Assembly (NCBI RefSeq): GCF_004087915.1
Contig: NZ_CP035108.1
Span: 806,001-870,000, forward strand
Origin: Geovibrio thiophilus
GTDB lineage: Bacteria; Chrysiogenota; Deferribacteres; Deferribacterales; Geovibrionaceae
Length of the DNA stretch: 64,000 bases
Direction: 5' to 3'
Part shown: one piece after another, positions 1 through 64,000 of the stretch
Layout of the letters: each line of letters starts with the position of its first letter
Position numbering within the stretch: position 1 is the stretch's first letter
Notes under the pieces: model-generated
Told to the model about the DNA's origin: nothing
Database searches by the model: none
The model's input: the letters and a program-made list of their open reading frames with translations, nothing else
Made by a program: the position numbers and the translations under genes

Positions 1-519
1 TCTGTTTACGGCTCTGCGATGATACTCCTCTACGCTGCCAGCGCCGCATATCACCTCATCCCGCTGAATGAGCGGGGAACACGCATCCTTAAAAAAATAG
101 ATCACGTGATGATCTTTATGATGATAGCCGGAACCTATACTCCTTTCTGCCTTGTGCCGCTCAGGGGAGGCTGGGGATGGACAATTTTCGGTATAGTGTG
201 GGGCTTCGCGGTAGTGGGAATCTTCTTTAAGCTCTTCTATATCCATGCGCCGAGATTTCTTTCGACAAGCATATATCTCGCCATGGGCTGGATAAGCATA
301 GTGGCTATCTACCCCATTGTGAAGAACATTCCCACCGGCGGAGTCATATGGCTTGCCGCAGGCGGAGTGCTTTACAGCATGGGTGCGGTGATCTACGCAC
401 TGAAAAAACCTAACCCGTGGCCCGGTGTTTTCGGCTTCCATGAAATCTGGCATATCTTTGTTCTTGCTGGAAGTTTCAGTCATTTTATGGTAATGCTTTT
501 ATACATCCTCAACCTTTAG
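1..519 (+). CDS. Hemolysin III / PAQR-family membrane protein (5' truncated)
   Basis: The reading frame is open from the first base, so the gene begins upstream of the window; 172 codons are visible. The protein is almost entirely hydrophobic helices and carries the family landmarks: an early 'SAAYH' histidine motif, 'KKIDHVMIFMMIAGTYTPF' in the middle and 'GFHEIWHIFVLAGSFSHF' near the C-terminus. These His and Asp residues are the conserved metal-site positions of the HlyIII/YqfA/PAQR family of seven-helix proteins. The cellular role in bacteria is not settled (membrane stress or hydrolase activity has been suggested), so only the family is asserted. No terminator is obvious; the next gene has its own long leader. 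Confidence 0.9.
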   Translation, partial: SVYGSAMILLYAASAAYHLIPLNERGTRILKKIDHVMIFMMIAGTYTPFCLVPLRGGWGWTIFGIVWGFAVVGIFFKLFYIHAPRFLSTSIYLAMGWISIVAIYPIVKNIPTGGVIWLAAGGVLYSMGAVIYALKKPNPWPGVFGFHEIWHIFVLAGSFSHFMVMLLYILNL

Positions 520-715
520 CTTTAAAATTATTTTCTAAAATCGTAAAAAAAAGATTCTTTTTTTTGCAAATTAGGGTATTATAAAATTAGAGCAAAGAGT
601 ACAGTTTAGTTACCAGACGAGTACGAGTCGAGCATAATCACCGATTATCTAAGGCAAGTTGAACTGGAAGTTTCAAAACTGTAGTTCTTTTACTACTTTT
701 AACAGGAGACTATTC
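520..715 (+). other. Leader region of the cold-shock gene
   Basis: This 196-base gap holds an A/T-rich tract followed by about 130 bases leading to a strong ribosome site (AACAGGAGA, 701-709) in front of the csp start. Long structured leaders are characteristic of cspA-family genes, where they act as thermosensors. The leader length depends on a transcription start I could not place: no convincing -35/-10 pair was found. Confidence 0.35.
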
Positions 716-916
716 ATGCAAGAAGGAACTGTAAAATGGTTCAATGAGACTAAGGGCTACGGCTTCATAGCCAAAGATGACGGTGACGACATTTTCGTAC
801 ACGTAAGCGCAATCGCTAAAGCAGGCTTCAAAACCCTTGAAGAAGGCGAAAGAGTTAAATTCGATGTTGAAAAAACTCCCAAAGGTCTTGCCGCTGTTAA
901 CGTTGTTACTGCGTAA
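716..916 (+). CDS. Cold-shock domain protein (CspA family)
   Basis: A 66-residue single cold-shock domain. It has the RNP1-type 'KGYGFI' and RNP2-type 'DIFVHVSAI' nucleic-acid-binding motifs in the right order and ends in the usual 'AAVNVV'. Proteins of this family bind single-stranded RNA and DNA and act as RNA chaperones or antiterminators. The ATG at 716 follows an AGGAGA ribosome site by six bases; an in-frame upstream start at 659 would add residues unlike the family and is rejected. It is monocistronic, closed by a strong terminator. Confidence 0.96.
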
Positions 917-942
917 GCTTTAGGAAACAATAACAGAATATT

Positions 943-977
943 AAGCCCGTCCGGTTTTCCGGACGGGCTTTCTTTTT
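943..977 (+). terminator. Rho-independent terminator after csp
   Basis: Perfect hairpin AAGCCCGTCCGG / CCGGACGGGCTT with a short T loop, immediately followed by a T-rich run. It lies 26 bases after the csp stop. Confidence 0.92.
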
Positions 978-1367
978 GCATTTTTTTATCTCCATAGACT
1001 GATAATAACTCCGAAAATCTTCTCCGGTATGCTTATTTTAATCACTCCTAACCCTTTCCTTTGTGAAAGAAGCAAACTGATTTTGTAGTAGAACACTCTC
1101 CTTTTGAAAACCGAAGCGCTTAGCTTTGACATATCCTTCACGAACTTTTTTTCATAAAATGACTTTATTGTCATTCTGCCGATCCCAGAATAATTTTTTT
1201 ATGCCTTTCCCTGAAAACTGTTTATATAATAATTGATTTTACCCATAAATGCGCTGTATGCGGCTGATTATTGAAGCAAGTGCTCAAAAAATCAGTGTGA
1301 TGTTAATGAAAATCATGATAAATTATCTCAGTGATTACGTGGTTTCTCTTAATTGGAGAGGTGGTAT
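978..1367. other. Intergenic region without a supported gene
   Basis: An A/T-rich stretch between the csp terminator and the DUF1566 lipoprotein. A 62-codon open frame on the - strand (986-1174) has a skewed composition and only a weak ribosome site, so I do not call it. The last bases hold the GGAGAGG ribosome site of the next gene. Confidence 0.5.
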
Positions 1368-3245
1368 ATGAAAGGGCTGCACTTTATTATTCTTGCGGTA
1401 TTAATTTTGGCTGTCGGCTGCGGCGGAAACGGCAGCAGTTCCAAAGATGACTCATCGGCATATCAGGGTTATTATACAGGGGTTTACTCAAATGCTTCCG
1501 TCTCGGGAGCATGGAGTATGGCTGTTGATAAAAACGGTGACATCAGCGGGTTGGCGGAAGACAATCTTTACTCTTATATTCTTACTGGCACAGTTGATGA
1601 AGGCGGAGGCGCGGCTGTAACAGGCACAGCGGGATCGGATGCAAACGCTTTTATCAGAAGGACATTGAATTCGCCCTCGGATATTTATATTGAACTCAGT
1701 TTTATTTTTAATTTCAGTTCGGGCAATTTTACTGGAGAGTGGGCAAGAACAGACAGTCAAACTGGTTTTTTCTCTGGAACGCAGCATAATTCAAGCGGTC
1801 AGAATATAGGCAATATTCCTCCGCAGATAAGCGGAACCCCGGTAACCGGCATTACGACCGGCACTTATTACAGCTTTATTCCCATCTCTTTTGATGCCGA
1901 CGGAGATACGCTGACTTTTCATATAATTAATAAGCCGGACTGGGCATTGTTCGATAATGAAACGGGCGCTCTGACTGGAACTCCGGACAATGCCGGAGTT
2001 TTGGAGGGTATAGTGATAACCGTGACTGACGGGAGAGGCGGTTTCGATTTTATCAACTCTTTCAGCATAACGGTGAATCAGGCAAACACTCCGCCGATCG
2101 TAGGCGGAACAGCGCTGACATCAGTAACCGCTGGGTCGGCTTACAATTTTGTTCCCGCCGCTAACGATGCCGACAGCGATACGCTGACTTTCAGCATAGA
2201 AAACAAACCCTCATGGGCAAATTTCAGCACGACGACGGGAGCGCTGACAGGCACACCCTCCAATGCGGATACCGGCACTTACAGCGGCATAGTGATTTCC
2301 GTTTCCGACGGCAACGGCGGCACGGACTCATTGGATGCTTTTGACATAAGTGTTTTTCTGCCTCTTAAAAAAACAGGGCAGATAAAAAGCTACGACAGCA
2401 GCGGAACAGAGGTTACTGACGGCAGTATAAAGGATGACGGTTATTACCAGAAGGGTGCAGCAATAGCCTACAGCAGAGATAACGGCATAGTGACGGACGG
2501 TGTAACAGGACTGACGTGGCAGGATGACGCTCTCAGCGGAACAGTGAATCGGGCAGATGCAGAAACCTACTGCGACGGAATCACCACCGGCGGTCATAAT
2601 GACTGGAGACTGCCGTACAGAAGTGAGCAGACAACCATAATTGATTACAGCAGATACGGTCAGGCGATAGATGACACTTTCCTGTTCAAGGCGACAGGAT
2701 ATTTTACCTTATATTGGAGTTATAATGATGTAGCGGACGACAGCTCATATGCTTGGGGTGTGCTTTTCTACACAGGCGGGGTTTATTTCAGTGCAAAAAC
2801 AGCTGATGGGTACGCCCGCTGCGTCCGTGGAGATACTCTTCCGACAGAGAGCTTTAACCGGAACGACACTGATAAGATAGTTACAGATACACTGCACGGA
2901 CTGATGTGGCAGGATGACGAGGAATCTGCAACAGACGCAAGGAACTGGACAGGAGCCATAAGCTACTGTGAGGCTTCGGAGCTTGGCGGCTATGATGACT
3001 GGCGTCTGCCCAATGTGACCGAACTGAACTCAATTGTGGACTATACAGCGTATAATCCGGCAGTCAGTTCTGTTTTTCAGAATACAATAGTAGAAGACAG
3101 CGGTTCCAGCGTTCACTACTGGACTTCAACCAGCGATGCCTTCGGTCTTCCCTACGCATGGACTGTATATTTTGACTACGGCATTGTGGGGAGCAAAGCA
3201 AAGTCCGGCAGCGGCTATACCCGCTGTGTGCGCAGTATAAATTAA
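1368..3245 (+). CDS. Lipoprotein with two Ig-like (cadherin-type) and two DUF1566 domains
   Basis: A 625-residue exported lipoprotein: hydrophobic signal ending in lipobox AVGC (Cys18), then a Gly/Ser linker. Two putative Ig/cadherin-like repeats (about 150-238 and 240-330) share 'DADxDTLTFxIxNKPxWAxF...TGALTGTP'. Two DUF1566/Lcl C-terminal-type domains follow (about 365-490 and 495-625), each with 'GLTWQDD / GLMWQDD', 'NDWRLP / DDWRLP' and a terminal 'YARCVR / YTRCVR'. The family is common on cell surfaces of anaerobic proteobacteria but its function is unknown; surface adhesion is only a guess. The ATG at 1368 is chosen over an in-frame TTG at 1353 because GGAGAGG sits just before it. It stands alone, closed by a terminator. 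Confidence 0.88.
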   Translation: MKGLHFIILAVLILAVGCGGNGSSSKDDSSAYQGYYTGVYSNASVSGAWSMAVDKNGDISGLAEDNLYSYILTGTVDEGGGAAVTGTAGSDANAFIRRTLNSPSDIYIELSFIFNFSSGNFTGEWARTDSQTGFFSGTQHNSSGQNIGNIPPQISGTPVTGITTGTYYSFIPISFDADGDTLTFHIINKPDWALFDNETGALTGTPDNAGVLEGIVITVTDGRGGFDFINSFSITVNQANTPPIVGGTALTSVTAGSAYNFVPAANDADSDTLTFSIENKPSWANFSTTTGALTGTPSNADTGTYSGIVISVSDGNGGTDSLDAFDISVFLPLKKTGQIKSYDSSGTEVTDGSIKDDGYYQKGAAIAYSRDNGIVTDGVTGLTWQDDALSGTVNRADAETYCDGITTGGHNDWRLPYRSEQTTIIDYSRYGQAIDDTFLFKATGYFTLYWSYNDVADDSSYAWGVLFYTGGVYFSAKTADGYARCVRGDTLPTESFNRNDTDKIVTDTLHGLMWQDDEESATDARNWTGAISYCEASELGGYDDWRLPNVTELNSIVDYTAYNPAVSSVFQNTIVEDSGSSVHYWTSTSDAFGLPYAWTVYFDYGIVGSKAKSGSGYTRCVRSIN

Positions 3246-3255
3246 TTTTTATCAG

Positions 3256-3285
3256 GTTCCCCCTGTTTAGGGGGAACGTTTTCTT
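3256..3285 (+). terminator. Terminator after the DUF1566 lipoprotein
   Basis: Perfect 8-bp stem GTTCCCCC / GGGGGAAC with a six-base loop followed by GTTTTCTT. Confidence 0.85.
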
Positions 3286-3331
3286 ATCTAATCCTTACTT
3301 ACGGGAACATAAAGACAAGACATTATAGTTT

Positions 3332-3413
3332 CGTCACTGCGAGGAGCAAAGCGACGTGGCAGTCTTTAAGTATATATAGAGATTGCTTCACCCTTTGCGG
3401 GTTCGCAATGACG
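3332..3413. repeat. Small interspersed palindromic repeat (CGTCA-TGCGA type)
   Basis: An 82-bp element bounded by imperfect inverted ends CGTCACTGCGA and TCGCAATGACG, with a second inner inverted pair (GGCAGTC / GATTGC). It does not code. It resembles the widespread 'GTCA-TGCGAGGAGC' type of intergenic repeat. Only this copy of the type is clear in the window. Confidence 0.6.
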
Positions 3414-3469
3414 TTTTAAGCTTAATGGAGGGAACATCATTGTGGTTATCGTAAGAATTGAGGCGTAAA

Positions 3470-3558
3470 CATTCCCATGGAAGGGAATGCGCCGTGCGAA
3501 GCGAAGACGTGCCTGCACGGCGCGAGCGGTTTAAGTAATTTCCACGGATGGAAATTAC
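3470..3558 (+). repeat. Modular hairpin repeat, copy A
   Basis: Three parts. Hairpin 1 has arms CATTCCC / GGGAATG (3470-3476, 3483-3489) and loop ATGGAA. The core GCGCCGTGC...GCACGGCGC (3489-3523) carries the family sequence GCCGTGCGAAGCGAAG and ends CGCGAGCG. Hairpin 3 has perfect 9-bp arms GTAATTTCC / GGAAATTAC (3535-3543, 3550-3558) and loop ACGGAT. Both hexaloops fit ANGGAN. It sits directly behind the rubrerythrin stop codon, so it may also serve as that gene's 3' end structure. Confidence 0.75.
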
Positions 3559-3567
3559 GATCATTAA

Positions 3568-4164
3568 TTAGAAGTTTTCAACCAGAAGTTCAAAGTGTTC
3601 CTGTTTGTGTGCACATGCAGGGCATACGCCGGGAGCTTCAAAGCCTTCGTGAATGTGTCCGCATACAAGACATTTCCATTTAACCGTAACGTCTTTCTTG
3701 AATATCATGCCGTTTGCGAGGCTGTCAGCGAGTTTGCGGTATCTGTTTTCGTGGTGAGCCTCAATAGCCGCAATGCGTGTGAAGAGAGCGGAAACCTGAG
3801 GGAAGCCCTCTTCTTTAGCGATCTGAGCGAATTTGGGGTATAGGATTTCCCACTCCTCATGTTCGCCGTCTGCGGCGTAGAGCAGGTTGTCTTTTGTGGT
3901 TCTAAAACAGACAGGATAATCCGCATTGACGTTTACCATGAGGGGAGAGGCGTCACCCAGCCCTTCAAGAGCGTAGTCAAAGAATCTTTTTGCGTGTACT
4001 CTTTCATTGTCCGCTGTTTCAAGGAAAATGTTCTCGATCTGGCGGAAGCCGTCTTTTCTCGCCTGAGATGCGTACATAGTGTATCTGCCTCTTGCCTGAG
4101 ATTCGCCGGCAAAAGCTTTCATAAGGTTTTCAAGGGTCTCTGTTCCTTTAAGTGTTTTTGACAT
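3568..4164 (-). CDS. rbr: Rubrerythrin
   Basis: A 198-residue rubrerythrin: non-heme diiron peroxidase that reduces hydrogen peroxide in anaerobes using reduced rubredoxin or related donors. The ferritin-like domain carries the diiron ligands in Glu21, Glu54/His57 (ADNERVH), the Glu-rich 101-106 segment and Glu135/His138 (AAIEAHHENRY). A C-terminal rubredoxin-like domain has Cys165/Cys168 and Cys181/Cys184. A strong AGGAGG ribosome site precedes the ATG. It is monocistronic, with a near-consensus promoter containing a PerR/Fur-like palindrome, which fits peroxide control. Confidence 0.96.
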   Translation of the reverse strand: MSKTLKGTETLENLMKAFAGESQARGRYTMYASQARKDGFRQIENIFLETADNERVHAKRFFDYALEGLGDASPLMVNVNADYPVCFRTTKDNLLYAADGEHEEWEILYPKFAQIAKEEGFPQVSALFTRIAAIEAHHENRYRKLADSLANGMIFKKDVTVKWKCLVCGHIHEGFEAPGVCPACAHKQEHFELLVENF

Positions 4165-4254
4165 TTTGTCTGCCTCCTATTATTTTTTGTTCATTACATA
4201 TTACTTCAATTATAGCTCTGAAAAAAGCATAATCGTAAAATTAGCCGATAAAAA

Positions 4255-4283
4255 ATATTAATTAATAAATTTTATTAAGTCAA
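4255..4283 (-). promoter_or_regulatory. Rubrerythrin promoter with a 7-1-7 palindrome between -35 and -10
   Basis: Read on the - strand: TTGACT, exactly 17 bases, TAATAT. Most of the spacer is TAATAAA-T-TTTATTA (4263-4277), a perfect 7-1-7 inverted repeat of the shape and A/T content of PerR and Fur boxes. A repressor bound here would block polymerase. The regulator's identity is inferred. Confidence 0.7.
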
Positions 4284-4371
4284 GCAGAAAATATGGAAAA
4301 CTGAGCAAATAATAAAGGATGTTTTATTTGTATGCTGTTTAAAGGAAAAGTCTACTATAGCGCGAAATGAT

Positions 4372-4397
4372 CCCGCCCGGAGGAGACCCCGGGCGGG
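4372..4397 (-). terminator. Stem-loop after glyA
   Basis: Perfect 9-bp G/C stem CCGCCCGGG-type (4372-4380 with 4389-4397) and an eight-base loop, 34 bases after the glyA stop. The following bases on the - strand are not a clean U tract, so it may be a weak terminator or a transcript-end stabiliser. Confidence 0.5.
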
Positions 4398-4430
4398 CAG
4401 CGGTATAAAGCAAGAAGGTTGTAATTATTC

Positions 4431-5672
4431 TCAGTCAAGTCCCGGTGGGGGGAACTTGCTGCACAGCTCCTTGACATCCTGCGCCGTTTTGGCGAGGAAT
4501 TCGGCGTTATCCCAGTTATCTATGACTGCGCTGATGAACTCAGCAGTTTTTCTCGTTTCTTCTTCCTTAAACCCTCTGGAAGTAACCGCTGCGAGACCGA
4601 GTCTGATTCCGCTTGGGTCGAAGGGCTTTCTCTTGTCATAGGGAACAGAGTTGCAGTTGAGGACTATGCCTGCCTCATCAAGGGCTTTAGCCGCCTGTTT
4701 CCCCGTGATGTTTTTGTTCGTGAGGTCTATAAGCAGAAGGTGGTTGTCCGTTCCGCCTGTAACAAGCTGAAATCCCTTTGCGAGGAGTGTCTCAGCCATT
4801 ATTTTTGCGTTTTTGACTATCTGGTGACCATATTCCTTAAATTCGGGGGTCATAGCCTCTTTCAGAGCAACTGCGATGGCGGCTGTTGTGTGGTTGTGGG
4901 GTCCGCCCTGTATTCCGGGGAAAACTGCCTTGTCAATAGCCGCTTTGTGCTGCTCTTTACAGAGGATCATGCCGCCTCTGGGTCCTCTGAGCGTTTTATG
5001 GGTCGTTGTGGTGACAACATCCGCATAGGGGACAGGGCTGGGGTGTGCGCCCGCCGCCACGAGACCCGCGAAGTGAGCCATATCCACAAAGAGGATAGCG
5101 CCGACTTCGTCCGCTATTTCACGGAATTTTTTGAAGTCAAGCTGGCGGGGGTATGCGGAGTGACCGGCTATTATCATTTTGGGCTTGCTTTCAAGAGCGA
5201 GTTTTCTGATGGTGTCGTAGTTGAGGAGTCCCGTTTCCTGATCAAGCTCGTAGGAAACTATATTGAAATACTTGCCTGTGATGCTCACGGGGGAGCCGTG
5301 TGTGAGGTGTCCGCCGTGGGGAAGAGCCATACCCATTACGGTTTCGCCGGGTTTCACGAAGGCGAGGTATACCGCAAGGTTGGCGGGTGAGCCGGAGTAG
5401 GGCTGAACATTTGCGTGGTCGGCGCCGAAGAGCTCTTTCGCTCTTTCGATGGCAATTTCCTCAATGGGGTCGATGAACTGCTGACCCTCATAGTAGCGTT
5501 TGCCCGGGTAGCCTTCGGAGTATTTGTTTGTGAGAACAGTTCCCGAAGCCTCAAGCACTGCACGGGTAACGTAGTTTTCGGAAGCTATAAGACGTATTTT
5601 GTCTATCTGCCTCTGTTCTTCCTTGATGATGAGATCATAAACGGCGGGGTCAAAGTTTTTGAGATTCTGCAT
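4431..5672 (-). CDS. glyA: Serine hydroxymethyltransferase
   Basis: A 413-residue PLP enzyme, full family length, converting serine and tetrahydrofolate to glycine and 5,10-methylene-tetrahydrofolate. Visible landmarks are 'IASENY' near the N-terminus, '[13 protein letters not shown]', '[11 protein letters not shown]' and the Schiff-base lysine in '[14 protein letters not shown]' (about Lys226). The ATG at 5672 has GGGAGGA eight bases upstream; the longer in-frame start at 5690 would swallow that site. The gene stands alone behind a ZTP riboswitch, so its expression is probably tied to folate/one-carbon status. Confidence 0.97.
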
Positions 5673-5697
5673 TAAAATCCTCCCATACATACGGGCG

Positions 5698-5807
5698 AAA
5701 AAAAACGCCCGAACAGTTCCAAGAACAGCCCAGACGCACGACTTTAAGCATATAGTTCCGTACTTCCCGGGGGTGATCCCCCTTAATCTGCGTCAGTTGC
5801 ACGGACG
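5698..5807 (-). ncRNA. ZTP (pfl) riboswitch with terminator platform upstream of glyA
   Basis: On the - strand the leader shows P1 UCCGU (5801-5805) with ACGGA (5757-5761), then ACUGACGC, hairpin GGGGG-AUCA-CCCCC (5769-5782), GGGAAG, and downstream GCGUCUGGGC. The pseudoknot pairs GACGC (5790-5794) with GCGUC (5733-5737) perfectly, and CUGGGC is the conserved pfl 3' signature. The same GCGUC is also the base of a long hairpin (apical GUUC-UUG-GAAC, 5716-5726) ending in eight U (5698-5705). Ligand binding would therefore hide GCGUC in the pseudoknot and stop the terminator, giving an ON switch. ZTP/ZMP signals folate shortage, and glyA is a known target class. Confidence 0.88.
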
Positions 5808-5812
5808 AGTAT

Positions 5813-5841
5813 TAAATAGGATATTTAAGAGCGGATGTCAA
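5813..5841 (-). promoter_or_regulatory. Promoter of the glyA riboswitch transcript
   Basis: TTGACA (5836-5841), 17 bases, TATTTA (5813-5818) on the - strand. The predicted start falls at the first base of the aptamer, which supports both calls. Confidence 0.7.
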
Positions 5842-5956
5842 ACCCAAATTTACTGCTCAGAGATTCTTCACTTATATTCAGAATAAAGTCATACTTTTTT
5901 TTGTGAGAATATTTTTTTCTCTGAATTTGATGTTAATATATTACATACGGTGTAGC

Positions 5957-5985
5957 TTGGCGGACATATTCAAGTTCGGTATATT
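5957..5985 (+). promoter_or_regulatory. Promoter of the PqqD-like/radical SAM pair
   Basis: TTGGCG, 17 bases, TATATT, giving a leader of about 50 bases to the ATG at 6043, which has an AAGGAGG ribosome site. Together with the glyA promoter this accounts for the 370-base divergent gap. Confidence 0.55.
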
Positions 5986-6042
5986 ATCACAATCACAGGT
6001 CAGGTTCATGAACAGATTAAGACGAGGAATAAGGAGGCAGTT

Positions 6043-6495
6043 ATGACTCGGTTAACCGTTACCAAAAAAGCAGTTTCCTATGAGGTCGGCGACATTGTGG
6101 TGAAGCTGGACAGTTTAGGGGACGACAAGGTCTTGATATTCAACAATGTTGCGGCATTTATCTGGAAAATAATGGAATCATCGCCTGCAATTACATTGGT
6201 GGATTTGGTTGAGAAAATTGAACTTAAATACGACGTTTCACAGAAAGATGTGATTCGTGATGTGAGGATTTTTCTTGAATCCCTTGTTTATCTGGAGATG
6301 ATCGACGCAGTGCCTATTTCGTTTGATGGTCTGAAAACCGCCGCTGCCAGAAGCGAAAGAGAAAGCTACAGACCCCCGAAAATATATATATACGATTTGA
6401 AGACAGATGAAGAGGTTCCTTTCGGTCCTCATATAAAGGGGCGTACATACACCCACAGAGCGATCACCAAATCATGGCACGGCGGCTGCTGCTGA
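6043..6495 (+). CDS. PqqD-like RiPP recognition protein with a Cys-Cys C-terminal tail
   Basis: 150 residues. Residues about 8-95 fit a PqqD/RRE winged fold, with 'LIFNNVAAFIWKIM', 'KYDVSQKDVIRDVRIFLESLVYLEMID'. RRE domains hold the leader of a precursor peptide for a radical SAM enzyme. Residues about 96-150 are not part of a normal PqqD domain. The tail contains 'RPPKIYIYDL', a charged stretch, then 'HRAITKSWHGGCC' at the extreme end. The next gene, 21 bases on, is a radical SAM/SPASM enzyme. The tail may be the peptide substrate fused to its own recognition domain, because no separate precursor gene is visible. It is also possible that the tail only binds metal. Confidence 0.8.
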   Translation: MTRLTVTKKAVSYEVGDIVVKLDSLGDDKVLIFNNVAAFIWKIMESSPAITLVDLVEKIELKYDVSQKDVIRDVRIFLESLVYLEMIDAVPISFDGLKTAAARSERESYRPPKIYIYDLKTDEEVPFGPHIKGRTYTHRAITKSWHGGCC

Positions 6496-6516
6496 CAGAT
6501 ATAAAGACGGGCTGTT

Positions 6517-7581
6517 ATGGATAAAAAAACTTATGCCATTGAGTACCCCGACGGGGAGTATGAGAACATACTTTTAACTCATGCCGCAGAAAAAAAAGTA
6601 CCGATACAGGGAGAGATTGAAATTACATCCAAATGTAATTTCGGGTGTATCCACTGTTACGCAGATCAGGAAAAATCATCAATGAATCCTGTTCTCTTCA
6701 TGCGCATTGCGGATCAGTTAAGGCAAAACGGCTGTATCTGGCTGCTTGTCACAGGAGGAGAACCGCTTATTCATGAAGCTTTTGATGAGATGTGGATTTA
6801 TGCGCACAGCATCGGACTCAGGCTCTCCCTGTTTACCAACGGCTCAATGCTGATTGATAAAAAAATCAGTGTGCTTAAGCAGGCTCCGCCGGAGAATATT
6901 GAAGTGTCAATTTACTCATTATCCGAGCAGACACAAAGGATAATTACGGGCAGCGCTCAGGATATTAACTCCTTGCTCAGCAGACTGCACAGTCTCAAGG
7001 CTGTATCCCGTATTGTGCTGAAAACACCTTTATTAACTGAGAATGTAGAAGAAATAGACAAAATCGAACAGTTGGCAAAAGAAAACGGTTTCAGTTTCAG
7101 AATGGATGCGGTGATACATCCTGCTCTCAGCGGTGACTGCTCCTCTGTCAGTCACCGTGTTCCCGCGGATAAGGCGGCTTCTGTGGTCATGAAAGATCCT
7201 GCCATGCGTGAGCAGCTCAGAGAAAGTAACTCTCACAACAGACTTCCTTTTGAAACCGAAGGTTACCTGTTTCCATGTTCTGCCGGTAAGTACAGCTTCC
7301 ACATAGATAATGAAGCAAATCTCAGCATGTGCTCGATTTACAGAAACAGAGCGGGGTGTTTGAAAGAAGAAAGCTTTTCATCCGTCTGGAAACGTTTGAC
7401 AGATTTACGAGAAACAAAAGCCAGCCCTAATAAGCGGTGCAGTGAATGTAAAATTAAAAATATCTGCCCGACCTGTCCGGCAGTGGGGAAACTGCACAAC
7501 AGGGAGCATGATTATATTGATGAGTACATCTGTCAGTATACCCATGAGATTGCCGCATTGTCCGGAATTAAGCTGCTGTAA
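6517..7581 (+). CDS. Radical SAM / SPASM peptide-modifying enzyme
   Basis: 354 residues. The radical SAM cluster motif is Cys40, Cys44, Cys47 in 'SKCNFGCIHCY', followed by the SAM-binding 'VTGGEPL' loop. The C-terminal SPASM region has Cys272, Cys281, Cys308, Cys311, Cys317, Cys320 and Cys339, the pattern that binds two auxiliary 4Fe-4S clusters in PqqE/MftC/AlbA relatives. Such enzymes form C-C or thioether cross-links in ribosomal peptides. Coupling to the PqqD-like gene upstream supports a peptide substrate. No protease or exporter is adjacent, so the product and its fate are unknown. The gene ends 15 bases from the convergent next gene. Confidence 0.9.
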   Translation: MDKKTYAIEYPDGEYENILLTHAAEKKVPIQGEIEITSKCNFGCIHCYADQEKSSMNPVLFMRIADQLRQNGCIWLLVTGGEPLIHEAFDEMWIYAHSIGLRLSLFTNGSMLIDKKISVLKQAPPENIEVSIYSLSEQTQRIITGSAQDINSLLSRLHSLKAVSRIVLKTPLLTENVEEIDKIEQLAKENGFSFRMDAVIHPALSGDCSSVSHRVPADKAASVVMKDPAMREQLRESNSHNRLPFETEGYLFPCSAGKYSFHIDNEANLSMCSIYRNRAGCLKEESFSSVWKRLTDLRETKASPNKRCSECKIKNICPTCPAVGKLHNREHDYIDEYICQYTHEIAALSGIKLL

Positions 7582-7596
7582 AAGTTCTAAGGGCTG

Positions 7597-8883
7597 TCAT
7601 CCTCTCTCTCTCAGCTTTTCCGCAAGCCTTCCGAAATAGCGGGATTTGATCTGCTCGCTTGCCATTGCCTGCTTTACGGGCGGCAGCTTGAGGATTGCGC
7701 CGAGAACAGCCGCCATTGCTCTATGGGAAAAGAGGGCACGGTTGTCGAATATAAGGTGCTCCAGCCCGCCGCGTTCGATAGCCATCATCACTGCCTTGTG
7801 CACAGAGTTTTCCGGCGTGATTATCCGTTTGCCTCTGTATTCCATGGAGATTGCCTTAGCAGGGCATACACGGACGCATACGCCGCAGCCGAGACAGACA
7901 TCGCTGTCAAGCTTAACTTTTTTCTTTCTTGGTTTATGCGGATCATTTGCCGAAACCATTCCCAGAGCCTCCACAGGGCAGACCTCGGCACATTTTCCGC
8001 AGCCCGTGCAGGCGTGTTCATCTATTTCGGGAATGTAGTTTGATGTGTGCACAGGGTTCATTATGCCGAACCTGCGGGCGGCTATCATCGCTTCGCAGCA
8101 GCATCCGCAGCAGTTACAGATGAAGCAGACTTCTTTTTTGACATTTTCGCCGAACTGGACAAGATTGCTTTCGTATGCCTGATGAAGGAGATCCGTCCCC
8201 TCTTTCCCGTCCACCCTGCGGGCATATCCGTGGCGGATCAGCGAGTCCGCAACCGTGCCGAAAGTCATACATATGTCCATCGGCGCACCGCATGCAGTGC
8301 CCATATGCTCCATCTTGTGGCGGCAGTAGCACATGCTTACGCCCATGTGTTCTGCTGTTTTTATAACTTCGCTTGCCTTCTCATAGTCCAGTATGTGCAT
8401 GCTGCTTTCTTCACTGAGGGCGCTTTCGTTTACAAAAACCCGTCCGAGCTGGGTTTCACCTCTGACAAAGAGAGATTTTATGAAGTCTTCCTCGACTGTA
8501 ATGTACTGATAAAACAGCTCGCTGAGATATTGCTGGTCTATGTCGCCTCTGGTGCGCATCATGGAAAACTCGAAGAAGCCCGCCATCGGCGGCGGCAGAA
8601 CATAGTGGGTCTGCCCGTCTGTTTCCATGTCAAGGATCAGGACTTTATCTGCGAAGGAGTCCAGCTTTTTCCTTGCCTCGGTTTCGGAAATTTTCCAGAT
8701 TTCAGCCGCCTGCTTTGCAGTGAAGGGTTTTATGGGTATCTGCGCCAGATAACGCGCGTCCTCTTCACTCATGAGGACAGAGAGGATTTTAAAAAGATTT
8801 TCGCTTAAGGGTGCTCCCTGCGGAAAGCGGTTCAGCCTGTCTGCCAGCTCTCTGAAGCCGTTTCTTGCTGTTAGATGTGCCAT
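7597..8883 (-). CDS. 4Fe-4S dicluster protein with extra Cys motifs
   Basis: 428 residues. An N-terminal helical part without cofactors (about 1-170) is followed by 'CYCRHK...GTACGAPMDIC', then a run 'CFICNCCGCCC', then two ferredoxin-type clusters 'CTGCGKCAEVCP' and 'CLGCGVCVRVCP'. The protein looks soluble, with no signal or membrane helix. Homologous 4Fe-4S proteins of this layout occur in many anaerobes without a defined reaction; an electron-transfer role is all the sequence supports. A GGAGGGCAG ribosome site precedes the ATG. It is transcribed alone, with a large palindrome in its upstream region. Confidence 0.8.
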   Translation of the reverse strand: MAHLTARNGFRELADRLNRFPQGAPLSENLFKILSVLMSEEDARYLAQIPIKPFTAKQAAEIWKISETEARKKLDSFADKVLILDMETDGQTHYVLPPPMAGFFEFSMMRTRGDIDQQYLSELFYQYITVEEDFIKSLFVRGETQLGRVFVNESALSEESSMHILDYEKASEVIKTAEHMGVSMCYCRHKMEHMGTACGAPMDICMTFGTVADSLIRHGYARRVDGKEGTDLLHQAYESNLVQFGENVKKEVCFICNCCGCCCEAMIAARRFGIMNPVHTSNYIPEIDEHACTGCGKCAEVCPVEALGMVSANDPHKPRKKKVKLDSDVCLGCGVCVRVCPAKAISMEYRGKRIITPENSVHKAVMMAIERGGLEHLIFDNRALFSHRAMAAVLGAILKLPPVKQAMASEQIKSRYFGRLAEKLRERG

Positions 8884-9062
8884 TGCTCTGCCCTCCTTAA
8901 GTTTAATTATAACAGAAATTTCATAAATAGAAACGACTTGAACAGAAGCGGCGTAATCAGGAGCGTATTCATAAAGTATTTTGAAAACAGGGATCTTTGC
9001 CTCAGTGCGGAGACCGAACGGCGGAACTCTTTAACATTAAATGGATAAATGAAATGCAGGCT

Positions 9063-9085
9063 AATGTTTGTTTGTAACAAACATT
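9063..9085. promoter_or_regulatory. Perfect 10-3-10 palindrome (operator candidate)
   Basis: AATGTTTGTT, TGT, AACAAACATT: a perfect inverted repeat in the 343-base divergent gap between the iron-sulfur gene and the 15-heme cytochrome. The size suits a TetR- or LacI-like dimer. It lies 180 bases from one start and about 60 bases upstream of the other promoter. Confidence 0.55.
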
Positions 9086-9142
9086 CATAATACAAATGAT
9101 ATAGACTGCCGTTTAAATGCAGGGAACCGTTTAATTAGAACG

Positions 9143-9171
9143 TTGATTTTATATGGTTATCACATTATGAT
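9143..9171 (+). promoter_or_regulatory. Promoter of the 15-heme cytochrome operon
   Basis: TTGATT, exactly 17 bases, TATGAT, giving a leader of about 48 bases. The remainder of the 8884-9226 gap shows no gene; a short - strand frame there is not supported. Confidence 0.6.
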
Positions 9172-9226
9172 GTTCGGGGAAATTATGAAGAGAGATATGT
9201 TATGAGGGATGAGCAGGAGGTCAAAC

Positions 9227-10531
9227 GTGATTAAGAAATTATTATTGCTTGCGGGAATTGTCTGTATTTCCGTATTTCAGGCAAATGCGGAGACATGCGT
9301 CACCGCTCAGTGTCATGCGGACATAAAACAATATGAGGTGCTCCACGCTCCGGTCGAGGCTGATGAATGCACAACATGCCACATAATGGATGACTATGAG
9401 CAGCATATAGACGAGCCAACTCAATTTAAGGAGTTTTCATCTCCCGCTGAGGAGGGTCCGGTGTGCCTTGTCTGCCATGATGAAAAAGGGGACAAAAAGT
9501 TTGTGCACGCTCCTGTCGAAGGGGGGGACTGCACGGCATGCCACAACCCCCACGGCGGAACGAACAAATTTCTGCTGATTACCGCTACCGAATCTGAAAC
9601 ATGCTTTCAGTGCCATGAAAATGATAAAATGAGCAAGAAATTCCTCCACGGTCCGGTTGGTGCCGGAGAATGTGCCTCATGCCATGATCCGCACTCCTCC
9701 GATCATCAGTACCAGCTTAAAGCCGAAAAGAATGAACTATGCTTCATATGCCACTCGGATAAAAAGGCTGATTTGTCAAAGGTTAGTGTGCATGCTCCCG
9801 TTGCGGATGACTGCACCCAGTGCCACGATCCCCACAACTCGGACGCCAAGTTCCACCTGAAGGCGACTGATGAGAAGACTCTCTGCCTCACCTGCCACGG
9901 CGACATGGATCCTGCCTTTAAGGAGAATATCCTGACGGCGCAGTTTAAACACCAGCCCGTTGAGGACGGAAGCTGCGGCGAATGCCACAACCCCCACGCC
10001 TCCGACTTCGGTCAGCTCCTCCGTTCGGACACCAAGCAGATCTGCTTTGAATGCCATCAGGATCTGGGCAGCAGGATAGAACATTCGCAGTATATTCACG
10101 CTCCGGTTGAGTTTGACGGCTGCAACGCCTGCCACAATGTGCACGGTTCAGGCAATCCGTTCATTCTGTATGAGCACTTTCCTAAAACATTCTACAACCA
10201 GTACACGGAAGGCATGTACAAAATATGCTACGAATGCCACGACACGGGCAACCTCGAATCAGCCACGACGGACGGAACAGGCTTCCGCAACGGCGAACAG
10301 AACCTGCATTATCTGCATGTTATGATTCCCGGCAAGGGCAGAAGCTGCAAGGCATGCCATGAGGTGCACGCATCCAACCAGCCGCTCCACATAAGAAACA
10401 GTGTGCCTTTCGGCTCCGGCGGATGGGAGCTTCCCATTAAATTTACCCGTAACGAAAACGGCGGAACCTGCGTAGTGGGCTGCCATAAACCGAAAACATA
10501 CGACAGGGTGAATGAGTTTCAGAATCCCTAA
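9227..10531 (+). CDS. Periplasmic multiheme cytochrome c, 15 predicted hemes
   Basis: About 434 residues. GTG at 9227 is chosen: AGGAGG lies seven bases upstream and the product begins MIKKLLLLAG... with a signal peptide cut near 'NANA/ET'. There are 13 CXXCH sites plus one CX4CH at the mature N-terminus (CVTAQCH) and one CX3CH near the end (CVVGCH). Many sites are followed by 'NPHG', 'DPHS' or 'NVHG', the doubled-CXXCH/decaheme repeat style. Repeated 'HAPV' and 'HGPV' segments probably supply distal His ligands. It would act as a periplasmic electron carrier. The downstream gene, nine bases on, is a thioredoxin-like/TPR protein. Confidence 0.92.
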   Translation: MIKKLLLLAGIVCISVFQANAETCVTAQCHADIKQYEVLHAPVEADECTTCHIMDDYEQHIDEPTQFKEFSSPAEEGPVCLVCHDEKGDKKFVHAPVEGGDCTACHNPHGGTNKFLLITATESETCFQCHENDKMSKKFLHGPVGAGECASCHDPHSSDHQYQLKAEKNELCFICHSDKKADLSKVSVHAPVADDCTQCHDPHNSDAKFHLKATDEKTLCLTCHGDMDPAFKENILTAQFKHQPVEDGSCGECHNPHASDFGQLLRSDTKQICFECHQDLGSRIEHSQYIHAPVEFDGCNACHNVHGSGNPFILYEHFPKTFYNQYTEGMYKICYECHDTGNLESATTDGTGFRNGEQNLHYLHVMIPGKGRSCKACHEVHASNQPLHIRNSVPFGSGGWELPIKFTRNENGGTCVVGCHKPKTYDRVNEFQNP

Positions 10532-10540
10532 GGAGGCTTT

Positions 10541-11461
10541 ATGAGAAAAACCGCACTTGCGCTTGCCGCAGTTTTTATGAGCTTCGCCGCATTCGCCTTC
10601 CCTCTGAAAGAGATTAAAGAGGGAGACAGGGTGGATATGAAGAAATTTGCCTATTCTTCAAAAGCTTATACTGATAAAGAGGATAAGGCGCCATTGAAGG
10701 TTCTTCTCCTCTGGAAAGGGGATAAGAGGCTCAGCAAAAACACCTTTGAGGAGTTCAAGCAGTTCTGTGAAAAGAGCGATGTTGTGTGCGTTGCCGTGGA
10801 GCTGGGTGTTGATGAAACGCTGAAACCAGTGAAAAATGTTATATATGCTGCTGATACCGTTAAAATGACCGACTCATGGGGGATATTTACGCTTCCGGTG
10901 ACCCTTGTGCTGGACGGTGACAACAAAATTATCCATGGTCTCGGCTTTGAAGGGCAGTACAGGGCTAAGCTTGAGAAGTTCATTGAGCTGAAGCAGGGAA
11001 AGATCTCTGAGGCTGAGTACCAGAAGATTACCAATGTGCAGGGTGTTGACAAAACTGTCAGCAAACTGCCGGAAATAAACTTCGCTAAAAATATGATAAA
11101 GAGCGGGCAGACTGAGGATGCCCGCAAACGCCTTGCCGAGATTGACCCCGCAGCTCTGAGCGATACGGAGAAGACAAGACTGGCGGAGGCATATTTCATG
11201 CTTAAGGAATACGGCGGAGCTCTGGAGATTCTGAAAGGCATCAAGAGCACGGTTCCGGAGGTCAGGTTTCTTCTCGGCTATGCCTACATGCAGACAAAAA
11301 ACTATGAAGAGGCTTTAAGCGAGCTTGAATCAGTGAAGGATATTTACCCCCGCAAAGAGCGTGTCTACTACGCTCTGGCAAAAATATACTACGAAAAAGA
11401 TATGTACAAGGAAGCGGCGGATTACTTTAATCGCTGCTGTGAGATAGTGATCGATTTTTAA
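10541..11461 (+). CDS. Exported thioredoxin-fold/TPR protein (cytochrome partner 1)
   Basis: 306 residues with a signal peptide (MRKTALALAAVFMSFAAFA). Residues about 45-150 look like a thioredoxin/TlpA fold: 'LKVLLLWKG', 'WGIFTLPVTLVLDGDNKIIHGLGFEG' with the cis-Pro position. There is no CXXC, so it is not a disulfide enzyme. Residues about 180-306 are TPR helices ('YEEALSELESVKDIYPRKERVYYALAKIYYEKDMYKEAADYFNRC'). A paralogous protein sits behind the 28-heme cytochrome at 18165-19100, so the pair may help multiheme cytochrome maturation, docking or export. That role is inferred from position. Confidence 0.8.
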   Translation: MRKTALALAAVFMSFAAFAFPLKEIKEGDRVDMKKFAYSSKAYTDKEDKAPLKVLLLWKGDKRLSKNTFEEFKQFCEKSDVVCVAVELGVDETLKPVKNVIYAADTVKMTDSWGIFTLPVTLVLDGDNKIIHGLGFEGQYRAKLEKFIELKQGKISEAEYQKITNVQGVDKTVSKLPEINFAKNMIKSGQTEDARKRLAEIDPAALSDTEKTRLAEAYFMLKEYGGALEILKGIKSTVPEVRFLLGYAYMQTKNYEEALSELESVKDIYPRKERVYYALAKIYYEKDMYKEAADYFNRCCEIVIDF

Positions 11462-11476
11462 GAGACAGCCGCTTCT

Positions 11477-11570
11477 GCGCTCCCGAGGACGGGAGCGCGC
11501 CGTGCGTGCGAAGCCGCCTTGATGGCGGCGCGAGCGTGTGTAAAAATTTTCATGGATGACAAATTTTTAC
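11477..11570 (+). repeat. Modular hairpin repeat, copy B
   Basis: Hairpin 1: GCGCTCCC-GAGGAC-GGGAGCGC (11477-11498). Core with the GCCGTGCG...GCGAAG family sequence and inner hairpin GCCGCC-TTGAT-GGCGGC (11513-11529). Hairpin 3: GTAAAAATTTTC (11540-11551), loop ATGGAT, and the complementary arm to 11570 with a single bulged C. Confidence 0.78.
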
Positions 11571-11645
11571 TGTCAAATCAGAGCGGCGGATTACTTTAAT
11601 CGCTGCTGTGAGATAGTGATCGATTTTTAAGAGACAGCCGCTTCT

Positions 11646-11740
11646 GCGCTCCCGAGGACGGGAGCGCGCCGTGCGAGCGAAGCCGCCTTGATGGCGGCGC
11701 GAGCGTGTATTCAAAATTTCCATGGATGACAAATTTTTAC
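11646..11740 (+). repeat. Modular hairpin repeat, copy C
   Basis: The duplicate of copy B within the second tandem unit. Hairpin 1 is identical. Hairpin 3 keeps loop ATGGAT but its 5' arm has drifted (CAAAATTTCC) and pairing is less regular. Confidence 0.75.
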
Positions 11741-11767
11741 TGTTAAATTTGAAAAAATAAAAAAGAA

Positions 11768-11807
11768 GGGGCTGTCCTAGATTATTTCGATTATCTAGGA
11801 CAGCCCC
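11768..11807. terminator. Strong bidirectional hairpin between convergent cytochrome operons
   Basis: Perfect 15-bp arms GGGGCTGTCCTAGAT / ATCTAGGACAGCCCC around a ten-base loop. On the - strand it is followed by CTTCTTTTTTATTTTTT, a good U tract, so it should end the - strand cytochrome operon. The GGGGCTGTCC start resembles some IS ends, but no transposase is present. Confidence 0.72.
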
Positions 11808-11889
11808 AAAATTTATTCTCATGCAGACTAAACTTTTTGTCCATCGTCATACGTCACTCAGCTGGCTCAGGATGACGTTTATGCTGTAA

Positions 11890-12072
11890 CAGTTCCAAGG
11901 AAGGGACTGCGCCGTGCGAAGCGAAGCCGCCTTGATGGCGGCGCGAGCGTGTATTCAAAATTTTCATGGATGACAAATGTTTAATTATTAAGAAAAGATG
12001 CTGCGCCGTGCGAGCGAAGGGCGGTTTATCCGCCCGCAAGCGGTTCAGCCGGACGACAGGATGTGCGTCCGG
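11890..12072 (+). repeat. Modular hairpin repeat, copies D and D'
   Basis: Copy D: CAGTTCC-AAGGAA-GGGACTG (11890-11909, one G-U pair), the core with GCCGCC-TTGAT-GGCGGC, then a hairpin with loop ATGGAT (11966-11971). Copy D' follows: core from 12004 with inner hairpin GGGCGG-TTTAT-CCGCCC, and a terminal hairpin CCGGACG / CGTCCGG (12049-12055, 12066-12072) around ACAGGATGTG. With copies B and C and the 11768 hairpin this fills the 623-base convergent gap. Confidence 0.72.
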
Positions 12073-12084
12073 TGATATTATCGA

Positions 12085-13098
12085 TCAGAAAAGGTTAGTC
12101 TTATCCCCGTAGCCTGCACCGTGGTAATGGCAGTTTGTGCAATTGGAGTCATAACCGCTAGGGTGAACGACTTCCTGAAGACCGTTGCCTGTTATTGCTC
12201 CGTCCGGACTCATATGGCAAAGGGCGCAGAGTTCCGTAAAGTTATTACCGGTCACGCTTACAGACGCATCAAGCGCATCAGCATCAGCATCCTCCGCGCT
12301 TTCACCGAAACGGGTGATGAGGTATGAGTTGTCTGATGTGTGCACCTCGTGGCACTGGGTGCAGCCTATCTCCATTGCGCTTGTATATGATGCACCGGGT
12401 CTGAACTGACCGAAGGTCTGTCCCAGACCGTCCTTAGCGCCGTGTATGTCCGCCGTGAGGGTCTGTCCTGCTATTCCTCTGAATGTGTCGAATATATTAG
12501 TGAAATCGCCGTCAAAAGCCAGTACGGGCGGTGTGATGCCGAAGGCTCCGTTTCCGTCATGGCATGTAAGACAGAAATCTGTGGCGGAAGTGTAAGTTTC
12601 CGTGCTCTGTCTGAAATCTCTGGCGAAGTTAACTGCGCCGTTCATGTCTGTGTACTGATGGCATATCACACAATCGGAGTTGCCGATTTTGCCGTCTCCG
12701 TCAAGGTCGTGCATTGTCGCATGACCGCCGAAAAGGGAGGCGGAAGCAACTACTGACGGGTCAGCGTGGCAGAGGGTGCACTGGTAGCTTTCGGCGGTTA
12801 CGCCTTTTATGCCGTTTGTTCCGTGGCAGTAGAGGCATGCGCCTATGTCGTCCGCATCAACTTTTTTGAAGCTGTCAGCAAGGGCAGGGTTGTATGAATG
12901 TATTTCATCAAGCTGATTTGACGGATGGCAGAGTGAGCAGTCCTCTCTTTCCCATCCGCTGTGGCTTTTGGAGTCTGTAAGCTGAGGTATGCCTATGGCG
13001 TTTTTCTGCGCTGATGAGTTGCTTGAGCTGTTGCTTCCGCAGGCAGCGGCAGATGCCAGAATCATTAATGAAACAATGCAGTAAATAAAAACTCTCAC
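12085..13098 (-). CDS. Octaheme c-type cytochrome lipoprotein
   Basis: About 337 residues with eight CXXCH sites (CSLCH, CLYCH, CTLCH, CVICH, CLTCH, CTQCH, CALCH, CTNCH). GTG at 13098 gives MRVFIYCIVSLMILASAAAC with a lipobox-like Cys and then Gly/Ser linker, and has GGGGTGA upstream; an ATG at 13134 is the alternative, two bases after the previous stop. Lipidation and a Ser/Asn-rich linker suggest an outer-membrane or surface protein. Last gene of the 11-gene operon, so it may be a terminal surface reductase of the conduit. Confidence 0.85.
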   Translation of the reverse strand: MRVFIYCIVSLMILASAAACGSNSSSNSSAQKNAIGIPQLTDSKSHSGWEREDCSLCHPSNQLDEIHSYNPALADSFKKVDADDIGACLYCHGTNGIKGVTAESYQCTLCHADPSVVASASLFGGHATMHDLDGDGKIGNSDCVICHQYTDMNGAVNFARDFRQSTETYTSATDFCLTCHDGNGAFGITPPVLAFDGDFTNIFDTFRGIAGQTLTADIHGAKDGLGQTFGQFRPGASYTSAMEIGCTQCHEVHTSDNSYLITRFGESAEDADADALDASVSVTGNNFTELCALCHMSPDGAITGNGLQEVVHPSGYDSNCTNCHYHGAGYGDKTNLF

Positions 13099-13136
13099 GG
13101 ATTCACCCCGTTTTGTTGCTATATGTTCTTTCATCG

Positions 13137-13706
13137 TCAGTTATTCCTGTGGCAGTCTATGCAGAAGGATGCCTTGTGGCAGCTGTCGCACGATGCCGGA
13201 TCCATCATTGCCTCTACAGAGTGAACAAGCCTGAACGCTCTTGGATGTCTGTATCCGTCTTTGGCGTACTGCTGACTGTGGCAGCTTTCGCAGTACCAGT
13301 CTGAGTGGCAGCTTTCGCAGCTCTTTTTATCCAGAGCAGCGGGCACGGCATGGAGCTTTGTCCACTGTGTGAGATGGTCTTCCGGCTTCATGGTCTTTAG
13401 GTTATCATGGCACACGTAGCAGTTCTGCGGGGCGGAGACGACCTTAGTTATCTCCTCCTTGTGGCAGGTGTGGCAGGTGTTGTCGATTTTCAGCTCGGCG
13501 CCGATTTTGAAGTCACTCCCTTTATTGATGAAGGTCTCAATATCGGGCAGCTTGTGGCAGTAGAAGCAGTCCTTTTTCTGTTCAAACAGAATGTTTACGT
13601 GCTGTTCGTGGTTGAACTTGACGTAAGGGGACTGGTAGTAAAACTTCGTACAGCCGAACAGAAGAACCGGCAGAACCAGTAAAAACCATGTTAATCGCTT
13701 ATTCAT
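13137..13706 (-). CDS. Heptaheme c-type cytochrome lipoprotein
   Basis: 189 residues: signal with lipobox LFGC (Cys19), then seven CXXCH sites (CFYCH, CHTCH, CYVCH, CESCH twice, CDSCH, CIDCH). Early 'KFNHEQHVNILFEQKKDCFYCHKL' resembles the class III (cytochrome c3/c7) pattern with a distal His ahead of the heme site. GAGGAAAATAGA precedes the ATG. It lies between the porin and the octaheme lipoprotein and is probably part of the outer-membrane conduit. Confidence 0.88.
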   Translation of the reverse strand: MNKRLTWFLLVLPVLLFGCTKFYYQSPYVKFNHEQHVNILFEQKKDCFYCHKLPDIETFINKGSDFKIGAELKIDNTCHTCHKEEITKVVSAPQNCYVCHDNLKTMKPEDHLTQWTKLHAVPAALDKKSCESCHSDWYCESCHSQQYAKDGYRHPRAFRLVHSVEAMMDPASCDSCHKASFCIDCHRNN

Positions 13707-13737
13707 CTATTTTCCTCGGTAAATTTTATATTCATTG

Positions 13738-15003
13738 TCAGAAGCTGTAAGTAGCTTTCACACCATACCTGTTTTCAGGCAGATAGCGGGTTTCCCTGTT
13801 GTTTTCGGCATATACGCTCACTGCCAGATCTTTTATCACATCATATTCAAGCTCGCCGTATATGGAGTATATGGATTCTTCTTTATCCATGCCGATTGTT
13901 CCGTTTTTGATTTCGGAACGTCCGATATATTCGGCTTCAAAGCTGAATCTCAGTTCTCTGAGTATGCTCCAGTCCAGCGAGAAGCTTACGCCGTTCGCTT
14001 CGGAATCGCTGCCGTCGTAGATGTACATTTCGATGTCGGATGTGAGTCCGTGGCTTTTGAAATGGTCTACACTGGCGCCGAATTTATATATGTCACCTGT
14101 TACCCATTCGCCGAAGTTATTCAGCAGGACAACATGGGTGGTTCCCTGATAAACCGTGTAGTGATCGTTTATTGCGTATTCGACGGTGTATGAATACCTA
14201 TCCTCTTTGCCGGATGAAAAGTTGGTTATAATGAGTTCGCCGAGCCTTTCAGAGCCGTCTTCAACTCTGATTCTCGTCGCGTCCGCAATAAGCCCCAGCT
14301 TTTTGTATCTGGCGTATACTCTTGCCATGCCTCTGTATACTTCGTCATCTTCCATGTCATAGTCTATTTTGCCGTCCAGAGAGAGGAAAACAGTTTTATC
14401 CCTTAGAGATACGAATCTTCTGCCCAGACCTAAGCCCATAAGCTCCTGTATAGTTCTGTCGCCGTCCTCCTCCTTGGAGTAGGAAACATAGCCGGTGTAG
14501 TTTTTTACACCGTTGAGGAACAGCCGTCCGCCGTAGAGCCTGTCGCCTGTATCCCTGAATGATTCATTGATGTGTCTGTCGTCCGAATCGAAGTACTCAG
14601 GCACGCCGCCGAAGGCGGTTACGCCGAAGTGCCAGTCGGTTCTTACGGTGGCTTCGGCACCGTCAAGGGTGAGAAATCTGTTTCCCATGAAGGAGAATCT
14701 GCCGAGCTTGATTTCAAGCGCTCTTTCAAAGCTGCTGAACTCAACATAGGCGGAGTAAATATCAGTGAAGCTCTCTCCGTCCTCCTCTGAGTAGGTTCCG
14801 TGGAAGTTGAACCCGAGATAAGGATTGATAAGTTTGACATTATCAAGTATCAGCGTGTTTTCCCATGTTCCTTCCGTGTCCCCCCCTTTTTCCTCGGAGC
14901 TTTCATAAGAAGTCGAGAAAGAGCCGTCGATGCTGAAGGAATAAGCGTTCTGCACCGAGCCCGCTAAAAGAACAAAAATTAAAAATCCCCTTAAAAGTTT
15001 CAC
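13738..15003 (-). CDS. Outer-membrane beta-barrel protein (conduit porin candidate)
   Basis: 421 residues: signal peptide to about residue 22, then alternating hydrophobic/polar strands rich in Tyr, Ser, Asp and Gly, and a terminal '...YGVKATYSF' with Phe last, the standard BamA signal of outer-membrane barrels. Motifs such as 'LEIKLGRFSF' and 'LRELRFSFEAEYIG' look like antiparallel strands. There are no heme sites. It lies between a 9-heme and a 7-heme lipoprotein, the arrangement of porin-cytochrome complexes (MtrCAB, Geobacter PCC), although no similarity to MtrB is evident by eye. Confidence 0.85.
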   Translation of the reverse strand: MKLLRGFLIFVLLAGSVQNAYSFSIDGSFSTSYESSEEKGGDTEGTWENTLILDNVKLINPYLGFNFHGTYSEEDGESFTDIYSAYVEFSSFERALEIKLGRFSFMGNRFLTLDGAEATVRTDWHFGVTAFGGVPEYFDSDDRHINESFRDTGDRLYGGRLFLNGVKNYTGYVSYSKEEDGDRTIQELMGLGLGRRFVSLRDKTVFLSLDGKIDYDMEDDEVYRGMARVYARYKKLGLIADATRIRVEDGSERLGELIITNFSSGKEDRYSYTVEYAINDHYTVYQGTTHVVLLNNFGEWVTGDIYKFGASVDHFKSHGLTSDIEMYIYDGSDSEANGVSFSLDWSILRELRFSFEAEYIGRSEIKNGTIGMDKEESIYSIYGELEYDVIKDLAVSVYAENNRETRYLPENRYGVKATYSF

Positions 15004-15018
15004 TCTGTTCTCCTGAAA

Positions 15019-17202
15019 TTAAAATGAAGTAAGGTCGTTTATCGAGAGCTCAAGCAGTCTCGCTGCGTAACGGTAGTTATGCAGACCGAAGCTTTTATCC
15101 GAAATTATAAAGTTATAGTTGTAGGCAGCGCGGTTCAGGGCGCTTGTCAGGGCGGTGTTGCCCGTCACGCTGTAGGAGGCGGATATTTCACTTTCCGCCG
15201 CTCTTCCCGCGAGGGTGTTTATTCTTGCCTTAAGAGTGTCCATAAGAGTTCGTACATCCGCCGTTTTTCCCAGATAGTCGTACCTGCCGTCTGCGTCAGC
15301 CGTGACTCCCGTGTGGCATGAATCATTGCAGTAAGCGAGCCTGTCGCTTCTGTTTTCGCTCATTGCCATGCTGTGGGTTGTGCCTGCGTCTCTGTTCATA
15401 TGGCAGTCGGCGCAGTCAAGCAGAGCCTTGTGAGCAGCGGTGAGGCTAATTGTTTCGCCATAAGTCCAGCCGCCCTTGCCTTCAAACATCTCTGCCTGAG
15501 AGTTGTGGGGAACAGCGCCGATTCCCGCTCCGTCTGTGTTGTGGCATGTGTAGCATATTTTGCCGTCTCCTGCGTCTACAGTGACATTACCGCTGTAAAG
15601 CGTGAGCGTGTGGCTTCCCGATACTCTGAGCTGAGCGTTATGTCCGCCTTCACCGTGGGGGTCATGGCAGACATTGCAGGTTATGCCGCTGATTCTGTCC
15701 GTATCGGCGCGGGTTATTTCCGTTCCGAATATCATTCCGAGGGCTCCCTCTCCGCTGTGGCATTTGAAGCAGGCTTCATTTGTCACTACAATAGAGTTCG
15801 AGACTGTATGGGAATTTTCGTGTGTGCTTTCGCCGCCTGAGTCATGGAACTCAGCGAAGTGACCGCCGCTTTTGCCTGTGTCGTGGCAGGTGAGGCACAC
15901 GCCGGATGAGATTGATATGGTTGAGGGATGCCCCGTGAAGCTTATTGTGCCGCTCAGACCGCCTGTGAAGGTTGCTGTGGGACCGTGGCAGGCTTCGCAG
16001 GTAACGCCCTTGAGATGCGCGGATGCGCTGGAGGCGTCCGTATTAACCGTCATTGTATCGTCAAAACCGTAAACAGCCGGATAATCGTCCGTCCCGTTGC
16101 TGTTTCTGTCGGCTAAGAAAAGTCCTGTGCCGTGGCAGGTGGCGCATTCAGTGCTGTTTGCGTTTGTTACCGCCGTGTTATAGGCTCCGGCGTGTCCGCT
16201 TGCGCTCCAAGCAGTCTGGAGGTTTCTCATTATCTCCCTGCCGTACATATCTTTATGATCGGGAGCGGTGACGGAGCCGCTGTGGCAGAAAAGAAGGCAG
16301 TATGTTCTGTTGTTGTTTTTATCGTATGAATAGCCGAACACCTTGATTGTAAGGCTTTCTGAGGCTGTCTTGGTGCTTCCCGTAACAGTGGCGCTGACTG
16401 TGTAGTTTCCGAATGTGTCTGGAATGAACACTGCTTGGTTTCCGGAAACTAACGGAGTAAAAGAAGAACCGTCGGCTCTTTTTACTGTCCACTGAACATT
16501 CAGCACCGGTTCGCCGAACGCTGCCGTGTCAATATCGAGAGAGGTCTTCTCGCCGGGCTGCACATGCTCTGTTCCTCTTATCACGTCGGGAATCTGGATA
16601 TTTGACGGATCAGTGAAGTATTCGCTGTCCGCAAAGGCTTCTCTGTAGCTTTTGGACAGTAGCTTTATGAATTTCTTTGTCGCAGGAGTTTCAGCTTCGT
16701 TGAGGTACCCCGCGAAGAAGCTGAAAGGTATGTCAGTCGCGGAGCGGATAATCCCCGCTGCCGGTTTTGATGATGACTGAATGACTGCGCTGTTGTTTAT
16801 TATTGCGAGGAAAACAGTATTGGCGTCCGTTGCCGTGCCTGAAAGGGTGTAGGGTATTGTTATAACCGCGTCATATACAGCGGAAGGAGCCGAAGAGGAG
16901 GCTGCATCGGTAAATCTCACCGAAAAAACGGGAGAAAGAGCTGTGTAGCCGTCTTTGACATAGGCGGAGTCGGTTTTTTCTATGTATACAGTGGTTCCGG
17001 CGAGGGTCGGAATGCTCGCAGTGAGCGAAAAGCCTTCAAAGCTGCCTGTTCCTGTGTAGCTGAGTGTTCCGTCGGATGCGATCTTTGCGGTTGTAATGGT
17101 TCGTGTGTCGTCATCAACGGAAGGCTTGATACTGTCGCTCCCGCCGCATCCTCCGATCCATGCTATGCTTAATATAATCAATAAGACTCTAATAAATTTC
17201 AT
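15019..17202 (-). CDS. Large surface multiheme lipoprotein, 9 predicted hemes
   Basis: 727 residues. Lipobox GGC (Cys19) then Gly/Ser/Asp. The N-terminal third (to about 310) is beta-rich with an Ig/PKD-like segment ('NVQWTVKRADGSSFTPLVSGN...GNYTVSATVTGSTK'). The rest carries seven CXXCH (CATCH, CEACH, CLTCH, CFKCH, CNVCH, CYTCH, CADCH) and two CX3CH (CLLFCH, CNDSCH) sites. A helical tail ends the protein. Lipidation, Ig-like domains and position next to the porin suggest the extracellular terminal cytochrome. GAGGATAATAT precedes the ATG. Confidence 0.88.
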   Translation of the reverse strand: MKFIRVLLIILSIAWIGGCGGSDSIKPSVDDDTRTITTAKIASDGTLSYTGTGSFEGFSLTASIPTLAGTTVYIEKTDSAYVKDGYTALSPVFSVRFTDAASSSAPSAVYDAVITIPYTLSGTATDANTVFLAIINNSAVIQSSSKPAAGIIRSATDIPFSFFAGYLNEAETPATKKFIKLLSKSYREAFADSEYFTDPSNIQIPDVIRGTEHVQPGEKTSLDIDTAAFGEPVLNVQWTVKRADGSSFTPLVSGNQAVFIPDTFGNYTVSATVTGSTKTASESLTIKVFGYSYDKNNNRTYCLLFCHSGSVTAPDHKDMYGREIMRNLQTAWSASGHAGAYNTAVTNANSTECATCHGTGLFLADRNSNGTDDYPAVYGFDDTMTVNTDASSASAHLKGVTCEACHGPTATFTGGLSGTISFTGHPSTISISSGVCLTCHDTGKSGGHFAEFHDSGGESTHENSHTVSNSIVVTNEACFKCHSGEGALGMIFGTEITRADTDRISGITCNVCHDPHGEGGHNAQLRVSGSHTLTLYSGNVTVDAGDGKICYTCHNTDGAGIGAVPHNSQAEMFEGKGGWTYGETISLTAAHKALLDCADCHMNRDAGTTHSMAMSENRSDRLAYCNDSCHTGVTADADGRYDYLGKTADVRTLMDTLKARINTLAGRAAESEISASYSVTGNTALTSALNRAAYNYNFIISDKSFGLHNYRYAARLLELSINDLTSF

Positions 17203-17221
17203 ATATTATCCTCTTCAATAT

Positions 17222-18214
17222 TCACTTTGCTTCTGCGTTATGCTTATCTGTAAGAACTTTAAGGAGCTCTGCGGTATTTTGCTCATCATGACATTTCGCG
17301 CAAAGCTGATCCTTGGTCACATTATCTGCGCTGAGCAGCAGGGGGTCGCTTGAGTAGTGCGGAGTATGGCAGTCAGAGCAGTCCAGCGTTTTATTGAATT
17401 TTTCCATGTATACCTTGTCAACGGGGTGGAACTTGATGTAGCTTTTCTGATGGTAGTTGAAGCCGAGTTCGCTGGAAGCGTGACATCCGTCGCAGAGCTC
17501 GTTAACAGGCTTTCTCAGATGAGTTTTATCCGTGGATTTGTGCGGCGAGTGGCATATGGTGCAGAAACCCGCTGCAACCGGACCGTGAACGTACTGGGAG
17601 GATTTCATCTGTATGCTGAAATTATTGTGGCACTTGAGGCATGTTTCCGAAAAAGGCTCCTGCGGGATAAGGTTGTTGTCTTTTTCATGGCACTCAAAGC
17701 ACTTAGCCTGTTTTACCGGAGCATGTACCCACGTGCCCATGAATTTATCCCTGTGGCAGTTCACACAGTCGTTGAGATCCTGAAACCTGTGACAGGCGAG
17801 GCATATTTCCCTCCTGTCGCTGCTGTGGAAATTCATATAGCCTTCTGTCCAGTCACTGATGGTGGTGGGAGAATCAACTTTGTTCACCTGTACGGTGTTA
17901 ACATCCTTGCCCTGAGTGACGATTATAGTATTCTCTCCTGCGTTGAGCTTGAGAATTGTCATGAGCATGTAGAAGTTCTCACCGTTTGCGTCCTTTGACT
18001 CAATGAGCTTCTTAACGCTCTTCACCCCGTTGATTTCTATGGTAACAGGGTCTTTTGCAGACGACTTTCCTATTATGTGTATGTCACTGACGGACTTCAC
18101 TTTATTAGTGATCGGGAAAATTATTTCCAACTTAGCGAAAGCCTGCGGGGTGAGCAGGAAAACGCTACTCAGAACCAATATTATAATTTTCCGGCAACCG
18201 AATCTCTTCAGCAT
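17222..18214 (-). CDS. Octaheme cytochrome with N-terminal beta domain
   Basis: About 330 residues from the ATG at 18214, which has AAGGGGA upstream; a longer start at 18238 is possible. It overlaps the previous gene by about 50 bases. Signal peptide 'KIIILVLSSVFLLTPQAFA', then a beta-sandwich-like region (about 30-125, 'HIIGKSSAKDPVTIEINGV') and eight CXXCH sites (CLACH, CVNCH, CFECH, CLKCH, CTICH, CDGCH, CSDCH, CAKCH). 'HAPV', 'HGPV' and 'FHPV' segments supply likely distal His ligands, as in the 15-heme protein on the other strand. No lipobox, so probably periplasmic. Confidence 0.87.
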   Translation of the reverse strand: MLKRFGCRKIIILVLSSVFLLTPQAFAKLEIIFPITNKVKSVSDIHIIGKSSAKDPVTIEINGVKSVKKLIESKDANGENFYMLMTILKLNAGENTIIVTQGKDVNTVQVNKVDSPTTISDWTEGYMNFHSSDRREICLACHRFQDLNDCVNCHRDKFMGTWVHAPVKQAKCFECHEKDNNLIPQEPFSETCLKCHNNFSIQMKSSQYVHGPVAAGFCTICHSPHKSTDKTHLRKPVNELCDGCHASSELGFNYHQKSYIKFHPVDKVYMEKFNKTLDCSDCHTPHYSSDPLLLSADNVTKDQLCAKCHDEQNTAELLKVLTDKHNAEAK

Positions 18215-19100
18215 GTGCACTGTCCCCTTGTGATTCATATATTTTCTTCAGGTAATAATTGATTTTGTTTTTATCCCCGTAGCTGTCCTTAATACCGTTG
18301 AGGATTTGCAGAGCGTTGTCGCTGTCGCCCTTCAGGTACGCGGCAATTCCGCTGTAGAGAACGCATTCCGTGCTGTCCGTACAGGCTGAGAAGGCGGCGT
18401 ATGCCCTGTCTGCGGCTTTGAGCCTCAGATAGGTCTGCCCGAGGAGAAGTTTTCCCTTATCATCAAGTTCCGCCGCATTAACCTTGTCCATCTCGTGCAC
18501 TGCCGCCTCAAGCTCGCCTTTTTTGGCAAGCATGAGAACCAGATTCATCCGGGGAACAATTTTTTTATAATTTTCGGACTTTTCGGCGGCGTCAATCATT
18601 TCAGCAAGCCGTGCTTCATCGGTTTTGCCCGCAAGATAGGATAGATAAACAGGTGTGAGCGCGGCGAAGCTGCCGTCCTTGCCGATCATTCCGGCTGCTT
18701 TGTCCTCTTTTATAAAAAGCATATAGGGCGCATCCTCAGCGGGAGCGGCTTTGTAGATACAGGCTTTGCTGTCTGACTTGCCGAAGAATGAGTAAAGCGT
18801 TTTTTTCTCTGCGCCGGAAGCATCCGCACAGAAGCACTTTACTCCTTCAAAGTTATTACAGTCTTTAAGAAATTCAGCGAGAATATTAAGATCGAATCTC
18901 TTTGTGTGATCAAAGAACAGCACGGCTTTTCCGCCGTGCGGATTCTTTATTTCCGAAACGGACGAAAAAACCGGTTCAGCGTCGGAAGCCGCCTTGAGCG
19001 CACTTCCGGTATCCGCCGCATGGGCGCCCGCGGCGGAAAAAACCGCCGCTGAAAGCGCCGCCGCACAAAGTGTATTTCTCATACTCGAAAATGAAAGCAT
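18165..19100 (-). CDS. Exported thioredoxin-fold/TPR protein (cytochrome partner 2)
   Basis: 311 residues with a signal peptide ending 'AGAHAA'. Residues about 55-150 are thioredoxin-like ('GKAVLFFDHTKRFDLNILAEFLKDC') without a CXXC active site; residues 185-300 are TPR helices. It is a diverged paralogue of the protein at 10541-11461 and, like it, directly follows a very large cytochrome: its ATG comes immediately after the 28-heme stop codon. A shared accessory function for multiheme cytochromes is inferred. Confidence 0.78.
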   Translation of the reverse strand: MLSFSSMRNTLCAAALSAAVFSAAGAHAADTGSALKAASDAEPVFSSVSEIKNPHGGKAVLFFDHTKRFDLNILAEFLKDCNNFEGVKCFCADASGAEKKTLYSFFGKSDSKACIYKAAPAEDAPYMLFIKEDKAAGMIGKDGSFAALTPVYLSYLAGKTDEARLAEMIDAAEKSENYKKIVPRMNLVLMLAKKGELEAAVHEMDKVNAAELDDKGKLLLGQTYLRLKAADRAYAAFSACTDSTECVLYSGIAAYLKGDSDNALQILNGIKDSYGDKNKINYYLKKIYESQGDSAHAEEIRLPENYNIGSE

Positions 19101-22100
19101 TTAATTACCCTGAAGTTTTTGCAGGTTCTGCTGTATTATAAACAGGTTCCTGAGCACTTCGGATTCGCCTATCTGTTTGTTTCTGCCTTGTCTGTAAGCC
19201 TTGTCATGAAATTTGGAGAAAAGTTCTTCCGTAAGATCACCGTGGCATACCGAGCAGAATTTCTCTTTTACTTCAAGCTTCAGGAAACTGTCTTTATCAG
19301 TTCCTTCCACATTGTAGGCTGCCTCCGTGCTTCCCTTTTTCCAAACGTGCGGATCGTGGCATGTCTGGCAGGTTATAGAACCTTCCGCAGATACCTTTCC
19401 GCCGTCATCGTACAGGAAAGCTTTATACTGCTCTCTGTACGGGAATATTTTAAATATTCTGTCATGGGCGGTGACTTCCGGAATTTTTTTGTAGCCGTAG
19501 CCGTCCTTCTTGTGGCAGTCGCCGCACATTTCAAACGCGAACACCGACTTTCTGCCCTGCTCAAAAGCCCACATAAGCTTGTTGTCTTTGTGGAAGTTGT
19601 GAGGCATATGGCAGACGTAGCATGCGTTTGTCTCAGCCGTCTGTCTGACCTTATCGGTCATATAGTCCAGCTTCGCAAGGTTATGCTCCGAGTACACTAC
19701 GTTTTTCTGATCCGCATGGCAGGCAAGGCACATATTGCTTTCGCCTGTGTCTCTCACCATGCCTTTAACGGCGCCGTGCACATCGTGGCATGTTGAGCAT
19801 ACTATTTTTCCGTCAAGAAGGTAAATATCAATTTCTTTTTTTAGTTTAACATTTGTCGGGTGGCTTGTGGTAATTTTTGTTTTTTCCGCCGCTTTTCCGT
19901 CACTGTGGCAGCTTTTGCAGATCGTTTCAAAGTCTGTTCCCAGAGCCTTGTCGAAGAGGAAATATCCGCTGTTGTGCACCATGTGGCACGCGCCGCAGGA
20001 GTTTCCTTCATTTTTCGCCTTCTCAAACTCCGTTACTTGCTTCTCAAAGTTCGCGACGTTATGTTTTGACTTGGCGAAGTCTTTTTTATCGCCGTGGCAG
20101 CTCTGGCAGAAATTGCCCTCCTTCATCAGCTCCTTATTAAGGAAGCTGTTGCTGAAGGTGCCTTCTTCGCCTTTTTTAGGTCCGTTCTGGTGAACGGTGT
20201 GGCAGCCGGAGCAGTACAGGAAGTATTCGCCGTCTTTTTCGGTGAGGAACTTGCCGTATTTTTCATGGGCTTCAATTTTGCCGAGCTTGTGTCCGTCATG
20301 TACTGTTTTTTTGGAGGCGGAACCTTTTTCGCTATGGCAGACGAAGCAGTAGTCGTCCTTGGTTTTGTATGCGTACTCGATGGTCATGATGTTCTCATCC
20401 GTTTTAGCGTTGTGAACACTGTGGCACTGTCCGCACACGGGAGCTTCCGCCTTATCCTTCTCTCTTATATCGTGGTCTGTTCCGATTATCTCTTTCTTTC
20501 CTTCGTGGCATGCTGAGCAGAAATCATCGAAATCCGCAAAGTCGCCCCGCAGGAAGTCTTTGTCTATTTTGCCCTTTTTAGAGGGTTTATGCGGGTCATG
20601 GCAGCTTGTGCAGGTGAAGGTTTCGTCGGTAAGCTTGAAACGTTCGTCCACCTTGCCCTTAGTTTTGATATTGACCGGGTGGGAGTGTGCGCCCGTAACC
20701 TTCTTCTCCGCGCTTCCGCCGGGTTTATGGCAGTCCGCGCAGCCGTCTTCCTCTTTCTTAATCAGGAGGCGTTTATTGGTGCTGTTGTGAATCTTATGGC
20801 AGTCAAAACAGCCGTTTTTAAGCTTCTCTTTGCCGTGCAGGGTGTTCTCCACCATTTTCTTTTCATCATGGCAGACAATGCAGAGAGCGCCGTTAGCAGC
20901 CTCAACTCTGAGGAAGTTTTTGTCCTTGGAGTGCACATCGTGGCATGTGGCGCAGGTGACCATTTTCTGTTTGGATTTATCGCCGCCTATTTCAGTGAAG
21001 AACTGTTTGACCTCGCCGAAGAGGGGGAGCTTTTCATAGGCTTTCATATCCGTTTTTATGTCCTTGCCCACAGGGTGGTTAAACATTGCGGTGGATATGA
21101 CCTTTTCCTTGGCGAATCCTTTTTCCTTGTGGCAGCTTAAGCATCCTTTGGTGATCATGTCGTCATTAGTGTTGGGCAGAGCCAGCGACCATCCGTGGGG
21201 ATCATGGCAGCTTTCGCATGTGCCTTTTTCGTGTGCCGTCTTGCCGTCTTTGGTGACGAAGCCTTTCGTTGTTTTCATGTCATGCTTGGAATCAACTACA
21301 GTCTTCTGTTTTTCATGGCAGACGAAGCAGAGCGAGCTGTCGGCGTTGCCGCGCAGCAGAAGAGTTTCGGTTTTTGCCTTATGCACTGAGTGGCATGTGA
21401 GGCATATCACCTCGTTGCCTGCTCCGTATGAGCCGCCTTCGACTTTGATTTTGTTTATTTCCGTTGTATTGTCGTGTTTTATGTTAATCGGGTGGTTCAG
21501 CATGCCCTTGAGGTAGTTGTGGTCCTTGTCGCTTACCTTGTCAAGGTGGCATGTCGCGCAGAGTTCCGAATGGTTTCTGTAGTTAATAAGGAGCTTTTCC
21601 TCTTTTGGTGAGTGGGGTGTGTGGCAGCTCTGGCAGATAACCTCGCCTTTGGCGCCGAGCTTTCCGTCCAGCCTGTGTATCCTTGAGGCTACTTCATCCC
21701 TGTTTTCCTTAACCGGACTCATGGGGTGGGTGATGCCCATCTTTGCGGTGCCAACATCCTTGTGACAGGCTCTGCAAAGCTCTGAGTTTGCATTGTCCAT
21801 CCTCAGGAATACGCTTTTTTCAACCCCTTCATCCCTCGGCGCGCCGGTTGAGTGAGCTGAGTGACATGTGCGGCAGTCAATTTTGCCGTCCGTAAGGGGA
21901 AGAGCCGCGGGAATGGACATGTGCGCGGGGATCTTATCAAGCTTGTGTACATCACCCGTCCATATCTTAATGCGGCTGTCGCCTACCGTACCGTTATGGC
22001 AGGAGAAGCACATTCTTTCAGTGGCAACGACTTTATCCTTCTGAAATTCAACCAGCGGAGTTCCTTTGAGATCAAAGAGAAATTCAGGCATCCATTCATA

Positions 22101-22211
22101 GTGACAGATGGAGCATTCCTTTGAGGAATCGGGGTTCAGTTTTTCCGTTTGAGCCTCTGCGCTGAAAAAGCAAAATATCAGGGCTGTGAGTAAAAAAAAC
22201 AGACTTCTCAA
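19101..22211 (-). CDS. Giant 28-heme c-type cytochrome
   Basis: 1036 residues beginning at a TTG codon with GGAG five bases upstream, overlapping the NHL gene stop by four bases. Signal peptide 'SLFFLLTALIFCFFSAEA'. I count 28 CXXCH sites, spread evenly, one per about 36 residues, many followed by 'DPH', 'SVH', 'DVH', 'MVH' or 'TPH'. The regular 'FxxCHxxH' units look like an expanded array of a small diheme module, so the protein may form a long heme wire through the periplasm. Lys/Asp-rich linkers make it very polar; no membrane anchor is visible. Confidence 0.93.
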   Translation of the reverse strand: MRSLFFLLTALIFCFFSAEAQTEKLNPDSSKECSICHYEWMPEFLFDLKGTPLVEFQKDKVVATERMCFSCHNGTVGDSRIKIWTGDVHKLDKIPAHMSIPAALPLTDGKIDCRTCHSAHSTGAPRDEGVEKSVFLRMDNANSELCRACHKDVGTAKMGITHPMSPVKENRDEVASRIHRLDGKLGAKGEVICQSCHTPHSPKEEKLLINYRNHSELCATCHLDKVSDKDHNYLKGMLNHPINIKHDNTTEINKIKVEGGSYGAGNEVICLTCHSVHKAKTETLLLRGNADSSLCFVCHEKQKTVVDSKHDMKTTKGFVTKDGKTAHEKGTCESCHDPHGWSLALPNTNDDMITKGCLSCHKEKGFAKEKVISTAMFNHPVGKDIKTDMKAYEKLPLFGEVKQFFTEIGGDKSKQKMVTCATCHDVHSKDKNFLRVEAANGALCIVCHDEKKMVENTLHGKEKLKNGCFDCHKIHNSTNKRLLIKKEEDGCADCHKPGGSAEKKVTGAHSHPVNIKTKGKVDERFKLTDETFTCTSCHDPHKPSKKGKIDKDFLRGDFADFDDFCSACHEGKKEIIGTDHDIREKDKAEAPVCGQCHSVHNAKTDENIMTIEYAYKTKDDYCFVCHSEKGSASKKTVHDGHKLGKIEAHEKYGKFLTEKDGEYFLYCSGCHTVHQNGPKKGEEGTFSNSFLNKELMKEGNFCQSCHGDKKDFAKSKHNVANFEKQVTEFEKAKNEGNSCGACHMVHNSGYFLFDKALGTDFETICKSCHSDGKAAEKTKITTSHPTNVKLKKEIDIYLLDGKIVCSTCHDVHGAVKGMVRDTGESNMCLACHADQKNVVYSEHNLAKLDYMTDKVRQTAETNACYVCHMPHNFHKDNKLMWAFEQGRKSVFAFEMCGDCHKKDGYGYKKIPEVTAHDRIFKIFPYREQYKAFLYDDGGKVSAEGSITCQTCHDPHVWKKGSTEAAYNVEGTDKDSFLKLEVKEKFCSVCHGDLTEELFSKFHDKAYRQGRNKQIGESEVLRNLFIIQQNLQKLQGN

Positions 22212-23077
22212 TTTTTCTCCTTCAACTGAAAAATGAATACTGTTTTCTCGAAGGCATCCACCACGGCAAGCGTGTTTCCGTTAATCCTTATATGGGTTAC
22301 GGAGCCGAATCTGAGCTTTTTGCCGCTTGCGTCGGTGAGAACACCCGCAAATTTTCCGTCTTTATCGAAATACTGTATGAGACCCGTATATCCGTCGGCT
22401 ACGAACAGATTAACGCCCTTGTGGAGCGCTATGCCTGTGGGGCGGTAGAACTGACCCTGATTTATTCCCCATCCGCCGATAAATTCGTAAAATTTCAGTT
22501 CCTTTGTAATTTTCTGTATTCTTGTATTCAGGACTTCCGAGACCAGAAGCTGACCGGACTGATTAAATGCCACTGCGTAGGGATACCAGAACTGAAGACG
22601 CTCCTTGCCGTATCTGCCTGCGCTTGCCGCTTCCTTTGCCTCCGCAAGGTCTATTTTTACTATTCTGTGGTTGTCATTATCCGCCACATAAGCGTAACCG
22701 CTGCTGACAACGACATCCGTCGGGTCGAAAACGGCGAGTTTCGCCGAGGAATAGACCTCAAACTTTGAGGAGATCATGTCCAGAGAGTGTCCCTTGCTGT
22801 TGCAGAAAAGATAGTAGTTGCCGTTCCTGACGAAACAGTTGCCGCCTTTGAGAAATTCTTTTTTCACGGAAGATACGGCACTGCCGTTTTTGTAAACAGT
22901 GTAGCTCCCGTTAAAAGCATCGTATACTCCGGCTGTGTCTGATGATTCTATGACAACGTCAGCCGGAGTGGTCTGTTTTCCGGATGTGACTTTATACAGA
23001 AGGGACGCGCTGAACTCCAGCGCGTGCCCCTGTGTTATTGCCGAAAATATTATTACTGCCGCAAGTAAGATTTTCAC
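22208..23077 (-). CDS. Exported NHL-repeat beta-propeller protein
   Basis: 289 residues, GTG start directly after the stop of the previous gene. Signal peptide 'KILLAAVIIFSAITQGHA'. NHL-type blades are visible: 'PTDVVVSSGYAYVADNDNHRIVKID', 'PYAVAFNQSGQLLVSEVLNTRIQKI', 'PTGIALHKGVNLFVADGYTGLIQYFDKDGKF', 'FGSVTHIRINGNTLAVVDAFEKTVFIF'. Propellers of this kind are scaffolds; here one is transcribed between the inner-membrane quinol module and the 28-heme cytochrome and overlaps the latter, so it may hold these parts together. No heme or catalytic residues are seen. Confidence 0.88.
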   Translation of the reverse strand: MKILLAAVIIFSAITQGHALEFSASLLYKVTSGKQTTPADVVIESSDTAGVYDAFNGSYTVYKNGSAVSSVKKEFLKGGNCFVRNGNYYLFCNSKGHSLDMISSKFEVYSSAKLAVFDPTDVVVSSGYAYVADNDNHRIVKIDLAEAKEAASAGRYGKERLQFWYPYAVAFNQSGQLLVSEVLNTRIQKITKELKFYEFIGGWGINQGQFYRPTGIALHKGVNLFVADGYTGLIQYFDKDGKFAGVLTDASGKKLRFGSVTHIRINGNTLAVVDAFEKTVFIFQLKEKN

Positions 23078-23923
23078 TTAGTTTTCCTCACTGGGTTTCA
23101 GGAAGTTAGGTATGTAAAATTCCTTGTACCTGTCGATCATTCCCGCAACTTCGTTTCCGACTATCTGCGCCATCCTTCTGTCGGTGTAGCCTATTTCCTT
23201 AAGCGGAAGATAAGAGTCGTTGACATTGGGGTTGTGGCATTCGTTGCATTTGACTGAATCCTCAAGCGTGCTCATGGGTCTGTGAATTACTTTGAGCGAA
23301 GCGCTTTTCGCAGCGGGAACCATTTCTCCGACTTTGCTTTTGAACTCGCCGACATATTTGATCATAGGCTTGGTGTCGAACACTCTGGGCTCTTCACCGC
23401 CTCTGTTGAGGGGCATGAGCTTGTAGGGGGTGTCTTTGAGGAAGAAGCCTGTGTCAATGCTGGATTTTTCGTCTCCGGTGACCTTGTCGTACCAAACGTA
23501 TTTATGGTCGCCCGGGGTTTCGCTTTTTATATGGCAGGTTTCGCATGCCATAAAGTAAGCGTGCATATTAAGGAAGGCTCGGATCTCCTTTTTCTTGTCA
23601 TGGGGTACGTCCCCGTGGCAGGAAACACAGAGGTTGCGGCTGTCAGTAACAGCTTTCGCCTCAGTTTTGTGGAAATCATACAGCTTGTGGATCTGGCTTA
23701 TATCCTTGTACGCGAGCCCTGCGTTCTTGGCGTCCACGCCTTCAAGCATTTCCTGATAGAGCCTGTCCTCTTTGCTGAGGCTGTCCGCGTGGGCTTCGCC
23801 GTGCGGGGCGTGGTGCCATATGTGCATAACGAGTATGAACACTATGTAAGTGGAGTATACAAGGAACGCTATGCCTGCAAGGCAGTATAAATATCTTACA
23901 AAAGCGGGTCTCTGCTTACTCAT
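23078..23923 (-). CDS. Membrane-anchored triheme cytochrome c
   Basis: 281 residues. One N-terminal membrane helix ('YLYCLAGIAFLVYSTYIVFILVMHIWH') acts as an anchor; the periplasmic part has CVSCH, CETCH and CNECH. It overlaps the cytochrome b gene by eight bases. With that gene and the C-terminally anchored multiheme protein it forms a likely quinol:cytochrome c oxidoreductase module, comparable in parts to the Cbc complexes of Geobacter. Assignment to a particular Cbc type is not possible by eye. Confidence 0.87.
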   Translation of the reverse strand: MSKQRPAFVRYLYCLAGIAFLVYSTYIVFILVMHIWHHAPHGEAHADSLSKEDRLYQEMLEGVDAKNAGLAYKDISQIHKLYDFHKTEAKAVTDSRNLCVSCHGDVPHDKKKEIRAFLNMHAYFMACETCHIKSETPGDHKYVWYDKVTGDEKSSIDTGFFLKDTPYKLMPLNRGGEEPRVFDTKPMIKYVGEFKSKVGEMVPAAKSASLKVIHRPMSTLEDSVKCNECHNPNVNDSYLPLKEIGYTDRRMAQIVGNEVAGMIDRYKEFYIPNFLKPSEEN

Positions 23924-24833
23924 GGTGAGAACCTCCCCTGTTGTATTTGCCGCCGGTGGTGCTTTCCTTCATAAACTCGATCTGTTCTCTTATGAGCTCA
24001 ACTTTTTCCTGATTGGTAAGCATTTCGGCTTCTTTCTCCTTGTCAAGGTCAAGAAGGCGTGAAGGATCTTTCTCAACTATGCGGTTTATCCTCGCCCACT
24101 CCATGTAGTACTCATGCTTCATGAGGTGCTCCGGCAGATAGCCTGTCAGGAAGAGGGGAGACATGGGGAATTTGTCGTAGTTTACGTGGGCGTTGTACAT
24201 GTGCCAGATGAATATAACGCTGACGGCGAGCATAGCCTCGTCAGAGTGGGCAATGTAGCTTATGTTTACAGCCCAGCCGGGTATGAATGTTGTCGCCCAC
24301 ACGGGAAACCACAGGAAAAGACCCGTGAGCCCGAGAACGGGAATACCCCAGAAAACCGCCCAGTAATCGAACTTTTCTCTCCAGTGGAATCTCTCATGCT
24401 TGGGCATGTCGTCGCTTATGAAGAGGGCGTATTTTATGAACGCCGCTATATCCTGCGCGTCCTTCTTGCGGGGGCACATGGGTGAGTAATAGACGAAGCG
24501 TCCGAACTCGCCCCATGAGAAGGTTCCGGTCTTCTTCGCCGGTATTATGTAGTTGAGAGCCATGTTCTTAAACAGATAGTACCAGTGGTAGAAGAACTGA
24601 CCCACCATGATTACGCCGCATACCCTGTGGATGAACCTTGTGACATGCAGACCGCCGAACAGCTCTATCATGGGTTTCGCCCAAGGATAGAAATGGAACT
24701 TCAGCGGAAAGCCCGTAGCCACGAGGAGAATGAACGTAACCATGATAAACAGGTGCTGAACCCTCTGGTTCTGAGTGAGTTTCAGGTAGTGTCTTTCGCC
24801 GTTTTTTATTTTAACTAATGGTAATCCTTTCAT
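23916..24833 (-). CDS. Cytochrome b-type membrane subunit (quinol oxidation)
   Basis: 305 residues from ATG 24833 (GGGGGTG upstream; an in-frame GTG at 24842 is the alternative). Four or more hydrophobic helices carry paired histidines ('QHLFIMVTFILLVATGFPL', 'GGLHVTRFIHRVCGVIMVGQFFYHWYYLF', 'AHSDEAMLAVSVIFIWHMYNAH') typical of the diheme b561/FdnI/Ni-hydrogenase cytochrome b fold. A charged C-terminal tail is cytoplasmic. It would oxidise menaquinol and pass electrons to the flanking multiheme subunits. Confidence 0.87.
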   Translation of the reverse strand: MKGLPLVKIKNGERHYLKLTQNQRVQHLFIMVTFILLVATGFPLKFHFYPWAKPMIELFGGLHVTRFIHRVCGVIMVGQFFYHWYYLFKNMALNYIIPAKKTGTFSWGEFGRFVYYSPMCPRKKDAQDIAAFIKYALFISDDMPKHERFHWREKFDYWAVFWGIPVLGLTGLFLWFPVWATTFIPGWAVNISYIAHSDEAMLAVSVIFIWHMYNAHVNYDKFPMSPLFLTGYLPEHLMKHEYYMEWARINRIVEKDPSRLLDLDKEKEAEMLTNQEKVELIREQIEFMKESTTGGKYNRGGSHHE

Positions 24834-24850
24834 TTCTGTCACCCCCGCTC

Positions 24851-25903
24851 TTAACCGTTTCTCTTACGTCTGAAGCTCAGTTTCGGGAACATTATCCTGA
24901 TGAGCTCAAGAATCATAAGACCCTGCAGCATGAAAAACACTCCGAGGGTGAGTACGGTGAACGCAAGAGCAACCCAGAACTCGATAGGGTAGAGGTCTTT
25001 GTCGATTACAACGTGCATTCTGATCAGCCCGAACTCCCTTGTTGTGTTGGCGTGGCATCCCTCGCCTTCGCAGGATTTGTACCTGTTCTCAACATAAGTG
25101 GCGCTGTCGGGGCTCTTGTGGCTGAGGATCTTGTGAACGGACTGTCCGTCTCTCACGTGGCAGTCGATACATGTCGGCGCGTTTTCCATGCCGAACTCGA
25201 CAGCCTTGCCGTGGAAGGTGTCAAGGTAAGTGCTTGCCGCGTTTTTCAGCTTGTGCTTTTCCGCCATGTCGTCCCTTGAGTGACACTTGCTGCATGTTTT
25301 AACAACATCCTCGCTGGCGGAGAGATTCTTGATCCTGTGGGTAACGTGGTTGAAGTAGTGTTTGTAGGAAGGATCCTGATCGTGGCAGACGCTGCATTTC
25401 TGGAAGATTTTGTCCTGACTTCTGGCATCGTGCACGCTTCTTACGTCATCGGTGATGAAACGGTAAGTCGGGTTGCTGTGACAGTCTGTACAGGTTGGGA
25501 AATCCTCTGCTATGCGGGCGTTCACATGTTCGTTATCGACATTGTGAATACTGCCTTTGAGCTCTTCCACAATTTTGCTGTGGGAGAAGGGCTTTGCCGA
25601 ATCGCCCATTGTTATGTGGCATTCGGCGGCGCAGTCAACGATTTTGGCTTCCTTATGGGGTATCTCCTTGATGTCTGTGTGACAACCCGAACACTTGACC
25701 TTAGTGTGAACGGAATGGGTATACCTGTCGGAATCCACGTAGAACTGCCTTAAATATCCTTCATCGCTGACCCTGCTGAGTCCCGGATACTTGTGACACA
25801 TCATGCAGTTTTCATCGTCCGGAACTATGGACGCAGCATGTGCGGAAAGCGTACCGAGCAGAATGCCGGCAGCCATGATGGTAAATAAGAAAAATATTCT
25901 CAT
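24851..25903 (-). CDS. Multiheme cytochrome with C-terminal membrane anchor, 8 predicted hemes
   Basis: About 350 residues; ATG at 25903 has GGAG seven bases upstream. Signal peptide to 'SAHA/AS'. Six CXXCH (CMMCH, CSGCH, CTDCH, CSVCH, CSKCH, CIDCH), one CX3CH (CAAECH) and one CX4CH (CEGEGCH). A single C-terminal helix ('FWVALAFTVLTLGVFFMLQGLMILELI') followed by a basic tail fixes it in the inner membrane. First gene of the 11-gene operon; it receives electrons from the cytochrome b next door. Layout resembles membrane-bound NrfB/octaheme-type quinol modules. Confidence 0.88.
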   Translation of the reverse strand: MRIFFLFTIMAAGILLGTLSAHAASIVPDDENCMMCHKYPGLSRVSDEGYLRQFYVDSDRYTHSVHTKVKCSGCHTDIKEIPHKEAKIVDCAAECHITMGDSAKPFSHSKIVEELKGSIHNVDNEHVNARIAEDFPTCTDCHSNPTYRFITDDVRSVHDARSQDKIFQKCSVCHDQDPSYKHYFNHVTHRIKNLSASEDVVKTCSKCHSRDDMAEKHKLKNAASTYLDTFHGKAVEFGMENAPTCIDCHVRDGQSVHKILSHKSPDSATYVENRYKSCEGEGCHANTTREFGLIRMHVVIDKDLYPIEFWVALAFTVLTLGVFFMLQGLMILELIRIMFPKLSFRRKRNG

Positions 25904-25968
25904 CATCCACTCCAGTTTTTTAAATAAAAGAAATTAAAACAGAAGGTTATATTTCCTAGTTTCCACCT

Positions 25969-25997
25969 AGACTAAAAGATCTGGTTCATGTTGTCAA
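25969..25997 (-). promoter_or_regulatory. Promoter of the 11-gene cytochrome operon
   Basis: TTGACA (25992-25997), 17 bases, TAGTCT (25969-25974) on the - strand, leaving a leader of about 60 bases. It is the only good promoter I see for the 13.8 kb operon, whose genes overlap or abut throughout. Confidence 0.6.
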
Positions 25998-26295
25998 TAA
26001 AGATACTGCGTTTTGGAACCGTTATACCGAAATTATTAAAAATACAAAAATCCGCATATTCATAAGTATTTCAATGGTTAGCAAACATATGTTATCACAG
26101 GGTTTGGAGCATTGGTAATTTTGGAGTAAAGGACAGGAACGGCGTTATAAAAAACGCGGTTTTACTTTTACTTTACCGATCGTTTAAGGCATATTTCGAT
26201 AGATGTCGCTATGTTACTGATAGAAAGAAGGAATAATAATATTTATCTGCTAGGTTTTTTGTTCTGTTGAAAAGGCTTATTGAAAATCAGTCTGA
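25998..26295. other. Intergenic region without a gene
   Basis: The upstream part of the 389-base gap ahead of the cytochrome operon is A/T-rich and non-coding. It holds a weak hairpin (GCGTT...AACGC near 26142-26157) and three TTTAC pentamers at 26161, 26167 and 26172. No clear terminator or gene was found. Confidence 0.4.
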
Positions 26296-26976
26296 TTAGA
26301 GGCGGAGCGATTCCCTGAGGATGTTCCAAGGATAAAAGGACGGTATATCCGCAGTGACCGAGATTTCTGTTCCGAGGGTAGGGTGTGCGAAGCTCATTTC
26401 CCTGTGATGCAGGGCTATGGAATCGTTTTCGGATTTTATTTTGCTGCCGTACTTCGTGTCTCCGGCAATGGGAGAACCTATGAAGGCAAGCTGGGCGCGG
26501 ATTTGATGGTATCTTCCTGTTTCAAGGCGTATTCTGAGCAGTGAGAGCCCGTTCATTTTGGCTGTGCGCTCATACTCCAAAACGGCAATCTTGGAATCCT
26601 TATGGGGATTCTGCGTTATCTTTGCCTTGAAATTTCCGTGGGAATGGTGGTGTACAAGGGTTCCGCTCTCATAGGGAGGATTGCCCTGAATCACTGCGAA
26701 GTATATCTTCTCAGCCTTTTTCTCTCTCATGGAAGCGTTCAGGCGGGAGAGCGCCTTGTCAGTCCGCGCGAAAAGCACAACGCCGCTTACGGGTCTGTCC
26801 AGCCTGTGGACAGTGTGGAGAAACACGTTCCCCGGCTTGCCGAACTCACGCTTAACCCACTCACGGGCATATTCCTCAAGACTCTCCTTGTGCTCGTTGG
26901 ATACCTGAGTGCTTAAGCCCGCAGGCTTGTTTACCGCAAGAACATGATTGTCGCTGTATAGTATGTCTAATTTCAT
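26296..26976 (-). CDS. RluA/RluD-family pseudouridine synthase
   Basis: 226 residues with the catalytic motif 'HRLDRPVSGVVLF' (Asp about position 59) and the family 'RLETGRYHQIRAQLAFIGSPIAGDTKYG' near the end. N-terminal 'LYSDNHVLAVNKPAGLSTQ' is also typical. It isomerises a uridine in rRNA or tRNA; the exact site cannot be read. No S4 domain is present, so it resembles the RluA/RluC-short or TruC branch. Confidence 0.92.
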   Translation of the reverse strand: MKLDILYSDNHVLAVNKPAGLSTQVSNEHKESLEEYAREWVKREFGKPGNVFLHTVHRLDRPVSGVVLFARTDKALSRLNASMREKKAEKIYFAVIQGNPPYESGTLVHHHSHGNFKAKITQNPHKDSKIAVLEYERTAKMNGLSLLRIRLETGRYHQIRAQLAFIGSPIAGDTKYGSKIKSENDSIALHHREMSFAHPTLGTEISVTADIPSFYPWNILRESLRL

Positions 26977-27069
26977 TTTTCTGCCCTGTTTGCTGCTGTT
27001 ATTTGTAAATTGATCTTAGGGTAGCTTTGTTCCCAAAGGTTTTCCTGAAAAAAGCATCTTTTAAAAAGC

Positions 27070-27918
27070 TTATCTCCGCTTCCATGCGGCGAAGTAGCCC
27101 GCGGGTACGGGCAGCGGGCTTTCGCCTTTATCCAGTGTCAGTTCCATTGTTTCGATCTCGCCGCTTCTGCCCTTCATCGCCTGAAGCAGGATGTTTTTCA
27201 GAGTAAGCGGCGTGTAGCCCGGGGTGTGGCATGTGAGTATTATGAACGACGGGTTTTCGTTCATCACGCTGCGGCAGAGTTTTATTATCTCCGGCAGATG
27301 CGTGTCTATTTTGAATACTTCACCCTTGCTTCCTCTGCCGAAGCTTGGGGGATCGAGTATTATGCCGTCATAGACTGAGCCGCGCTTTTCCTCACGCTTC
27401 AGGTACTTAATTACGTCATCGGTGATCCATTTTGCTTTAGACGGATCAAGCCCGTTGAGCAGAATATTGCGTTTAGCGAGATCATTTATCTTCTGTGAAG
27501 CGTCAACGTGGGTTACTTCCGCTCCCGCACTGCACGCCGCTAGGGTTGCCGCGCCCGAATAAGCGAAGAGATTGAGTACCTTAAGCTTTTTACCGGAGCC
27601 TTTTATCAGATCGGTCATGAAGCTCCATGAAGACCTGTGCTCGGGGAATACTCCGAGATGTCCGAAGTCTGTGGGGCTTATATAAAATTTGAGCCCGTCT
27701 ATTTCTATAACCCATTCTTTTGGGAGGGTTTTCCTGTATGACCAGCTGCTGCCGCCCTCTCTGGAGAATATGGCATGAACGTTTTTCCATTCGTTTTCCG
27801 GGAGGGACTTGCTCCATACAGCCTGAGCGCAGGGTCTGTCAAGTATGAAGCTGCCGACCTTTTCCAGCTTTCTTCCGTTTCCGCTGTCCAGAACAGAGTA
27901 GGAACCTGAGGGATTCAT
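27070..27918 (-). CDS. Class I SAM-dependent RNA methyltransferase (RlmI/RlmK-like)
   Basis: 282 residues. Rossmann-fold motif I 'VLNLFAYSGAATLAACSAGAEVTHVDAS' and catalytic motif IV 'DGIILDPPSFGRG' mark the RlmI/RlmL-C type of 23S rRNA methyltransferases. The N-terminal PUA domain of RlmI is missing, which matches the shorter YtgB-like members. It is on the same strand as the pseudouridine synthase, 93 bases away, so both may share a transcript. Confidence 0.88.
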   Translation of the reverse strand: MNPSGSYSVLDSGNGRKLEKVGSFILDRPCAQAVWSKSLPENEWKNVHAIFSREGGSSWSYRKTLPKEWVIEIDGLKFYISPTDFGHLGVFPEHRSSWSFMTDLIKGSGKKLKVLNLFAYSGAATLAACSAGAEVTHVDASQKINDLAKRNILLNGLDPSKAKWITDDVIKYLKREEKRGSVYDGIILDPPSFGRGSKGEVFKIDTHLPEIIKLCRSVMNENPSFIILTCHTPGYTPLTLKNILLQAMKGRSGEIETMELTLDKGESPLPVPAGYFAAWKRR

Positions 27919-28235
27919 AAAAGCCTCCTTGAAATCCGGTGATCCGCTGAATCTACCAGAAACGGCAGGGAAGGCAACAGATAAAAAAGATGCGGCGGAA
28001 AAGACATACTCACGGAGTGTCGGAAGTTTATGAGGTGCGGGTCAGCGCGGCGGTGTTTACTGTTCCGTAACCGGTCAGAATAATCATTTTCCCATTCTTT
28101 AAGTATGTCTCCTGCGTACGGGTTTAACGCTGTCAGAAAAATGAACGGGAGAAAATAAATTTAGGTTTTCATGCCTGACTTCGTGAAGTAATATTGTAGC
28201 ATATATTGCAGAGGCATGTGGTTTGATTAATATTT

Positions 28236-28280
28236 CTTTACAACTTTACTTCAACTTTACTCCGGTGCTGTTAAATTATG
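28236..28280 (+). promoter_or_regulatory. TTTAC direct repeats and -10 of the response-regulator operon
   Basis: AACTTTAC at 28242-28249 and again at 28253-28260, an 11-base period, with a further CTTTAC at 28236. Ten bases after the last repeat comes TTAAATTAT, a -10-like sequence, and no good -35. This is the layout of promoters activated by OmpR/PhoB-family regulators, whose dimers bind head-to-tail on one helix face. The same arrangement recurs upstream of dmsA. Confidence 0.65.
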
Positions 28281-28429
28281 TCAGTATAGGGTATTATGCT
28301 CAAAATACGGAGCATGTCGGGTGGTGAACCGATGTAAAAATTGTATAGGCATTATTTTTTATAGTGCAATAATTTTGCCTGTGCCTATATTTCGTATGAG
28401 TTTTATCTGAAATAAAAGAGGTCGCAATA
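28281..28429 (+). other. Structured leader of the response-regulator gene
   Basis: Two hairpins lie in the predicted leader: ATGCTC...GAGCAT near 28297-28316, and a larger TATAGGCA (28344-28351) / TGCCTATA (28382-28389) with inner ATTATT/AATAAT pairing. Upstream, 27919-28235 is A/T-rich and non-coding and should contain the methyltransferase promoter. Confidence 0.4.
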
Positions 28430-29125
28430 ATGAGATTGCTGTTGATTGAAGACGATTCGGATCTTGCGGAAAACGTAATCGATTATTTTGAAATGCAGGG
28501 CTGGAGTGTTGACTACGCAATAACAGGAGAAGCGGGTTTGCAGTTTGCGCAGGAAAATCACTATGATGCGCTTATACTGGACATTAACCTTCCCGGCATA
28601 AACGGTTTTGAGGTATGCAGGCTGCTGAGGCGGAAGCTGCGTCTGAATATGCCTGTTATAATGCTTACTGCCAGAACCATGCTTAATGACAAGCTGGACG
28701 GTTTTGAGTCCGGAACGGACGACTATCTGCCGAAGCCTTTTGAGCTGGCAGAGCTTAAAGTGCGTCTGGAAGCGGCAGTGAGAAGAACGAAGCACAGTGT
28801 CGCGGGCGTTTTTGAAGTGGGCGGGCTCAGTCTTGACCCCGAGAACGGCTGTGTAACGAGAGGCGGGAAAATAATAGACCTCCCCGGAGTCTGTTTCACC
28901 ATTCTGCGCAAGCTCATGGAAGCCCACCCGGGCATAGTTTCCAAAGAGGAGCTTGAATACGCTATCTGGAAGGATCAGCCGCCTCAGACAAACGCTCTGA
29001 AGGCGCATTTCTACACCTTGCGCCAGCTTGTTGACAAACCTTTTGATAAAGAACTTCTTCACACAGTAAGAGGCAGAGGATACAAAATAGCAGAAGAGGT
29101 TCCTGAGGAGCCGGATGCGGTTTAA
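28430..29125 (+). CDS. OmpR-family response regulator
   Basis: 231 residues. Receiver domain with acidic pocket 'LLIEDDSD', phosphoacceptor 'ALILDINLPG' (Asp about 53), 'MLTAR' and 'DDYLPKPF' (Lys). A winged-helix DNA-binding domain occupies residues about 130-220 ('ILRKLMEAHPGIVSKEELEYAIWKDQPPQTNALKAHFYTLRQLVDKPF'). It overlaps its kinase by 11 bases. Its own promoter and dmsA carry matching TTTAC repeats, so it probably controls itself and the reductase genes, as TorR does for TMAO respiration. Confidence 0.94.
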   Translation: MRLLLIEDDSDLAENVIDYFEMQGWSVDYAITGEAGLQFAQENHYDALILDINLPGINGFEVCRLLRRKLRLNMPVIMLTARTMLNDKLDGFESGTDDYLPKPFELAELKVRLEAAVRRTKHSVAGVFEVGGLSLDPENGCVTRGGKIIDLPGVCFTILRKLMEAHPGIVSKEELEYAIWKDQPPQTNALKAHFYTLRQLVDKPFDKELLHTVRGRGYKIAEEVPEEPDAV

Positions 29126-30470
29126 AACCGGTCTGCGAAGCAGGATAATTCTTGTTTTTATAAGCTTCAGCCTTCTTCTCGGTTCACTTATAGTTCTGGG
29201 TGTCATAGTTTCGACACAGATAAGCGAAACCAGATCAAAGCAGAGGACAATCAAGATGGAGGCGGAGTATTATCTCCGCAGCCATATGTCTACGTTCGCC
29301 GCCCCTACCTCAAACTCTTTTTTCATGCCGAAGCCTTCTTCGCCGTTTATAAACGTTTATTACGGTGAAGAGCTGCTTCCCGAATGGGCAAAAAACGATC
29401 TTACACGGGTTCCGCCCGGTGAGTATTCGAGAACCAGCAACCAGCAGAAGTATCATATCATCATCCGGAACCTGCCGGACGGTGAAAGATTTTATATGCT
29501 GTACAATGTAACAAGGCTGGACGCCAGCAGGGAATCCCTGAGCTCTCTGAGGGTTACCATACTCGGTGTGCTCATGCCCATAATGGTTTTCGGGTTTGTG
29601 ATGGGGCTGATAACGGCTCATAAGGTTATCAATCCGCTGGTTACTCTAGCGGACTATATAAAAGAAAGAGGCACGGGCTCCCCCCTGCCGGATGATTTTG
29701 TTAATAATTACGGTGACGACGAGATAGGTTTTCTTGCTGTCACACTGAAAAACTCCCTTGATGAGCTGCACGCGTCCGTTGCCAGAGAAGCCGCCTTCGC
29801 CAGAGACGCGTCCCATGAGCTCCGTACGCCCGTTACCACGATCAAGGGTGCGCTTGAGCTTCTGGAAAACTCAAGCGCTGTGGATGACGAAAAGCTGGCG
29901 CGTATAGTCGGGCGCATACAGAGGGCGACAGCGAAGATGGAGCATCTGATCAAGTCCTTCCTCTGGCTTTCCAGATACGAAACCATAGGCGAGTTTGACT
30001 TTGAGGAAGCGGATACTCTCTCCGTGGTCAACGAAACGGTTCAGGAGCACATGTACCTTATAAGAGATAAGTCTGTTAAGGTTGAGGTGGAGGAGCTGTA
30101 CCCGCAGAAGCTCCCCGTTGCGCCGCAGGTCATGAGTATACTGGTATCAAATCTTCTGAGAAACGCCTTCACCTATACCCAGACAGGTAAGGTGACGATT
30201 ATCATAAGAGAGAAATGTCTCACCGTGAAAGACACGGGAATGGGCATAAGCACAGCGCAGCTCAGCCTTTTGCGGAAAAACTCCGGCAAGTACCATGCCG
30301 AGGGCTTCGGATTCGGTGTAGCCATTGTAAGACGCCTGTGTTTCAGCTTGGGCTGGAGCTTTCTCATAGAATCTGAAAAGGACAAAGGTACAGCAGTTAC
30401 CCTTTGCTACAACCAGAAAGAAGACTGCGGATGCGATACTAAAGTCGCCGCCGTTGAAGAAGGGTTGTAG
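29115..30470 (+). CDS. Sensor histidine kinase
   Basis: 451 residues. N-terminal membrane helix (about 12-35), periplasmic sensor region of about 115 residues, second helix 'VTILGVLMPIMVFGFVMGLITAH', a HAMP-like linker, dimerisation box 'FARDASHELRTPVTTIKGALELL' with the phospho-His, and an ATPase domain with degraded N box ('ILVSNLLRNAFTYTQTG') and 'VKDTGMGI'. Ends 32 bases before the TorA-type gene. The periplasmic part is too divergent to name a ligand; an S- or N-oxide is the contextual guess. Confidence 0.93.
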   Translation: MRFKTGLRSRIILVFISFSLLLGSLIVLGVIVSTQISETRSKQRTIKMEAEYYLRSHMSTFAAPTSNSFFMPKPSSPFINVYYGEELLPEWAKNDLTRVPPGEYSRTSNQQKYHIIIRNLPDGERFYMLYNVTRLDASRESLSSLRVTILGVLMPIMVFGFVMGLITAHKVINPLVTLADYIKERGTGSPLPDDFVNNYGDDEIGFLAVTLKNSLDELHASVAREAAFARDASHELRTPVTTIKGALELLENSSAVDDEKLARIVGRIQRATAKMEHLIKSFLWLSRYETIGEFDFEEADTLSVVNETVQEHMYLIRDKSVKVEVEELYPQKLPVAPQVMSILVSNLLRNAFTYTQTGKVTIIIREKCLTVKDTGMGISTAQLSLLRKNSGKYHAEGFGFGVAIVRRLCFSLGWSFLIESEKDKGTAVTLCYNQKEDCGCDTKVAAVEEGL

Positions 30471-30502
30471 CGGGTGTTATTATTTTGTGAGGTTAGCACT
30501 AT

Positions 30503-32896
30503 ATGAACGGTTATGACGGAATAAGCAGAAGGGACCTGCTGAAGATGGGTCTTTTTTCTTCCGCCTTTATGCTTGGAGGCGCTTATGACGAGCTTTTCGC
30601 TATGACAAGCCCGTCCGGTGCGGTGAAGATCCCCCATGCCACGCACTTCGGAGCCCTTAAGGCTGTGGTTTCCGGCGGCAGGTTTATGGGTTCCGAACCG
30701 CACGAAAACGACTACGCGCCGACTTCAATGCTTTACAGTCTGCCGGAATACGTGCATTCCCAAAACAGGATAAAATATCCCTGTGTGAGAAAAAGCTTTC
30801 TTGCCGGACAGCGGAATACGGCTCTTCGCGGCTGTGAGGATTTTGTCAGGGTGGACTGGAAAACAGCACTTGACCTTGTCGCCAAAATACTCAGGGATGT
30901 TAAGGATAATTACGGTAACGAATCCATATACCGCCCGTCCTTCGCCGGATGGTCTCACCCGGGTGTAATAGGAAGACCTGATATATTGCAGGGGAGATTT
31001 TTCGGACTGCACGGCGGTTTTACGGATACGATAGGCGATTACTCCGCAGGGGCGGCGACCCATATCCTTCCCCACGTAATGGGCGGACTTGAGATATACA
31101 GCTACCAGACAACCTACGAAATGATAGCCAAGCATACCAAGACAATGGTGCTCTGGGGCTCGGATCCCTTCAAAACATTCAGAATAAGCTACTCCGTGCC
31201 GGATCATGCCCGTATCGAGTGGTTTGTGAATATGAAAAACGCCGGAATGAAATTTATCAGCATAGATCCCGTTTACACTGAGACGGCTAAGTTTATGGAC
31301 GCCGAATGGATTCCCATAAAGCCCAATACCGATGTGGCGATGATAATGGCTATCTGCTTTGAGCTTTTTGTGAGCGGAGAGTACGACAAGTCATTTCTGG
31401 AAAAGTATACTGTCGGGTTCGATATTTTCAGAAACTATCTTACCGGAAAGAATGATGGAGTGCGCAAAAATCCAGAATGGGCGGAAAAAATATGCGGCAT
31501 AAGCTCCGGAACAATAAGGCGGCTTGCCACGGAGTTCCGCAAGACCGGAACCCTGCTGACCAGCCACTACGGCTGCCAGCGCGCCGACAACGGAGAGCAG
31601 TTTCACTGGGCGCTTATAACCCTTGCCTGTATGCTGGGACAGGTGGGAACTCCGGGCGGGGGCTATCACTTCGGCAACGGCGGACTAGCTTACTCCGGCA
31701 AGGTTATGCCGCGCAGAATGTCGCAGGGGAGAAACCCTGCCAGAACAGTTATACCGGCGTCCCGGATAGGAGAGATGCTTCTTAACCCGGGAAGAACCAT
31801 TGATTTCAACGGAAACAAGATCACTTATCCTAAAATTTCCATGCTCCACAATATGGGCTCCAATATAATGACTCAGCATCCCAACACAAACGAACTGCTT
31901 GAGGGGATGCGCGGGGTGGAGAACATAATCACTCATGAAATCGTTTGGAATGCCACGGCGGTGTATTCCGACATTGTTCTTCCCGTTACCTCAACATTTG
32001 AGCGAAACGACATAACATACGGAGATCCGTACTCAAATACACGCATATGGGCGATGAAGCAGGTTATTCCTCCTCTGTTTGAGGCTAAGGACGATTACTG
32101 GATACTTTCCGAACTCGCCAAGCGTCTTGGATTTGAGAAGGATTTTACTGAGGGAAGAAGCCAGATGGACTGGATACGCTGGAGCTATTCCAACGTGGAA
32201 ACCAATATGCCCTTTGAACAGTTCTGGAGACAGGGGTTCCTTGAGTTTAAGGTTCCGTCAAAAAATAAAAGCTTTGCCAGGCTTGCCGACTTCCGCAAGA
32301 ATCCGCAGGCTTCGCCTCTGTTCACTCCTTCGGGCAAAATAGAGATCTTCTCCGAAAAGGTGGCGAGCTTCGGCTATGACGACTGTCCGGGACATCCCAC
32401 ATGGATAGAGCCGAAGGAATGGCTGGGAGCCGAGCTGGCTAAAAAGCATAAGTATCATCTCCTGTCCATTCATCCTAAGCACAGGCTGCACTCACAGATG
32501 GACAACATATCTCTGAAGGAGCAGTACAAGGTCAAGGGGCGTGAGCCGGTGGTGCTCCACCCTGACGACGCCCGGGATCTGGGCATAAGGGAAGGGGAGC
32601 TTGTTGAGGTCTACAACGACAGAGGCGCTATAATCTGCGGAGCGCAGATAAGCACCACCATGCGCAGATATGTTGTGAGAGTGGATGAGGGTGCGTGGTA
32701 TTCGCCGGAGGAACCTTGCGGAATCGGAGCCAGATGCCTTGGCGGAAACGTGAATGTGCTTACTCCGTCCAGACCCACATCAAAACTCGCTCAGGCGTGT
32801 GCTGCCCACAGCTGCCTTGTGTCTTTAAGAAAAGTTCAGGGAAAGATAAAAAATAACGAGGCGTACAAAAATCCGGTTGTAATAACGGAAGAATAA
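30503..32896 (+). CDS. TorA/BisC-type molybdopterin reductase (S/N-oxide reductase)
   Basis: 797 residues. Tat signal 'ISRRDLLKMG' (Arg9-Arg10). It lacks the N-terminal Cys set for an Fe-S cluster, as in TorA, DorA and BisC. Molybdenum ligand Ser181 is visible in 'IGDYSAGAATHILPHVMGG', matching the family 'GDYSTGAA'. 'TFERNDITYGDPYSNTRIWAMKQVIPP' and the C-terminal 'LLSIHPKHRLHSQMDN' are also TorA-type. The enzyme would reduce TMAO, DMSO or a related oxide in the periplasm. The next gene encodes its likely electron donor. Exact substrate is not readable. Confidence 0.9.
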   Translation: MNGYDGISRRDLLKMGLFSSAFMLGGAYDELFAMTSPSGAVKIPHATHFGALKAVVSGGRFMGSEPHENDYAPTSMLYSLPEYVHSQNRIKYPCVRKSFLAGQRNTALRGCEDFVRVDWKTALDLVAKILRDVKDNYGNESIYRPSFAGWSHPGVIGRPDILQGRFFGLHGGFTDTIGDYSAGAATHILPHVMGGLEIYSYQTTYEMIAKHTKTMVLWGSDPFKTFRISYSVPDHARIEWFVNMKNAGMKFISIDPVYTETAKFMDAEWIPIKPNTDVAMIMAICFELFVSGEYDKSFLEKYTVGFDIFRNYLTGKNDGVRKNPEWAEKICGISSGTIRRLATEFRKTGTLLTSHYGCQRADNGEQFHWALITLACMLGQVGTPGGGYHFGNGGLAYSGKVMPRRMSQGRNPARTVIPASRIGEMLLNPGRTIDFNGNKITYPKISMLHNMGSNIMTQHPNTNELLEGMRGVENIITHEIVWNATAVYSDIVLPVTSTFERNDITYGDPYSNTRIWAMKQVIPPLFEAKDDYWILSELAKRLGFEKDFTEGRSQMDWIRWSYSNVETNMPFEQFWRQGFLEFKVPSKNKSFARLADFRKNPQASPLFTPSGKIEIFSEKVASFGYDDCPGHPTWIEPKEWLGAELAKKHKYHLLSIHPKHRLHSQMDNISLKEQYKVKGREPVVLHPDDARDLGIREGELVEVYNDRGAIICGAQISTTMRRYVVRVDEGAWYSPEEPCGIGARCLGGNVNVLTPSRPTSKLAQACAAHSCLVSLRKVQGKIKNNEAYKNPVVITEE

Positions 32897-32911
32897 TATT
32901 AAGTAATAAAC

Positions 32912-33445
32912 ATGAAACAAACCATCATTATTTGTTATGTATCTGTAATTACTGTTTTCTGCTTCCTGACAGCTTTCGCATCCGAAAACGGCTGGCTGAA
33001 TAAAAATATAGAACTGACTGATGTTAATGGAAAAAAGACCGCTCTGCTTCAGTTCGGTTCCCCCATTGACGACAGTAAGCTTACTGCGTGGATGAGAAAA
33101 GGCGACAAGACACTGTACTCCGAAAACGGAAGGATGACTTACGGCATCCTTTATGATTCCGATGCCGCCGTGGAAACCGGAAACTCCAAGCAGGGGATGC
33201 GGGAGGTGATGATCAAGGGCTTCATTAAAAGCAGCTTCATTTCCACCTCCATGGATGAGGCTCTCAGGGAGTATGAGGACAAGTACTACGAAATATGCAG
33301 TTCCTGCCATTCCGCAATCAGCCACAGAAGATTCAGCGTTGAACAGTGGGCGGGCATCATGAACTCGATGAAAACACATGCCAAAATATCCGACAATGAT
33401 TCGGCGGGGCTTTACAGATACATAAAACTTATTATTACCGAATAA
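32912..33445 (+). CDS. Monoheme cytochrome c, TorC C-terminal-domain-like
   Basis: 177 residues with a signal peptide. One heme site 'CSSCHSAISHRRFSVEQWAGIMNSMKTHAKISDNDSAGLYRYIKL' resembles the C-terminal monoheme domain of TorC ('CxxCH...QWxxxxxSM'), which transfers electrons to TorA. The pentaheme NapC/TorC anchor domain is absent. Sixteen bases behind the TorA-type gene, so it is probably its direct donor, fed by other periplasmic cytochromes. Confidence 0.85.
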   Translation: MKQTIIICYVSVITVFCFLTAFASENGWLNKNIELTDVNGKKTALLQFGSPIDDSKLTAWMRKGDKTLYSENGRMTYGILYDSDAAVETGNSKQGMREVMIKGFIKSSFISTSMDEALREYEDKYYEICSSCHSAISHRRFSVEQWAGIMNSMKTHAKISDNDSAGLYRYIKLIITE

Positions 33446-33496
33446 TTTCCGTTTTCCTCCTATATTTCTCCTTTTTATGAAATAATCCGCAGGGCT

Positions 33497-33533
33497 CTTT
33501 ACCCTGTGTTTACCGTTAATTTGTTAAAAATAT
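33497..33533 (+). promoter_or_regulatory. dmsA promoter with TTTAC direct repeats
   Basis: CTTTAC (33497-33502) and GTTTAC (33508-33513), an 11-base period, then exactly ten bases, then TTAAAAATAT. Spacing and -10 match the response-regulator promoter at 28242-28280, predicting a common activator. Confidence 0.62.
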
Positions 33534-33600
33534 CACAATTCATTCAGAACATGATCTGTTACGGCGACGGTTGTTCAACCGGCATACGAGGAGGAAGATT

Positions 33601-36231
33601 ATGTCAGTTTTCCAAAAAGAAAAGCTTAAAGATTTAATGAGTGTTTCCAGACGTTCATTCCTTAAGTGGAGTGCGGTTCTGGGCACGGCTGCAACGCTCG
33701 GCTGCGGAAGCTCAAGCAGCAGCGATAATGACGGTGATACCCCCAGTGCTCCGTCATTCGACAAAGAAGTATGGAACGGCTGCAACGTTAACTGCGGCAG
33801 CCACTGTCCGCTGAAACTTCATATCAAAGACGGTGTCGTTGTACGCGTGAGCACAGACAACGAATCCGCAGATGAATACGGTGATTACGGAACAAATTTC
33901 CAGTTCCGCGCATGTGTTCGCGGACGCTCGATCCGTCAGAGACTTTACCACCCCGACAGAGTGAAGTACCCCATGAAAAGGGTTGCGGGCTCAGTAAGAG
34001 GTGAAGGCAGATATGAGAGAATCTCCTGGGAGCAGGCGATAAACGAAATATCCGCAAAAATGACTCAGGTTAAAAGCAACTACGGTCCCGGTTCGTTCTA
34101 TATTCAGTACGCGACAGGCACGATCGACGCTGCTTTCTCCAAATCATGGCAGCCTCACAACAGCCCCATAGCAAGGCTTCACAACCTCTGGGGCGGATGG
34201 CTCAATCACTACGGCACTTACTCCACCCCTCAGATAGCACCTTATCTTCCCATGCTGCTCGGCGGTTCCAGCCAGAACACCATTACGGATGCCGTAAACA
34301 GCAACATAGTGGTTCTCTGGGGCAACAACCCCGCAAACACACGTATGGGTTCGGGCGCACACTACACTTACCACCTTCAGAAGGCGAAAGAGAAAAACCC
34401 CAACCTTAAGTTTATCTCTGTAGACCCTCATCTTACTGATACGGCAATCGCTCTTGAGGCTGAATGGATAAACATCAGACCCGGAACGGATACAGCTCTT
34501 GTTGCAGGTATGGCTTATCATCTTCTTGATGAAGGTCTTCTGGACGAAGCATGGATCAATGCACGGTGTATAGGCTGGGACGAAGGATCAATGAGCGGTA
34601 TAGTCGAAGCTGCTCCCACCGCTCAGGGCGGACCTGACGGCACAGAAGATCCTGTGCCCGCTAACAGCTCATACAAATCGTACATTCTCGGTCTCGGAGT
34701 TGACGCAACTGTCAAAACCCCCGAATGGGCATCCGAAATCACAGGTATTCCTGTTGCGGTCATTAAGTCCTTCGCCAAAAAACTTGTTGAGGAAAAACCA
34801 GCCATGATTATTCAGGGCTGGGGACCCCAGAGACATTATCTCGGCGGAAACAGTTGCAGAGCTATAAGCCTTATGACGATACTTACCAAGAACATAGGCA
34901 TACAGGGCGGCGGTTCCGGCGGACGCGAAAGCGGAGCATCCGTGAGCCTCAGCTTCAGAGGATGGTCAACTACCTTTCCCTCAAATCCCATAACTTACAC
35001 TGTCTCACATTACACATGGTATCAGGCTATCCTTGACCATGCGTCAATGACAGGCAGAACATGGGGCGTAAGAGGGCTGGCTACTCCTGATACCGCTCTG
35101 CCGCTTCCCATAAAGTTTATATGGAACTATGCGGGCAACTGTATGGTAAACCAGCACGGCGACATTAACGAAACAATGAAGATGTATAAAGATGAAACCA
35201 AGTGCGAGTGTATAGTGACAATAGAAAACCACTTCACTGCCTCCGCTCTGGTATCCGACTACATCCTGCCCGACTGTACAAACTGGGAGCAGAACGACGT
35301 AACCACTAACTCAGGCGGCAACACTGCGATCGTGGTATTTGATACCAAAGCTGTCGAACCTCTTTTCGAGTGCAAGACTGTTTATGAAATGATGTCTCTC
35401 ATAGCTGATAAAATCGGCATTAAAGAGGCGTACACAGAAGGCAGAACTCAGGACGAATGGCTGGAATTCCTTTTCAACGAAACTCTCAGAGTAAGCGGAG
35501 ATCAGGGCGTGTTCACAGCGGAAAAAGGTCTTGACACTTACGCCAAAGCGAAAGCTGCGGGCATAGTGAAAAAATTCGATGCGTCTGCGACACCGTCTGT
35601 TGCTTACAAATCCTTCGTTGAAAACCCCGCAACAAATACTGTTCCCACTCCGTCCGGCAAGTTTGAGATCTTCTCAAAAAGGCTCTACAACCTCAGCCAG
35701 CAGTGGATTCTTCCCGGCGACGGACTGGACAGGATATGTGCGATTCCTGAATTCCACACGACTCAGGACGGATATACTCACTCCAAAAGAGATGAGTTCC
35801 CTTTCCAAGTCGTGGGACACCACTACAAACAGAGAACTCACTCAACTTACGGCTGTACAACATGGAACAACGAAGCCAGCCCCCAGACAGCGTGGATTAA
35901 CTCCGGTGATGCTTCAAACCTCGGAATCCGCCACGGCGATACGGTTGAGATTTGGAACGACAGAGGCAAAGTCAGAGTTAAGGCTAAAGTCACTCCGAGA
36001 ATCATGCCCGGCGTTATAGCTCTGCCTCAGGGCGCATGGTACAACCCCGGCGGGAAATGGTACAGCAGCAAGTTTGTACATGACGGAAACATAACTTCCG
36101 CAGAGGTCGGCAACACAGACGTAATCGACTACGGCGGCAGTAACAACGTTCTGACAAGCCTGCGCCCCGAAGCATTCTCGAAAGGTAACTGTCAGCACAG
36201 CGTTCTTGCTAATGTCAGGAAAGTCGGCTAA
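33601..36231 (+). CDS. dmsA: DmsA-type DMSO reductase catalytic subunit, possible Tat lipoprotein
   Basis: 876 residues; ATG at 33601 follows GAGGAGGAAGATT. Tat motif 'SRRSFLKW' leads into 'ATLGC' (Cys35) and a Ser/Asp-rich linker, so it may be lipid-anchored. Fe-S ligands Cys61, Cys65, Cys69 and Cys105; 'RACVRGRSIRQRLYHPDRVKYPMKRV' and 'RGEGRYERISWEQAI' are DmsA hallmarks. Molybdenum ligand Ser208 in 'LNHYGTYSTPQIA' matches the DmsA serine. It reduces DMSO or another oxide with electrons from DmsB. No DmsC membrane subunit follows, consistent with an anchor by lipid and a cytochrome donor. Confidence 0.88.
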   Translation: MSVFQKEKLKDLMSVSRRSFLKWSAVLGTAATLGCGSSSSSDNDGDTPSAPSFDKEVWNGCNVNCGSHCPLKLHIKDGVVVRVSTDNESADEYGDYGTNFQFRACVRGRSIRQRLYHPDRVKYPMKRVAGSVRGEGRYERISWEQAINEISAKMTQVKSNYGPGSFYIQYATGTIDAAFSKSWQPHNSPIARLHNLWGGWLNHYGTYSTPQIAPYLPMLLGGSSQNTITDAVNSNIVVLWGNNPANTRMGSGAHYTYHLQKAKEKNPNLKFISVDPHLTDTAIALEAEWINIRPGTDTALVAGMAYHLLDEGLLDEAWINARCIGWDEGSMSGIVEAAPTAQGGPDGTEDPVPANSSYKSYILGLGVDATVKTPEWASEITGIPVAVIKSFAKKLVEEKPAMIIQGWGPQRHYLGGNSCRAISLMTILTKNIGIQGGGSGGRESGASVSLSFRGWSTTFPSNPITYTVSHYTWYQAILDHASMTGRTWGVRGLATPDTALPLPIKFIWNYAGNCMVNQHGDINETMKMYKDETKCECIVTIENHFTASALVSDYILPDCTNWEQNDVTTNSGGNTAIVVFDTKAVEPLFECKTVYEMMSLIADKIGIKEAYTEGRTQDEWLEFLFNETLRVSGDQGVFTAEKGLDTYAKAKAAGIVKKFDASATPSVAYKSFVENPATNTVPTPSGKFEIFSKRLYNLSQQWILPGDGLDRICAIPEFHTTQDGYTHSKRDEFPFQVVGHHYKQRTHSTYGCTTWNNEASPQTAWINSGDASNLGIRHGDTVEIWNDRGKVRVKAKVTPRIMPGVIALPQGAWYNPGGKWYSSKFVHDGNITSAEVGNTDVIDYGGSNNVLTSLRPEAFSKGNCQHSVLANVRKVG

Positions 36232-36245
36232 GAGGGAGGCTCAAA

Positions 36246-36857
36246 ATGGCTAAACAATACGGATTTTATGTAGATACAAAGCACTGTACAGGGTGCAAGG
36301 CGTGCATGAACGCCTGTAAGGACAGACAGAACCTTCCTGCTGGTACAAAATTCAGAAAGGTTTACGAATTTGCCGGCGGAAGCTGGCAGAATGCGGACAC
36401 TGCTGCTTATAAGCCGGATGTGTTTGCTTTCTATTCTTCAATGGCTTGCAACCAGTGTGATGCTCCAGCATGCCTTGAAATCTGTCCCGGTAAGGTTTAC
36501 AGCAAGCGTGAAAGCGACGGCGTGGTTACTTTTAATCCCTCCACATGTATTTCATGCTTCGCATGCAGGGAAGTATGCCCCTACACTGCGCCTTCATACA
36601 ACTATGAGAAAGGACACATGACAAAATGCGTCATGTGTACCGATGAAGGCTCGGCAGACGGTGTGCCGTCACCCGCATGTGTTAAGGCTTGTCCTTCAAG
36701 GGCTCTTGATTTCGGTGAAATCAGCGCGCTTAAGGCAAAATACGGAAACGTGCAGTCCATCAGCCCGTTCCCCGCAACCACGAAACCGAACATAGTATTC
36801 AACGCTCATAAGGATGCTGACGGCGGAGTGAATCCGGTCAACCTCGAAGAAGTTTAA
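36246..36857 (+). CDS. dmsB: DmsB-type four-cluster iron-sulfur subunit
   Basis: 203 residues with four ferredoxin-type Cys groups: 'CTGCKACMNACKD', 'CNQCDAPACLEICP', 'CISCFACREVCP' and 'CVMCTDEG...PACVKACP'. This is the electron-transfer subunit that docks on DmsA. No signal of its own, so it would be exported together with DmsA by Tat. Fourteen bases behind dmsA. Confidence 0.92.
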   Translation: MAKQYGFYVDTKHCTGCKACMNACKDRQNLPAGTKFRKVYEFAGGSWQNADTAAYKPDVFAFYSSMACNQCDAPACLEICPGKVYSKRESDGVVTFNPSTCISCFACREVCPYTAPSYNYEKGHMTKCVMCTDEGSADGVPSPACVKACPSRALDFGEISALKAKYGNVQSISPFPATTKPNIVFNAHKDADGGVNPVNLEEV

Positions 36858-36866
36858 ATAAACAGC

Positions 36867-36888
36867 GGAGAGGGGGCAACCCCTCTCC
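36867..36888 (+). other. Intercistronic hairpin with a GNRA loop
   Basis: Perfect 9-bp stem GGAGAGGGG / CCCCTCTCC with tetraloop GCAA between dmsB and the chaperone gene, followed by ATTTTC. Probably a partial terminator or processing element that lowers chaperone output. Confidence 0.6.
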
Positions 36889-36932
36889 ATTTTCAGACAC
36901 AATATTGTTTTTTCATTAGAAAGGAGAAGTTT

Positions 36933-37613
36933 ATGGATAAACTGCTTAATGCGAACTGCGAAAAGGTTTATCAGGATCTTCTGGGGGTTACGATTGCTCA
37001 CAGTTTTATGAACAAGCTGTTTGTAGAGGCGCCTTCAAAGGATTTTATAGAAAACCTTAAAGTTACGCACATTCTGGACAGTGACTGGCCAATGTGCGAA
37101 AGCCTTGAGTCAGTTACCGGACTTGGGCTGCTGAAAAAATATTTTTCGACCTATACGGAAAGCAGTTTCGGCGAACTCACCGACAATTACAATGTTCTGT
37201 TCATCGGTCCCGGACCCCTGCTTGCCGCTCCTTGGGAATCTGTTTACACAGAGACGGATAAAACCCTTTTCGGCAAGTCGACTCTTGATGTGAGAGAGAT
37301 GTACAGGAAGAACGGCTTGCAGATTAACAAGCTGCACAAAGAACCCGATGATCACATATCATACGAATGCGCGTATATTAACTTCCTCTCCCTTAAGGCT
37401 GTGGAAGCTTTTGAAAGTGAAGAAAAAGAAAAATGCTGTGATCTCATTGAGGATATGCGCCTTTTCTACGGACTGCATATGAAGAAATGGGTGGTTGAGT
37501 TTGCTGACAGAGTGATCGAAAACTCAGCGACAGACTTTTATAAGGGCGCCGGATGGCTGCTTAAGGGAATGATAAAGGAAACATCCGCTCTGCTCAATAA
37601 CATGGAGAATTAA
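36933..37613 (+). CDS. TorD/DmsD-family molybdoenzyme chaperone
   Basis: 226 residues, helical, with the family core 'DNYNVLFIGPGPLLAAPWESVYTETDKTLFGKSTLDVREMYRKNGL'. These proteins bind Tat signals of DmsA/TorA-like enzymes and hold them until cofactor insertion. AAAGGAGAAG precedes the ATG. Which of the two neighbouring reductases it serves is open; it is transcribed with DmsAB. Confidence 0.9.
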   Translation: MDKLLNANCEKVYQDLLGVTIAHSFMNKLFVEAPSKDFIENLKVTHILDSDWPMCESLESVTGLGLLKKYFSTYTESSFGELTDNYNVLFIGPGPLLAAPWESVYTETDKTLFGKSTLDVREMYRKNGLQINKLHKEPDDHISYECAYINFLSLKAVEAFESEEKEKCCDLIEDMRLFYGLHMKKWVVEFADRVIENSATDFYKGAGWLLKGMIKETSALLNNMEN

Positions 37614-37652
37614 CCAGACCCCTGTTGGTACCATTAACATATATTTCCAAGA

Positions 37653-37687
37653 AAAGGGCACGCCTGACCAGCGTGCCCTTTCTATTT
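37653..37687 (+). terminator. Terminator of the dms operon
   Basis: Perfect 11-bp stem AAAGGGCACGC / GCGTGCCCTTT with a seven-base loop, then CTATTTG. Confidence 0.88.
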
Positions 37688-37719
37688 GATAGTCTCATTT
37701 GTATTCTCACTCAAATCGG

Positions 37720-38030
37720 GTTCATGCTGTAAAAATGTATGTATTACGCTCCCAAGGATGGGAGCGCGCCGTGCGAAGCAAAACTGCCGCTTAGTTTCGG
37801 CGGTTTCTGTACCAAGCTTGCTGAAAAGCCGCATTTACTGCGGCGCGAGCGTGTGTATGAATCCGGCAGGATGCGCGGGTTCATACTGTAAAAATGTATG
37901 TATTACGCTCCCAAGGATGGGAGTGCGCCGTGCGAAGCGAAGCCGCATTTACTGCGGCGCGAGCGTGTGTATGAATCCGGCAGGATGCGCGGATTCATAC
38001 TGTAATACAGAGCGCGCGGATTCATACTAT
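37720..38030 (+). repeat. Modular hairpin repeat, copies E (long form) and F (short form)
   Basis: Copy E: CGCTCCC-AAGGAT-GGGAGCG (37747-37766), core with a roughly 50-base extension (ACTGCCGCTTAGTTTCGG... to GCTGAAAAGCCG), ending GCGCGAGCG, then hairpin GTATGAATCC / GGGTTCATAC around GCAGGATGC. Copy F: CGCTCCC-AAGGAT-GGGAGTG (37906-37925), short core, same end hairpin but GGATTCATAC, so the G-U pair of E is a G-C/A-T pair here. Two further partial end repeats (ATTCATACT) follow at 37993 and 38019. The only open frame across this region is repeat sequence. Confidence 0.8.
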
Positions 38031-38031
38031 A

Positions 38032-38066
38032 AAAAAAGAGAGCAGATTTGAAGTCTGCCCTCTTTT
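38032..38066. terminator. Hairpin between convergent transcripts
   Basis: AAAGAG-AGCAGA ... TCTGC-CCTCTTTTT stem with one mismatch, A-rich on the left and T-rich on the right, so it can stop transcripts from both sides. Confidence 0.6.
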
Positions 38067-38122
38067 TCGGGTACACTCCCCTTACATACTTTAAGGAGTG
38101 TCGGTTGCGGGATGATGATGAA

Positions 38123-38145
38123 CGGGAAAGCTAGCAACTTTCCCG
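38123..38145 (-). terminator. Stem-loop after the 40-residue secreted protein
   Basis: Perfect 8-bp stem CGGGAAAG / CTTTCCCG with a seven-base loop, 16 bases after the stop codon; no strong U tract follows. Confidence 0.55.
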
Positions 38146-38160
38146 AAAGTGTTCTGAAAG

Positions 38161-38283
38161 TTATTTCATTTCAGTCTGAGTCTGGTTGTCAGCGGGTTTT
38201 GTTTCTTCTTTGTCGCCTGCGAAAGCAGCTACGCTTGTTACAACCATCATGCCGAGTACAAGTACAGTGATAAGTTTTTTCAT
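38161..38283 (-). CDS. Small secreted protein (40 residues) behind a sigma-54 promoter
   Basis: The frame runs ATG at 38283 to TAA at 38161. GGAGGAAG sits six bases before the ATG. The product starts MKKLITVLVLGMMVVTSV and is cut plausibly after 'AAFA', leaving about 18 residues rich in Lys, Glu, Thr and Gln (GDKEETKPADNQTQTEMK). No known family is recognised. A strong sigma-54 promoter lies just upstream and a stem-loop just downstream, so it is a complete single-gene unit. It is divergent from a kinase/lipoprotein/sigma-54 activator operon that may regulate it. Confidence 0.8.
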   Translation of the reverse strand: MKKLITVLVLGMMVVTSVAAFAGDKEETKPADNQTQTEMK

Positions 38284-38318
38284 TTTTCTTCCTCCGAATA
38301 ATTTAGCTGCATTATATG

Positions 38319-38337
38319 AAGCAGGATATGTGCCAAT
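38319..38337 (-). promoter_or_regulatory. Sigma-54 promoter of the small secreted protein
   Basis: On the - strand TTGGCACATATCCTGCT: the -24 TGGCAC and -12 TGC elements have the invariant GG-N10-GC spacing. The predicted start is near 38309, about 25 bases before the ATG. Confidence 0.8.
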
Positions 38338-38412
38338 TACCGTTAATATTGATAAATAACTTATATATATTATAAAAAGAGGATATGGTTAAAAGACGTA
38401 CAGCAACATTAT

Positions 38413-38484
38413 GTATGGATTTACCTTCATGCAAAACAGCATACCCTTGAACATAGCCGTTTTGCGGCGTATGGTTTACCATAC
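38413..38484. promoter_or_regulatory. Candidate enhancer sites for a sigma-54 activator
   Basis: A perfect 7-2-7 palindrome GTATGGT-TT-ACCATAC at 38469-38484 and a related half-conserved GTATGG-A-TTTACC at 38413-38426. They are about 80 and 140 bases upstream of the sigma-54 promoter, a normal enhancer distance, and also lie within the divergent gap ahead of the kinase gene. A weak -10 (TTAGAT, 38575-38580) would start the kinase mRNA almost at its ATG. Confidence 0.5.
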
Positions 38485-38587
38485 AGAGAAATGTAAAGAT
38501 AAAGTCGTTTATCTGCAAATAATTATAGCAGCAGAGGAAACAAATTGGATATTGTGCGGACACCTGCCCATGTGTTAGATTAGCCGA

Positions 38588-40030
38588 ATGAAGCTCACAG
38601 GAATATTCGGCAGACTTGCCCTGACAAACCTTATCCTTCTGGTTCTTATTTCGTATTTCATAATCTATGTATTTCACAAAACAGAGCAGATCAACACAAT
38701 CCTCCATGAGGTGACTTCCGTGCATCTGCCTGTTATGGGAGATTCGGAAAAGCTTATTTCCGCAGTGCAGAGAATGAACGAGTTCAGACTCAAGTATCAG
38801 GTTACCGGAGATAGGGATTTCTTTGACAGGTTCGCTGGTTTTAAGTCCGAGGCGGATTCCGTCAACGGCAGGCTCGCTGAAGTTGTCATGGGGAAATCAA
38901 AATCAGACATATACGACAGAGTGAATGAGCTGTACACCGCCTTCAGCGAAATGTCAGAATCGCAGATAAACGGCAGAGAGCATAATTACGCCGAAACAAA
39001 CAGGCAGCTTGAGGATGTTTCTTTTAAGCTTGACGAACATATAAATCTGCTTAAAAACACTGCCGATTCCGAATGGCGCAGCCTGCTTGAGCGTTCCAAC
39101 CGCATGGTCGGGAAAGTAGTGCACAAATCAGTGCTGTTCATGGTTTCCTGCATAGTGGGCGCAGCCGCTGTCGCCTTTTTTAATACACGCACCATAGCAC
39201 GCCCCCTGCGGAAACTGGGCGAAAAGACCAACGAGGTTGCTGCGGGCATATTTCCAGACAGATTTTCGCTGGAGGCGCCTTATGAGATAGAAAGGCTCGC
39301 CTCTGACTTCAATATAATGATAGCAAGGCTGAAGGAAAGCAGAGAACAGAAGGAGGAGTTTGTCAGCAACGTCTCCCATGAGCTTAAGACGCCCCTTTCC
39401 TCCATAAAGGAGGCTGCCCAGATGCTTAAGGAGGGCGCGTTCGACAATGACCCTGAAAGCTCCCGCAGGCTGCTTGACATAATAGATGCCGAATCGGAGA
39501 GGCTTATAGCATCTGTGAACGGTATAATCGAAATCTCCCGACTGGACATAAACGATGCCCCCTACGAGATGAAGCCCTGCTCAGTGGGGCGGATACTGAG
39601 GAATATAGTCACGAAGACTGAGCCGATCGCCTCCGGTAAAAAAATTGCCGTTGTGTGCGACATTCCCGACGATTTGCCGGATGTCTCTGCCGATCGTGAA
39701 ATGATAAGCCGCGCGGCGGAAAACCTCATAGGCAATGCCCTGAAATACACTCCGGAAAAAGGAGAAATAAATATCAGTGTGAAAAAAACGGGTGAACGCC
39801 TGCTTCTGGTATCTGTCAAGGATAACGGAAGGGGGATAGCTGAGGCTGACCTTCCGCACATTTTCGAGCGCTACAGAAGAGGGCGCAATCAGCAGGGCGA
39901 TGTTAAGGGAACAGGACTGGGGCTTGCCATCGCCAAGAAGATAATTTCCCGCCACGGAGGAGAAATATGGGCAAACAGCAGACCGGGGGAAGGAAGCGAA
40001 TTTCTTTTCACTCTGCCGCTCTCTTTCTGA
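38588..40030 (+). CDS. Sensor histidine kinase (QseE/GlrK-like position)
   Basis: 480 residues. Two membrane helices (about 9-30 and 180-202) flank a helical periplasmic region (about 150 residues). HAMP segment 'NTRTIARPLRKLGEKTNEVAAGIF', phospho-His box 'FVSNVSHELKTPLSSIKEAAQML', and a full ATPase domain 'AENLIGNALKYTP', 'VKDNGRGI', 'GTGLGLAIAKKI'. No good ribosome site precedes the ATG; translation may be leaderless. It overlaps the lipoprotein gene by 64 bases. The kinase-lipoprotein-NtrC order matches enterobacterial qseE-qseG-qseF (glrK-yfhG-glrR). Confidence 0.92.
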   Translation: MKLTGIFGRLALTNLILLVLISYFIIYVFHKTEQINTILHEVTSVHLPVMGDSEKLISAVQRMNEFRLKYQVTGDRDFFDRFAGFKSEADSVNGRLAEVVMGKSKSDIYDRVNELYTAFSEMSESQINGREHNYAETNRQLEDVSFKLDEHINLLKNTADSEWRSLLERSNRMVGKVVHKSVLFMVSCIVGAAAVAFFNTRTIARPLRKLGEKTNEVAAGIFPDRFSLEAPYEIERLASDFNIMIARLKESREQKEEFVSNVSHELKTPLSSIKEAAQMLKEGAFDNDPESSRRLLDIIDAESERLIASVNGIIEISRLDINDAPYEMKPCSVGRILRNIVTKTEPIASGKKIAVVCDIPDDLPDVSADREMISRAAENLIGNALKYTPEKGEINISVKKTGERLLLVSVKDNGRGIAEADLPHIFERYRRGRNQQGDVKGTGLGLAIAKKIISRHGGEIWANSRPGEGSEFLFTLPLSF

Positions 40031-40590
40031 TTTTTTCACTGCTCGGGTGCTCGCCCGCCGCAAAGGAGAATGTAGGCGAAAGCTGCATGCTTTTTTTGAA
40101 GCTGGGTGATTATGAAGGGGTGATGACCATGCTTGACAGAACGGAAGAGATAAATGAAGACAAAAAAATATTCATGAGAGTGCTGGTGACCTCAGATCCG
40201 AGAAGCCCTTATTTCAGCGCTTCCGATGTGAGGGTTTACGCAGACACTCTGACAAACCTCTTCCCCGACAGTCCGTACGCTGTGCAGGCATCCGTTGTCG
40301 CGGGACTGATGGAAAAGTACGCGCAGTCCGCCGCGGAAGCGGAGCAGCTCAGTGTAAAGCTTTCTGAGCTTAATGATAACCTCACCGGAAAGGATATGGA
40401 AAACAACTCCCTTAAAGAGGCGGCGGAGGAGTATCAGCATATTAATTCCGAACTGCGAAAGGAGAACGAGAGGCTCTCCGCTCAGGAAAGAAGACTGAGA
40501 AGGGAACTCACCGACATGAGGGCGAGGCTTGAGGCTATCAAAGAGATAGATTTGCAGATTAAACAGAGCAGGGAAGGCGGGCGTGAATAG
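39967..40590 (+). CDS. Coiled-coil lipoprotein (QseG-like position)
   Basis: 207 residues; basic N-terminus, hydrophobic stretch and lipobox LLGC (about Cys28). Residues 30-115 are helical, 120-200 form a long heptad-like coiled coil ('EQLSVKLSELNDNLTGKDMENNSLKEAAEEYQHINSELRKENERLSAQERRLRREL'). In E. coli QseG is an outer-membrane lipoprotein that modulates the QseE kinase; here the same position and type suggest a similar part. Sequence similarity itself cannot be judged by eye. It overlaps both neighbours. Confidence 0.8.
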   Translation: MGKQQTGGRKRISFHSAALFLIFSLLGCSPAAKENVGESCMLFLKLGDYEGVMTMLDRTEEINEDKKIFMRVLVTSDPRSPYFSASDVRVYADTLTNLFPDSPYAVQASVVAGLMEKYAQSAAEAEQLSVKLSELNDNLTGKDMENNSLKEAAEEYQHINSELRKENERLSAQERRLRRELTDMRARLEAIKEIDLQIKQSREGGRE

Positions 40591-41926
40591 GATTCTCGCT
40601 GTCGACGATGACCCTAATCTGCTTGAGATAATAAGACTGAGACTGAAAAGCTCAGGTTTTGACGTTTTCACGGCGGATTCAGGTGAGACGGCGCTGAAAC
40701 TTCTGGAAAAAGAGGTGTTTGACGCTGCCGTGCTTGATATGAAGCTGGAGGGGGAAACCGGACTTGAGATCTTTGAGAATATAAAGAAAAACGACCCCGA
40801 GCTGCCGGTGATTTTCCTTACCGCATACGGAACCATAGACGAAGCCGTGGAGGCGATGCGCAGGGGAGCCGTAGGTTATCTAACCAAGCCCTTTGACCAC
40901 AGGGAGCTTGTAATTCAGGTGGAGAAAGCTGTGGAGAAGAACAATCTCTCCCGTGAGAATCTCCGTCTCCGCAATATGCTCCGTGAAACCCTGTTAGCCG
41001 GAAACATAATAGGCAGAAGCGATAAGATGCGCAGGCTCAACGAACAGATACTCCTCGCCGCCGGCAGCGACGCCAGCGTGTATATTCAGGGGGAATCGGG
41101 CACGGGCAAGGAGCTTGTGGCGAAGATGCTTCATCTCAGCAGTGCCAGAAAGGACAGCCCGTTTGTGGCGATAAACTCCTCCGCCATACCGGAAAGCCTT
41201 ATGGAAAGTGAGCTTTTCGGCTATGAAAAGGGAGCGTTCACAGGCGCCAACCGCAGGAAGAAGGGCTTCTTTGAGCAGGCTCAGGAGGGCACGCTGTTCA
41301 TGGATGAGGTGTCCGAGATGCCTCTGTCCATGCAGGCGAAGCTTCTCAGGGTTCTTGAAAACAGAGAGGTTTATCCTCTCGGCAGTGAGAAAAAGATCAG
41401 ACTGGATATAAGGCTCGTTTCCGCCTCCAACAAAGACCTCACTGAGGAGATAAAGAAGGGAACATTCAGAGAAGACCTGTTTTACCGCATACACGTTATG
41501 CAGCTCCGCATACCGCCGCTCCGTGAACGCAGGGAGGATATTCCCTTACTGGCGGAGCACTTCATAAAAATGTACTCAGCCAGATACGGACGCAGGGCGG
41601 AGCATCTGTCTCCTCAGGCGTTTGAGAAGATCATGACCTGCGACTGGCACGGAAACGTCCGTGAGCTGGAAAACACCATAGAGAGCGCTGTCGTTCTCAC
41701 AGCTGGAACAGAGATAGGCGCCGATGCCGTGCGTCTTTCGTCCGGCGCAAACACTCCGCAGACGTTCAAGGAAGCTAAGAAGGAGTTTGAGGAGCGTTAC
41801 GCCAGAGAGCTGATGGAGATAAATAAAGGCAATGTCAGCAAGGCTTCCCGCATGGCGGATGTCTACAGGGCGGATTTTTATGAACTGCTCAAAAAATATT
41901 CAATAGATCCCGAAAGTTTCAGATAA
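40583..41926 (+). CDS. NtrC-family sigma-54-dependent response regulator
   Basis: 447 residues. Receiver with 'VDDDPN', phospho-Asp in 'AAVLDMKLEG' and 'YLTKPFD'. AAA+ domain with Walker A 'GESGTGKE', the sigma-54 contact loop 'YEKGAFTGA', Walker B 'GTLFMDEVSEM' and the R-finger region. The C-terminal helix-turn-helix is Fis-like but short ('NKGNVSKASRMADVYRADFYELLKKYSIDP'). It needs sigma-54 promoters as targets, and one sits only 2.3 kb away driving the small secreted protein. Its stop overlaps the convergent ctaB end by eight bases. Confidence 0.94.
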   Translation: MNRILAVDDDPNLLEIIRLRLKSSGFDVFTADSGETALKLLEKEVFDAAVLDMKLEGETGLEIFENIKKNDPELPVIFLTAYGTIDEAVEAMRRGAVGYLTKPFDHRELVIQVEKAVEKNNLSRENLRLRNMLRETLLAGNIIGRSDKMRRLNEQILLAAGSDASVYIQGESGTGKELVAKMLHLSSARKDSPFVAINSSAIPESLMESELFGYEKGAFTGANRRKKGFFEQAQEGTLFMDEVSEMPLSMQAKLLRVLENREVYPLGSEKKIRLDIRLVSASNKDLTEEIKKGTFREDLFYRIHVMQLRIPPLRERREDIPLLAEHFIKMYSARYGRRAEHLSPQAFEKIMTCDWHGNVRELENTIESAVVLTAGTEIGADAVRLSSGANTPQTFKEAKKEFEERYARELMEINKGNVSKASRMADVYRADFYELLKKYSIDPESFR

Positions 41927-42761
41927 GCGAAAACATCCTGTCCGCTATAAGCAGCATAAAAAATAACGCAATCGATATATTTAATATCATAAAAGCCTTA
42001 TCCGTATCAGCACGGAACCTGAAAAAGAGAATGTAGGTGCCCGCGGCAACAAAGGCATGGATGAAATAGACAGGCTGATGCAGGTAAATACCCGCGGGAA
42101 TGGCAAAAAACAGAGATGTAGCATAGCCGGACATCCAGACGTTTATGAATTTCCTTGTTTTTATTTCCCCGAATGTTCCTGTGAGAGTCTTGAACCCCGC
42201 CTTTGCGTAGTCATCAGCGTATTTGAAGGATAAAAGGGCAAAATGCGGTGTCTGCCAGATATAGAGAATGCCCGCAACCACAAATATCCGCATATCCGCC
42301 GGACTTCCGCCCGCCGCCAAAAAACCTATGACGGGCGGCAGCGCGCCGGAGACGGAGCCTGTCATAAGGGCGAAGGGGGTCTTCTTTTTCATGGGAGTGT
42401 AGAGAAAATTATATACCGCGACGGCGGCTATACCCGATGCGAGGAGTGGAATATTCTTCATACGGATAATCAGTGTGAACGCCACGGCGAGGAGAATCAC
42501 GGCGAACATCAGCGCCTCTTCCGGCTTCATCCTGCCGGAGGGCAGCGGACGGTCTTTCGTGCGCTCCATGAGGGAATCCTCTTGCCGCTCCTGCCACTGG
42601 TTCAGCGCGGAACAGCCCGCAGCGAGCAGAACGGCGGCAAGGACGCCGTACAGGTGGTTTTTGCCTGCGGAGGGAGAAAAAAGGCAGGTCCCCGCAAAAG
42701 CGGAAAGACCCACCAATATTGTGACTTTTAATCTTATAAGCTTCAGGAAATCAGTGTTCAT
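41919..42761 (-). CDS. ctaB: Heme o synthase (protoheme IX farnesyltransferase)
   Basis: 280 residues, seven or more membrane helices of the UbiA superfamily. The polyprenyl-diphosphate motif 'NQWQERQEDSLMERTKDRPLPSG' is complete, and the second acidic region is '[15 protein letters not shown]'. It adds the farnesyl group to heme b for the oxidase encoded in the same operon. Overlaps coxII by four bases; last gene of the operon. Confidence 0.94.
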   Translation of the reverse strand: MNTDFLKLIRLKVTILVGLSAFAGTCLFSPSAGKNHLYGVLAAVLLAAGCSALNQWQERQEDSLMERTKDRPLPSGRMKPEEALMFAVILLAVAFTLIIRMKNIPLLASGIAAVAVYNFLYTPMKKKTPFALMTGSVSGALPPVIGFLAAGGSPADMRIFVVAGILYIWQTPHFALLSFKYADDYAKAGFKTLTGTFGEIKTRKFINVWMSGYATSLFFAIPAGIYLHQPVYFIHAFVAAGTYILFFRFRADTDKAFMILNISIALFFMLLIADRMFSLI

Positions 42762-43972
42762 TCATCCTTCAGTGTGCTGAAAAACTCGATGAGAGCCTTC
42801 ATATCATCATCGCTGAGGTCATAGGCAGGCATCATGCCGCCGTCGTAACCGTCCACGATATAATCATCCGGATTTTTGATTGAGTCAATGATATATCTTG
42901 TATCAGCAATGACTTCCACCTTGCTGCCCTCATGCGCTGCCATGAGCTTCCTGTCGATCATGTTTTTGAAGCTGGGACCGACTATCTCACTGCCGTCTGT
43001 GGAGTGGCATCCGAGGCAGCCCTCATTCTCGGCGACTTTGGCGCCCGCCGCTCCCTTCTTCTCCATGACCATGCCGCCTCTGAAGAACTCCATTACTGCG
43101 GTAAGCTCTTCATCGCTCATTTCATCAGCAGGAGGCATCATATCGTCATAGCCTTTCACTATCTCTGCGGATGGCTCTTTTATGGCTTTTTTGAGGTATT
43201 CATCATCGGTTTTGACTGTTCTTTCATTTCCGTTTTCGGTGACTGTCACGTCACGTCCGTATATGTCCTTAAAGCTCGGACCGACTATTTCGCTTCCGTC
43301 CAGCGAGTGGCAGTCCATACAGCCGTATTTCTCAAGAATAAGCAACGCTTCCGGTTTTTCGGAATCAGCTTCGCCGGTCTCAAGCCATTTATTGTATTCT
43401 TCCTGCGGAACTACCACGACCTTGGACAGCATGTATGCGTGCCGTGTGCCGCAGTACTCGGCGCAGAGTATGTCATACTGAGCCGCCTCACCGCTGTTGA
43501 ACCATGCGTATGTCTGCATCCCCGGCACGGTATCCATCTTTATTCTGAACGCCGGAACATAAAAGCTGTGGATAACATCCGCCGAGGTCATGTCAAGCTT
43601 GACCGGCGTGTTTTCGGGCACATAAAGCCTGTCGCTGGTGCGTCCGCCGTCATAGGTAAATTTCCATGACCACATGCGCGCATCAACCTTGACAATCATT
43701 GAATCCGCCGGAGCTTCCCGCAACGCCTTATATCCCGTCCAGCCGTACCAGAACATGGCGAAAACGATCAGAGTGGGTATAACCGTCCACAGGGTTTCAG
43801 CTATAACATTCCCTTCAATATCCGAAGGAACGGGGTTTCTCTTTTTGCTGTAGCGAAAGAGGAACCATAAGGTGACGGCGGTTATCAGAAAAAGTATAGC
43901 GAATGATACGCCGAAGATAAACAGGAAAGCCTGATCGACCTTCCCTACTGCGTCTACAAGATTATTTTCCAT
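42758..43972 (-). CDS. ctaC: Cytochrome c oxidase subunit II fused to two cytochrome c domains
   Basis: 404 residues. Two membrane helices, then the CuA domain: His135, Cys170, Glu172, Cys174, His178 and Met181 in 'HSFYVPAFRIKMD' and 'CAEYCGTRHAYM'. Two class I cytochrome c domains follow, CMDCH (Cys218/Cys221/His222) and CLGCH (about residue 315), each with a following 'DGSEIVGPSFK' and methionine ligand region ('DDMMPPADEMSDEEL', 'GGMMPAYDLSDDDM'). Single fusion is usual in caa3 oxidases; two domains make a 'ccaa3/cca'-type. Confidence 0.94.
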   Translation of the reverse strand: MENNLVDAVGKVDQAFLFIFGVSFAILFLITAVTLWFLFRYSKKRNPVPSDIEGNVIAETLWTVIPTLIVFAMFWYGWTGYKALREAPADSMIVKVDARMWSWKFTYDGGRTSDRLYVPENTPVKLDMTSADVIHSFYVPAFRIKMDTVPGMQTYAWFNSGEAAQYDILCAEYCGTRHAYMLSKVVVVPQEEYNKWLETGEADSEKPEALLILEKYGCMDCHSLDGSEIVGPSFKDIYGRDVTVTENGNERTVKTDDEYLKKAIKEPSAEIVKGYDDMMPPADEMSDEELTAVMEFFRGGMVMEKKGAAGAKVAENEGCLGCHSTDGSEIVGPSFKNMIDRKLMAAHEGSKVEVIADTRYIIDSIKNPDDYIVDGYDGGMMPAYDLSDDDMKALIEFFSTLKDE

Positions 43973-43983
43973 AAAGCCGCCCC

Positions 43984-44268
43984 TTACCTGTACGCCACAT
44001 CAAGGAATGTCATTCCTATGAAGATGGCGAGAATTAAAAAGCACAGGAATACGATGATCTTTATGAATCTGTCCTCGTATTTCAGGTGCATGAAAAACAG
44101 AATTACGAACAATGATTTAGTCGTGGCGAGCGCGAGAGCGACCACAACCTTCAGATAGCCGAAATCCACCCTTGTGGCTGCAACCGTGATAAAAGTGAGC
44201 AGAAGAAGCACAGCCAGAACCGCCGTGAGCAGCTTTACGCTGAGAATGTGACCGTTATGTTCGGACAT
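43984..44268 (-). CDS. Cytochrome c oxidase subunit IV family protein
   Basis: 94 residues with three hydrophobic helices, the CyoD/CtaF size and layout ('LKVVVALALATTKSLFVILFFMHLKYEDRFIKIIVFL'). Small accessory subunit of the oxidase complex. In the operon between subunits III and II. Confidence 0.88.
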   Translation of the reverse strand: MSEHNGHILSVKLLTAVLAVLLLLTFITVAATRVDFGYLKVVVALALATTKSLFVILFFMHLKYEDRFIKIIVFLCFLILAIFIGMTFLDVAYR

Positions 44269-44281
44269 GTCAGACCTCCTC

Positions 44282-44887
44282 CTACAGAACCAGATAAAAC
44301 AGCGGAAAAAGGAATATCCACACCAGATCCACTATATGCCAGTAGAGTCCGGCGTTTTCCAGCTTAACAAAATCTTCTTGGGTTATGATGTCTCTCCTGA
44401 GGAAATTCACCATAAATCCGAGAACCGTCATTCCTATGACAACGTGTATGCCGTGCAGCCCCGTCATAATGTAATACAGCCCGAAGAAGATGTTCTCTCC
44501 GTGGGGAAGATCAGCCAGATGGGGCGAAGTGGGGTAGATTCCGTGGCTGAACTTAGCCTTCCATTCAAAGAACTTGTTCACAAGGAACATAAGCGCCATA
44601 GCCATTGTGAGCCACGTGAAGAGGACAGCTTTCTTTTTGTCCCCTCTTTGTATGAAGGAGATGGCAAGGGCGACAAAATAGCTGGATACAAGCAGAACAA
44701 CCGTGTTCAGCGTACCGATTACCACATCAAGCTCTTTTCCGGCTTCATGGAATTCCAGCGGGTATTTGGAGAGAAAAACCGAGTAAAGGACGAAAAGCCC
44801 GCCGAAGAGCAGCACTTCCGTGAAAAGGAAGAGCCACATGCCGAGCTTAGCGCCGTGATAGTCTTTGTGTACGTGGGTATTACTCAT
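44282..44887 (-). CDS. ctaE: Cytochrome c oxidase subunit III
   Basis: 201 residues with five helices, the short bacterial form of subunit III. 'GMWLFLFTEVLLFGGLF' and 'TGLHGIHVVIGM' hold the conserved Glu and His of the family, and the end 'LYWHIVDLVWIFLFPLFYL' is typical. Overlaps ctaD by eight bases. Confidence 0.94.
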   Translation of the reverse strand: MSNTHVHKDYHGAKLGMWLFLFTEVLLFGGLFVLYSVFLSKYPLEFHEAGKELDVVIGTLNTVVLLVSSYFVALAISFIQRGDKKKAVLFTWLTMAMALMFLVNKFFEWKAKFSHGIYPTSPHLADLPHGENIFFGLYYIMTGLHGIHVVIGMTVLGFMVNFLRRDIITQEDFVKLENAGLYWHIVDLVWIFLFPLFYLVL

Positions 44888-46505
44888 CTCTTTCTACCCC
44901 CTTGTAGCTGTAGGGCTTGCCTGACGTATCGGGCTCCTTGTCAAAGTTAAGCAATGGGGGAGGCGAGGGCACCTGCCATTCAAGAGTGGCTGCGCCCCAA
45001 GGGTTGCGCCCGACCTTTTTGCCGTGCCTGATGCCTCTGTAGAGGTTGACGAACATTATAACCAGCCCGACGGCGAGAATCCACGAGCCCACTGTTGAGA
45101 TGAAATGCCCTGTCTGGTATTGGGGCAGATAGTCGTAGTACCTTCTGGGCATGCCCTGAAGCCCTATTACAAAAAGAGGCAGGTACAGCATGTTAAAGCC
45201 TATAAAGAGGATTCCGAACGCCCAGTTGGCTGTTTTTTTGTTGTACATTCTGCCGTAGAACTTCGGCAGCCAGAAGTGAAGCGCAGCAAACAGACCGAAG
45301 CCCGTTCCGCCGAATATCACATAGTGGAAGTGGCTCACGACAAAATATGTGTCATGTACGTGGATGTCTGTTCCGGCAGAGCCGAGAACAAGCCCCGTCA
45401 GACCGCCCACGGAGAAAAGGAATATGAATCCCAGAGCGTAAACCAGAGGCGGTTCTACTATGATTGAGCCCTTATAAAGTGTGGCTACCCAGTTGAAAAC
45501 CTTTATGGCGGAGGGTATCGCCACTATGAACGTAAGCAGGGAGAAGATAAGCACCGCAGTGTCGCTCATGCCGGAGGTGAACATATGGTGCGCCCACACG
45601 AGGGAGCCGGCGAAGGCGATCATAAGGCTTGAGAAGGCTATTGCCTTGTAGCCGAAGATGCTCTTGCGGGCGAAAGCGGGGATAATGTCGCTTACCACAC
45701 CCATAGCGGGCAGGATCATTATGTACACCGCAGGGTGTGAGTATATCCAGAAAAGGTGCTGGTAGAGAAGAGGGTCTCCGCCCTTGTTCGGATCGAACAG
45801 ACCGACTCCCAGAACCCTTTCCACAAAAATCAGAAGAACGGTAATTCCCAGAATCGGTGTAGCAAGAACCTGAATCCATCCTGTGGCGTAAAGGGACCAT
45901 GTGAAGAGGGGAATCTTTGTCCATGTGAGACCGGGCGCGCGCATGCGGTGAATAGTGGTGATGAAGTTCAGCCCTGTGAGGATGGACGAGAATCCGAGTA
46001 TAAAAACGGCAAGCACCGCAACGTTTACGTTGGTGGTGGTGAACTCGCTGAAAGGCACGTAGAATGTCCAGCCTGTATCAGGCGCTCCGCCCCCTGTGAA
46101 GAGTGAGAAAAGGGCAAGAACAGTTCCTGTGAGGTACAGCCACCATGAAAAAAGGTTAAGCCTTGGGAACGCAACATCCTCAGCGCCGAGCTGGATGGGG
46201 AGCACAAGGTTCCCTATTGCGGCGGGGATGCTGGGTATCACCACGATGAATATCATGATCACCCCGTGGAGGGTGAAGACTGCGTTGTATGTCTGGGCTT
46301 CCATTATGTCCTTACCCGGCGCTATGAGCTCCAGCCTTATGAGAAGACCGAGGCATACGCCGACAATGAACATTCCAAGAACCATGTAGAGATACATAAG
46401 CCCGATGCGCTTATGATCCGTGGTTAATAGCCAGCTCAGAATGCCCTTTCTGTCGCTGCCCGAGTCTTCAAAAAAACTCGGCAGTGCTGTTGCGTCATTA
46501 CTCAT
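44880..46505 (-). CDS. ctaD: Cytochrome c oxidase subunit I, A2-type heme-copper oxidase
   Basis: 541 residues, 12 helices. The active-site motif reads 'YSHPAVYIMILPAMG': His of CuB with the cross-linked Tyr, and Ser/Ala in place of the 'GHPEV' glutamate, which defines the A2 branch (YSHPXV). Other ligands: 'TLHGVIMIF' (low-spin heme a His), 'WAHHMFTSG' (CuB His pair), 'THFHYVIFGG'-like 'VSHFHYVIFGG' (heme His). It reduces oxygen to water and pumps protons. GGAGGAAA lies before the ATG; a partial copy of this start lies 200 bases further upstream. Confidence 0.95.
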   Translation of the reverse strand: MSNDATALPSFFEDSGSDRKGILSWLLTTDHKRIGLMYLYMVLGMFIVGVCLGLLIRLELIAPGKDIMEAQTYNAVFTLHGVIMIFIVVIPSIPAAIGNLVLPIQLGAEDVAFPRLNLFSWWLYLTGTVLALFSLFTGGGAPDTGWTFYVPFSEFTTTNVNVAVLAVFILGFSSILTGLNFITTIHRMRAPGLTWTKIPLFTWSLYATGWIQVLATPILGITVLLIFVERVLGVGLFDPNKGGDPLLYQHLFWIYSHPAVYIMILPAMGVVSDIIPAFARKSIFGYKAIAFSSLMIAFAGSLVWAHHMFTSGMSDTAVLIFSLLTFIVAIPSAIKVFNWVATLYKGSIIVEPPLVYALGFIFLFSVGGLTGLVLGSAGTDIHVHDTYFVVSHFHYVIFGGTGFGLFAALHFWLPKFYGRMYNKKTANWAFGILFIGFNMLYLPLFVIGLQGMPRRYYDYLPQYQTGHFISTVGSWILAVGLVIMFVNLYRGIRHGKKVGRNPWGAATLEWQVPSPPPLLNFDKEPDTSGKPYSYKGVERDE

Positions 46506-46523
46506 ATATTTTCCTCCGAGTTT

Positions 46524-46703
46524 TTAATGATCGCCAAACCGACATTCTGTGGTTTGGCTGTAATTGCTCGCGCCGCATAGAATGCGGCTTTTCAGCAAGC
46601 TTGGTACAGAAACCGCCGGAACTAAGCGGCAGTTCTGCTTCGCACGGCGGCGGTACATCCCTGTACCGCTGAAACTCGGTAAAGTATTTGTGTCATTGTT
46701 CAT
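46524..46703 (-). pseudogene. Repeat-derived 59-codon frame with a copy of the ctaD start
   Basis: Behind the SCO gene, GGGAGGAAA and ATG (46703) open a frame that begins MNNDTNTLPSF, closely matching the ctaD start MSNDATALPSF including its ribosome site. It then runs straight through modular repeat copy G and stops at 46524, seven bases before the ctaD ribosome site. Either a repeat landed in an ancestral ctaD leader and duplicated the 5' end, or this is a translated leader peptide. No function is claimed. Confidence 0.55.
46560..46669 (-). repeat. Modular hairpin repeat, copy G (long form)
   Basis: On the - strand: GCGGTAC-AGGGAT-GTACCGC (46650-46669), then CGCCGTGCGAAGC and the same roughly 50-base extension as copy E, ending GCGGCGCGAGC. 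Beyond it lies GCCAAACC / GGTTTGGC around ACAGAATGT, a one-base variant of the ACAGGATGT end-hairpin loop. The extension is shared with copy E at about 95% by eye. Confidence 0.78.
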
Positions 46704-46720
46704 AGGATTTCCTCCCGAGT

Positions 46721-47545
46721 TTACTTTTTCTTTTTTTTGCCGCCGAAAACGAGGAAGGCGGCGAAGGCGGTGAGGGTGAGCAGTATAACAACGCCGGAAA
46801 CCTTCATTATATCAAAGACATATTTTTTTCCCTGAGGGTCGTAGCTGAAGCAGAAGGAGACTATCTTTTTGACGGAGAGCCCGGGCTTTTCGTTTTCCGC
46901 CTCAACTGCTGCCATTGTGAGCTCAAAGGGGAGTATTTTTGTTCCGTAGAGATAACGTATAATTTTGCCTGTGGGAGAAACCGCGACAACAGCCACAGGG
47001 TGTGCGAAGTCGCTGTCAACCCGCTTGAACCGATAACCTGTGGAATCAAGGAAAGCCTTTATGTTTTCACGTGTTCCCGTGAGGAATATCCATCCCTCCG
47101 GTGCGATTTTGCCGTCCGCCGCTTTCATGTAGTTGCGCTTTTTATCAGCGGCTATTTCCGGCGTATCGTTTTCGTCAAAGCTGAATGAGATAACCTGATA
47201 TGATTTTCCAGCCTCCATCTTTATCTGGGGGATGATGGACGAAAGGTTCGACTGGAGGAAGTTGCACACATTCGGGCAGTTGAAGTAAACAGGCGCAATG
47301 ATAGTCGGTTTGTCTATCAGTTCCCGCATGGTTACGGTTCTGCCTTCGGAATCGGCAAACGGAATATCAAGCGTTATGGTTTCACCGAGTTTCTCGGTTA
47401 CGCCCACATCGCCCTGTGTTTCGGGAGCAGGTTCCTTATGGACATGCTCTTCTGTTTTATTCCCGTCCTCTCCGTGACCATGCTCCGCCCCCCATGAGGG
47501 GAGGCAGAGCGCAAATACAGCTAATGCCAGTATGAGTTTTTTCAT
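46721..47545 (-). CDS. SCO1/SenC-family copper chaperone
   Basis: 274 residues: signal peptide, His-rich segment 'EHGHGEDGNKTEEHVHKE' (possible copper binding), thioredoxin fold with the copper-binding CPNVC (Cys90, Cys94) and the distal His in 'DSDFAHPVAVVAV', and a C-terminal membrane helix followed by five Lys. It loads the CuA centre of subunit II. Early gene of the oxidase operon. Confidence 0.94.
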   Translation of the reverse strand: MKKLILALAVFALCLPSWGAEHGHGEDGNKTEEHVHKEPAPETQGDVGVTEKLGETITLDIPFADSEGRTVTMRELIDKPTIIAPVYFNCPNVCNFLQSNLSSIIPQIKMEAGKSYQVISFSFDENDTPEIAADKKRNYMKAADGKIAPEGWIFLTGTRENIKAFLDSTGYRFKRVDSDFAHPVAVVAVSPTGKIIRYLYGTKILPFELTMAAVEAENEKPGLSVKKIVSFCFSYDPQGKKYVFDIMKVSGVVILLTLTAFAAFLVFGGKKKKK

Positions 47546-47557
47546 CGTCAGTTTGTG

Positions 47558-47860
47558 TTACAGTCCGGACATATACTGAGCGAGAGCTTTAATATCTTCC
47601 GGTGAAAGATTAGCTGCCATTCTCTGCATGGTAGCTTTCTTTTCTCCGCCGAAGGAACCGTCTTTATACCCTGTGAGCTTTTTCTCAAGGTCTGCGGCGC
47701 TCTGTCCCTTCACTGCCGTTTTTGCTCCGGCGGGAACCTTGGAGCCGTCCGCCCCGTGACACGCTTTACACTTATTGTAAAGTGCCGCGCCGTCGGACGC
47801 TGCGAATGCAAATACGAAGGTTGTTGCGATAAATGCGGATGCTAAAAGTGTTTTTCTCAT
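47558..47860 (-). CDS. Class I cytochrome c (small, periplasmic)
   Basis: 100 residues from ATG 47860 with GAGGTGGAAAA upstream. Signal to about 'FAFA/AS', one heme site CKACH (Cys31, Cys34, His35), 'GADGSKVPAGAK' and a C-terminal 'LSPEDIKALAQYMSGL' helix with a Met ligand before it. First gene of the oxidase operon and so a probable electron donor to its cytochrome c domains. Confidence 0.92.
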   Translation of the reverse strand: MRKTLLASAFIATTFVFAFAASDGAALYNKCKACHGADGSKVPAGAKTAVKGQSAADLEKKLTGYKDGSFGGEKKATMQRMAANLSPEDIKALAQYMSGL

Positions 47861-47895
47861 TTTTCCACCTCTTATGAAAAGAAAGTACTGATTTA

Positions 47896-47923
47896 ATTCT
47901 ACACTTAAAAGGTGTGAAATCAA
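47896..47923 (-). promoter_or_regulatory. Promoter of the cytochrome oxidase operon
   Basis: TTGATT, 16 bases, TAGAAT on the - strand with a leader of about 30 bases. Confidence 0.65.
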
Positions 47924-48047
47924 ATAGGATTTTCAATTTTTACAGGGACTGCGGCGCTCTGATAAACATAATGAGAATCGGTTTATAACGGAATTTGTGA
48001 ACTTTTCCCCTGTCGGTCGTACTTAAATGAAAACAAGGAGAGCTGTT

Positions 48048-48515
48048 ATGAGGTTAAAGATTATTTTTGCCGTCGTTTTTACACTTACCGCAATCAGCGT
48101 ATTCGCCGCGGCGCCCGCACTCCCCGGCTGTGAGACCGTATCGGTCAAAACAGGAAAAGACGCAGCAAGGGATATTGCCCGTCTGCACGGCAGGGATATT
48201 GAGTTTGAGAGCTCATATGTTGCTGAATACAAGTGCGGCGGTGACCCTGTGATTATCTGGGCTTCTTTCTCAAAAACAAAGAATGAGGCAAAAAGCCTTT
48301 TTAAGCTGATGGATGATAAAATGCCCACCAGTCAGGCATTCCGAAACCTGATGAGGATGAAGACCGACGGTTTTGATGTAGCTTATGTCACAGGAATGGG
48401 GATGGACAACTATTATTTTCCAGACGGCAAAGGGAACTACTGGCTCGCTGCGACAGGCAGGGACACCTTTTCTATTCTTAAAAAGCTCACAGGAACTCTG
48501 AAACAGAGCCGTTAA
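48048..48515 (+). CDS. Exported protein of unknown function
   Basis: 155 residues from ATG 48048 (AAGGAGAGCTGTT). Signal peptide to 'AISVFA/AA', then a compact mixed alpha/beta protein with two Cys (early 'LPGCETVSV' and 'AEYKCGGDPVIIWASF') that could form a disulfide. No family recognised. It is convergent with citG and overlaps its end by 29 bases. Confidence 0.75.
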   Translation: MRLKIIFAVVFTLTAISVFAAAPALPGCETVSVKTGKDAARDIARLHGRDIEFESSYVAEYKCGGDPVIIWASFSKTKNEAKSLFKLMDDKMPTSQAFRNLMRMKTDGFDVAYVTGMGMDNYYFPDGKGNYWLAATGRDTFSILKKLTGTLKQSR

Positions 48516-49314
48516 AAAGCATAACCGCGCAGCCGGTCGCCAGAAGGTCGGCCGCGCCGCCCATTGTGAGCCTTATTGATTTGTAATATTCGTTTCTTTC
48601 CTTAAGCCACTGGGTGTGGGAGTCTGTTTTAAGCAGTCCGGCGAGCTGTGCTCCGTCCGCCCTGATTATTTCAAGCCCTTCCTGACCGCATCTGTGCAGG
48701 GCAGTGGTGTCCTCCGCTGTCCGCATAAGCTCGGCAAGCCCCGCGAACCTTGCCCGACAGCAGCATCCGTTTATACCGTACTCTCTCTCCATGGCGGGGA
48801 GGGCATGCTCAAACACGGACGGCAGTCCGTTCAGACATTCACTGATTATTCCGCCTGTGCCGTATTTCCTGCGAGCGGTTTCACCGTTGGATTCGGGCAG
48901 GGCGGATATGAAGAACCCTTCTGATATTTCTTTTATCTCACTGCGGAGGTCATCCCCTCTGAGCGAGGCCAGCAGCACAAGACCGCTGAGGAAAATGTAG
49001 CCCTTGTGGGCGTTGCTTCCGCATACCCCGAGCATGCGTCTCTCTGCCTCAATGCCGATCGAACGCAGTACGGATATATCCGCACCGCTCAGTGCGGCTT
49101 CCGCAAGCTCTTTATAATACTGGGGAAGGAGAGATACGGAAAGAAGCATGCCCGCATAGGAAAGATCCTCATGGGAACCGCTGTCAAGCCTGTCCACAAG
49201 CCCGGGCTTCGGAGTGAGATCAAGCTCTGCCTTGGGGCCCGCCGTGAGGCAGTCAGAAATTTTTGTTATGAAAGCCGCTGAGGAGTTTTTCAGCGGCGCT
49301 GACAGCTTCCGCAT
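48487..49314 (-). CDS. citG: Triphosphoribosyl-dephospho-CoA synthase
   Basis: About 275 residues; visible family pieces are 'LTPKPGLVDRLDSGSHEDLSY', 'GSNAHKGYIFLSGLVLLA' and 'SDSHTQW'-like 'KTDSHTQWLKE'. It makes the prosthetic group precursor for the citrate lyase acyl carrier protein. ATG at 49314 overlaps citX by 62 bases and has a weak ribosome site; coupling is likely. Last gene of the cit operon. Confidence 0.9.
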   Translation of the reverse strand: MRKLSAPLKNSSAAFITKISDCLTAGPKAELDLTPKPGLVDRLDSGSHEDLSYAGMLLSVSLLPQYYKELAEAALSGADISVLRSIGIEAERRMLGVCGSNAHKGYIFLSGLVLLASLRGDDLRSEIKEISEGFFISALPESNGETARRKYGTGGIISECLNGLPSVFEHALPAMEREYGINGCCCRARFAGLAELMRTAEDTTALHRCGQEGLEIIRADGAQLAGLLKTDSHTQWLKERNEYYKSIRLTMGGAADLLATGCAVMLFNGSVSEFL

Positions 49315-49753
49315 GGGTGTGTTTCTCCGTTCTGATGCAGTCAGCGGCGCTTGCGCCGCACAGCAGACACTTTCTTCTGCCGAGTCCCGCTTCCTTCCGC
49401 CCGAATGCTGTTGTGCCGCTGTAAACATCTATGTCCAGCAGGCGGCAGAATGGGTGAAGCTCTTCCAAGCATACCCCTGCTTTTTTGGCGTCAGCGGGGT
49501 TCAGGAGCGTCTTCATGAAAACCGCTCTGCCTGCCGCATCCTGCGCTGTTTGGAGCGTTTCAGCGCTGATGAGCTTTTTAAGCTCTGTCGCCGCCCATGA
49601 CACCAGCCCATCCGCCTTGGCTTTGTCTTCTCCGGGCATATTGGAGGAGATGACAATCAGGGAACCTTCACCGCTTTCAAGTCCGGTGATAAGGCTCCAT
49701 CTGGCGTCCCGTGCTTCGAGGAGCTTATTCCTTAACTCTTCTGACCGTGTCAA
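49253..49753 (-). CDS. citX: Holo-citrate lyase synthase (phosphoribosyl-dephospho-CoA transferase)
   Basis: 166 residues with the CitX signature 'FCRLLDIDVYSG' followed by 'GRRKCLLCGASAADCIRTEKHTHAE'. It transfers the CitG product to the serine of CitD. Overlaps citF by 29 bases. Confidence 0.92.
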   Translation of the reverse strand: MTRSEELRNKLLEARDARWSLITGLESGEGSLIVISSNMPGEDKAKADGLVSWAATELKKLISAETLQTAQDAAGRAVFMKTLLNPADAKKAGVCLEELHPFCRLLDIDVYSGTTAFGRKEAGLGRRKCLLCGASAADCIRTEKHTHAEAVSAAEKLLSGFHNKNF

Positions 49754-51263
49754 TTATGCTTCCGTCTCTGTATTCCACAAGGGCGATTATATCATCGGTA
49801 AATTCCACGGGTCTGGGCACGCCTGTTATCTGCGTTATTTCTTTGCGCAGCTCATGTATGTCCTTAACGGGAATTTTCGCCTTTATCAGCTCTTTTTTAA
49901 GGTCTTCATGCTTGCTGTTCACCGCTATGCCCCGCTCAGTGACTATTACGTCTATGTTTTCGCCGGGCGTGGTGACGGTAGTTACCTTATCGAGGATGAT
50001 CGGCAGGCGTCCCCTTATGGACGGAGCCACAATGATCGCAAGCTTGGCGCCTGCCGCTGTGTCAGTGTGTCCGCCTGTGTTGTGGAGGAGATAGCCGTTT
50101 GACTCCGTGTTCACGTTTACGTTGAAATCAACGTCCACTTCCGTCGCGCCGAGGATGACCGCGTCGAGCCTGTTCACCACAGCACCGCAGTTGAAGGGGT
50201 TGGCGTAGGTGTCTGCGCTTATTTCCTGATGGCACATGTTTTTGCTGATCGATTCAACAGCTCTGAGGTCGAAGCACTGCACATCAAGAAGAGTTTCAAA
50301 CAGCCCTTCCTCAAGCATGTCCACGAAATAGCCTGTGATGCCGCCGGAGCCGAAGGAACCCCTTATCTTCTCCTCAAGCATCATGCGGCGCACATTGTCC
50401 GCAACGGCGAGGGATGTTCCCCCGGCGCCGGTCTGGAATGAGAATCCGTTCTTAAGCAGTCCGGAAGCTCTGATCACTTCCGCTGCGTATTTTGCTATCA
50501 TGAGCCCTATGGGGTCTTTGGTGACTCTTGTTGTTGTGGAGACTATTTTTTTCGGATCGCCCAAGCTTTCAACCTGAACCACGAAGTCAACGCAGGTCTG
50601 AGGTATGCTCACCGGACATACGGGGTAGGGGACAAGATTGTCTGTGACTGCGACGACGGTTTTTGCGTAGCGTGCGTCAACATGGGAATAACCGAGGCTT
50701 CCGCAGGCGGAAGGACCGAAGTATCCGTTCATGTTGCCGTATTCATCGCAGCAGGGAGCGCCTATGAAAGCGACATCCACGACGACTTCCCCTGTCATCA
50801 TGGATCTTGCCCGTCCGCCGTGGCTGCGGACTATTATGGGGCAGTCCAGCTCACCCTTGGAGGCGGCTTCGCCCACGGGTCCGTTTACGCCGCATTCAAG
50901 GCTTGTTATCACACCCTTTTTTATGTAAGGGATGATCTCCGCATGCACGGGATGAACAGAGCTTGAGGCGATTGTTATATTGCGTATGCCCAGCGCGTCT
51001 ATCTCTTTCACTACCTGATTGAGGATGTTGTCACCGTTTCTCAGGTGGTGGTGGGTTGCTATGGTCATGCCGTCCTTAAGACCGGAGGCTATTATCGCCT
51101 CACGAAGGCCGCTGAGAAGCTTTTTCTCCCCGGGGCGCACGATCTTGACCGGGCGGGCATACTCAAGCCCTCCCGGGGTGAGCAGGGCGGCGGAATTGTA
51201 GGGCGTGCGCTTTATCCCGTTGAAAACCTCGGGGACAAATCTGCCGAGACTATTTAGCGCCAT
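49725..51263 (-). CDS. citF: Citrate lyase alpha subunit (citrate CoA-transferase)
   Basis: 512 residues, full family length. 'HHHLRNGD', 'GGRARSMMTGE' and 'NPFNCGAVVNRLDAVILGATEVDVDFNVNVNTESNGYLLHNTGGH' are characteristic of CitF. It swaps the acetyl on the carrier protein for citrate. Overlaps citE by 14 bases. Confidence 0.96.
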   Translation of the reverse strand: MALNSLGRFVPEVFNGIKRTPYNSAALLTPGGLEYARPVKIVRPGEKKLLSGLREAIIASGLKDGMTIATHHHLRNGDNILNQVVKEIDALGIRNITIASSSVHPVHAEIIPYIKKGVITSLECGVNGPVGEAASKGELDCPIIVRSHGGRARSMMTGEVVVDVAFIGAPCCDEYGNMNGYFGPSACGSLGYSHVDARYAKTVVAVTDNLVPYPVCPVSIPQTCVDFVVQVESLGDPKKIVSTTTRVTKDPIGLMIAKYAAEVIRASGLLKNGFSFQTGAGGTSLAVADNVRRMMLEEKIRGSFGSGGITGYFVDMLEEGLFETLLDVQCFDLRAVESISKNMCHQEISADTYANPFNCGAVVNRLDAVILGATEVDVDFNVNVNTESNGYLLHNTGGHTDTAAGAKLAIIVAPSIRGRLPIILDKVTTVTTPGENIDVIVTERGIAVNSKHEDLKKELIKAKIPVKDIHELRKEITQITGVPRPVEFTDDIIALVEYRDGSIIDTVRRVKE

Positions 51264-52173
51264 AGATCACCTCGTCTGAAATTTCATAGTCTATAAGACC
51301 CAAAGACGCGGCGGTCTTCAGCACGTTTGATGAACGCTTCACTATGGGCGCGTCGATCATTTTTCCTTTGAGCGAGATAACGCCTGTTCCCATCTCCCTT
51401 GCCTTGAGGATCGCCTCTATCACTTCAAGGGCGAAGTCGATCTCCTCCTTCGTGGGAGCAAAAACCTTGTGCACTATGTCTATCTGACGGGGGTTCACCA
51501 GTGATTTCCCCGTGAAGCCCAGTTTTTTGCTTAGACGGACTTCATTCTCGAAGCTCTCCTCATCGTTAACATCAGGGAAGATTGTATCAATAGCCTGAAT
51601 GCCCGCTGCCTTCGCAGCCCAGACAACACGGGTTCTGGCGTGGAAGAGCTCCTCGCCTGTCTTGCTTCTTTCTATTCCCATGCTAGCCGTGTAGTCCTCA
51701 GCGCCGAAGGCAAGGGCTATTACCCTTGAGGAGCATTTGGCTATTTTTATGCAGTTAATTACCCCCTGAGCGCTTTCGATAGAGGGGATTATTTTGAAGG
51801 TTCCGAGCTCTATTCCGAAGTTTTCCTCGCACTCTGTGAGGAAAGTATCGAGCCTTTCCACTATCTCCGGAGTGTCCGCCTTGGGCAGGCGCACTCCGTC
51901 CGGCAGGGCAGGAAGGACGGTTCTGAGATCGTCAAAGCCCCATTCCGTGTCCAGAGGGTTTATGCGGTAAAAAATCTCTTTGTTTCTCTCTTTATAATTC
52001 TCAAGAAAACTGCGCACAAGGAGCCTCGCAGCGTCTTTTTCGTTTAGGGGCACAGCGTCTTCAAGGTCTATGAAAACGCAGTCACAGTTGAATATGGGTA
52101 TGTTCTGGAGCATGGACGGCATGTTGCCCGGAACATAAAGCAGTGTTCTTCTTAAGGCTGCGGCATTACTCAT
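51250..52173 (-). CDS. citE: Citrate lyase beta subunit (citryl-ACP lyase)
   Basis: 307 residues from ATG 52173 with GAGGAAG upstream. HpcH/HpaI aldolase fold with the early 'RRTLLYVPGNMPSML', metal and substrate residues 'CVFIDLEDAVP', and 'IPSIESAQGVINC'. It cleaves citryl-ACP to acetyl-ACP and oxaloacetate. Confidence 0.95.
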   Translation of the reverse strand: MSNAAALRRTLLYVPGNMPSMLQNIPIFNCDCVFIDLEDAVPLNEKDAARLLVRSFLENYKERNKEIFYRINPLDTEWGFDDLRTVLPALPDGVRLPKADTPEIVERLDTFLTECEENFGIELGTFKIIPSIESAQGVINCIKIAKCSSRVIALAFGAEDYTASMGIERSKTGEELFHARTRVVWAAKAAGIQAIDTIFPDVNDEESFENEVRLSKKLGFTGKSLVNPRQIDIVHKVFAPTKEEIDFALEVIEAILKAREMGTGVISLKGKMIDAPIVKRSSNVLKTAASLGLIDYEISDEVIYGAK

Positions 52174-52642
52174 GTTCTTCCTCAATAAATATTGTGGCTG
52201 TTCCGCCTGTTTTGGAGTAGTGGCGTTCTATGCCTTCTGTGTGGAGTTCGGAGATCATTATCTCGCAGGAGGCGAAAACCGTTGCTGAGAAAAGGTGGCC
52301 GCCTATAACCTCACCGGATGATTTCGACATCTGAATGTGCAGGTGGCAGTCGGGTTTGCCCGAAGCATCAGGGAAGAAGTTTCCGTTCAGTCCCAGAAGC
52401 TCAAGGGGACCTTCCACCGTGTGCACTGTCATTCTCGGAACTGTTATGGGGAGCTTGGCTCCGGCTTTTATACCGCGGAACTTAACATCAGTCACCGAAC
52501 CGACGGCGGAAACTATCACCGCATGGTCTATGCCGATCTCCTTCACTGCGGCGGCGAGGTTTCCAACCAGCTCCTCACCCTGCTGAATCTTGATAATGAA
52601 TGTGCGCAGCAGTTTAGCCTCTTTGTACCAAACGGATTTCAT
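52166..52642 (-). CDS. PPC/DUF296-domain protein inside the cit operon
   Basis: 158 residues with the PPC (DUF296) fold features 'ELVGNLAAAVKEIGIDHAVIVSAVGSVTDVKFRG', 'LELLGLNGNFFPDASGKPDCHLHIQMSK' and 'VIGGHLFSATVFASCEIMI'. Metal-type His residues in 'HLHI' and 'GGHL' are present. In plants this fold is tied to AT-hooks; free-standing bacterial forms have no settled function. It overlaps citD by four and citE by eight bases, so it is a true operon member, not a usual citrate lyase component. Confidence 0.88.
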   Translation of the reverse strand: MKSVWYKEAKLLRTFIIKIQQGEELVGNLAAAVKEIGIDHAVIVSAVGSVTDVKFRGIKAGAKLPITVPRMTVHTVEGPLELLGLNGNFFPDASGKPDCHLHIQMSKSSGEVIGGHLFSATVFASCEIMISELHTEGIERHYSKTGGTATIFIEEEHE

Positions 52643-52908
52643 GAGCTTTGCTCCTTTGCCCGGTTTATAACAGCTTCGACACGCGCGATTATGGCGTAGT
52701 CCAGAGCGCCCCTGTCCTTGATGCGGAGAATGCCGGAGGTCACGTTCATACGTTCAACAACTTCTGTGATTTTAGCTCTGATCAGGTGCTCGTACTGCTT
52801 CGCCACGGTGGAGTCTATCTCTATCACGAGTTCATCCGCCGGTTCGGCAAAAACCATCAGATCGCTTGACTGCATGGTTCCCGCCTGAGCTCTCTTGGAT
52901 ATTTTCAT
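52639..52908 (-). CDS. citD: Citrate lyase acyl carrier protein
   Basis: 89 residues from ATG 52908. The prosthetic-group serine is in 'AQAGTMQSSDLMV' (Ser14), and 'RMNVTSGILRIKDRGALDYAIIARVEAVI' is the conserved C-terminal half. Carries the acetyl/citryl group. Confidence 0.93.
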   Translation of the reverse strand: MKISKRAQAGTMQSSDLMVFAEPADELVIEIDSTVAKQYEHLIRAKITEVVERMNVTSGILRIKDRGALDYAIIARVEAVINRAKEQSS

Positions 52909-52921
52909 TTTCGTCCGTCCT

Positions 52922-53935
52922 TTATTTTGAGCTTTTGGAGAATTTATCAAATCTTTCCTTCAGCATGTCCCTGTTTTTCACAAGGTACTCATATGTCGCC
53001 TCAGGAACAAGGTTTTTCATTTCGTCGTATTTGCTGTCAAAAAGCAGCCTGCGCACCGTGGAAGCGCTGATCAGCGTTTCTCCGGAGCTTTTTCTTGTTA
53101 TCTCTACAAGCTTTATGCCGTATTCGGGCATGATGCGCTTCATCGCTTCGTTGTAAAGTGAGGTGAAGTCGCATACGGGTTCTTCGCCCACGTATCTTTT
53201 TATTATATTAAATGCCGGTGCGAAATGCTGTCCGAAAATGCGCAGATCCGTTTCTATCTGCTGTTTTGTTACCTGTTCCTTGTTTTTGAGGAAATATGAG
53301 GGGAAGGTTATCCGGCTTACGGCGTAATCGCCGGAGGGGATGACGTAGACATTTTTCAAATCGGCGGTGCCGCGTCGGACAAGGTCGAGTCTGTCCTGAT
53401 AGGGGACGACTGACTTATCCTCCTGCACCACGAAAACGTAAACAAAGTCCGACTCGGAGGCGGCTGTTTCGATGAGGTGTCTGTGCCCTTTCGTGAAGGG
53501 GTTGCAGTTCATTACGAGACCGGAGTTTCTGCCGTAGCGGGCGAGATTGCGCAGATTGTGCAGATAATTTTTTATGCTTTTGCCGAATTCCAGAACAGCG
53601 ACCTTATCCGTTGTGCATAACAGGGTGAAGTTAAGGCTCTCAAAATGGAAGGTGTACATAGGCTTGGTGAATACGAAGAGGTGATCATAGCCTGCCTGAA
53701 ATGCGTCTGTTATGAGTGCGTTTATGATTTCGGAGAATGCGCCTGTGCTCTGATATTCCTCGTTTACCGCGACCATTTTCAGAATGTTATGGTCTCTGGC
53801 GCCTGCGGCAATGAGGTGCTCGTCTTCGTAAATTCCCATGAAAACTTCATGGACAGGGTCATAATCGAGCCCTGCGTCTCTAAGCAGGGTCACTGCTTCG
53901 CGGATCTGTGCTTCGCCTGTGATATAGCTGTGCAT
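52922..53935 (-). CDS. citC: Citrate lyase ligase ([citrate lyase] acetyl-CoA synthetase)
   Basis: 337 residues: an N-terminal GNAT-like part ('LRDAGLDYDPVHEVFMGIYEDEHLIAAGA...') and a nucleotidyl-transferase part with 'VMNCNPFTKGHRHLIE' and 'SASTVRRLL'. It activates the lyase by acetylating the CitD prosthetic group. First gene of the operon citC-citD-PPC-citE-citF-citX-citG. No citrate carrier or CitAB sensor is adjacent. Confidence 0.93.
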   Translation of the reverse strand: MHSYITGEAQIREAVTLLRDAGLDYDPVHEVFMGIYEDEHLIAAGARDHNILKMVAVNEEYQSTGAFSEIINALITDAFQAGYDHLFVFTKPMYTFHFESLNFTLLCTTDKVAVLEFGKSIKNYLHNLRNLARYGRNSGLVMNCNPFTKGHRHLIETAASESDFVYVFVVQEDKSVVPYQDRLDLVRRGTADLKNVYVIPSGDYAVSRITFPSYFLKNKEQVTKQQIETDLRIFGQHFAPAFNIIKRYVGEEPVCDFTSLYNEAMKRIMPEYGIKLVEITRKSSGETLISASTVRRLLFDSKYDEMKNLVPEATYEYLVKNRDMLKERFDKFSKSSK

Positions 53936-54061
53936 GTCCTACCTTATGGTATTTTCCAAAATCTATATAGCATTGTTTTGTTTTCAGGGCAATGGGGCAA
54001 TAATAGAATTATAGATTTTTCTTATCCAAGGTATCGGGTAAATGGATTAGGATGCTGGAAA

Positions 54062-54204
54062 CCGCCCCGTCAAAGGGGCGGCGCTGAGTGATTATAAACT
54101 CAAAAATTAAGTCTTATTCCGCAGGAGACTGCTTCACTTCATCCGCGAAGCCTTGCTTTGCAAGGCGCAAGCGCCCACGTCCAACTGACAGGATTTGCAG
54201 TTTG
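54062..54204 (+). repeat. Diverged modular repeat, copy H, with a G/C hairpin
   Basis: A perfect hairpin CCGCCCC-GTCAAA-GGGGCGG (54062-54081) lies first. Then a degenerate core GCGAAG with hairpin GCCTTGC-TTT-GCAAGGC (54150-54166) and GCAAGCG, and an end hairpin CAACTG / CAGTTTG around ACAGGATTTG (54182-54204). The order core, GCRAGCG, ACAGGAT hairpin matches copy D'. Rest of the 286-base gap upstream of citC is A/T-rich and holds its promoter. Confidence 0.55.
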
Positions 54205-54221
54205 AGATTATTAAGCCGACG

Positions 54222-54836
54222 CTACCCCTCTTTCTCTGTCACCGCGTCGGGGAAGGATGCCATGTGAGGCTTTACCGCTCTGCCCAGCCAGTCGATGACT
54301 TCTGCTATATGGGTCATGTTCGCCAGCCCTTCCTTATCATTTGCCGCGTCACCTTTGTGGAGACCGTAAACCATGTTCCAGTAAGTTGAGCCGGGGATTA
54401 TCATCCTTGAGATCATGAAAAGGTGGTTTATCGTGTCCACTGTGTGCGTGGCGCCGCCGCGTCTCACTGCGGAGACCCCAGCGCCTATTTTGCCTTTAAG
54501 CGCGTTTCCGTTTGCCATGGCAACGAAGCCTGTGCGGTCGATGAGCGCCTTGGTTTCGGCGGTCACATCGGCAAAGTATGTAGGCGAGCCGATTATGACA
54601 GCGTCCGCCTTCATCATCTTGGCGAATATGGGATTAAAGGCATCATTGATGATGCAGGTTCCGTCAGCTCTTTTGAAACAGGCTCCGCAGGCTGTACAGC
54701 CTTTTATCTCTTTTCCGCCTACAGTTTCAAGCTCGGTTTCCCATCCTTTTTCCTTGAGAGTGTCAAGGACAGTGTTGAGGATAAGGGTTGTATTGCCGTT
54801 TTTGCGGGGGCTTCCGCATATTGCGAGTGCGTACAT
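54222..54836 (-). CDS. Flavodoxin-fold NADPH-dependent FMN reductase (iron-sulfur flavoprotein type)
   Basis: 204 residues from ATG 54836. 'ICGSPRKNGNT' is the FMN phosphate loop; 'KGCTACGACFKRADGTCI' is a compact Cys motif as in iron-sulfur flavoproteins; 'DAVIIGSPTYFADVTAETKALIDR' binds the isoalloxazine. Such enzymes reduce flavins, quinones or peroxide in anaerobes. Divergent from an HxlR regulator with a shared operator. Confidence 0.9.
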   Translation of the reverse strand: MYALAICGSPRKNGNTTLILNTVLDTLKEKGWETELETVGGKEIKGCTACGACFKRADGTCIINDAFNPIFAKMMKADAVIIGSPTYFADVTAETKALIDRTGFVAMANGNALKGKIGAGVSAVRRGGATHTVDTINHLFMISRMIIPGSTYWNMVYGLHKGDAANDKEGLANMTHIAEVIDWLGRAVKPHMASFPDAVTEKEG

Positions 54837-54872
54837 TATGAATACCGTCCTCTTTTTTAGTCTTGATGAAAG

Positions 54873-54901
54873 AAAATATAGGAGTAATATGTTTCTGACA
54901 A
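54873..54901 (-). promoter_or_regulatory. Promoter of the FMN reductase gene
   Basis: TTGTCA (54896-54901), exactly 17 bases, TATTTT (54873-54878) on the - strand. Its -35 overlaps the operator candidate beside it. Confidence 0.6.
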
Positions 54902-54926
54902 GTACTGTATTTTTATTCATGTACTT
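54900..54926. promoter_or_regulatory. HxlR operator candidate
   Basis: AAGTAC (54900-54905) and GTACTT (54921-54926), a perfect 6-15-6 inverted repeat at the -35 of the divergent promoter. HxlR-type regulators such as YodB bind TACT...AGTA-like inverted half sites, so a redox- or quinone-responsive repression is likely. Confidence 0.5.
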
Positions 54927-54952
54927 ACAGAAAGTATAGCATAAGGTGCTCA

Positions 54953-55396
54953 ATGAAAATATGTAAAACTAAGGAATTGGACGGTAAATTATACAGATGC
55001 TATTTTGAACTGACTGTAGGCGTGCTTTCCGGAAAATGGAAGGCGCTCATCCTGTACAGGCTTGCCGTTGAGCCTGTCATGCGCTTCGGCGAGATACGAA
55101 AAAGCATGCCTGAAATAACTGAAAGGATGCTCAGTAAACAGCTTCGGGAACTTGAAAACGACGGGCTTATAAGCCGTGAGGTCTATAACCAGATCCCTCC
55201 GAAGGTTGAATACCGTCTGACGGAAATCGGCTCCAAGCTGATTCCTATCCTCATGATGATGAAGGACTGGGGTGCGGAGTACGAAGAGTATCTCGGCGGA
55301 CGGGGCTTTTTCTGTTCACCGGAGTATGAGCAGCCGAACACTTCTCTTCAGGATACGGCGGTGATCGAATCAGACCGCAAGCAGGGAGCATCTTAA
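54953..55396 (+). CDS. HxlR-family transcriptional regulator
   Basis: 147 residues: winged helix with 'ELTVGVLSGKWKALILYRLAVEPVMRFGEIRKSMPEITERMLSKQLRELENDGLISREVYNQIPPKVEYRLTEIG', the full HxlR signature. Two Cys at the N-terminus (about Cys4 and Cys16) could act as redox sensors. Presumed to control the divergent FMN reductase and itself. Confidence 0.94.
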   Translation: MKICKTKELDGKLYRCYFELTVGVLSGKWKALILYRLAVEPVMRFGEIRKSMPEITERMLSKQLRELENDGLISREVYNQIPPKVEYRLTEIGSKLIPILMMMKDWGAEYEEYLGGRGFFCSPEYEQPNTSLQDTAVIESDRKQGAS

Positions 55397-55482
55397 GAAT
55401 AGTTCTTGATCTTCCGAATAAATAGATCTAACCTTATTGCAGATAATAAATATCTATAATATCCGTAAAAGGTGAGGAAAAA

Positions 55483-55854
55483 ATGCTGAATGAAACTTTT
55501 CTGAGTGTTCTCAAAAATGAGGGTGTGGTATCAATCGTGTCGTGGGGGATTGATGAACCGCACATAGTAAATACGTGGAACTCATATGTTAATGTCACTG
55601 AGGACGGCAGACTGCTGATTCCTGCGGCAGGCATGCTGAGTGTGGAGAGTGATCTTGCTGTGAACGGCAGAGTGAAGCTCACTCTGGGCAGTAAGAGTGT
55701 TCAGGGTCTTTATGCGATGGGTACGGGATTCCGTATTGACGGCACAGCGCGCTTTTTTGAAAGCGGTGCCGAATTTGATATGATGAAAGGAAAATTTCCT
55801 TTCCTTAACAGAGTTCTTGAAATAAGTGTCAGTGAACTGAAGCAGACTGTCTGA
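55483..55854 (+). CDS. FMN-binding split-barrel (PNPOx-like) protein
   Basis: 123 residues of the pyridoxamine-phosphate-oxidase-like family ('VVSIVSWGIDEPHIVNTWNSYVNVTEDGRLLIPAAGM', 'RVKLTLGSKSVQGLYAMGTGFRIDGTARF'). Substrate unknown; such proteins bind FMN or F420. AAGGTGAGG precedes the ATG. Followed by a terminator. Confidence 0.87.
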   Translation: MLNETFLSVLKNEGVVSIVSWGIDEPHIVNTWNSYVNVTEDGRLLIPAAGMLSVESDLAVNGRVKLTLGSKSVQGLYAMGTGFRIDGTARFFESGAEFDMMKGKFPFLNRVLEISVSELKQTV

Positions 55855-55866
55855 CATCCGCTGATG

Positions 55867-55902
55867 ATCGGAGCGGGCGGCTGCTCCGATTTATCTTTTT
55901 TT
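55867..55902 (+). terminator. Terminator after the PNPOx-like gene
   Basis: Perfect 8-bp stem ATCGGAGC / GCTCCGAT with a T-rich tract (TTATCTTTTTTT) that runs into the 3' end of the convergent Rrf2 gene. Confidence 0.85.
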
Positions 55903-56391
55903 GCTTCTGAACCATTCCTTTGCGGCTTCCGCCTGTTCGGCGGGTATCTTTCTGCGCACTTCGTCCCGCAGCCAGCCTATAGTTTTGCTCCGAAGGTGTT
56001 TTCGCATCTGCTCTTCTGCATCAAGCATAACGGTTTTTATCAGGCAGGGGCATTTTGTATATGAATCAGGCAGGTTCTCTTTATCCAGTGTGGCTGTGTT
56101 TTGTCTGATCTCTATGCACTGGAACATATCGGAAGAACCTTCCACCGCTTCGATTACATCCCAGAAGGTTATTTTTTCCGGTGCGACGGCGAGCTCATAC
56201 CCTCCGTTTACTCCGGGTGCAGCCTTTACTATCCCTGTCTTGCGCAGCTTGGTAAAAATTTTGGAGAGATAGGTCTCGGATATTCCCTGAAACACGGCAA
56301 GCTCTTTTATCCCGACAGATTTTCCGGCGGGGGCATTAAGCATTTGGAGCAGAGAGTGCAGAGCGTATTCCACACCTTTTGAAAACTGCAA
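55891..56391 (-). CDS. Rrf2-family regulator
   Basis: 166 residues starting at TTG (56391) with AGGAGGG upstream. The N-terminal winged helix 'KGVEYALHSLLQML...GIKELAVFQGISETYLSKIFTKLRKTGIVKAAPGVNGGYEL' is clear. Cys residues in 'FQCIEIR' and 'KCPCLI' fit Fe-S- or redox-sensing members. Ahead of the gene, TTTTATA (56412-56418) and TATAAAA (56427-56433) form an inverted repeat that may be its own operator. Target unknown. Confidence 0.9.
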   Translation of the reverse strand: MQFSKGVEYALHSLLQMLNAPAGKSVGIKELAVFQGISETYLSKIFTKLRKTGIVKAAPGVNGGYELAVAPEKITFWDVIEAVEGSSDMFQCIEIRQNTATLDKENLPDSYTKCPCLIKTVMLDAEEQMRKHLRSKTIGWLRDEVRRKIPAEQAEAAKEWFRSKKR

Positions 56392-56449
56392 GCATCCCTC
56401 CTTGGGTATTGTTTTATATAATTTAGTATAAAATCATCACTCTTAAAAC

Positions 56450-56484
56450 AAAAAAACGGCGCCCGCTTAAACGGACGCCGCCTT
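56450..56484 (-). terminator. Terminator of the isocitrate dehydrogenase gene
   Basis: On the - strand GGCGGCGTCCG / CGGGCGCCG-type stem with a six-base loop, followed by seven T. Confidence 0.85.
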
Positions 56485-56510
56485 AAAATCTATTTCACCA
56501 GCAATATTAA

Positions 56511-58867
<2,357 letters not shown>

Positions 58868-59075
58868 AATCAATATTAGCTTCCGCAATGTTATAACATC
58901 ATTTATTTTTGAAAATGCCTGTGCTGTCAGGTGCGGCTGGTGCGCTTTTGCTCATTATAAAACATATATCGACAGAAAATGAGCTTCTGTTCTTTATTTA
59001 TCACGCCGGCAGCACTAAAGATCACGGTTTTTCTGCCGATAATAAATATCATCAGAAAGCTTTCAGGAATATTCT

Positions 59076-59951
59076 ATGTATATCAAAATGTCCGAAACAA
59101 ATTTGTGGCAGGCTGGCAGCGCTCCGCAGGTGAAACCGGCGGGTGTAAAGGCCGATGAGGTCGGACAGAAAGCCGCGGAAGGGGATACTGTGCAGTTTTC
59201 CGGCTTGGCGAAAAGGATGGCGAAGGAGATTCAGAAGATTTCCGAAGTTGCCCTGAACGGGATACGCAGCGGGGAGGAGGCTGAGCACCCCAATGCTGAC
59301 GCCGCCGAGCAGATTATTGAACGCATGACTGAGCTTGGCAAGACCGTCCGTAAGCCTGACAGTCTGGAAGAGCTTGATGATTTTCGCTGGGGAATGCTTG
59401 TGAACACAGGGCGTGCCTTGGGTGTCACGGATACTGATATTCTGGCGGAGATCAACAGCGAGGATGTGGATCTTTACTTTCTGGCACGTGACCGCAGCAT
59501 GACCGATGGTGAATTCTGGAGCGAATATTTTACAAAGAATGAAGACGGTTCCGTCTCCCGCAATGAGGAATTCAGGGCGGAGCTTACAGCAAACCACCCG
59601 TTTGCGGAAATGCTTAAGGGATATTCCTTAGATTTATCTAATGCTTCGTCTCAGGCATTAACTTATGTGAATCAGCCGGATTCTGCTCCTAGAAAGCTTT
59701 CAGATATAAAACCGGAGGCTCTTATGAATCTCACGAGGGCGTTGAATGAAGATTCTGTGGATTCTTATTTGTATTCCGCCGTTTCTTTATATAGTTCTGC
59801 TGATGCGAATGCGGAACTTACAGATGAACTCATGGCGGAGCGTTATAAAGACAAGATTGCAGATTATATGATGCTATATAATGAGTCATTCGAGAAAAAT
59901 ATAAATGATTTCGGAAGCCTGTTCCATAAATCGGTTAATATTTTGGCCTGA
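59076..59951 (+). CDS. Uncharacterised helical protein
   Basis: 291 residues, acidic and mostly helical, no signal peptide or membrane segment. 'DTVQFSGLAKRMAKEIQKISEV' near the N-terminus looks like a coiled or amphipathic helix. The rest, including 'RWGMLVNTGRALGVTDTDILAEINSEDVDLYFLARDRSMTDGEFW', matches no family I recognise. AGGAATATTCT before the ATG is a fair ribosome site. The last third uses A/T-richer codons than the first. It is convergent with the diguanylate cyclase; a link between them is not shown. Confidence 0.7.
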   Translation: MYIKMSETNLWQAGSAPQVKPAGVKADEVGQKAAEGDTVQFSGLAKRMAKEIQKISEVALNGIRSGEEAEHPNADAAEQIIERMTELGKTVRKPDSLEELDDFRWGMLVNTGRALGVTDTDILAEINSEDVDLYFLARDRSMTDGEFWSEYFTKNEDGSVSRNEEFRAELTANHPFAEMLKGYSLDLSNASSQALTYVNQPDSAPRKLSDIKPEALMNLTRALNEDSVDSYLYSAVSLYSSADANAELTDELMAERYKDKIADYMMLYNESFEKNINDFGSLFHKSVNILA

Positions 59952-60003
59952 GAAATGAGACTGCTTCCGTAAGAGCAGGACAGGGGATAATTTTTGCGAA
60001 AGA

Positions 60004-62913
60004 CTATGCGTCCTCCCTCCAGACCACAGTCCGGTTGCGTCCTTCGTTCTTTGCTTTATAAAGCGCGTCGTCCGCTCTTTTAAGCGCATCGTCCAGTGTA
60101 TCCTCCTGAGAGGGGACGGCGGAGTACACTCCGGCGCTGATTGTCAGTGTCGTCCGCATGTTCTCCATCTCTATGACCTTTTTCTCCATTTCCCTGCGTA
60201 TGTTTTCTATGCGGGTTGTCAGAGTGTCTTCGCCTGTGTTGGTGATGAATACCGCAAACTCCTCGCCGCCGAAGCGTGAGCAGGCGTCTGTCTGCCTCTG
60301 GAAGTGGCGTATGAGAGTATTTGCCATTTCCTGAAGACCTTTATCACCGAACAGATGCCCGAAAGTGTCGTTGACCTTTTTGAAGTGGTCTATGTCTATA
60401 ATGGCAACGGAAAAGCGTATGCCGCTTCTCTGGCATATATTGAACGCCTGCTGGCTGCTGACCGCGAAGAATCTTCTATTGTAGAGTCCGGTAAGACTGT
60501 CCTTGTCGCTGAGCTCCTGAAGGCGGATATTGGCTGCGTGCAGTTCCTTGTTCAGCTTCTTAAGCTTGTGCGACCAGTAGGCTATCACTGCGGCGAGAAA
60601 TGCGAACACTCCCATGATCTTCCAGAACAGACGGTAGTCAAATCCCTGATCATAGCGGATGCTCATCCATTTTCCGGTAATGGCGTTTTTGTCTTCCTCA
60701 CTTATGGAGTCCACAAGCTTCTGGAATATACGCACCAGAAGGGGTTCGTCGTTTCTGGCGGCGATTCCCAGCTCCCAGTCCTGATTAAGCCTGCCCGATA
60801 TTTTGATGTCAACTATCTTCTGCTGCTTTATCTGGTAGCCTATGCCCGCCATGGTTCCGATAGCGCCGTAGACTTCGCCTTTTTGAAGGAGAGCTATGCT
60901 TTCCGTATCGCTGTCCAGCTCCACAAGCTTTATCTTGGGATATTTGTTACGGAGAATTTCGTTTATGGAGTAACCCTTCACGGTTGCGAAGCTTTTGTCC
61001 AGCACGTCCTCAATATTGTCTATGAACGGATCATTGATCGAAGTCGCTATCACTGTGGGAATTATTATGTAAGGTGTTGTAAAGCTGAAATACTTCAGCC
61101 TTTCCGGTGTGCGCATGGCGAGGGAGAGTATGTCGCACTCTCTGTTCTCCGCCATTTTCAGCGATTCCGCCCAAGTGTCCGTGGGTGCGAGATGAATCTG
61201 GATACCGGAGTTCTTCTGCATGAGTTTTATAAAGTCCGCTGCCATACCGGAGTGCACCTTGCCGTCCTCAATTTTTTCAAAGGGCATCCAGTCGGGGTCA
61301 ACGCACATGCGGATGATTTTTTTATTTTTCAGGTATTCCTTCTCCTCATCAGTGAAGGAGAGGGTGGGTTTTCTCATTTCATTAAGCTGCGGCACAAGCC
61401 ACTGGTTCTCAAGGAGTATTCTCTCCTCCTGACTCACGCTGAGGAGGGCTTTTGTAACGATGGAATGGAGCTCGGGCAGGGCGGGGCTGATTCCGAAGCG
61501 GAGGTCTTCCACTGTTTTTCCGTCAGGGTTGAACTCTCCTCCGATTGTTACATTCAGCAGGGCATATTTTTTGATCATGCTGCTGCCTGAGTTCAGAGAG
61601 GTTATGACGGCGTCAAGCCTGCCGAAAGAGAGATCCTTCAGCATTTCATCCCTTGAAGAGTATTCCTGAAGGTTCCTCAACTTGTTTTTATCTATTAAAT
61701 CTTTGAAAAATATATCTTTTGTTATTCCGACAGTTTTTCCCCTGAGTGACTGCACACCTGTGTATTTGCCGAAGTCGTCTCTTACAAAAACATAGCTGGG
61801 GATGCGGGCGTATTCATCGGTGAAAAGCGTGTAAGGCTTTCTTTCCGCTGTGAGCGATATATCGGCGATCATGTCCGTGGTTTCGTTTCTGAAATCGCTG
61901 AGAATTGCCGACCAAGGCTTGATATTATATGTAAAGTCAAGTCCGGTGCGGCGGCTGATTATTTTCAGGAGCGAGTCGGTGTAGCCCATAATTTCATCAT
62001 TTGACGCAAAGCTGAAAGGATAAAAATCGGGCAGCATTCCCACAGATACAGACGGACGGGAGCGTATGAAGGCTTCCTCCGCAGGGGTAAGTTCGATGCT
62101 TTCCGCCGCGCTGAAAACCTGTCCGTTATATATAGACCAGAGTTTTTCAAGCTCCTCCTTCCGCGGTTCCGGCAATGCGCTGATCGATTTGTTTATGACT
62201 CCCGCCAGAAGCGGATTATTTTTGAGCACGCCGATCCGCAGATCCTCTTCCTTCAGACCGTCTACTTTGAGGTTTCCCACTGATATTATATTGGAGAAAG
62301 TGTTTTCCCTTGCTATAAACCTGCCTCCCAGCTCGCTGACGAACACTGCGTCTATCCAGCCGAAGGCTAGGGATTTTATCATATCGACGTTATTGTTGAA
62401 CTCCGTGAGGCTCAGGTTATGACCGCGGAGTGTGCCGGCGTAGAAAATGTCCTTTATGTAGCCGACTTTGCGCCCTTTGAGGCTTGTTATGTTATCTGCG
62501 GTTCTGATGCCGGAATCGCTGCGGACAAAAACCACCGTTCTGCGGATGTGGTAAGGATCGCTGAATATGATGAACTTTTCCCGTTCGGGCGTGTAGGAAA
62601 TTTCATTGATAGCGTCCAGCTCACCGTTGAGAAAGGCGTGGTAAATGTTTGTCCAGTTCCCCATTTTATAGTGAATCTTAAGACCGCTGACCTCCTGAAT
62701 CATGTTCATGAAGTCGATTGAATAGCCCTTGATGTTTCCGTTTCTGAAATAAGTGTAGGGTTCGTTGCTGTCAACAACGCCCACGGTGATAACTTTCTTA
62801 GCGTTAATATATGCCTGTTCTTCCTCTGTAAACAGTTCGCCGGATGCGTAAACGGGCACCGACAGCAATAAAAGCAGAAAGACGATCGCGAGTTTGTATA
62901 GTGCGCGGCTCAT
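60004..62913 (-). CDS. Membrane diguanylate cyclase with three periplasmic SBP-3 domains
   Basis: 969 residues from ATG 62913 (clean signal 'LYKLAIVFLLLLLSVPVYA'). Three tandem solute-binding (SBP_bac_3/PBPb) domains, each opening alike: 'EEQAYINAKKVITVGVVDSNEPYTYF', 'EEAFIRSRPSVSVGMLPDFYPFSF', 'EEKEYLKNKKIIRMCVDPDWMPFEK'. A membrane helix ('IMGVFAFLAAVIAYWSH') and coil lead to a GGDEF domain 'CSRFGGEEFAVF' with an intact catalytic motif and an RQTD inhibitory site five residues before it. It would make cyclic di-GMP in response to amino-acid-like ligands. Confidence 0.93.
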   Translation of the reverse strand: MSRALYKLAIVFLLLLLSVPVYASGELFTEEEQAYINAKKVITVGVVDSNEPYTYFRNGNIKGYSIDFMNMIQEVSGLKIHYKMGNWTNIYHAFLNGELDAINEISYTPEREKFIIFSDPYHIRRTVVFVRSDSGIRTADNITSLKGRKVGYIKDIFYAGTLRGHNLSLTEFNNNVDMIKSLAFGWIDAVFVSELGGRFIARENTFSNIISVGNLKVDGLKEEDLRIGVLKNNPLLAGVINKSISALPEPRKEELEKLWSIYNGQVFSAAESIELTPAEEAFIRSRPSVSVGMLPDFYPFSFASNDEIMGYTDSLLKIISRRTGLDFTYNIKPWSAILSDFRNETTDMIADISLTAERKPYTLFTDEYARIPSYVFVRDDFGKYTGVQSLRGKTVGITKDIFFKDLIDKNKLRNLQEYSSRDEMLKDLSFGRLDAVITSLNSGSSMIKKYALLNVTIGGEFNPDGKTVEDLRFGISPALPELHSIVTKALLSVSQEERILLENQWLVPQLNEMRKPTLSFTDEEKEYLKNKKIIRMCVDPDWMPFEKIEDGKVHSGMAADFIKLMQKNSGIQIHLAPTDTWAESLKMAENRECDILSLAMRTPERLKYFSFTTPYIIIPTVIATSINDPFIDNIEDVLDKSFATVKGYSINEILRNKYPKIKLVELDSDTESIALLQKGEVYGAIGTMAGIGYQIKQQKIVDIKISGRLNQDWELGIAARNDEPLLVRIFQKLVDSISEEDKNAITGKWMSIRYDQGFDYRLFWKIMGVFAFLAAVIAYWSHKLKKLNKELHAANIRLQELSDKDSLTGLYNRRFFAVSSQQAFNICQRSGIRFSVAIIDIDHFKKVNDTFGHLFGDKGLQEMANTLIRHFQRQTDACSRFGGEEFAVFITNTGEDTLTTRIENIRREMEKKVIEMENMRTTLTISAGVYSAVPSQEDTLDDALKRADDALYKAKNEGRNRTVVWREDA

Positions 62914-63047
62914 TGTATAAGGCTTCTCCGGGATGTCTTCCATTACGTAACGGTCAGATAAGAACATTTGTTTTATGATATTTTAATACGTATAAAACAA
63001 TTAATCAAAGATTTTAAGAAAAGTTTTCGTTTTTGCTGAAATTAAAT

Positions 63048-63080
63048 AAAAAAACGCGCGCACCAATTTGATGCACGCGC
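63048..63080 (-). terminator. Terminator of the choice-of-anchor I gene
   Basis: On the - strand GCGCGTGCA...TGCGCGCGC-type stem with an A/T loop, followed by seven T. Confidence 0.85.
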
Positions 63081-63103
63081 TCTTTGCTTCTGCCTTGCGG
63101 GGC

Positions 63104-64000
63104 TTACTCAGCGTTTATTTCGTAGGTTGTTACGGTTCCGCTTGTTTCATTGCAGACAACAAGCAGGGCTTTCCCGCTTGGGCTGTCTTTTTTGGAAATG
63201 TAAATCAGCCCTTCGGGCGCGAGGTCGCCTTCGGCTTCAAAGTTGTCTTCGTCAATATCGCCGGTTGCTATATAGTTTCTGTTCTGAACATAAGTAAGGT
63301 GACGGGGCGCTGTGGGGTTTGTGACTTCATACGCCATTATGCCGCCGGCGCGCTCAAGCCCTATGAAGGCTATGGTTTTACCGCCGATCACGGCGATTTC
63401 GGCTCCTTCGGGCTCGGGACCTTTCTTGTTTGAGCGTGAGTCCAGACTGTTGTTTGTGCTGGATGCGTTGAAAACGGTTGTTCCGTCCTCCGCCGCAAGC
63501 GCTATGAGGCGTGTTTCAAAATCATCGCCGCTGTCGAAAACCTGCTCAAGGTTTTCATCCCATATGGAGAAGGAACGAGCGCCGTAGGTGTAAAGCTTGG
63601 TATATTCACCGTTTTCTATGCCGTCAACGGAGGATACCTCAAGTCTTCTGTACCAGTCGTCATCCGCGAATGCCGTGAGCTGGTCTGCTGTGAAAGCCGT
63701 TGCGCTCAGGGGGTAGGGCAGATCTCTTATCTGGCTTGTTTCCGGTTCGTCTTCGGGGTACCAGTCATCTCTGGAATCACCTTCGTTCGCCGTTACAAGA
63801 TATGTTTTCCCGTCTATTTCGTAAGCCGATACGGAGTCAGGCATATACATGCCGAAAACGGGAAGAGTGGCTGTTTCAGCATTGTCGTCACGGCTTCTGG
63901 CATCCATTCCGTTTCCTTCGACCGAGTGGTCTTTGAAGCCGAGTCCTTTAACGAACTCAACCTCGCCTTTTGCTATGTTTATCTTAGCCATGGCGTTGTT
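63104..64000 (-). CDS. Choice-of-anchor I family protein (5' truncated)
   Basis: 299 codons visible, open to the window edge. A beta-propeller-like protein with 'FGMYMPDSVSAYEIDGKTYLVTANEGDSRD', 'GARSFSIWDENLEQVFDSGDDFE', 'RSNKKGPEPEGAEIAVIGGKTIAFIGLERAGGIMAYEVTNP' and 'LAPEGLIYI'. These are the landmarks of the choice-of-anchor I/alkaline-phosphatase-like surface proteins, usually exported and anchored. The signal peptide would lie outside the window. Function unknown. Confidence 0.88.
   Translation of the reverse strand, partial: NNAMAKINIAKGEVEFVKGLGFKDHSVEGNGMDARSRDDNAETATLPVFGMYMPDSVSAYEIDGKTYLVTANEGDSRDDWYPEDEPETSQIRDLPYPLSATAFTADQLTAFADDDWYRRLEVSSVDGIENGEYTKLYTYGARSFSIWDENLEQVFDSGDDFETRLIALAAEDGTTVFNASSTNNSLDSRSNKKGPEPEGAEIAVIGGKTIAFIGLERAGGIMAYEVTNPTAPRHLTYVQNRNYIATGDIDEDNFEAEGDLAPEGLIYISKKDSPSGKALLVVCNETSGTVTTYEINAE

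Follow-up and report, generated by a model that had tools for sequence, protein, structure and literature searches.

Introduction

Known RREs are either discrete proteins or fused to enzymes, and [Y/W]xxPx[L/V/I/F/A] has been described as a motif that they recognize. In PQQ biosynthesis (PqqA/PqqD/PqqE), an RRE and a SPASM enzyme act on a ribosomal product, PqqA, a separate peptide in which Glu and Tyr are cross-linked. The SPASM enzymes of sactipeptides and ranthipeptides (SkfB, PapB, CteB) form Cys thioethers, and in these systems the enzyme usually carries the RRE as a fused domain and the precursor is separate. Precursors in which the core is joined to a folded domain are found in borosins, whose core is fused to the methyltransferase, and in proteusins, which have a nitrile-hydratase-like leader. 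To our knowledge, neither of them fuses the core to an RRE, and we found no instance of an RRE fused to its own precursor in two RRE surveys or in searches of openly licensed papers.

YxxPx[LVI] leaders are found with the discrete RREs of lasso pathways (TbiB1; NF033536) and in the LppB/LppA system of linear polyphosphorylated peptides. In the structure of LppB with its leader, the YxxP motif is hydrogen-bonded by Asn33 and Asp70; the N33A substitution nearly abolishes binding of the YxxP leader, and D70A reduces it (PMC13381572). Here we describe a two-gene operon of Geovibrio thiophilus in which an RRE and its precursor are probably fused in a single protein.

A two-gene operon encoding an RRE protein with a long tail

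The window analysed, a stretch of 64,000 nucleotides, harbours on its forward strand a gene for a 150-residue PqqD/RRE protein with a fused C-terminal tail, a candidate RRE-leader-core precursor (6043..6495), and, 21 bp downstream, a gene for a 354-residue radical SAM/SPASM enzyme (6517..7581), identified by Pfam matches, by relatives at 31-35% identity and by a phylogenetic tree. An AAGGAGG ribosome-binding site, read directly in the sequence, precedes the former (6031..6037), and its 150 codons end with ...KSWHGGCC-TGA. The neighbouring genes lie on the opposite strand, convergent or divergent to the pair: glyA (4431-5690) and a gene for an Fe-S protein (7597-8883). The operon therefore consists of two genes only. 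A third gene is absent from it, and neither a protease nor an exporter gene adjoins the pair. Both genes are located where the first-pass annotation had placed them, and its description of a 150-residue protein ending in WHGGCC, made of a PqqD-like domain and a long tail, with a radical SAM/SPASM enzyme as sole partner and neither protease nor exporter, holds: Pfam PqqD is matched by residues 27-82 (1e-8, above the cut-off), and the tail is ~58-60 residues long.

Codon statistics trained on 27 ORFs of the window favour frame +1 alone, with +0.43 in the RRE domain and +0.32 in the tail. This single continuous frame through domain and tail indicates that the tail is real coding sequence. By the same statistics, the 340 bp upstream of the gene are non-coding in all six frames. 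The TGA codon after WHGGCC is a genuine stop: we considered selenocysteine insertion, as in an SbtM-type selenopeptide, and rejected it, as neither a tRNA-Sec nor a SelB above cut-off is encoded in the genome, and there is no notable hairpin.

Beside the operon, the region 9209-17202 of the window encodes many CxxCH haem motifs indicative of multihaem cytochromes, with a beta-barrel-like protein between them. An intergenic repeat (11460-11983) consists of three copies, 64-92 nt long, that have AAGCCGCCTTGATGGCGGCGCGAGCGTGT in common; all lie within about 500 bp, and the rest of the window has none.

The RRE domain and its leader pocket

The RRE domain (residues 1-92; 6043..6318) is recognized at E 1.8e-8 by a hmm profile built from 68 PqqD sequences of relatives, from which the window protein was left out. 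Its best sequence match in the PDB, a weak one (E 0.05), is the lasso-pathway RRE TbiB1. Asn34 and Asp73 are the counterparts of LppB N33 and D70, and they are conserved in 67/71 and 70/71 sequences, respectively, of the aligned PqqD set. LppB and the window RRE thus share the Asn/Asp pocket, whereas TbiB1 has Asp/Asp. As judged from these retained residues, the window RRE has seemingly kept the ability to bind a YxxP leader, and its own tail provides the only such segment encoded nearby. Trans-acting RREs commonly have this Asn and Asp as well, and hence the two residues are no proof of binding in cis.

Despite the similarities in RRE and leader motif, the operon differs from lasso and LppB systems in that it lacks a cyclase (asparagine synthetase-like), a B2 peptidase and a kinase, has a radical SAM enzyme instead and carries the leader in cis. 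An RRE and a radical SAM enzyme being its only components, it does not belong with the lasso pathways, which are defined by the cyclase and the B2 peptidase.

The radical SAM/SPASM enzyme

Pfam matches of the enzyme are Radical_SAM (3e-16) and SPASM (6e-4), of which SPASM falls just short of the curated cut-off. The CNFGCIHC motif of the radical SAM cluster (C40, C44, C47; 6634..6657), with its CxxxCxxC triad intact, is kept in 30/30 relatives. The SPASM region (C254-C339; 7276..7533) harbours seven auxiliary-cluster cysteines, C254, C272, C308, C311, C317, C320 and C339, kept in 29-30/30 relatives, and the full set of such cysteines reported in the first-pass annotation is thus conserved in the family.

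Relatives of the enzyme belong to two other phyla (31-35% identity, E values down to 2e-59). In our tree, the enzyme falls within a 77-row clade, with support 100/100, that holds nearly all the clusters with YxxP precursors; its branch is long (1.76), and its exact place within the clade is unsure. The best PDB sequence match is SkfB (E 5e-12). PADLOC matches pointed to a Viperin-like protein, which we attribute to generic radical SAM similarity, since the best relatives and their neighbourhoods are RiPP clusters.

Scores against curated models separate the pair from several described RRE/SPASM systems. The enzyme reaches 45.9 bits for PqqE, for which the cut-off is 381, the RRE does not match the PQQ PqqD model, and the operon has no other PQQ gene. 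The SynChlorMet models ScmD and ScmE gave 19.4 (cut-off 100) and 46.3 (cut-off 400), and the GeoRSP equivalogs 12.9 (cut-off 100) and 54.3 (cut-off 400). The operon shares a SPASM enzyme with sactipeptide and ranthipeptide systems, but its RRE is fused to the presumed precursor rather than to the enzyme.

Related clusters with a separate precursor

We collected 68 stretches around enzyme matches and a few other loci, and ORFs were called in them; 65 loci contain a full enzyme match. A PqqD gene accompanies the enzyme gene in 62 of the 65, and in 46 of them a separate short precursor is also encoded. Most of these precursors have 48-90 residues (e.g. MKSQDKQQKQHYEKPVLRPIELIAEEVLAVGCKSVSTG...), and they share a [YW]xxPx[LIV] leader, an EEAVL or EEVLA stretch, in most cases three Cys residues and usually a GS-type end. 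No model in Pfam or NCBIfam matches them. An S24/S26-like peptidase is often encoded in these clusters and an ABC exporter sometimes; a further neighbour resembles an HPr-kinase-type protein by eye, with no Pfam match for the three copies compared. Two example loci of this RiPP family, within the series L193-L280, are L241 (4655-6201) and L242 (4768-6367). Tyr-type and Trp-type leaders both pair with RREs harbouring the Asn/Asp pocket, unlike the Bacillota rule (PMC13381572).

Compared with these YxxP-type PqqD/radical SAM-SPASM clusters, as we define them here, the window operon has the adjacent PqqD-type RRE of the same family, an enzyme of the same SPASM clade with all 3+7 cysteines and the same class of leader motif. 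It departs from them in lacking the separate three-Cys precursor, as its motif is found in the fused tail and its core Cys residues differ, with a CC end, and in lacking extra genes such as those for the S24/S26-like peptidase and the HPr-kinase-like protein.

The absence of a separate precursor gene, proposed in the first-pass annotation, was supported, as a search of the whole genome with the precursor profile gave no match at E<=10 and none was found in the non-coding upstream region. The annotation had also considered that homologues without the tail in the same pairing, or a separate short precursor gene conserved beside them, would speak against a fusion. Both occur, but in the relatives, and no separate precursor was found in the window genome. 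As the system with the tail is the very one that lacks a precursor gene, both findings argue for the fusion, not against it.

A less likely reading of these data is that the tail is an extension of the RRE rather than a substrate. It would dock the enzyme or, as an autoinhibitory or placeholder strand, fill the leader groove, and the true precursor, its leader having diverged, would be encoded at another place in the genome. Detection of precursors rests on a short motif, and a diverged one could therefore be missed; gene order is flexible, as in locus L193, where the precursor gene is upstream of the PqqD gene and not downstream of the enzyme gene, and the three cysteines of the relatives are absent from the core of the tail. 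This reading is weakened by the empty whole-genome search, by the non-coding upstream region and by the fact that no such extension is found in any of the 76 other PqqDs (0/76).

The C-terminal tail

The tail (residues 93-150; 6319..6492) sets the window protein apart, as none of the 76 other PqqDs compared has an equivalent. Among all 77 PqqD hits, the relatives and the window protein, the extension past the domain is 60 residues in the latter and 14 in the next longest. The tail includes YRPPKIYIYDLKTDEEV, in which Tyr, Pro, Ile, Leu and acidic residues are spaced as in the family. Its leader-like segment YRPPKIYIYDLKTDEEVPFG (residues 109-128; 6367..6426) has a YxxPxI motif, YRPPKI, and the spacing Y0-P3-I5-L10-(D/E)13-E14 matches that of the relatives' leaders. 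Shuffled tails scored as well against leader profiles in 12/5000 (0.24%), 80/20000 (0.4%) and 149/20000 (0.75%) cases, and YxxPx[IVLM] alone was present in 3.4% of the shuffles. The resemblance to precursors is limited to this motif: a broader profile gives the tail 1.5 bits, and by PSSM it ranks 55th of 3546 ORFs and would not stand out in an all-ORF search. This low rank is in keeping with a functional motif match, homology of the tail to precursors not being proven. A single-sequence AlphaFold model (pLDDT 49) shows the order bbb-aaa plus a strand at 113-118, a suggestive arrangement at low confidence.

The tail ends with WHGGCC (residues 145-150; 6475..6492), the putative modification site. 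It has no Cys after the leader other than the two terminal ones, whereas the relatives' cores have three spread Cys. Owing to this difference, the chemistry of the relatives, itself uncharacterized, is not simply transferable. A DNA-level scan of genome contigs for WHGGCC followed by a stop gave at least 120 loci, and among the matches listed all were due to chance. No second example of a fused RRE and tail was found in ~1,400 genomes, mostly from three phyla, and consequently nothing shows selection on the tail or on GGCC. A 142-residue PqqD-family protein of genome G029 (L004, 303-2837) has a C-terminal extension of ~45 residues without Cys; its gene adjoins HPr-kinase-like and glycosyltransferase-like genes, and the 3.2 kb covered at this locus contain no radical SAM gene.

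His and two Cys in WHGGCC could provide metal ligands and no protease or exporter is linked to the pair, which would fit with the tail being a metal-binding or Fe-S-delivery element for assembly of the SPASM cluster, or a metal or redox carrier, rather than a RiPP core. We deem this improbable, as the relatives' enzymes have the same cysteine set and pair with tail-less PqqDs, which argues that cluster assembly needs no tail, and as the tail also harbours a leader-type motif.

Distribution of the operon

The pair is present in 1/51 genomes of its own phylum, the other 50 being without it, and the search with the enzyme gave 1/50. No close relatives were found in viral contigs, in plasmids or in the same phylum. 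Relatives of the enzyme were identified in 25/395 genomes (at 1e-25) of the phylum of a MAG titled Deltaproteobacteria and in 53/346 genomes of that of a Nitrospirales MAG, within an overall search of ~1,400 genomes, some of them covered more than once, mostly from three phyla. The GC content of the operon (44.1%) is below that of the window (48.7%, sd 2.5), and its recent acquisition is thus likely.

This GC deviation, the presence in a single genome of the phylum, the long branch of the enzyme and the lack of the relatives' peptidase and other accessory genes might alternatively denote a horizontally acquired, partly decayed system, reduced by fusion and loss of export genes to a remnant of little or no function. 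Such decay appears rather implausible for a pair whose genes are both intact, with all catalytic cysteines present, and in which codon usage, a strong ribosome-binding site and the RRE pocket residues are maintained.

Proposed mechanism

Our preferred reading, to which we assign a probability of about 0.6, is that a single protein combines precursor and RRE and is modified in cis by the SPASM enzyme. The fusion idea of the first-pass annotation is favoured by the uniqueness of the tail among 77 PqqDs, its YxxPxI motif, the conserved pocket residues and the separate precursor of the relatives. The role as a redox or metal cofactor carrier that it also suggested gained no support here. The chain would comprise, in order, the RRE (residues 1-92), a linker, the YxxPxI leader (residues 109-128) and a short core ending with WHGGCC. 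The RRE would grip a YxxPxI segment, either its own or that of another copy of the protein, as an additional beta strand, and would recruit the SPASM enzyme. The latter would then act on the exposed C-terminal core via SAM-derived radical chemistry, plausibly at Cys149/Cys150.

It is also conceivable, though doubtful, that the tail is never cleaved and that its Cys-Cys end becomes a modified redox, metal or cross-linked group kept on the RRE. If so, the RRE protein itself would be the mature product, with a protein-borne cofactor made in cis.

Significance

The relatives constitute a sizeable RiPP family, with precursors that have yet to be covered by a Pfam or NCBIfam model. A two-gene system that dispenses with the step of association between peptide and RRE would be a compact means of testing how an RRE places the core for its SPASM enzyme, and it would also be useful for engineering.

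Follow-up and report, generated by a model that had tools for sequence, protein, structure and literature searches.

An operon of 11 genes, designated here A to K, probably encodes the route by which respiratory electrons of Geovibrio thiophilus travel from the inner membrane to the cell surface, as judged from its sequence. We favor, with a probability of roughly 0.8, the reading that the products of A-K make up an entire porin-cytochrome (Pcc) conduit for respiration, which leads from a quinol module to the surface and serves an extracellular or insoluble acceptor. This reading draws on the computed gene content, conservation of gene order, invariant heme ligands, a predicted outer-membrane barrel and homology to published pcc clusters. 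The genes lie within a stretch of 64,000 nucleotides (hereafter the window), to which all positions refer. How Deferribacterota respire outside the cell has been called a standing question in print (PMC6896113), and the operon provides a named candidate of 11 genes, the core of which is single-copy. It also links the pcc clusters described in 2014 with a 19-gene cluster of Deferribacter as one system, in which the inner core is fixed and the exits can be exchanged; the parts were already catalogued in relatives, and their joining and the exchangeable exits are the new part.

Organization of the operon

The 11 open reading frames run co-directionally on the minus strand from position 25906 to 12085, where the sequence-only reading had placed them, and they abut or overlap as it had claimed, with intergenic gaps of -74 to +31 nt (A-B 8, B-C -8, C-D 0, D-E -4, E-F 0, F-G -74, G-H 19, H-I 15, I-J 31, J-K 2; negative values denote overlaps). 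Together they encode 71 c-heme motifs, none of them in B, D, F or I. The counts read earlier for E (28), G (8), H (9, comprising seven CX2CH and two CX3CH), J (7) and K (8) were reproduced, while A has 8 (six CX2CH, one CX3CH, one CX4CH) and C has 3. The number of CX2CH motifs is far above that in shuffled versions of each protein: in 500 shuffles per protein the motif appeared on average 0.18 times in E and 0.08 times in J, at most twice in either, against 28 and 7 in the real sequences. The complete A-K order is kept in 8 of the 19 relatives fetched (G001-G007 and G010, the last counted as full although a contig end truncates its A), so chance does not account for the grouping. Promoter-like sites (12 vs 14.5 expected) and terminator-like sites (26 vs 18.1) are near chance level. 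The claim that the genes stand in the order of the electron path is not general, because I-J precede A-E in Desulfurobacterium.

The conservation of the frames bears on the proposal, made in print for Deferribacter desulfuricans (PMC6896113; PMC13186404), that such genes are what is left of a metal-reduction system in decay. Isolated stops are indeed found in three relatives (in I of G028, D of G007 and E of G020), but no frame is interrupted in the window or in seven of the eight other full copies, the exception being the stop in D of G007, and the aligned copies of A, C, E, G, H, J and K show no change in any heme motif. We therefore rejected the remnant, which appears scarcely credible for A-K.

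Quinol module and periplasmic proteins

The putative inner-membrane quinol module includes A (24851-25906), an 8-heme cytochrome c that has a single transmembrane helix at its C-terminus and in which 8/8 heme His and nine other His are invariant (11 sequences). It is followed by B (23916-24842), a quinol oxidase subunit of the cytochrome b561/formate-dehydrogenase-gamma type (PF01292, E 6.6e-11, over the cut-off) with eight invariant His (12 sequences), presumably a di-heme protein if the heme number of the family applies, and by C (23078-23923), a tri-heme cytochrome with an N-terminal transmembrane helix, 3/3 heme His and four others being invariant (12 sequences). D (22208-23077) is an NHL beta-propeller with a signal peptide (PF01436, E 1.1e-11, over the cut-off), matched in 23 of 59 relatives (E<=1e-3), and may act as a scaffold. 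E (19101-22211) is a 28-heme periplasmic cytochrome, a putative long wire, matched in 18 of the 59 (E<=1e-50); all its motifs are CX2CH and invariant, as are 27 further His (11 sequences).

F (18165-19100) is a TPR-type protein, possibly involved in assembly, for which TPR models score only below the cut-off (PF13174, E 0.0043). Its paralog (24% identity over 241 aa, E 2e-10) is gB (10541-11461), a TPR gene on the plus strand and the partner of gA (9209-10531, plus strand), a 15-heme paired-CXXCH cytochrome with 13 CX2CH, one CX3CH and one CX4CH. G (17222-18238) is an 8-heme paired-CXXCH cytochrome (PF09699, E 1.3e-23) with eight heme His and seven others invariant (9 sequences). The gA protein is 55-61% identical to its Deferribacter-type copies, where gA sits between E and G; because of this location the pair belongs with the set, which should take in the 15-heme/TPR pair at 9209-11461. 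Five Deferribacter-type clusters keep the gA-gB order, as does G030, where a contig end truncates the cluster.

The barrel and its lipoprotein cytochromes

The product of I (13738-15003) is a predicted outer-membrane beta-barrel with no plug of its own. Structure prediction gave a 22-strand model for residues 24-420 (AF2 mean pLDDT 72.4, pTM 0.61), the best match of which is a TonB-dependent receptor (VIA-align Z 20.2, 348 aligned residues, rmsd 4.8); MtrB is not among the structural matches listed, and a PDB profile search with I returned nothing real. The confidence of the model is moderate and its best matches are transporters, not a conduit, which counts against the conduit reading. The model also resembles OprD/Occ substrate-specific porins (Z 17-18 over about 300 residues), as would suit an ExtI-like porin selective for oxyanions (selenite, tellurite or a sulfur oxyanion, taken inward), with H, J and K as periplasmic reductases or storage cytochromes and no electron crossing the outer membrane. 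Barrel I is carried by Seleniivibrio MAGs and deletion of extI in Geobacter is reported to affect selenite reduction, yet J has no free heme site left, H and K bear lipoboxes, genes I and J remain neighbors at the Deferribacterales and Desulfurobacterium-type loci read, except in G169, where neither is present in full, and A-K contains no rhodanese domain at E <= 0.1, unlike ExtHIJKL, where a rhodanese-like lipoprotein lies beside the barrel. On the last ground we rejected ExtI as the closest barrel, and we regard a porin without electron transfer as improbable.

Adjacent to the barrel, J (13137-13706) encodes a 7-heme lipoprotein with invariant Gly18-Cys19, whose seven heme His are accompanied by exactly seven other His, all invariant (10 sequences). 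We propose that J threads or plugs barrel I; since the model of J failed (mean pLDDT 55.3), its placement inside I is without structural support. The best hit of a PDB profile search with J has E 0.0016, and tblastn found no match to J in plasmids. In the Pcc model the periplasmic cytochrome is soluble, unlike J with its lipobox, and this again counts against the conduit reading.

H (15019-17202) is a 9-heme cytochrome and predicted surface lipoprotein with the lipobox IGGC, its Cys19 being invariant (8 sequences) along with nine heme His and nine others; the "Ig" part read into it by eye has no Pfam domain match at E <= 0.1. A relative of H adjoins I-J in another lineage (hhalign E 2.3e-27). 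K (12085-13134), an 8-heme lipoprotein cytochrome with invariant Cys32-Gly33 (8 sequences), varies by lineage, with 6, 8, 9 or 14 hemes. Both are predicted to be sorted to the outer membrane, as is the localization of the exit as a whole.

Relationship to known conduits

Judged by homology, I and J form a porin-cytochrome (Pcc) pair. Dester_0351 is placed by Shi et al. 2014 (PMC4245776) in a pcc cluster of their group III, to which they also assign Denitrovibrio acetiphilus and Thermovibrio ammonificans, and A is a relative of Dester_0351 and Theam_0871. In Desulfurobacterium thermolithotrophum (G097), the A of which matches Dester_0351, one cluster has the order I-J-7h-A-B-C-D-E. Its full-length homologs match the window with BLAST E of 2e-29 (J), 1e-33 (A), 3e-42 (B), 8e-10 (C), 2e-13 (D) and 3e-80 (E), and hhalign gives E 9e-11 for barrel I and 2.5e-91 for the E-protein. 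The A of G097 has six CX2CH, one CX3CH and one CX5CH and shares 79% identity with its counterpart in G159, where group III relatives also occur; this agrees with what is printed for Dester_0351/Theam_0871 of pcc clusters (Shi et al. 2014). Full-length relatives of the barrel/7-heme pair are present in D. thermolithotrophum and Thermovibrio. Thus the suggestion that the parts do not match PCC types and may form a distinct system is not supported, since relatives of I-J sit in published pcc clusters, and with those of A they led us to reject a new type of conduit; what holds of the earlier proposal of an extracellular electron-transfer system is, by inference, the conduit itself, with its quinol module, periplasmic multiheme part and exit.

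As described in the text of PMC4245776, group III clusters share with the window a porin, a periplasmic multiheme cytochrome and an 8-motif inner-membrane A in one cluster, I, J and A being homologous, and that text does not mention the downstream genes for the b cytochrome, the NHL protein and the 28-heme protein. The window differs in placing I-J behind A-E and in having F, G, H and K in addition. From the "only one cluster" of the same text and the single full-length J in G005, the pcc cluster of Denitrovibrio would be of the window type.

Membership in MtrCAB was rejected, in agreement with the sequence-only reading: PF11854 (MtrB/PioB) has no match in the whole genome, its control matching in 1 of 14 genomes and below the cut-off. 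B-K pass the cut-off of neither TIGR03508 (MtrA/DmsE) nor TIGR03507 (OmcA/MtrC), and A has no NCBIfam match at 0.01. The likeness to MtrCAB of Shewanella lies in a heme protein within a barrel and a surface cytochrome, the corresponding arrangement in the window being a predicted one; MtrB is reported to have 26 strands (PMC12133095), against the 22 predicted in I. Compared by description only, OmbB-OmaB-OmcB and Ext of Geobacter (PMC6148476) have a like architecture of a barrel, a multiheme partner and a redox lipoprotein.

Distribution and two alternative exits

The 19-gene cluster of Deferribacter (DEFDS_0741-0760; FHQ18_02900-02990), as described in PMC6896113 and PMC13186404, contains A-E, gA, gB and G in one order, with a 28-heme E. 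In the window, by contrast, gA-gB lies on the opposite strand. The cluster lacks I and J (0 of 6 such genomes) and has instead histidine kinase/regulator-like genes (identified by eye), small 4-, 5- and 4-heme cytochromes, a 794-aa barrel-like protein, and PPIase, NHL and 11-heme genes.

Among 25 genomes checked, the A-E core is joined to I-J or to the 794-aa barrel, never to both. The latter exit occurs in six of them and is absent from the window's genome; neither was found in four (G008, G009, G027, G030), of which G027 and G030 are fragmentary. Hhalign detects no relation between I and the 794-aa protein (E 0.47). The comparison shows two apparently unrelated outer-membrane exits that are swapped between bacterial families. 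Which exit is older is not settled by the trees (one change for B at 62/41 support, two for A and E). Two features of this distribution count against the conduit reading: Deferribacter-type relatives keep the core without I-J (J in 0/6), and core and barrel are absent from G008 and G009 of the same family (99% and 92% complete), G009 having only a partial J-like match.

A scan of a named genome collection with narrow J patterns returned seven loci, all in Deferribacterales; a profile search, however, matched 41 of 99 genomes, and confinement of J to that order was dropped. Related H-I-J trios occur in G061, G072 and G092 beside long frames that join many hemes to a B-like cytochrome. This joining in distant relatives with I-J resembles the layout of inner-membrane quinol cytochromes of the CbcL type; the window has its b and c parts divided among three genes.

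Neither the joined system nor the two-exit swap nor the invariant second His of J and E was found in print, in a search that left supplements, figures and Takaki et al. 2010 outside its scope, and a literature search on 28-heme/NHL returned no paper.

Proposed electron path and acceptor

J has an invariant second His for all seven of its hemes, and E for at least 27 of 28, as is expected of wires rather than catalytic sites. For the conduit we infer quinol oxidation, the direction of flow, the position of J inside I, the surface exposure of H and K, and the acceptor, as follows. Menaquinol would be oxidized at the inner membrane by B (b-hemes) with A and C (c-hemes); electrons would then pass along the 28-heme E, which propeller D would hold and next to which G and perhaps gA would lie, to J, which would fill or dock into the 22-stranded barrel I, and would leave via H and K at the surface. 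The acceptor may be elemental sulfur or polysulfide, Fe(III), or an electrode.

Multiheme chains are reversible, and D. thermolithotrophum is described as an autotroph, as would suit a conduit running inward, from Fe(0), Fe(II) or a partner cell to menaquinone. Against this, Geovibrio isolate ADMFC3 is reported to produce current, of the anodic kind, in pure culture (PMC11356707), an observation that also speaks for the outward conduit, and the text of Shi et al. 2014 (PMC4245776) records no pcc cluster in a known Fe(II) oxidizer, so that electron uptake seems quite improbable.

For the outward conduit, we consider sulfur as likely an acceptor as Fe(III). The narrower version, in which external elemental sulfur or polysulfide is the acceptor and reduction of Fe(III) or electrodes a side ability, we hold at slightly under even odds. 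D. thermolithotrophum is described as using sulfur, thiosulfate, sulfite or polysulfide, not nitrate, yet holds I-J and A-E. Within the phylum of this species E has matches (1e-20) in 20 of the 121 genomes, and 19 of these belong to the same family as D. thermolithotrophum. Shi et al. 2014 (PMC4245776) put forward S(0) for the pcc systems of Desulfurobacterium and Thermovibrio, and strain HR11 is described as lacking named sulfur reductases, its authors suggesting c-cytochromes for polysulfide. The core is also kept by Deferribacter desulfuricans, a species that respires S(0); Fe(III) reduction is not demonstrated for it in the text of PMC6896113, which counts against the conduit reading. On the other hand, Denitrovibrio, described as a nitrate reducer, has the full operon, and one Deferribacter species is reported to reduce Fe(III) but not S(0).

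The fixed core with its exchangeable exits therefore makes two questions testable, namely whether the giant 28-heme cytochrome stands in place of diffusible periplasmic carriers, and whether sulfur or iron is the acceptor. Concerning the former, we tentatively suggest, as possible though doubtful, that E, held by the NHL protein, is a one-molecule bridge across the periplasm and a universal plug for unrelated exits (I-J or the 794-aa barrel); as it would reach the outer membrane directly from the quinol module, no diffusing small cytochrome would be needed. The match of E to the OmcS chain in profile comparison is weak (E 8e-4). MtrA is described as a rod of 104 Å with 10 hemes, and at its pitch 28 hemes would reach about 290 Å; at the pitch of OmcS they would presumably reach about 220 Å, close to the width of a periplasm.

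The operon and its proteins

The eleven genes A-K lie in series on the minus strand, running from window position 25906 down to 12085 within one contig of 2,997,552 bases. Their intergenic gaps of -74 to +31 nt bear out the sequence-only reading of a one-strand, abutting or overlapping set, and its haem counts for E (28), G (8), H (9), J (7) and K (8) were all recovered. A combines eight haem motifs with a helix at its C-terminus, B is of the cytochrome b561 type (PF01292), C has an N-terminal helix and three haems, D consists of NHL repeats (PF01436), E (1036 aa) carries the 28 haems, and F is TPR-like; they are followed by G, by H with a lipobox, by the haem-free predicted barrel I, by the lipobox-containing J (189 aa), and by K with a likely lipobox. 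The c-haem motifs of A-K sum to 71, with a maximum of three CX2CH in shuffled versions of the proteins. E, B and a close I each occur once in the genome, along with five weak barrel matches to I. Localisation being predicted from signal sequences, we read the series that begins with a b-type quinol module and ends with lipoprotein cytochromes as a putative route of extracellular respiration.

Across 8 to 12 aligned orthologues per protein, every haem-motif His is invariant. Further invariant His number 7 in J (7 haems), 27 in E (28), 9 in A (8), 4 in C (3), 9 in H (9), 7 in G (8) and 7 in K (8); B has eight invariant His. The spare invariant His therefore match the haems of J one to one, and in E they fall one short. 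We infer from this conservation that the spare His of J and E are distal haem ligands, in which case the pattern is that needed by a bis-His wire, and J would have no open catalytic haem left.

Conservation of gene order

Among 59 genomes searched (the own genome included), I was matched in 14 at E-value <= 1e-3, B in 26, D in 23, and E in 18 at an E-value of 1e-50. Synteny, suggested earlier as a check, was read in fetched loci of 19 relatives, and the complete A-K order was found in eight of them (G001-G007 and G010, the last counted although a contig end cuts A; G007 has a stop inside D). G011 has E-K within the stretch examined, and searches for B and D gave no match there; G016 has A-E followed by I-J-K, and G028 has A-C and I-J-K spread over two contigs. 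G001, G006, G007, G010, G011, G016 and G028 are Deferribacterales MAGs, including Seleniivibrio woodruffii and a Denitrovibrio. Two members of the window's own family, G008 and G009, gave no match in searches for B, D, E and I. In G017, G018, G020, G024 and Deferribacter desulfuricans (G025), A-E are accompanied by G and by gA and gB, the 15-haem cytochrome and TPR genes found at 9209-11461 (plus strand) in the window; in G030 a contig end leaves this set short of G, while G026 carries A-C and G027 carries C-E. The 3' end of gB and sequence beyond it are copied in a 139-nt direct repeat (96%) at 11413-11720, and a third copy, incomplete, lies at 11920.

Two proposed outer-membrane exits

In D. 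desulfuricans and its like, the retained A-E, gA, gB and G are followed by an NHL lipoprotein, kinase- and regulator-like genes, and 4-, 5- and 4-haem cytochromes, and further along by a 794-aa protein, a PPIase, an NHL protein and an 11-haem cytochrome. This is the 19-gene cluster in print (PMC13186404, PMC6896113, both in excerpt). The 794-aa protein gave no match in a family search and no relation to I by hhalign; from its sequence it looks like a barrel. It is present in 6 of 25 genomes, and full-length J in 14 of 22. I-J and the 794-aa protein occur together in none of the 25: G159, added for this check, has I and J, and G026, outside the 22-genome J check, has the 794-aa protein and no match in the I search. 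Trees of A, B and E did not resolve the order in which the two exits arose. The surroundings of this exit, with its 794-aa, PPIase, NHL and 11-haem genes (L097/L120 of G025, L093/L121 of G017), may resemble the OmcS/Oet cassettes known from Geobacter and from syntrophic sulfate reducers. The 19-gene cluster reportedly goes back to Takaki et al. 2010.

Predicted barrel I and cytochrome J

Structure prediction, also proposed beforehand, was applied to I and J singly. For I it gave an AlphaFold2 model, built from 7 sequences, with 22 strands from residue 24 to residue 420 (mean pLDDT 72.4, pTM 0.61). In VIA-align 2 its best match was Fiu, a TonB-dependent receptor (Z 20.2, 348 residues, rmsd 4.8), followed by OprD-like porins (Z 17-18, ~300 residues), and FimD ushers were at the top in Foldseek (E-value 5.7e-11, TM ~0.5). 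In TonB-dependent receptors a plug of ~150 residues occupies the lumen, whereas I has no plug. J has ~170 residues beyond its signal, and we hypothesise that it fills the barrel; the J model reaches a pLDDT of only 55.3 and gives this no structural backing.

Relation to published porin-cytochrome clusters

Desulfurobacterium thermolithotrophum (G097) has the order I-J-7-haem gene-A-B-C-D-E, shared by G159, G182 and G152; G169 is without I, and its J is reduced to a stub. BLAST E-values between G097 and the window are 2e-29 (J), 1e-33 (A), 3e-42 (B), 8e-10 (C), 2e-13 (D) and 3e-80 (E), and hhalign relates its barrel to I at 9e-10 (Deferribacterales profile) or 9e-11 (wider profile) and its 28-haem protein to E at 2.5e-91. 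Among these genomes, E carries 28 haems in two (G097, G152) and 24 in three (G159, G169, G182); it was matched at 1e-20 in 20 of 121 genomes of the phylum to which G097 belongs, and 19 of the 20 fall in the same family as G097. The A proteins of G097 and G159 share 79% identity; the motifs in the G097 protein are six CX2CH plus a single CX3CH and a single CX5CH. For Dester_0351 and Theam_0871 of the published pcc clusters the printed identity is likewise 79%, and of their motifs six are typical and two atypical; porins and cytochromes of Denitrovibrio, Desulfurobacterium and Thermovibrio share group III there (PMC4245776, in excerpt). The same source gives 24 His for this pair, versus 22 in the G097 frame read here, which a different start codon may explain. 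As judged by homology, I-J is thus a porin-cytochrome pair of an already published kind, and the sequence-only reading that the parts do not match PCC types is not supported.

Of the 99 genomes taken around G056, 41 gave a match at E-value <= 1e-6 to a J profile of seven rows, one being the G056 copy. J-like genes in other lineages sit after a barrel-sized gene. Ten such loci were examined; BLAST matched the barrel-sized neighbour to I or to the G056 copy of I in seven of them (G056, G059, G061, G066, G069, G072 and G092) and gave no such match in G058, G124 and G127. A long frame that fuses many haems to a B-like cytochrome b occurs nearby in G056, G059, G061, G072 and G092, is in pieces in G127, and was not seen in the stretches of G058, G066, G069 and G124. 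A 9-haem H-like gene is found in G061 (2.3e-27 to H by hhalign), G066, G072 and G092. The loci of G056 (L132:6032-14033) and G059 (L165:9390-17941) represent a condensed version of the conduit from a different lineage, with a 17-18-haem gene, a 19-haem/cytochrome b fusion, a barrel, a 9-haem J-like protein without lipobox, and 5- and 4-haem genes.

Possible electron acceptors

Physiology backs the reading as extracellular respiration indirectly. In the presence of acetate, the Geovibrio isolate ADMFC3 generated current at +0.4 V, and a rise was centred on +0.5 V (PMC11356707, in excerpt); since its genome encodes 125 c-type cytochromes, other electron routes are possible. D. thermolithotrophum is described as respiring sulfur compounds, and S(0) was suggested as acceptor for its pcc (PMC4245776, in excerpt). 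We consider sulfur and Fe(III) about equally likely acceptors.

Further loci in the same genome

The five weak barrel matches to I lie outside the window, in five pairs of a barrel and a 154-aa 6-haem cytochrome (G000:C1; L177:5791-7736, L177:11439-13354, L178:4671-6622, L178:17918-19833 and L179:5714-7690), 95-99% identical in DNA over 1.6-2.3 kb. In the one copy compared, hhalign relates the barrel to I (2.4e-7) and the cytochrome to J in its C-terminal half (2.2e-16). Downstream of each pair come a different DmsA/YnfE-family molybdoenzyme (below the family cut-off) and a 4Fe-4S subunit. The arrangement looks like one small conduit duplicated ahead of five putative surface molybdoenzymes, and the likeness of the pairs may be maintained by gene conversion. 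Some 40 kb ahead of the window, G000:C1:763125-765512 (L118:6125-8512) encodes an OmcA/MtrC-family decahaem cytochrome (TIGR03507, 224 bits, over cut-off); a 10-haem protein of similar size is encoded immediately upstream of A in G004, G005 and G006, that of G005 matching TIGR03507 under cut-off. Within the window, 6043-7581 encodes a 150-aa protein with an HGGCC end and then a radical-SAM-like protein (by eye), perhaps a small peptide-modification system.
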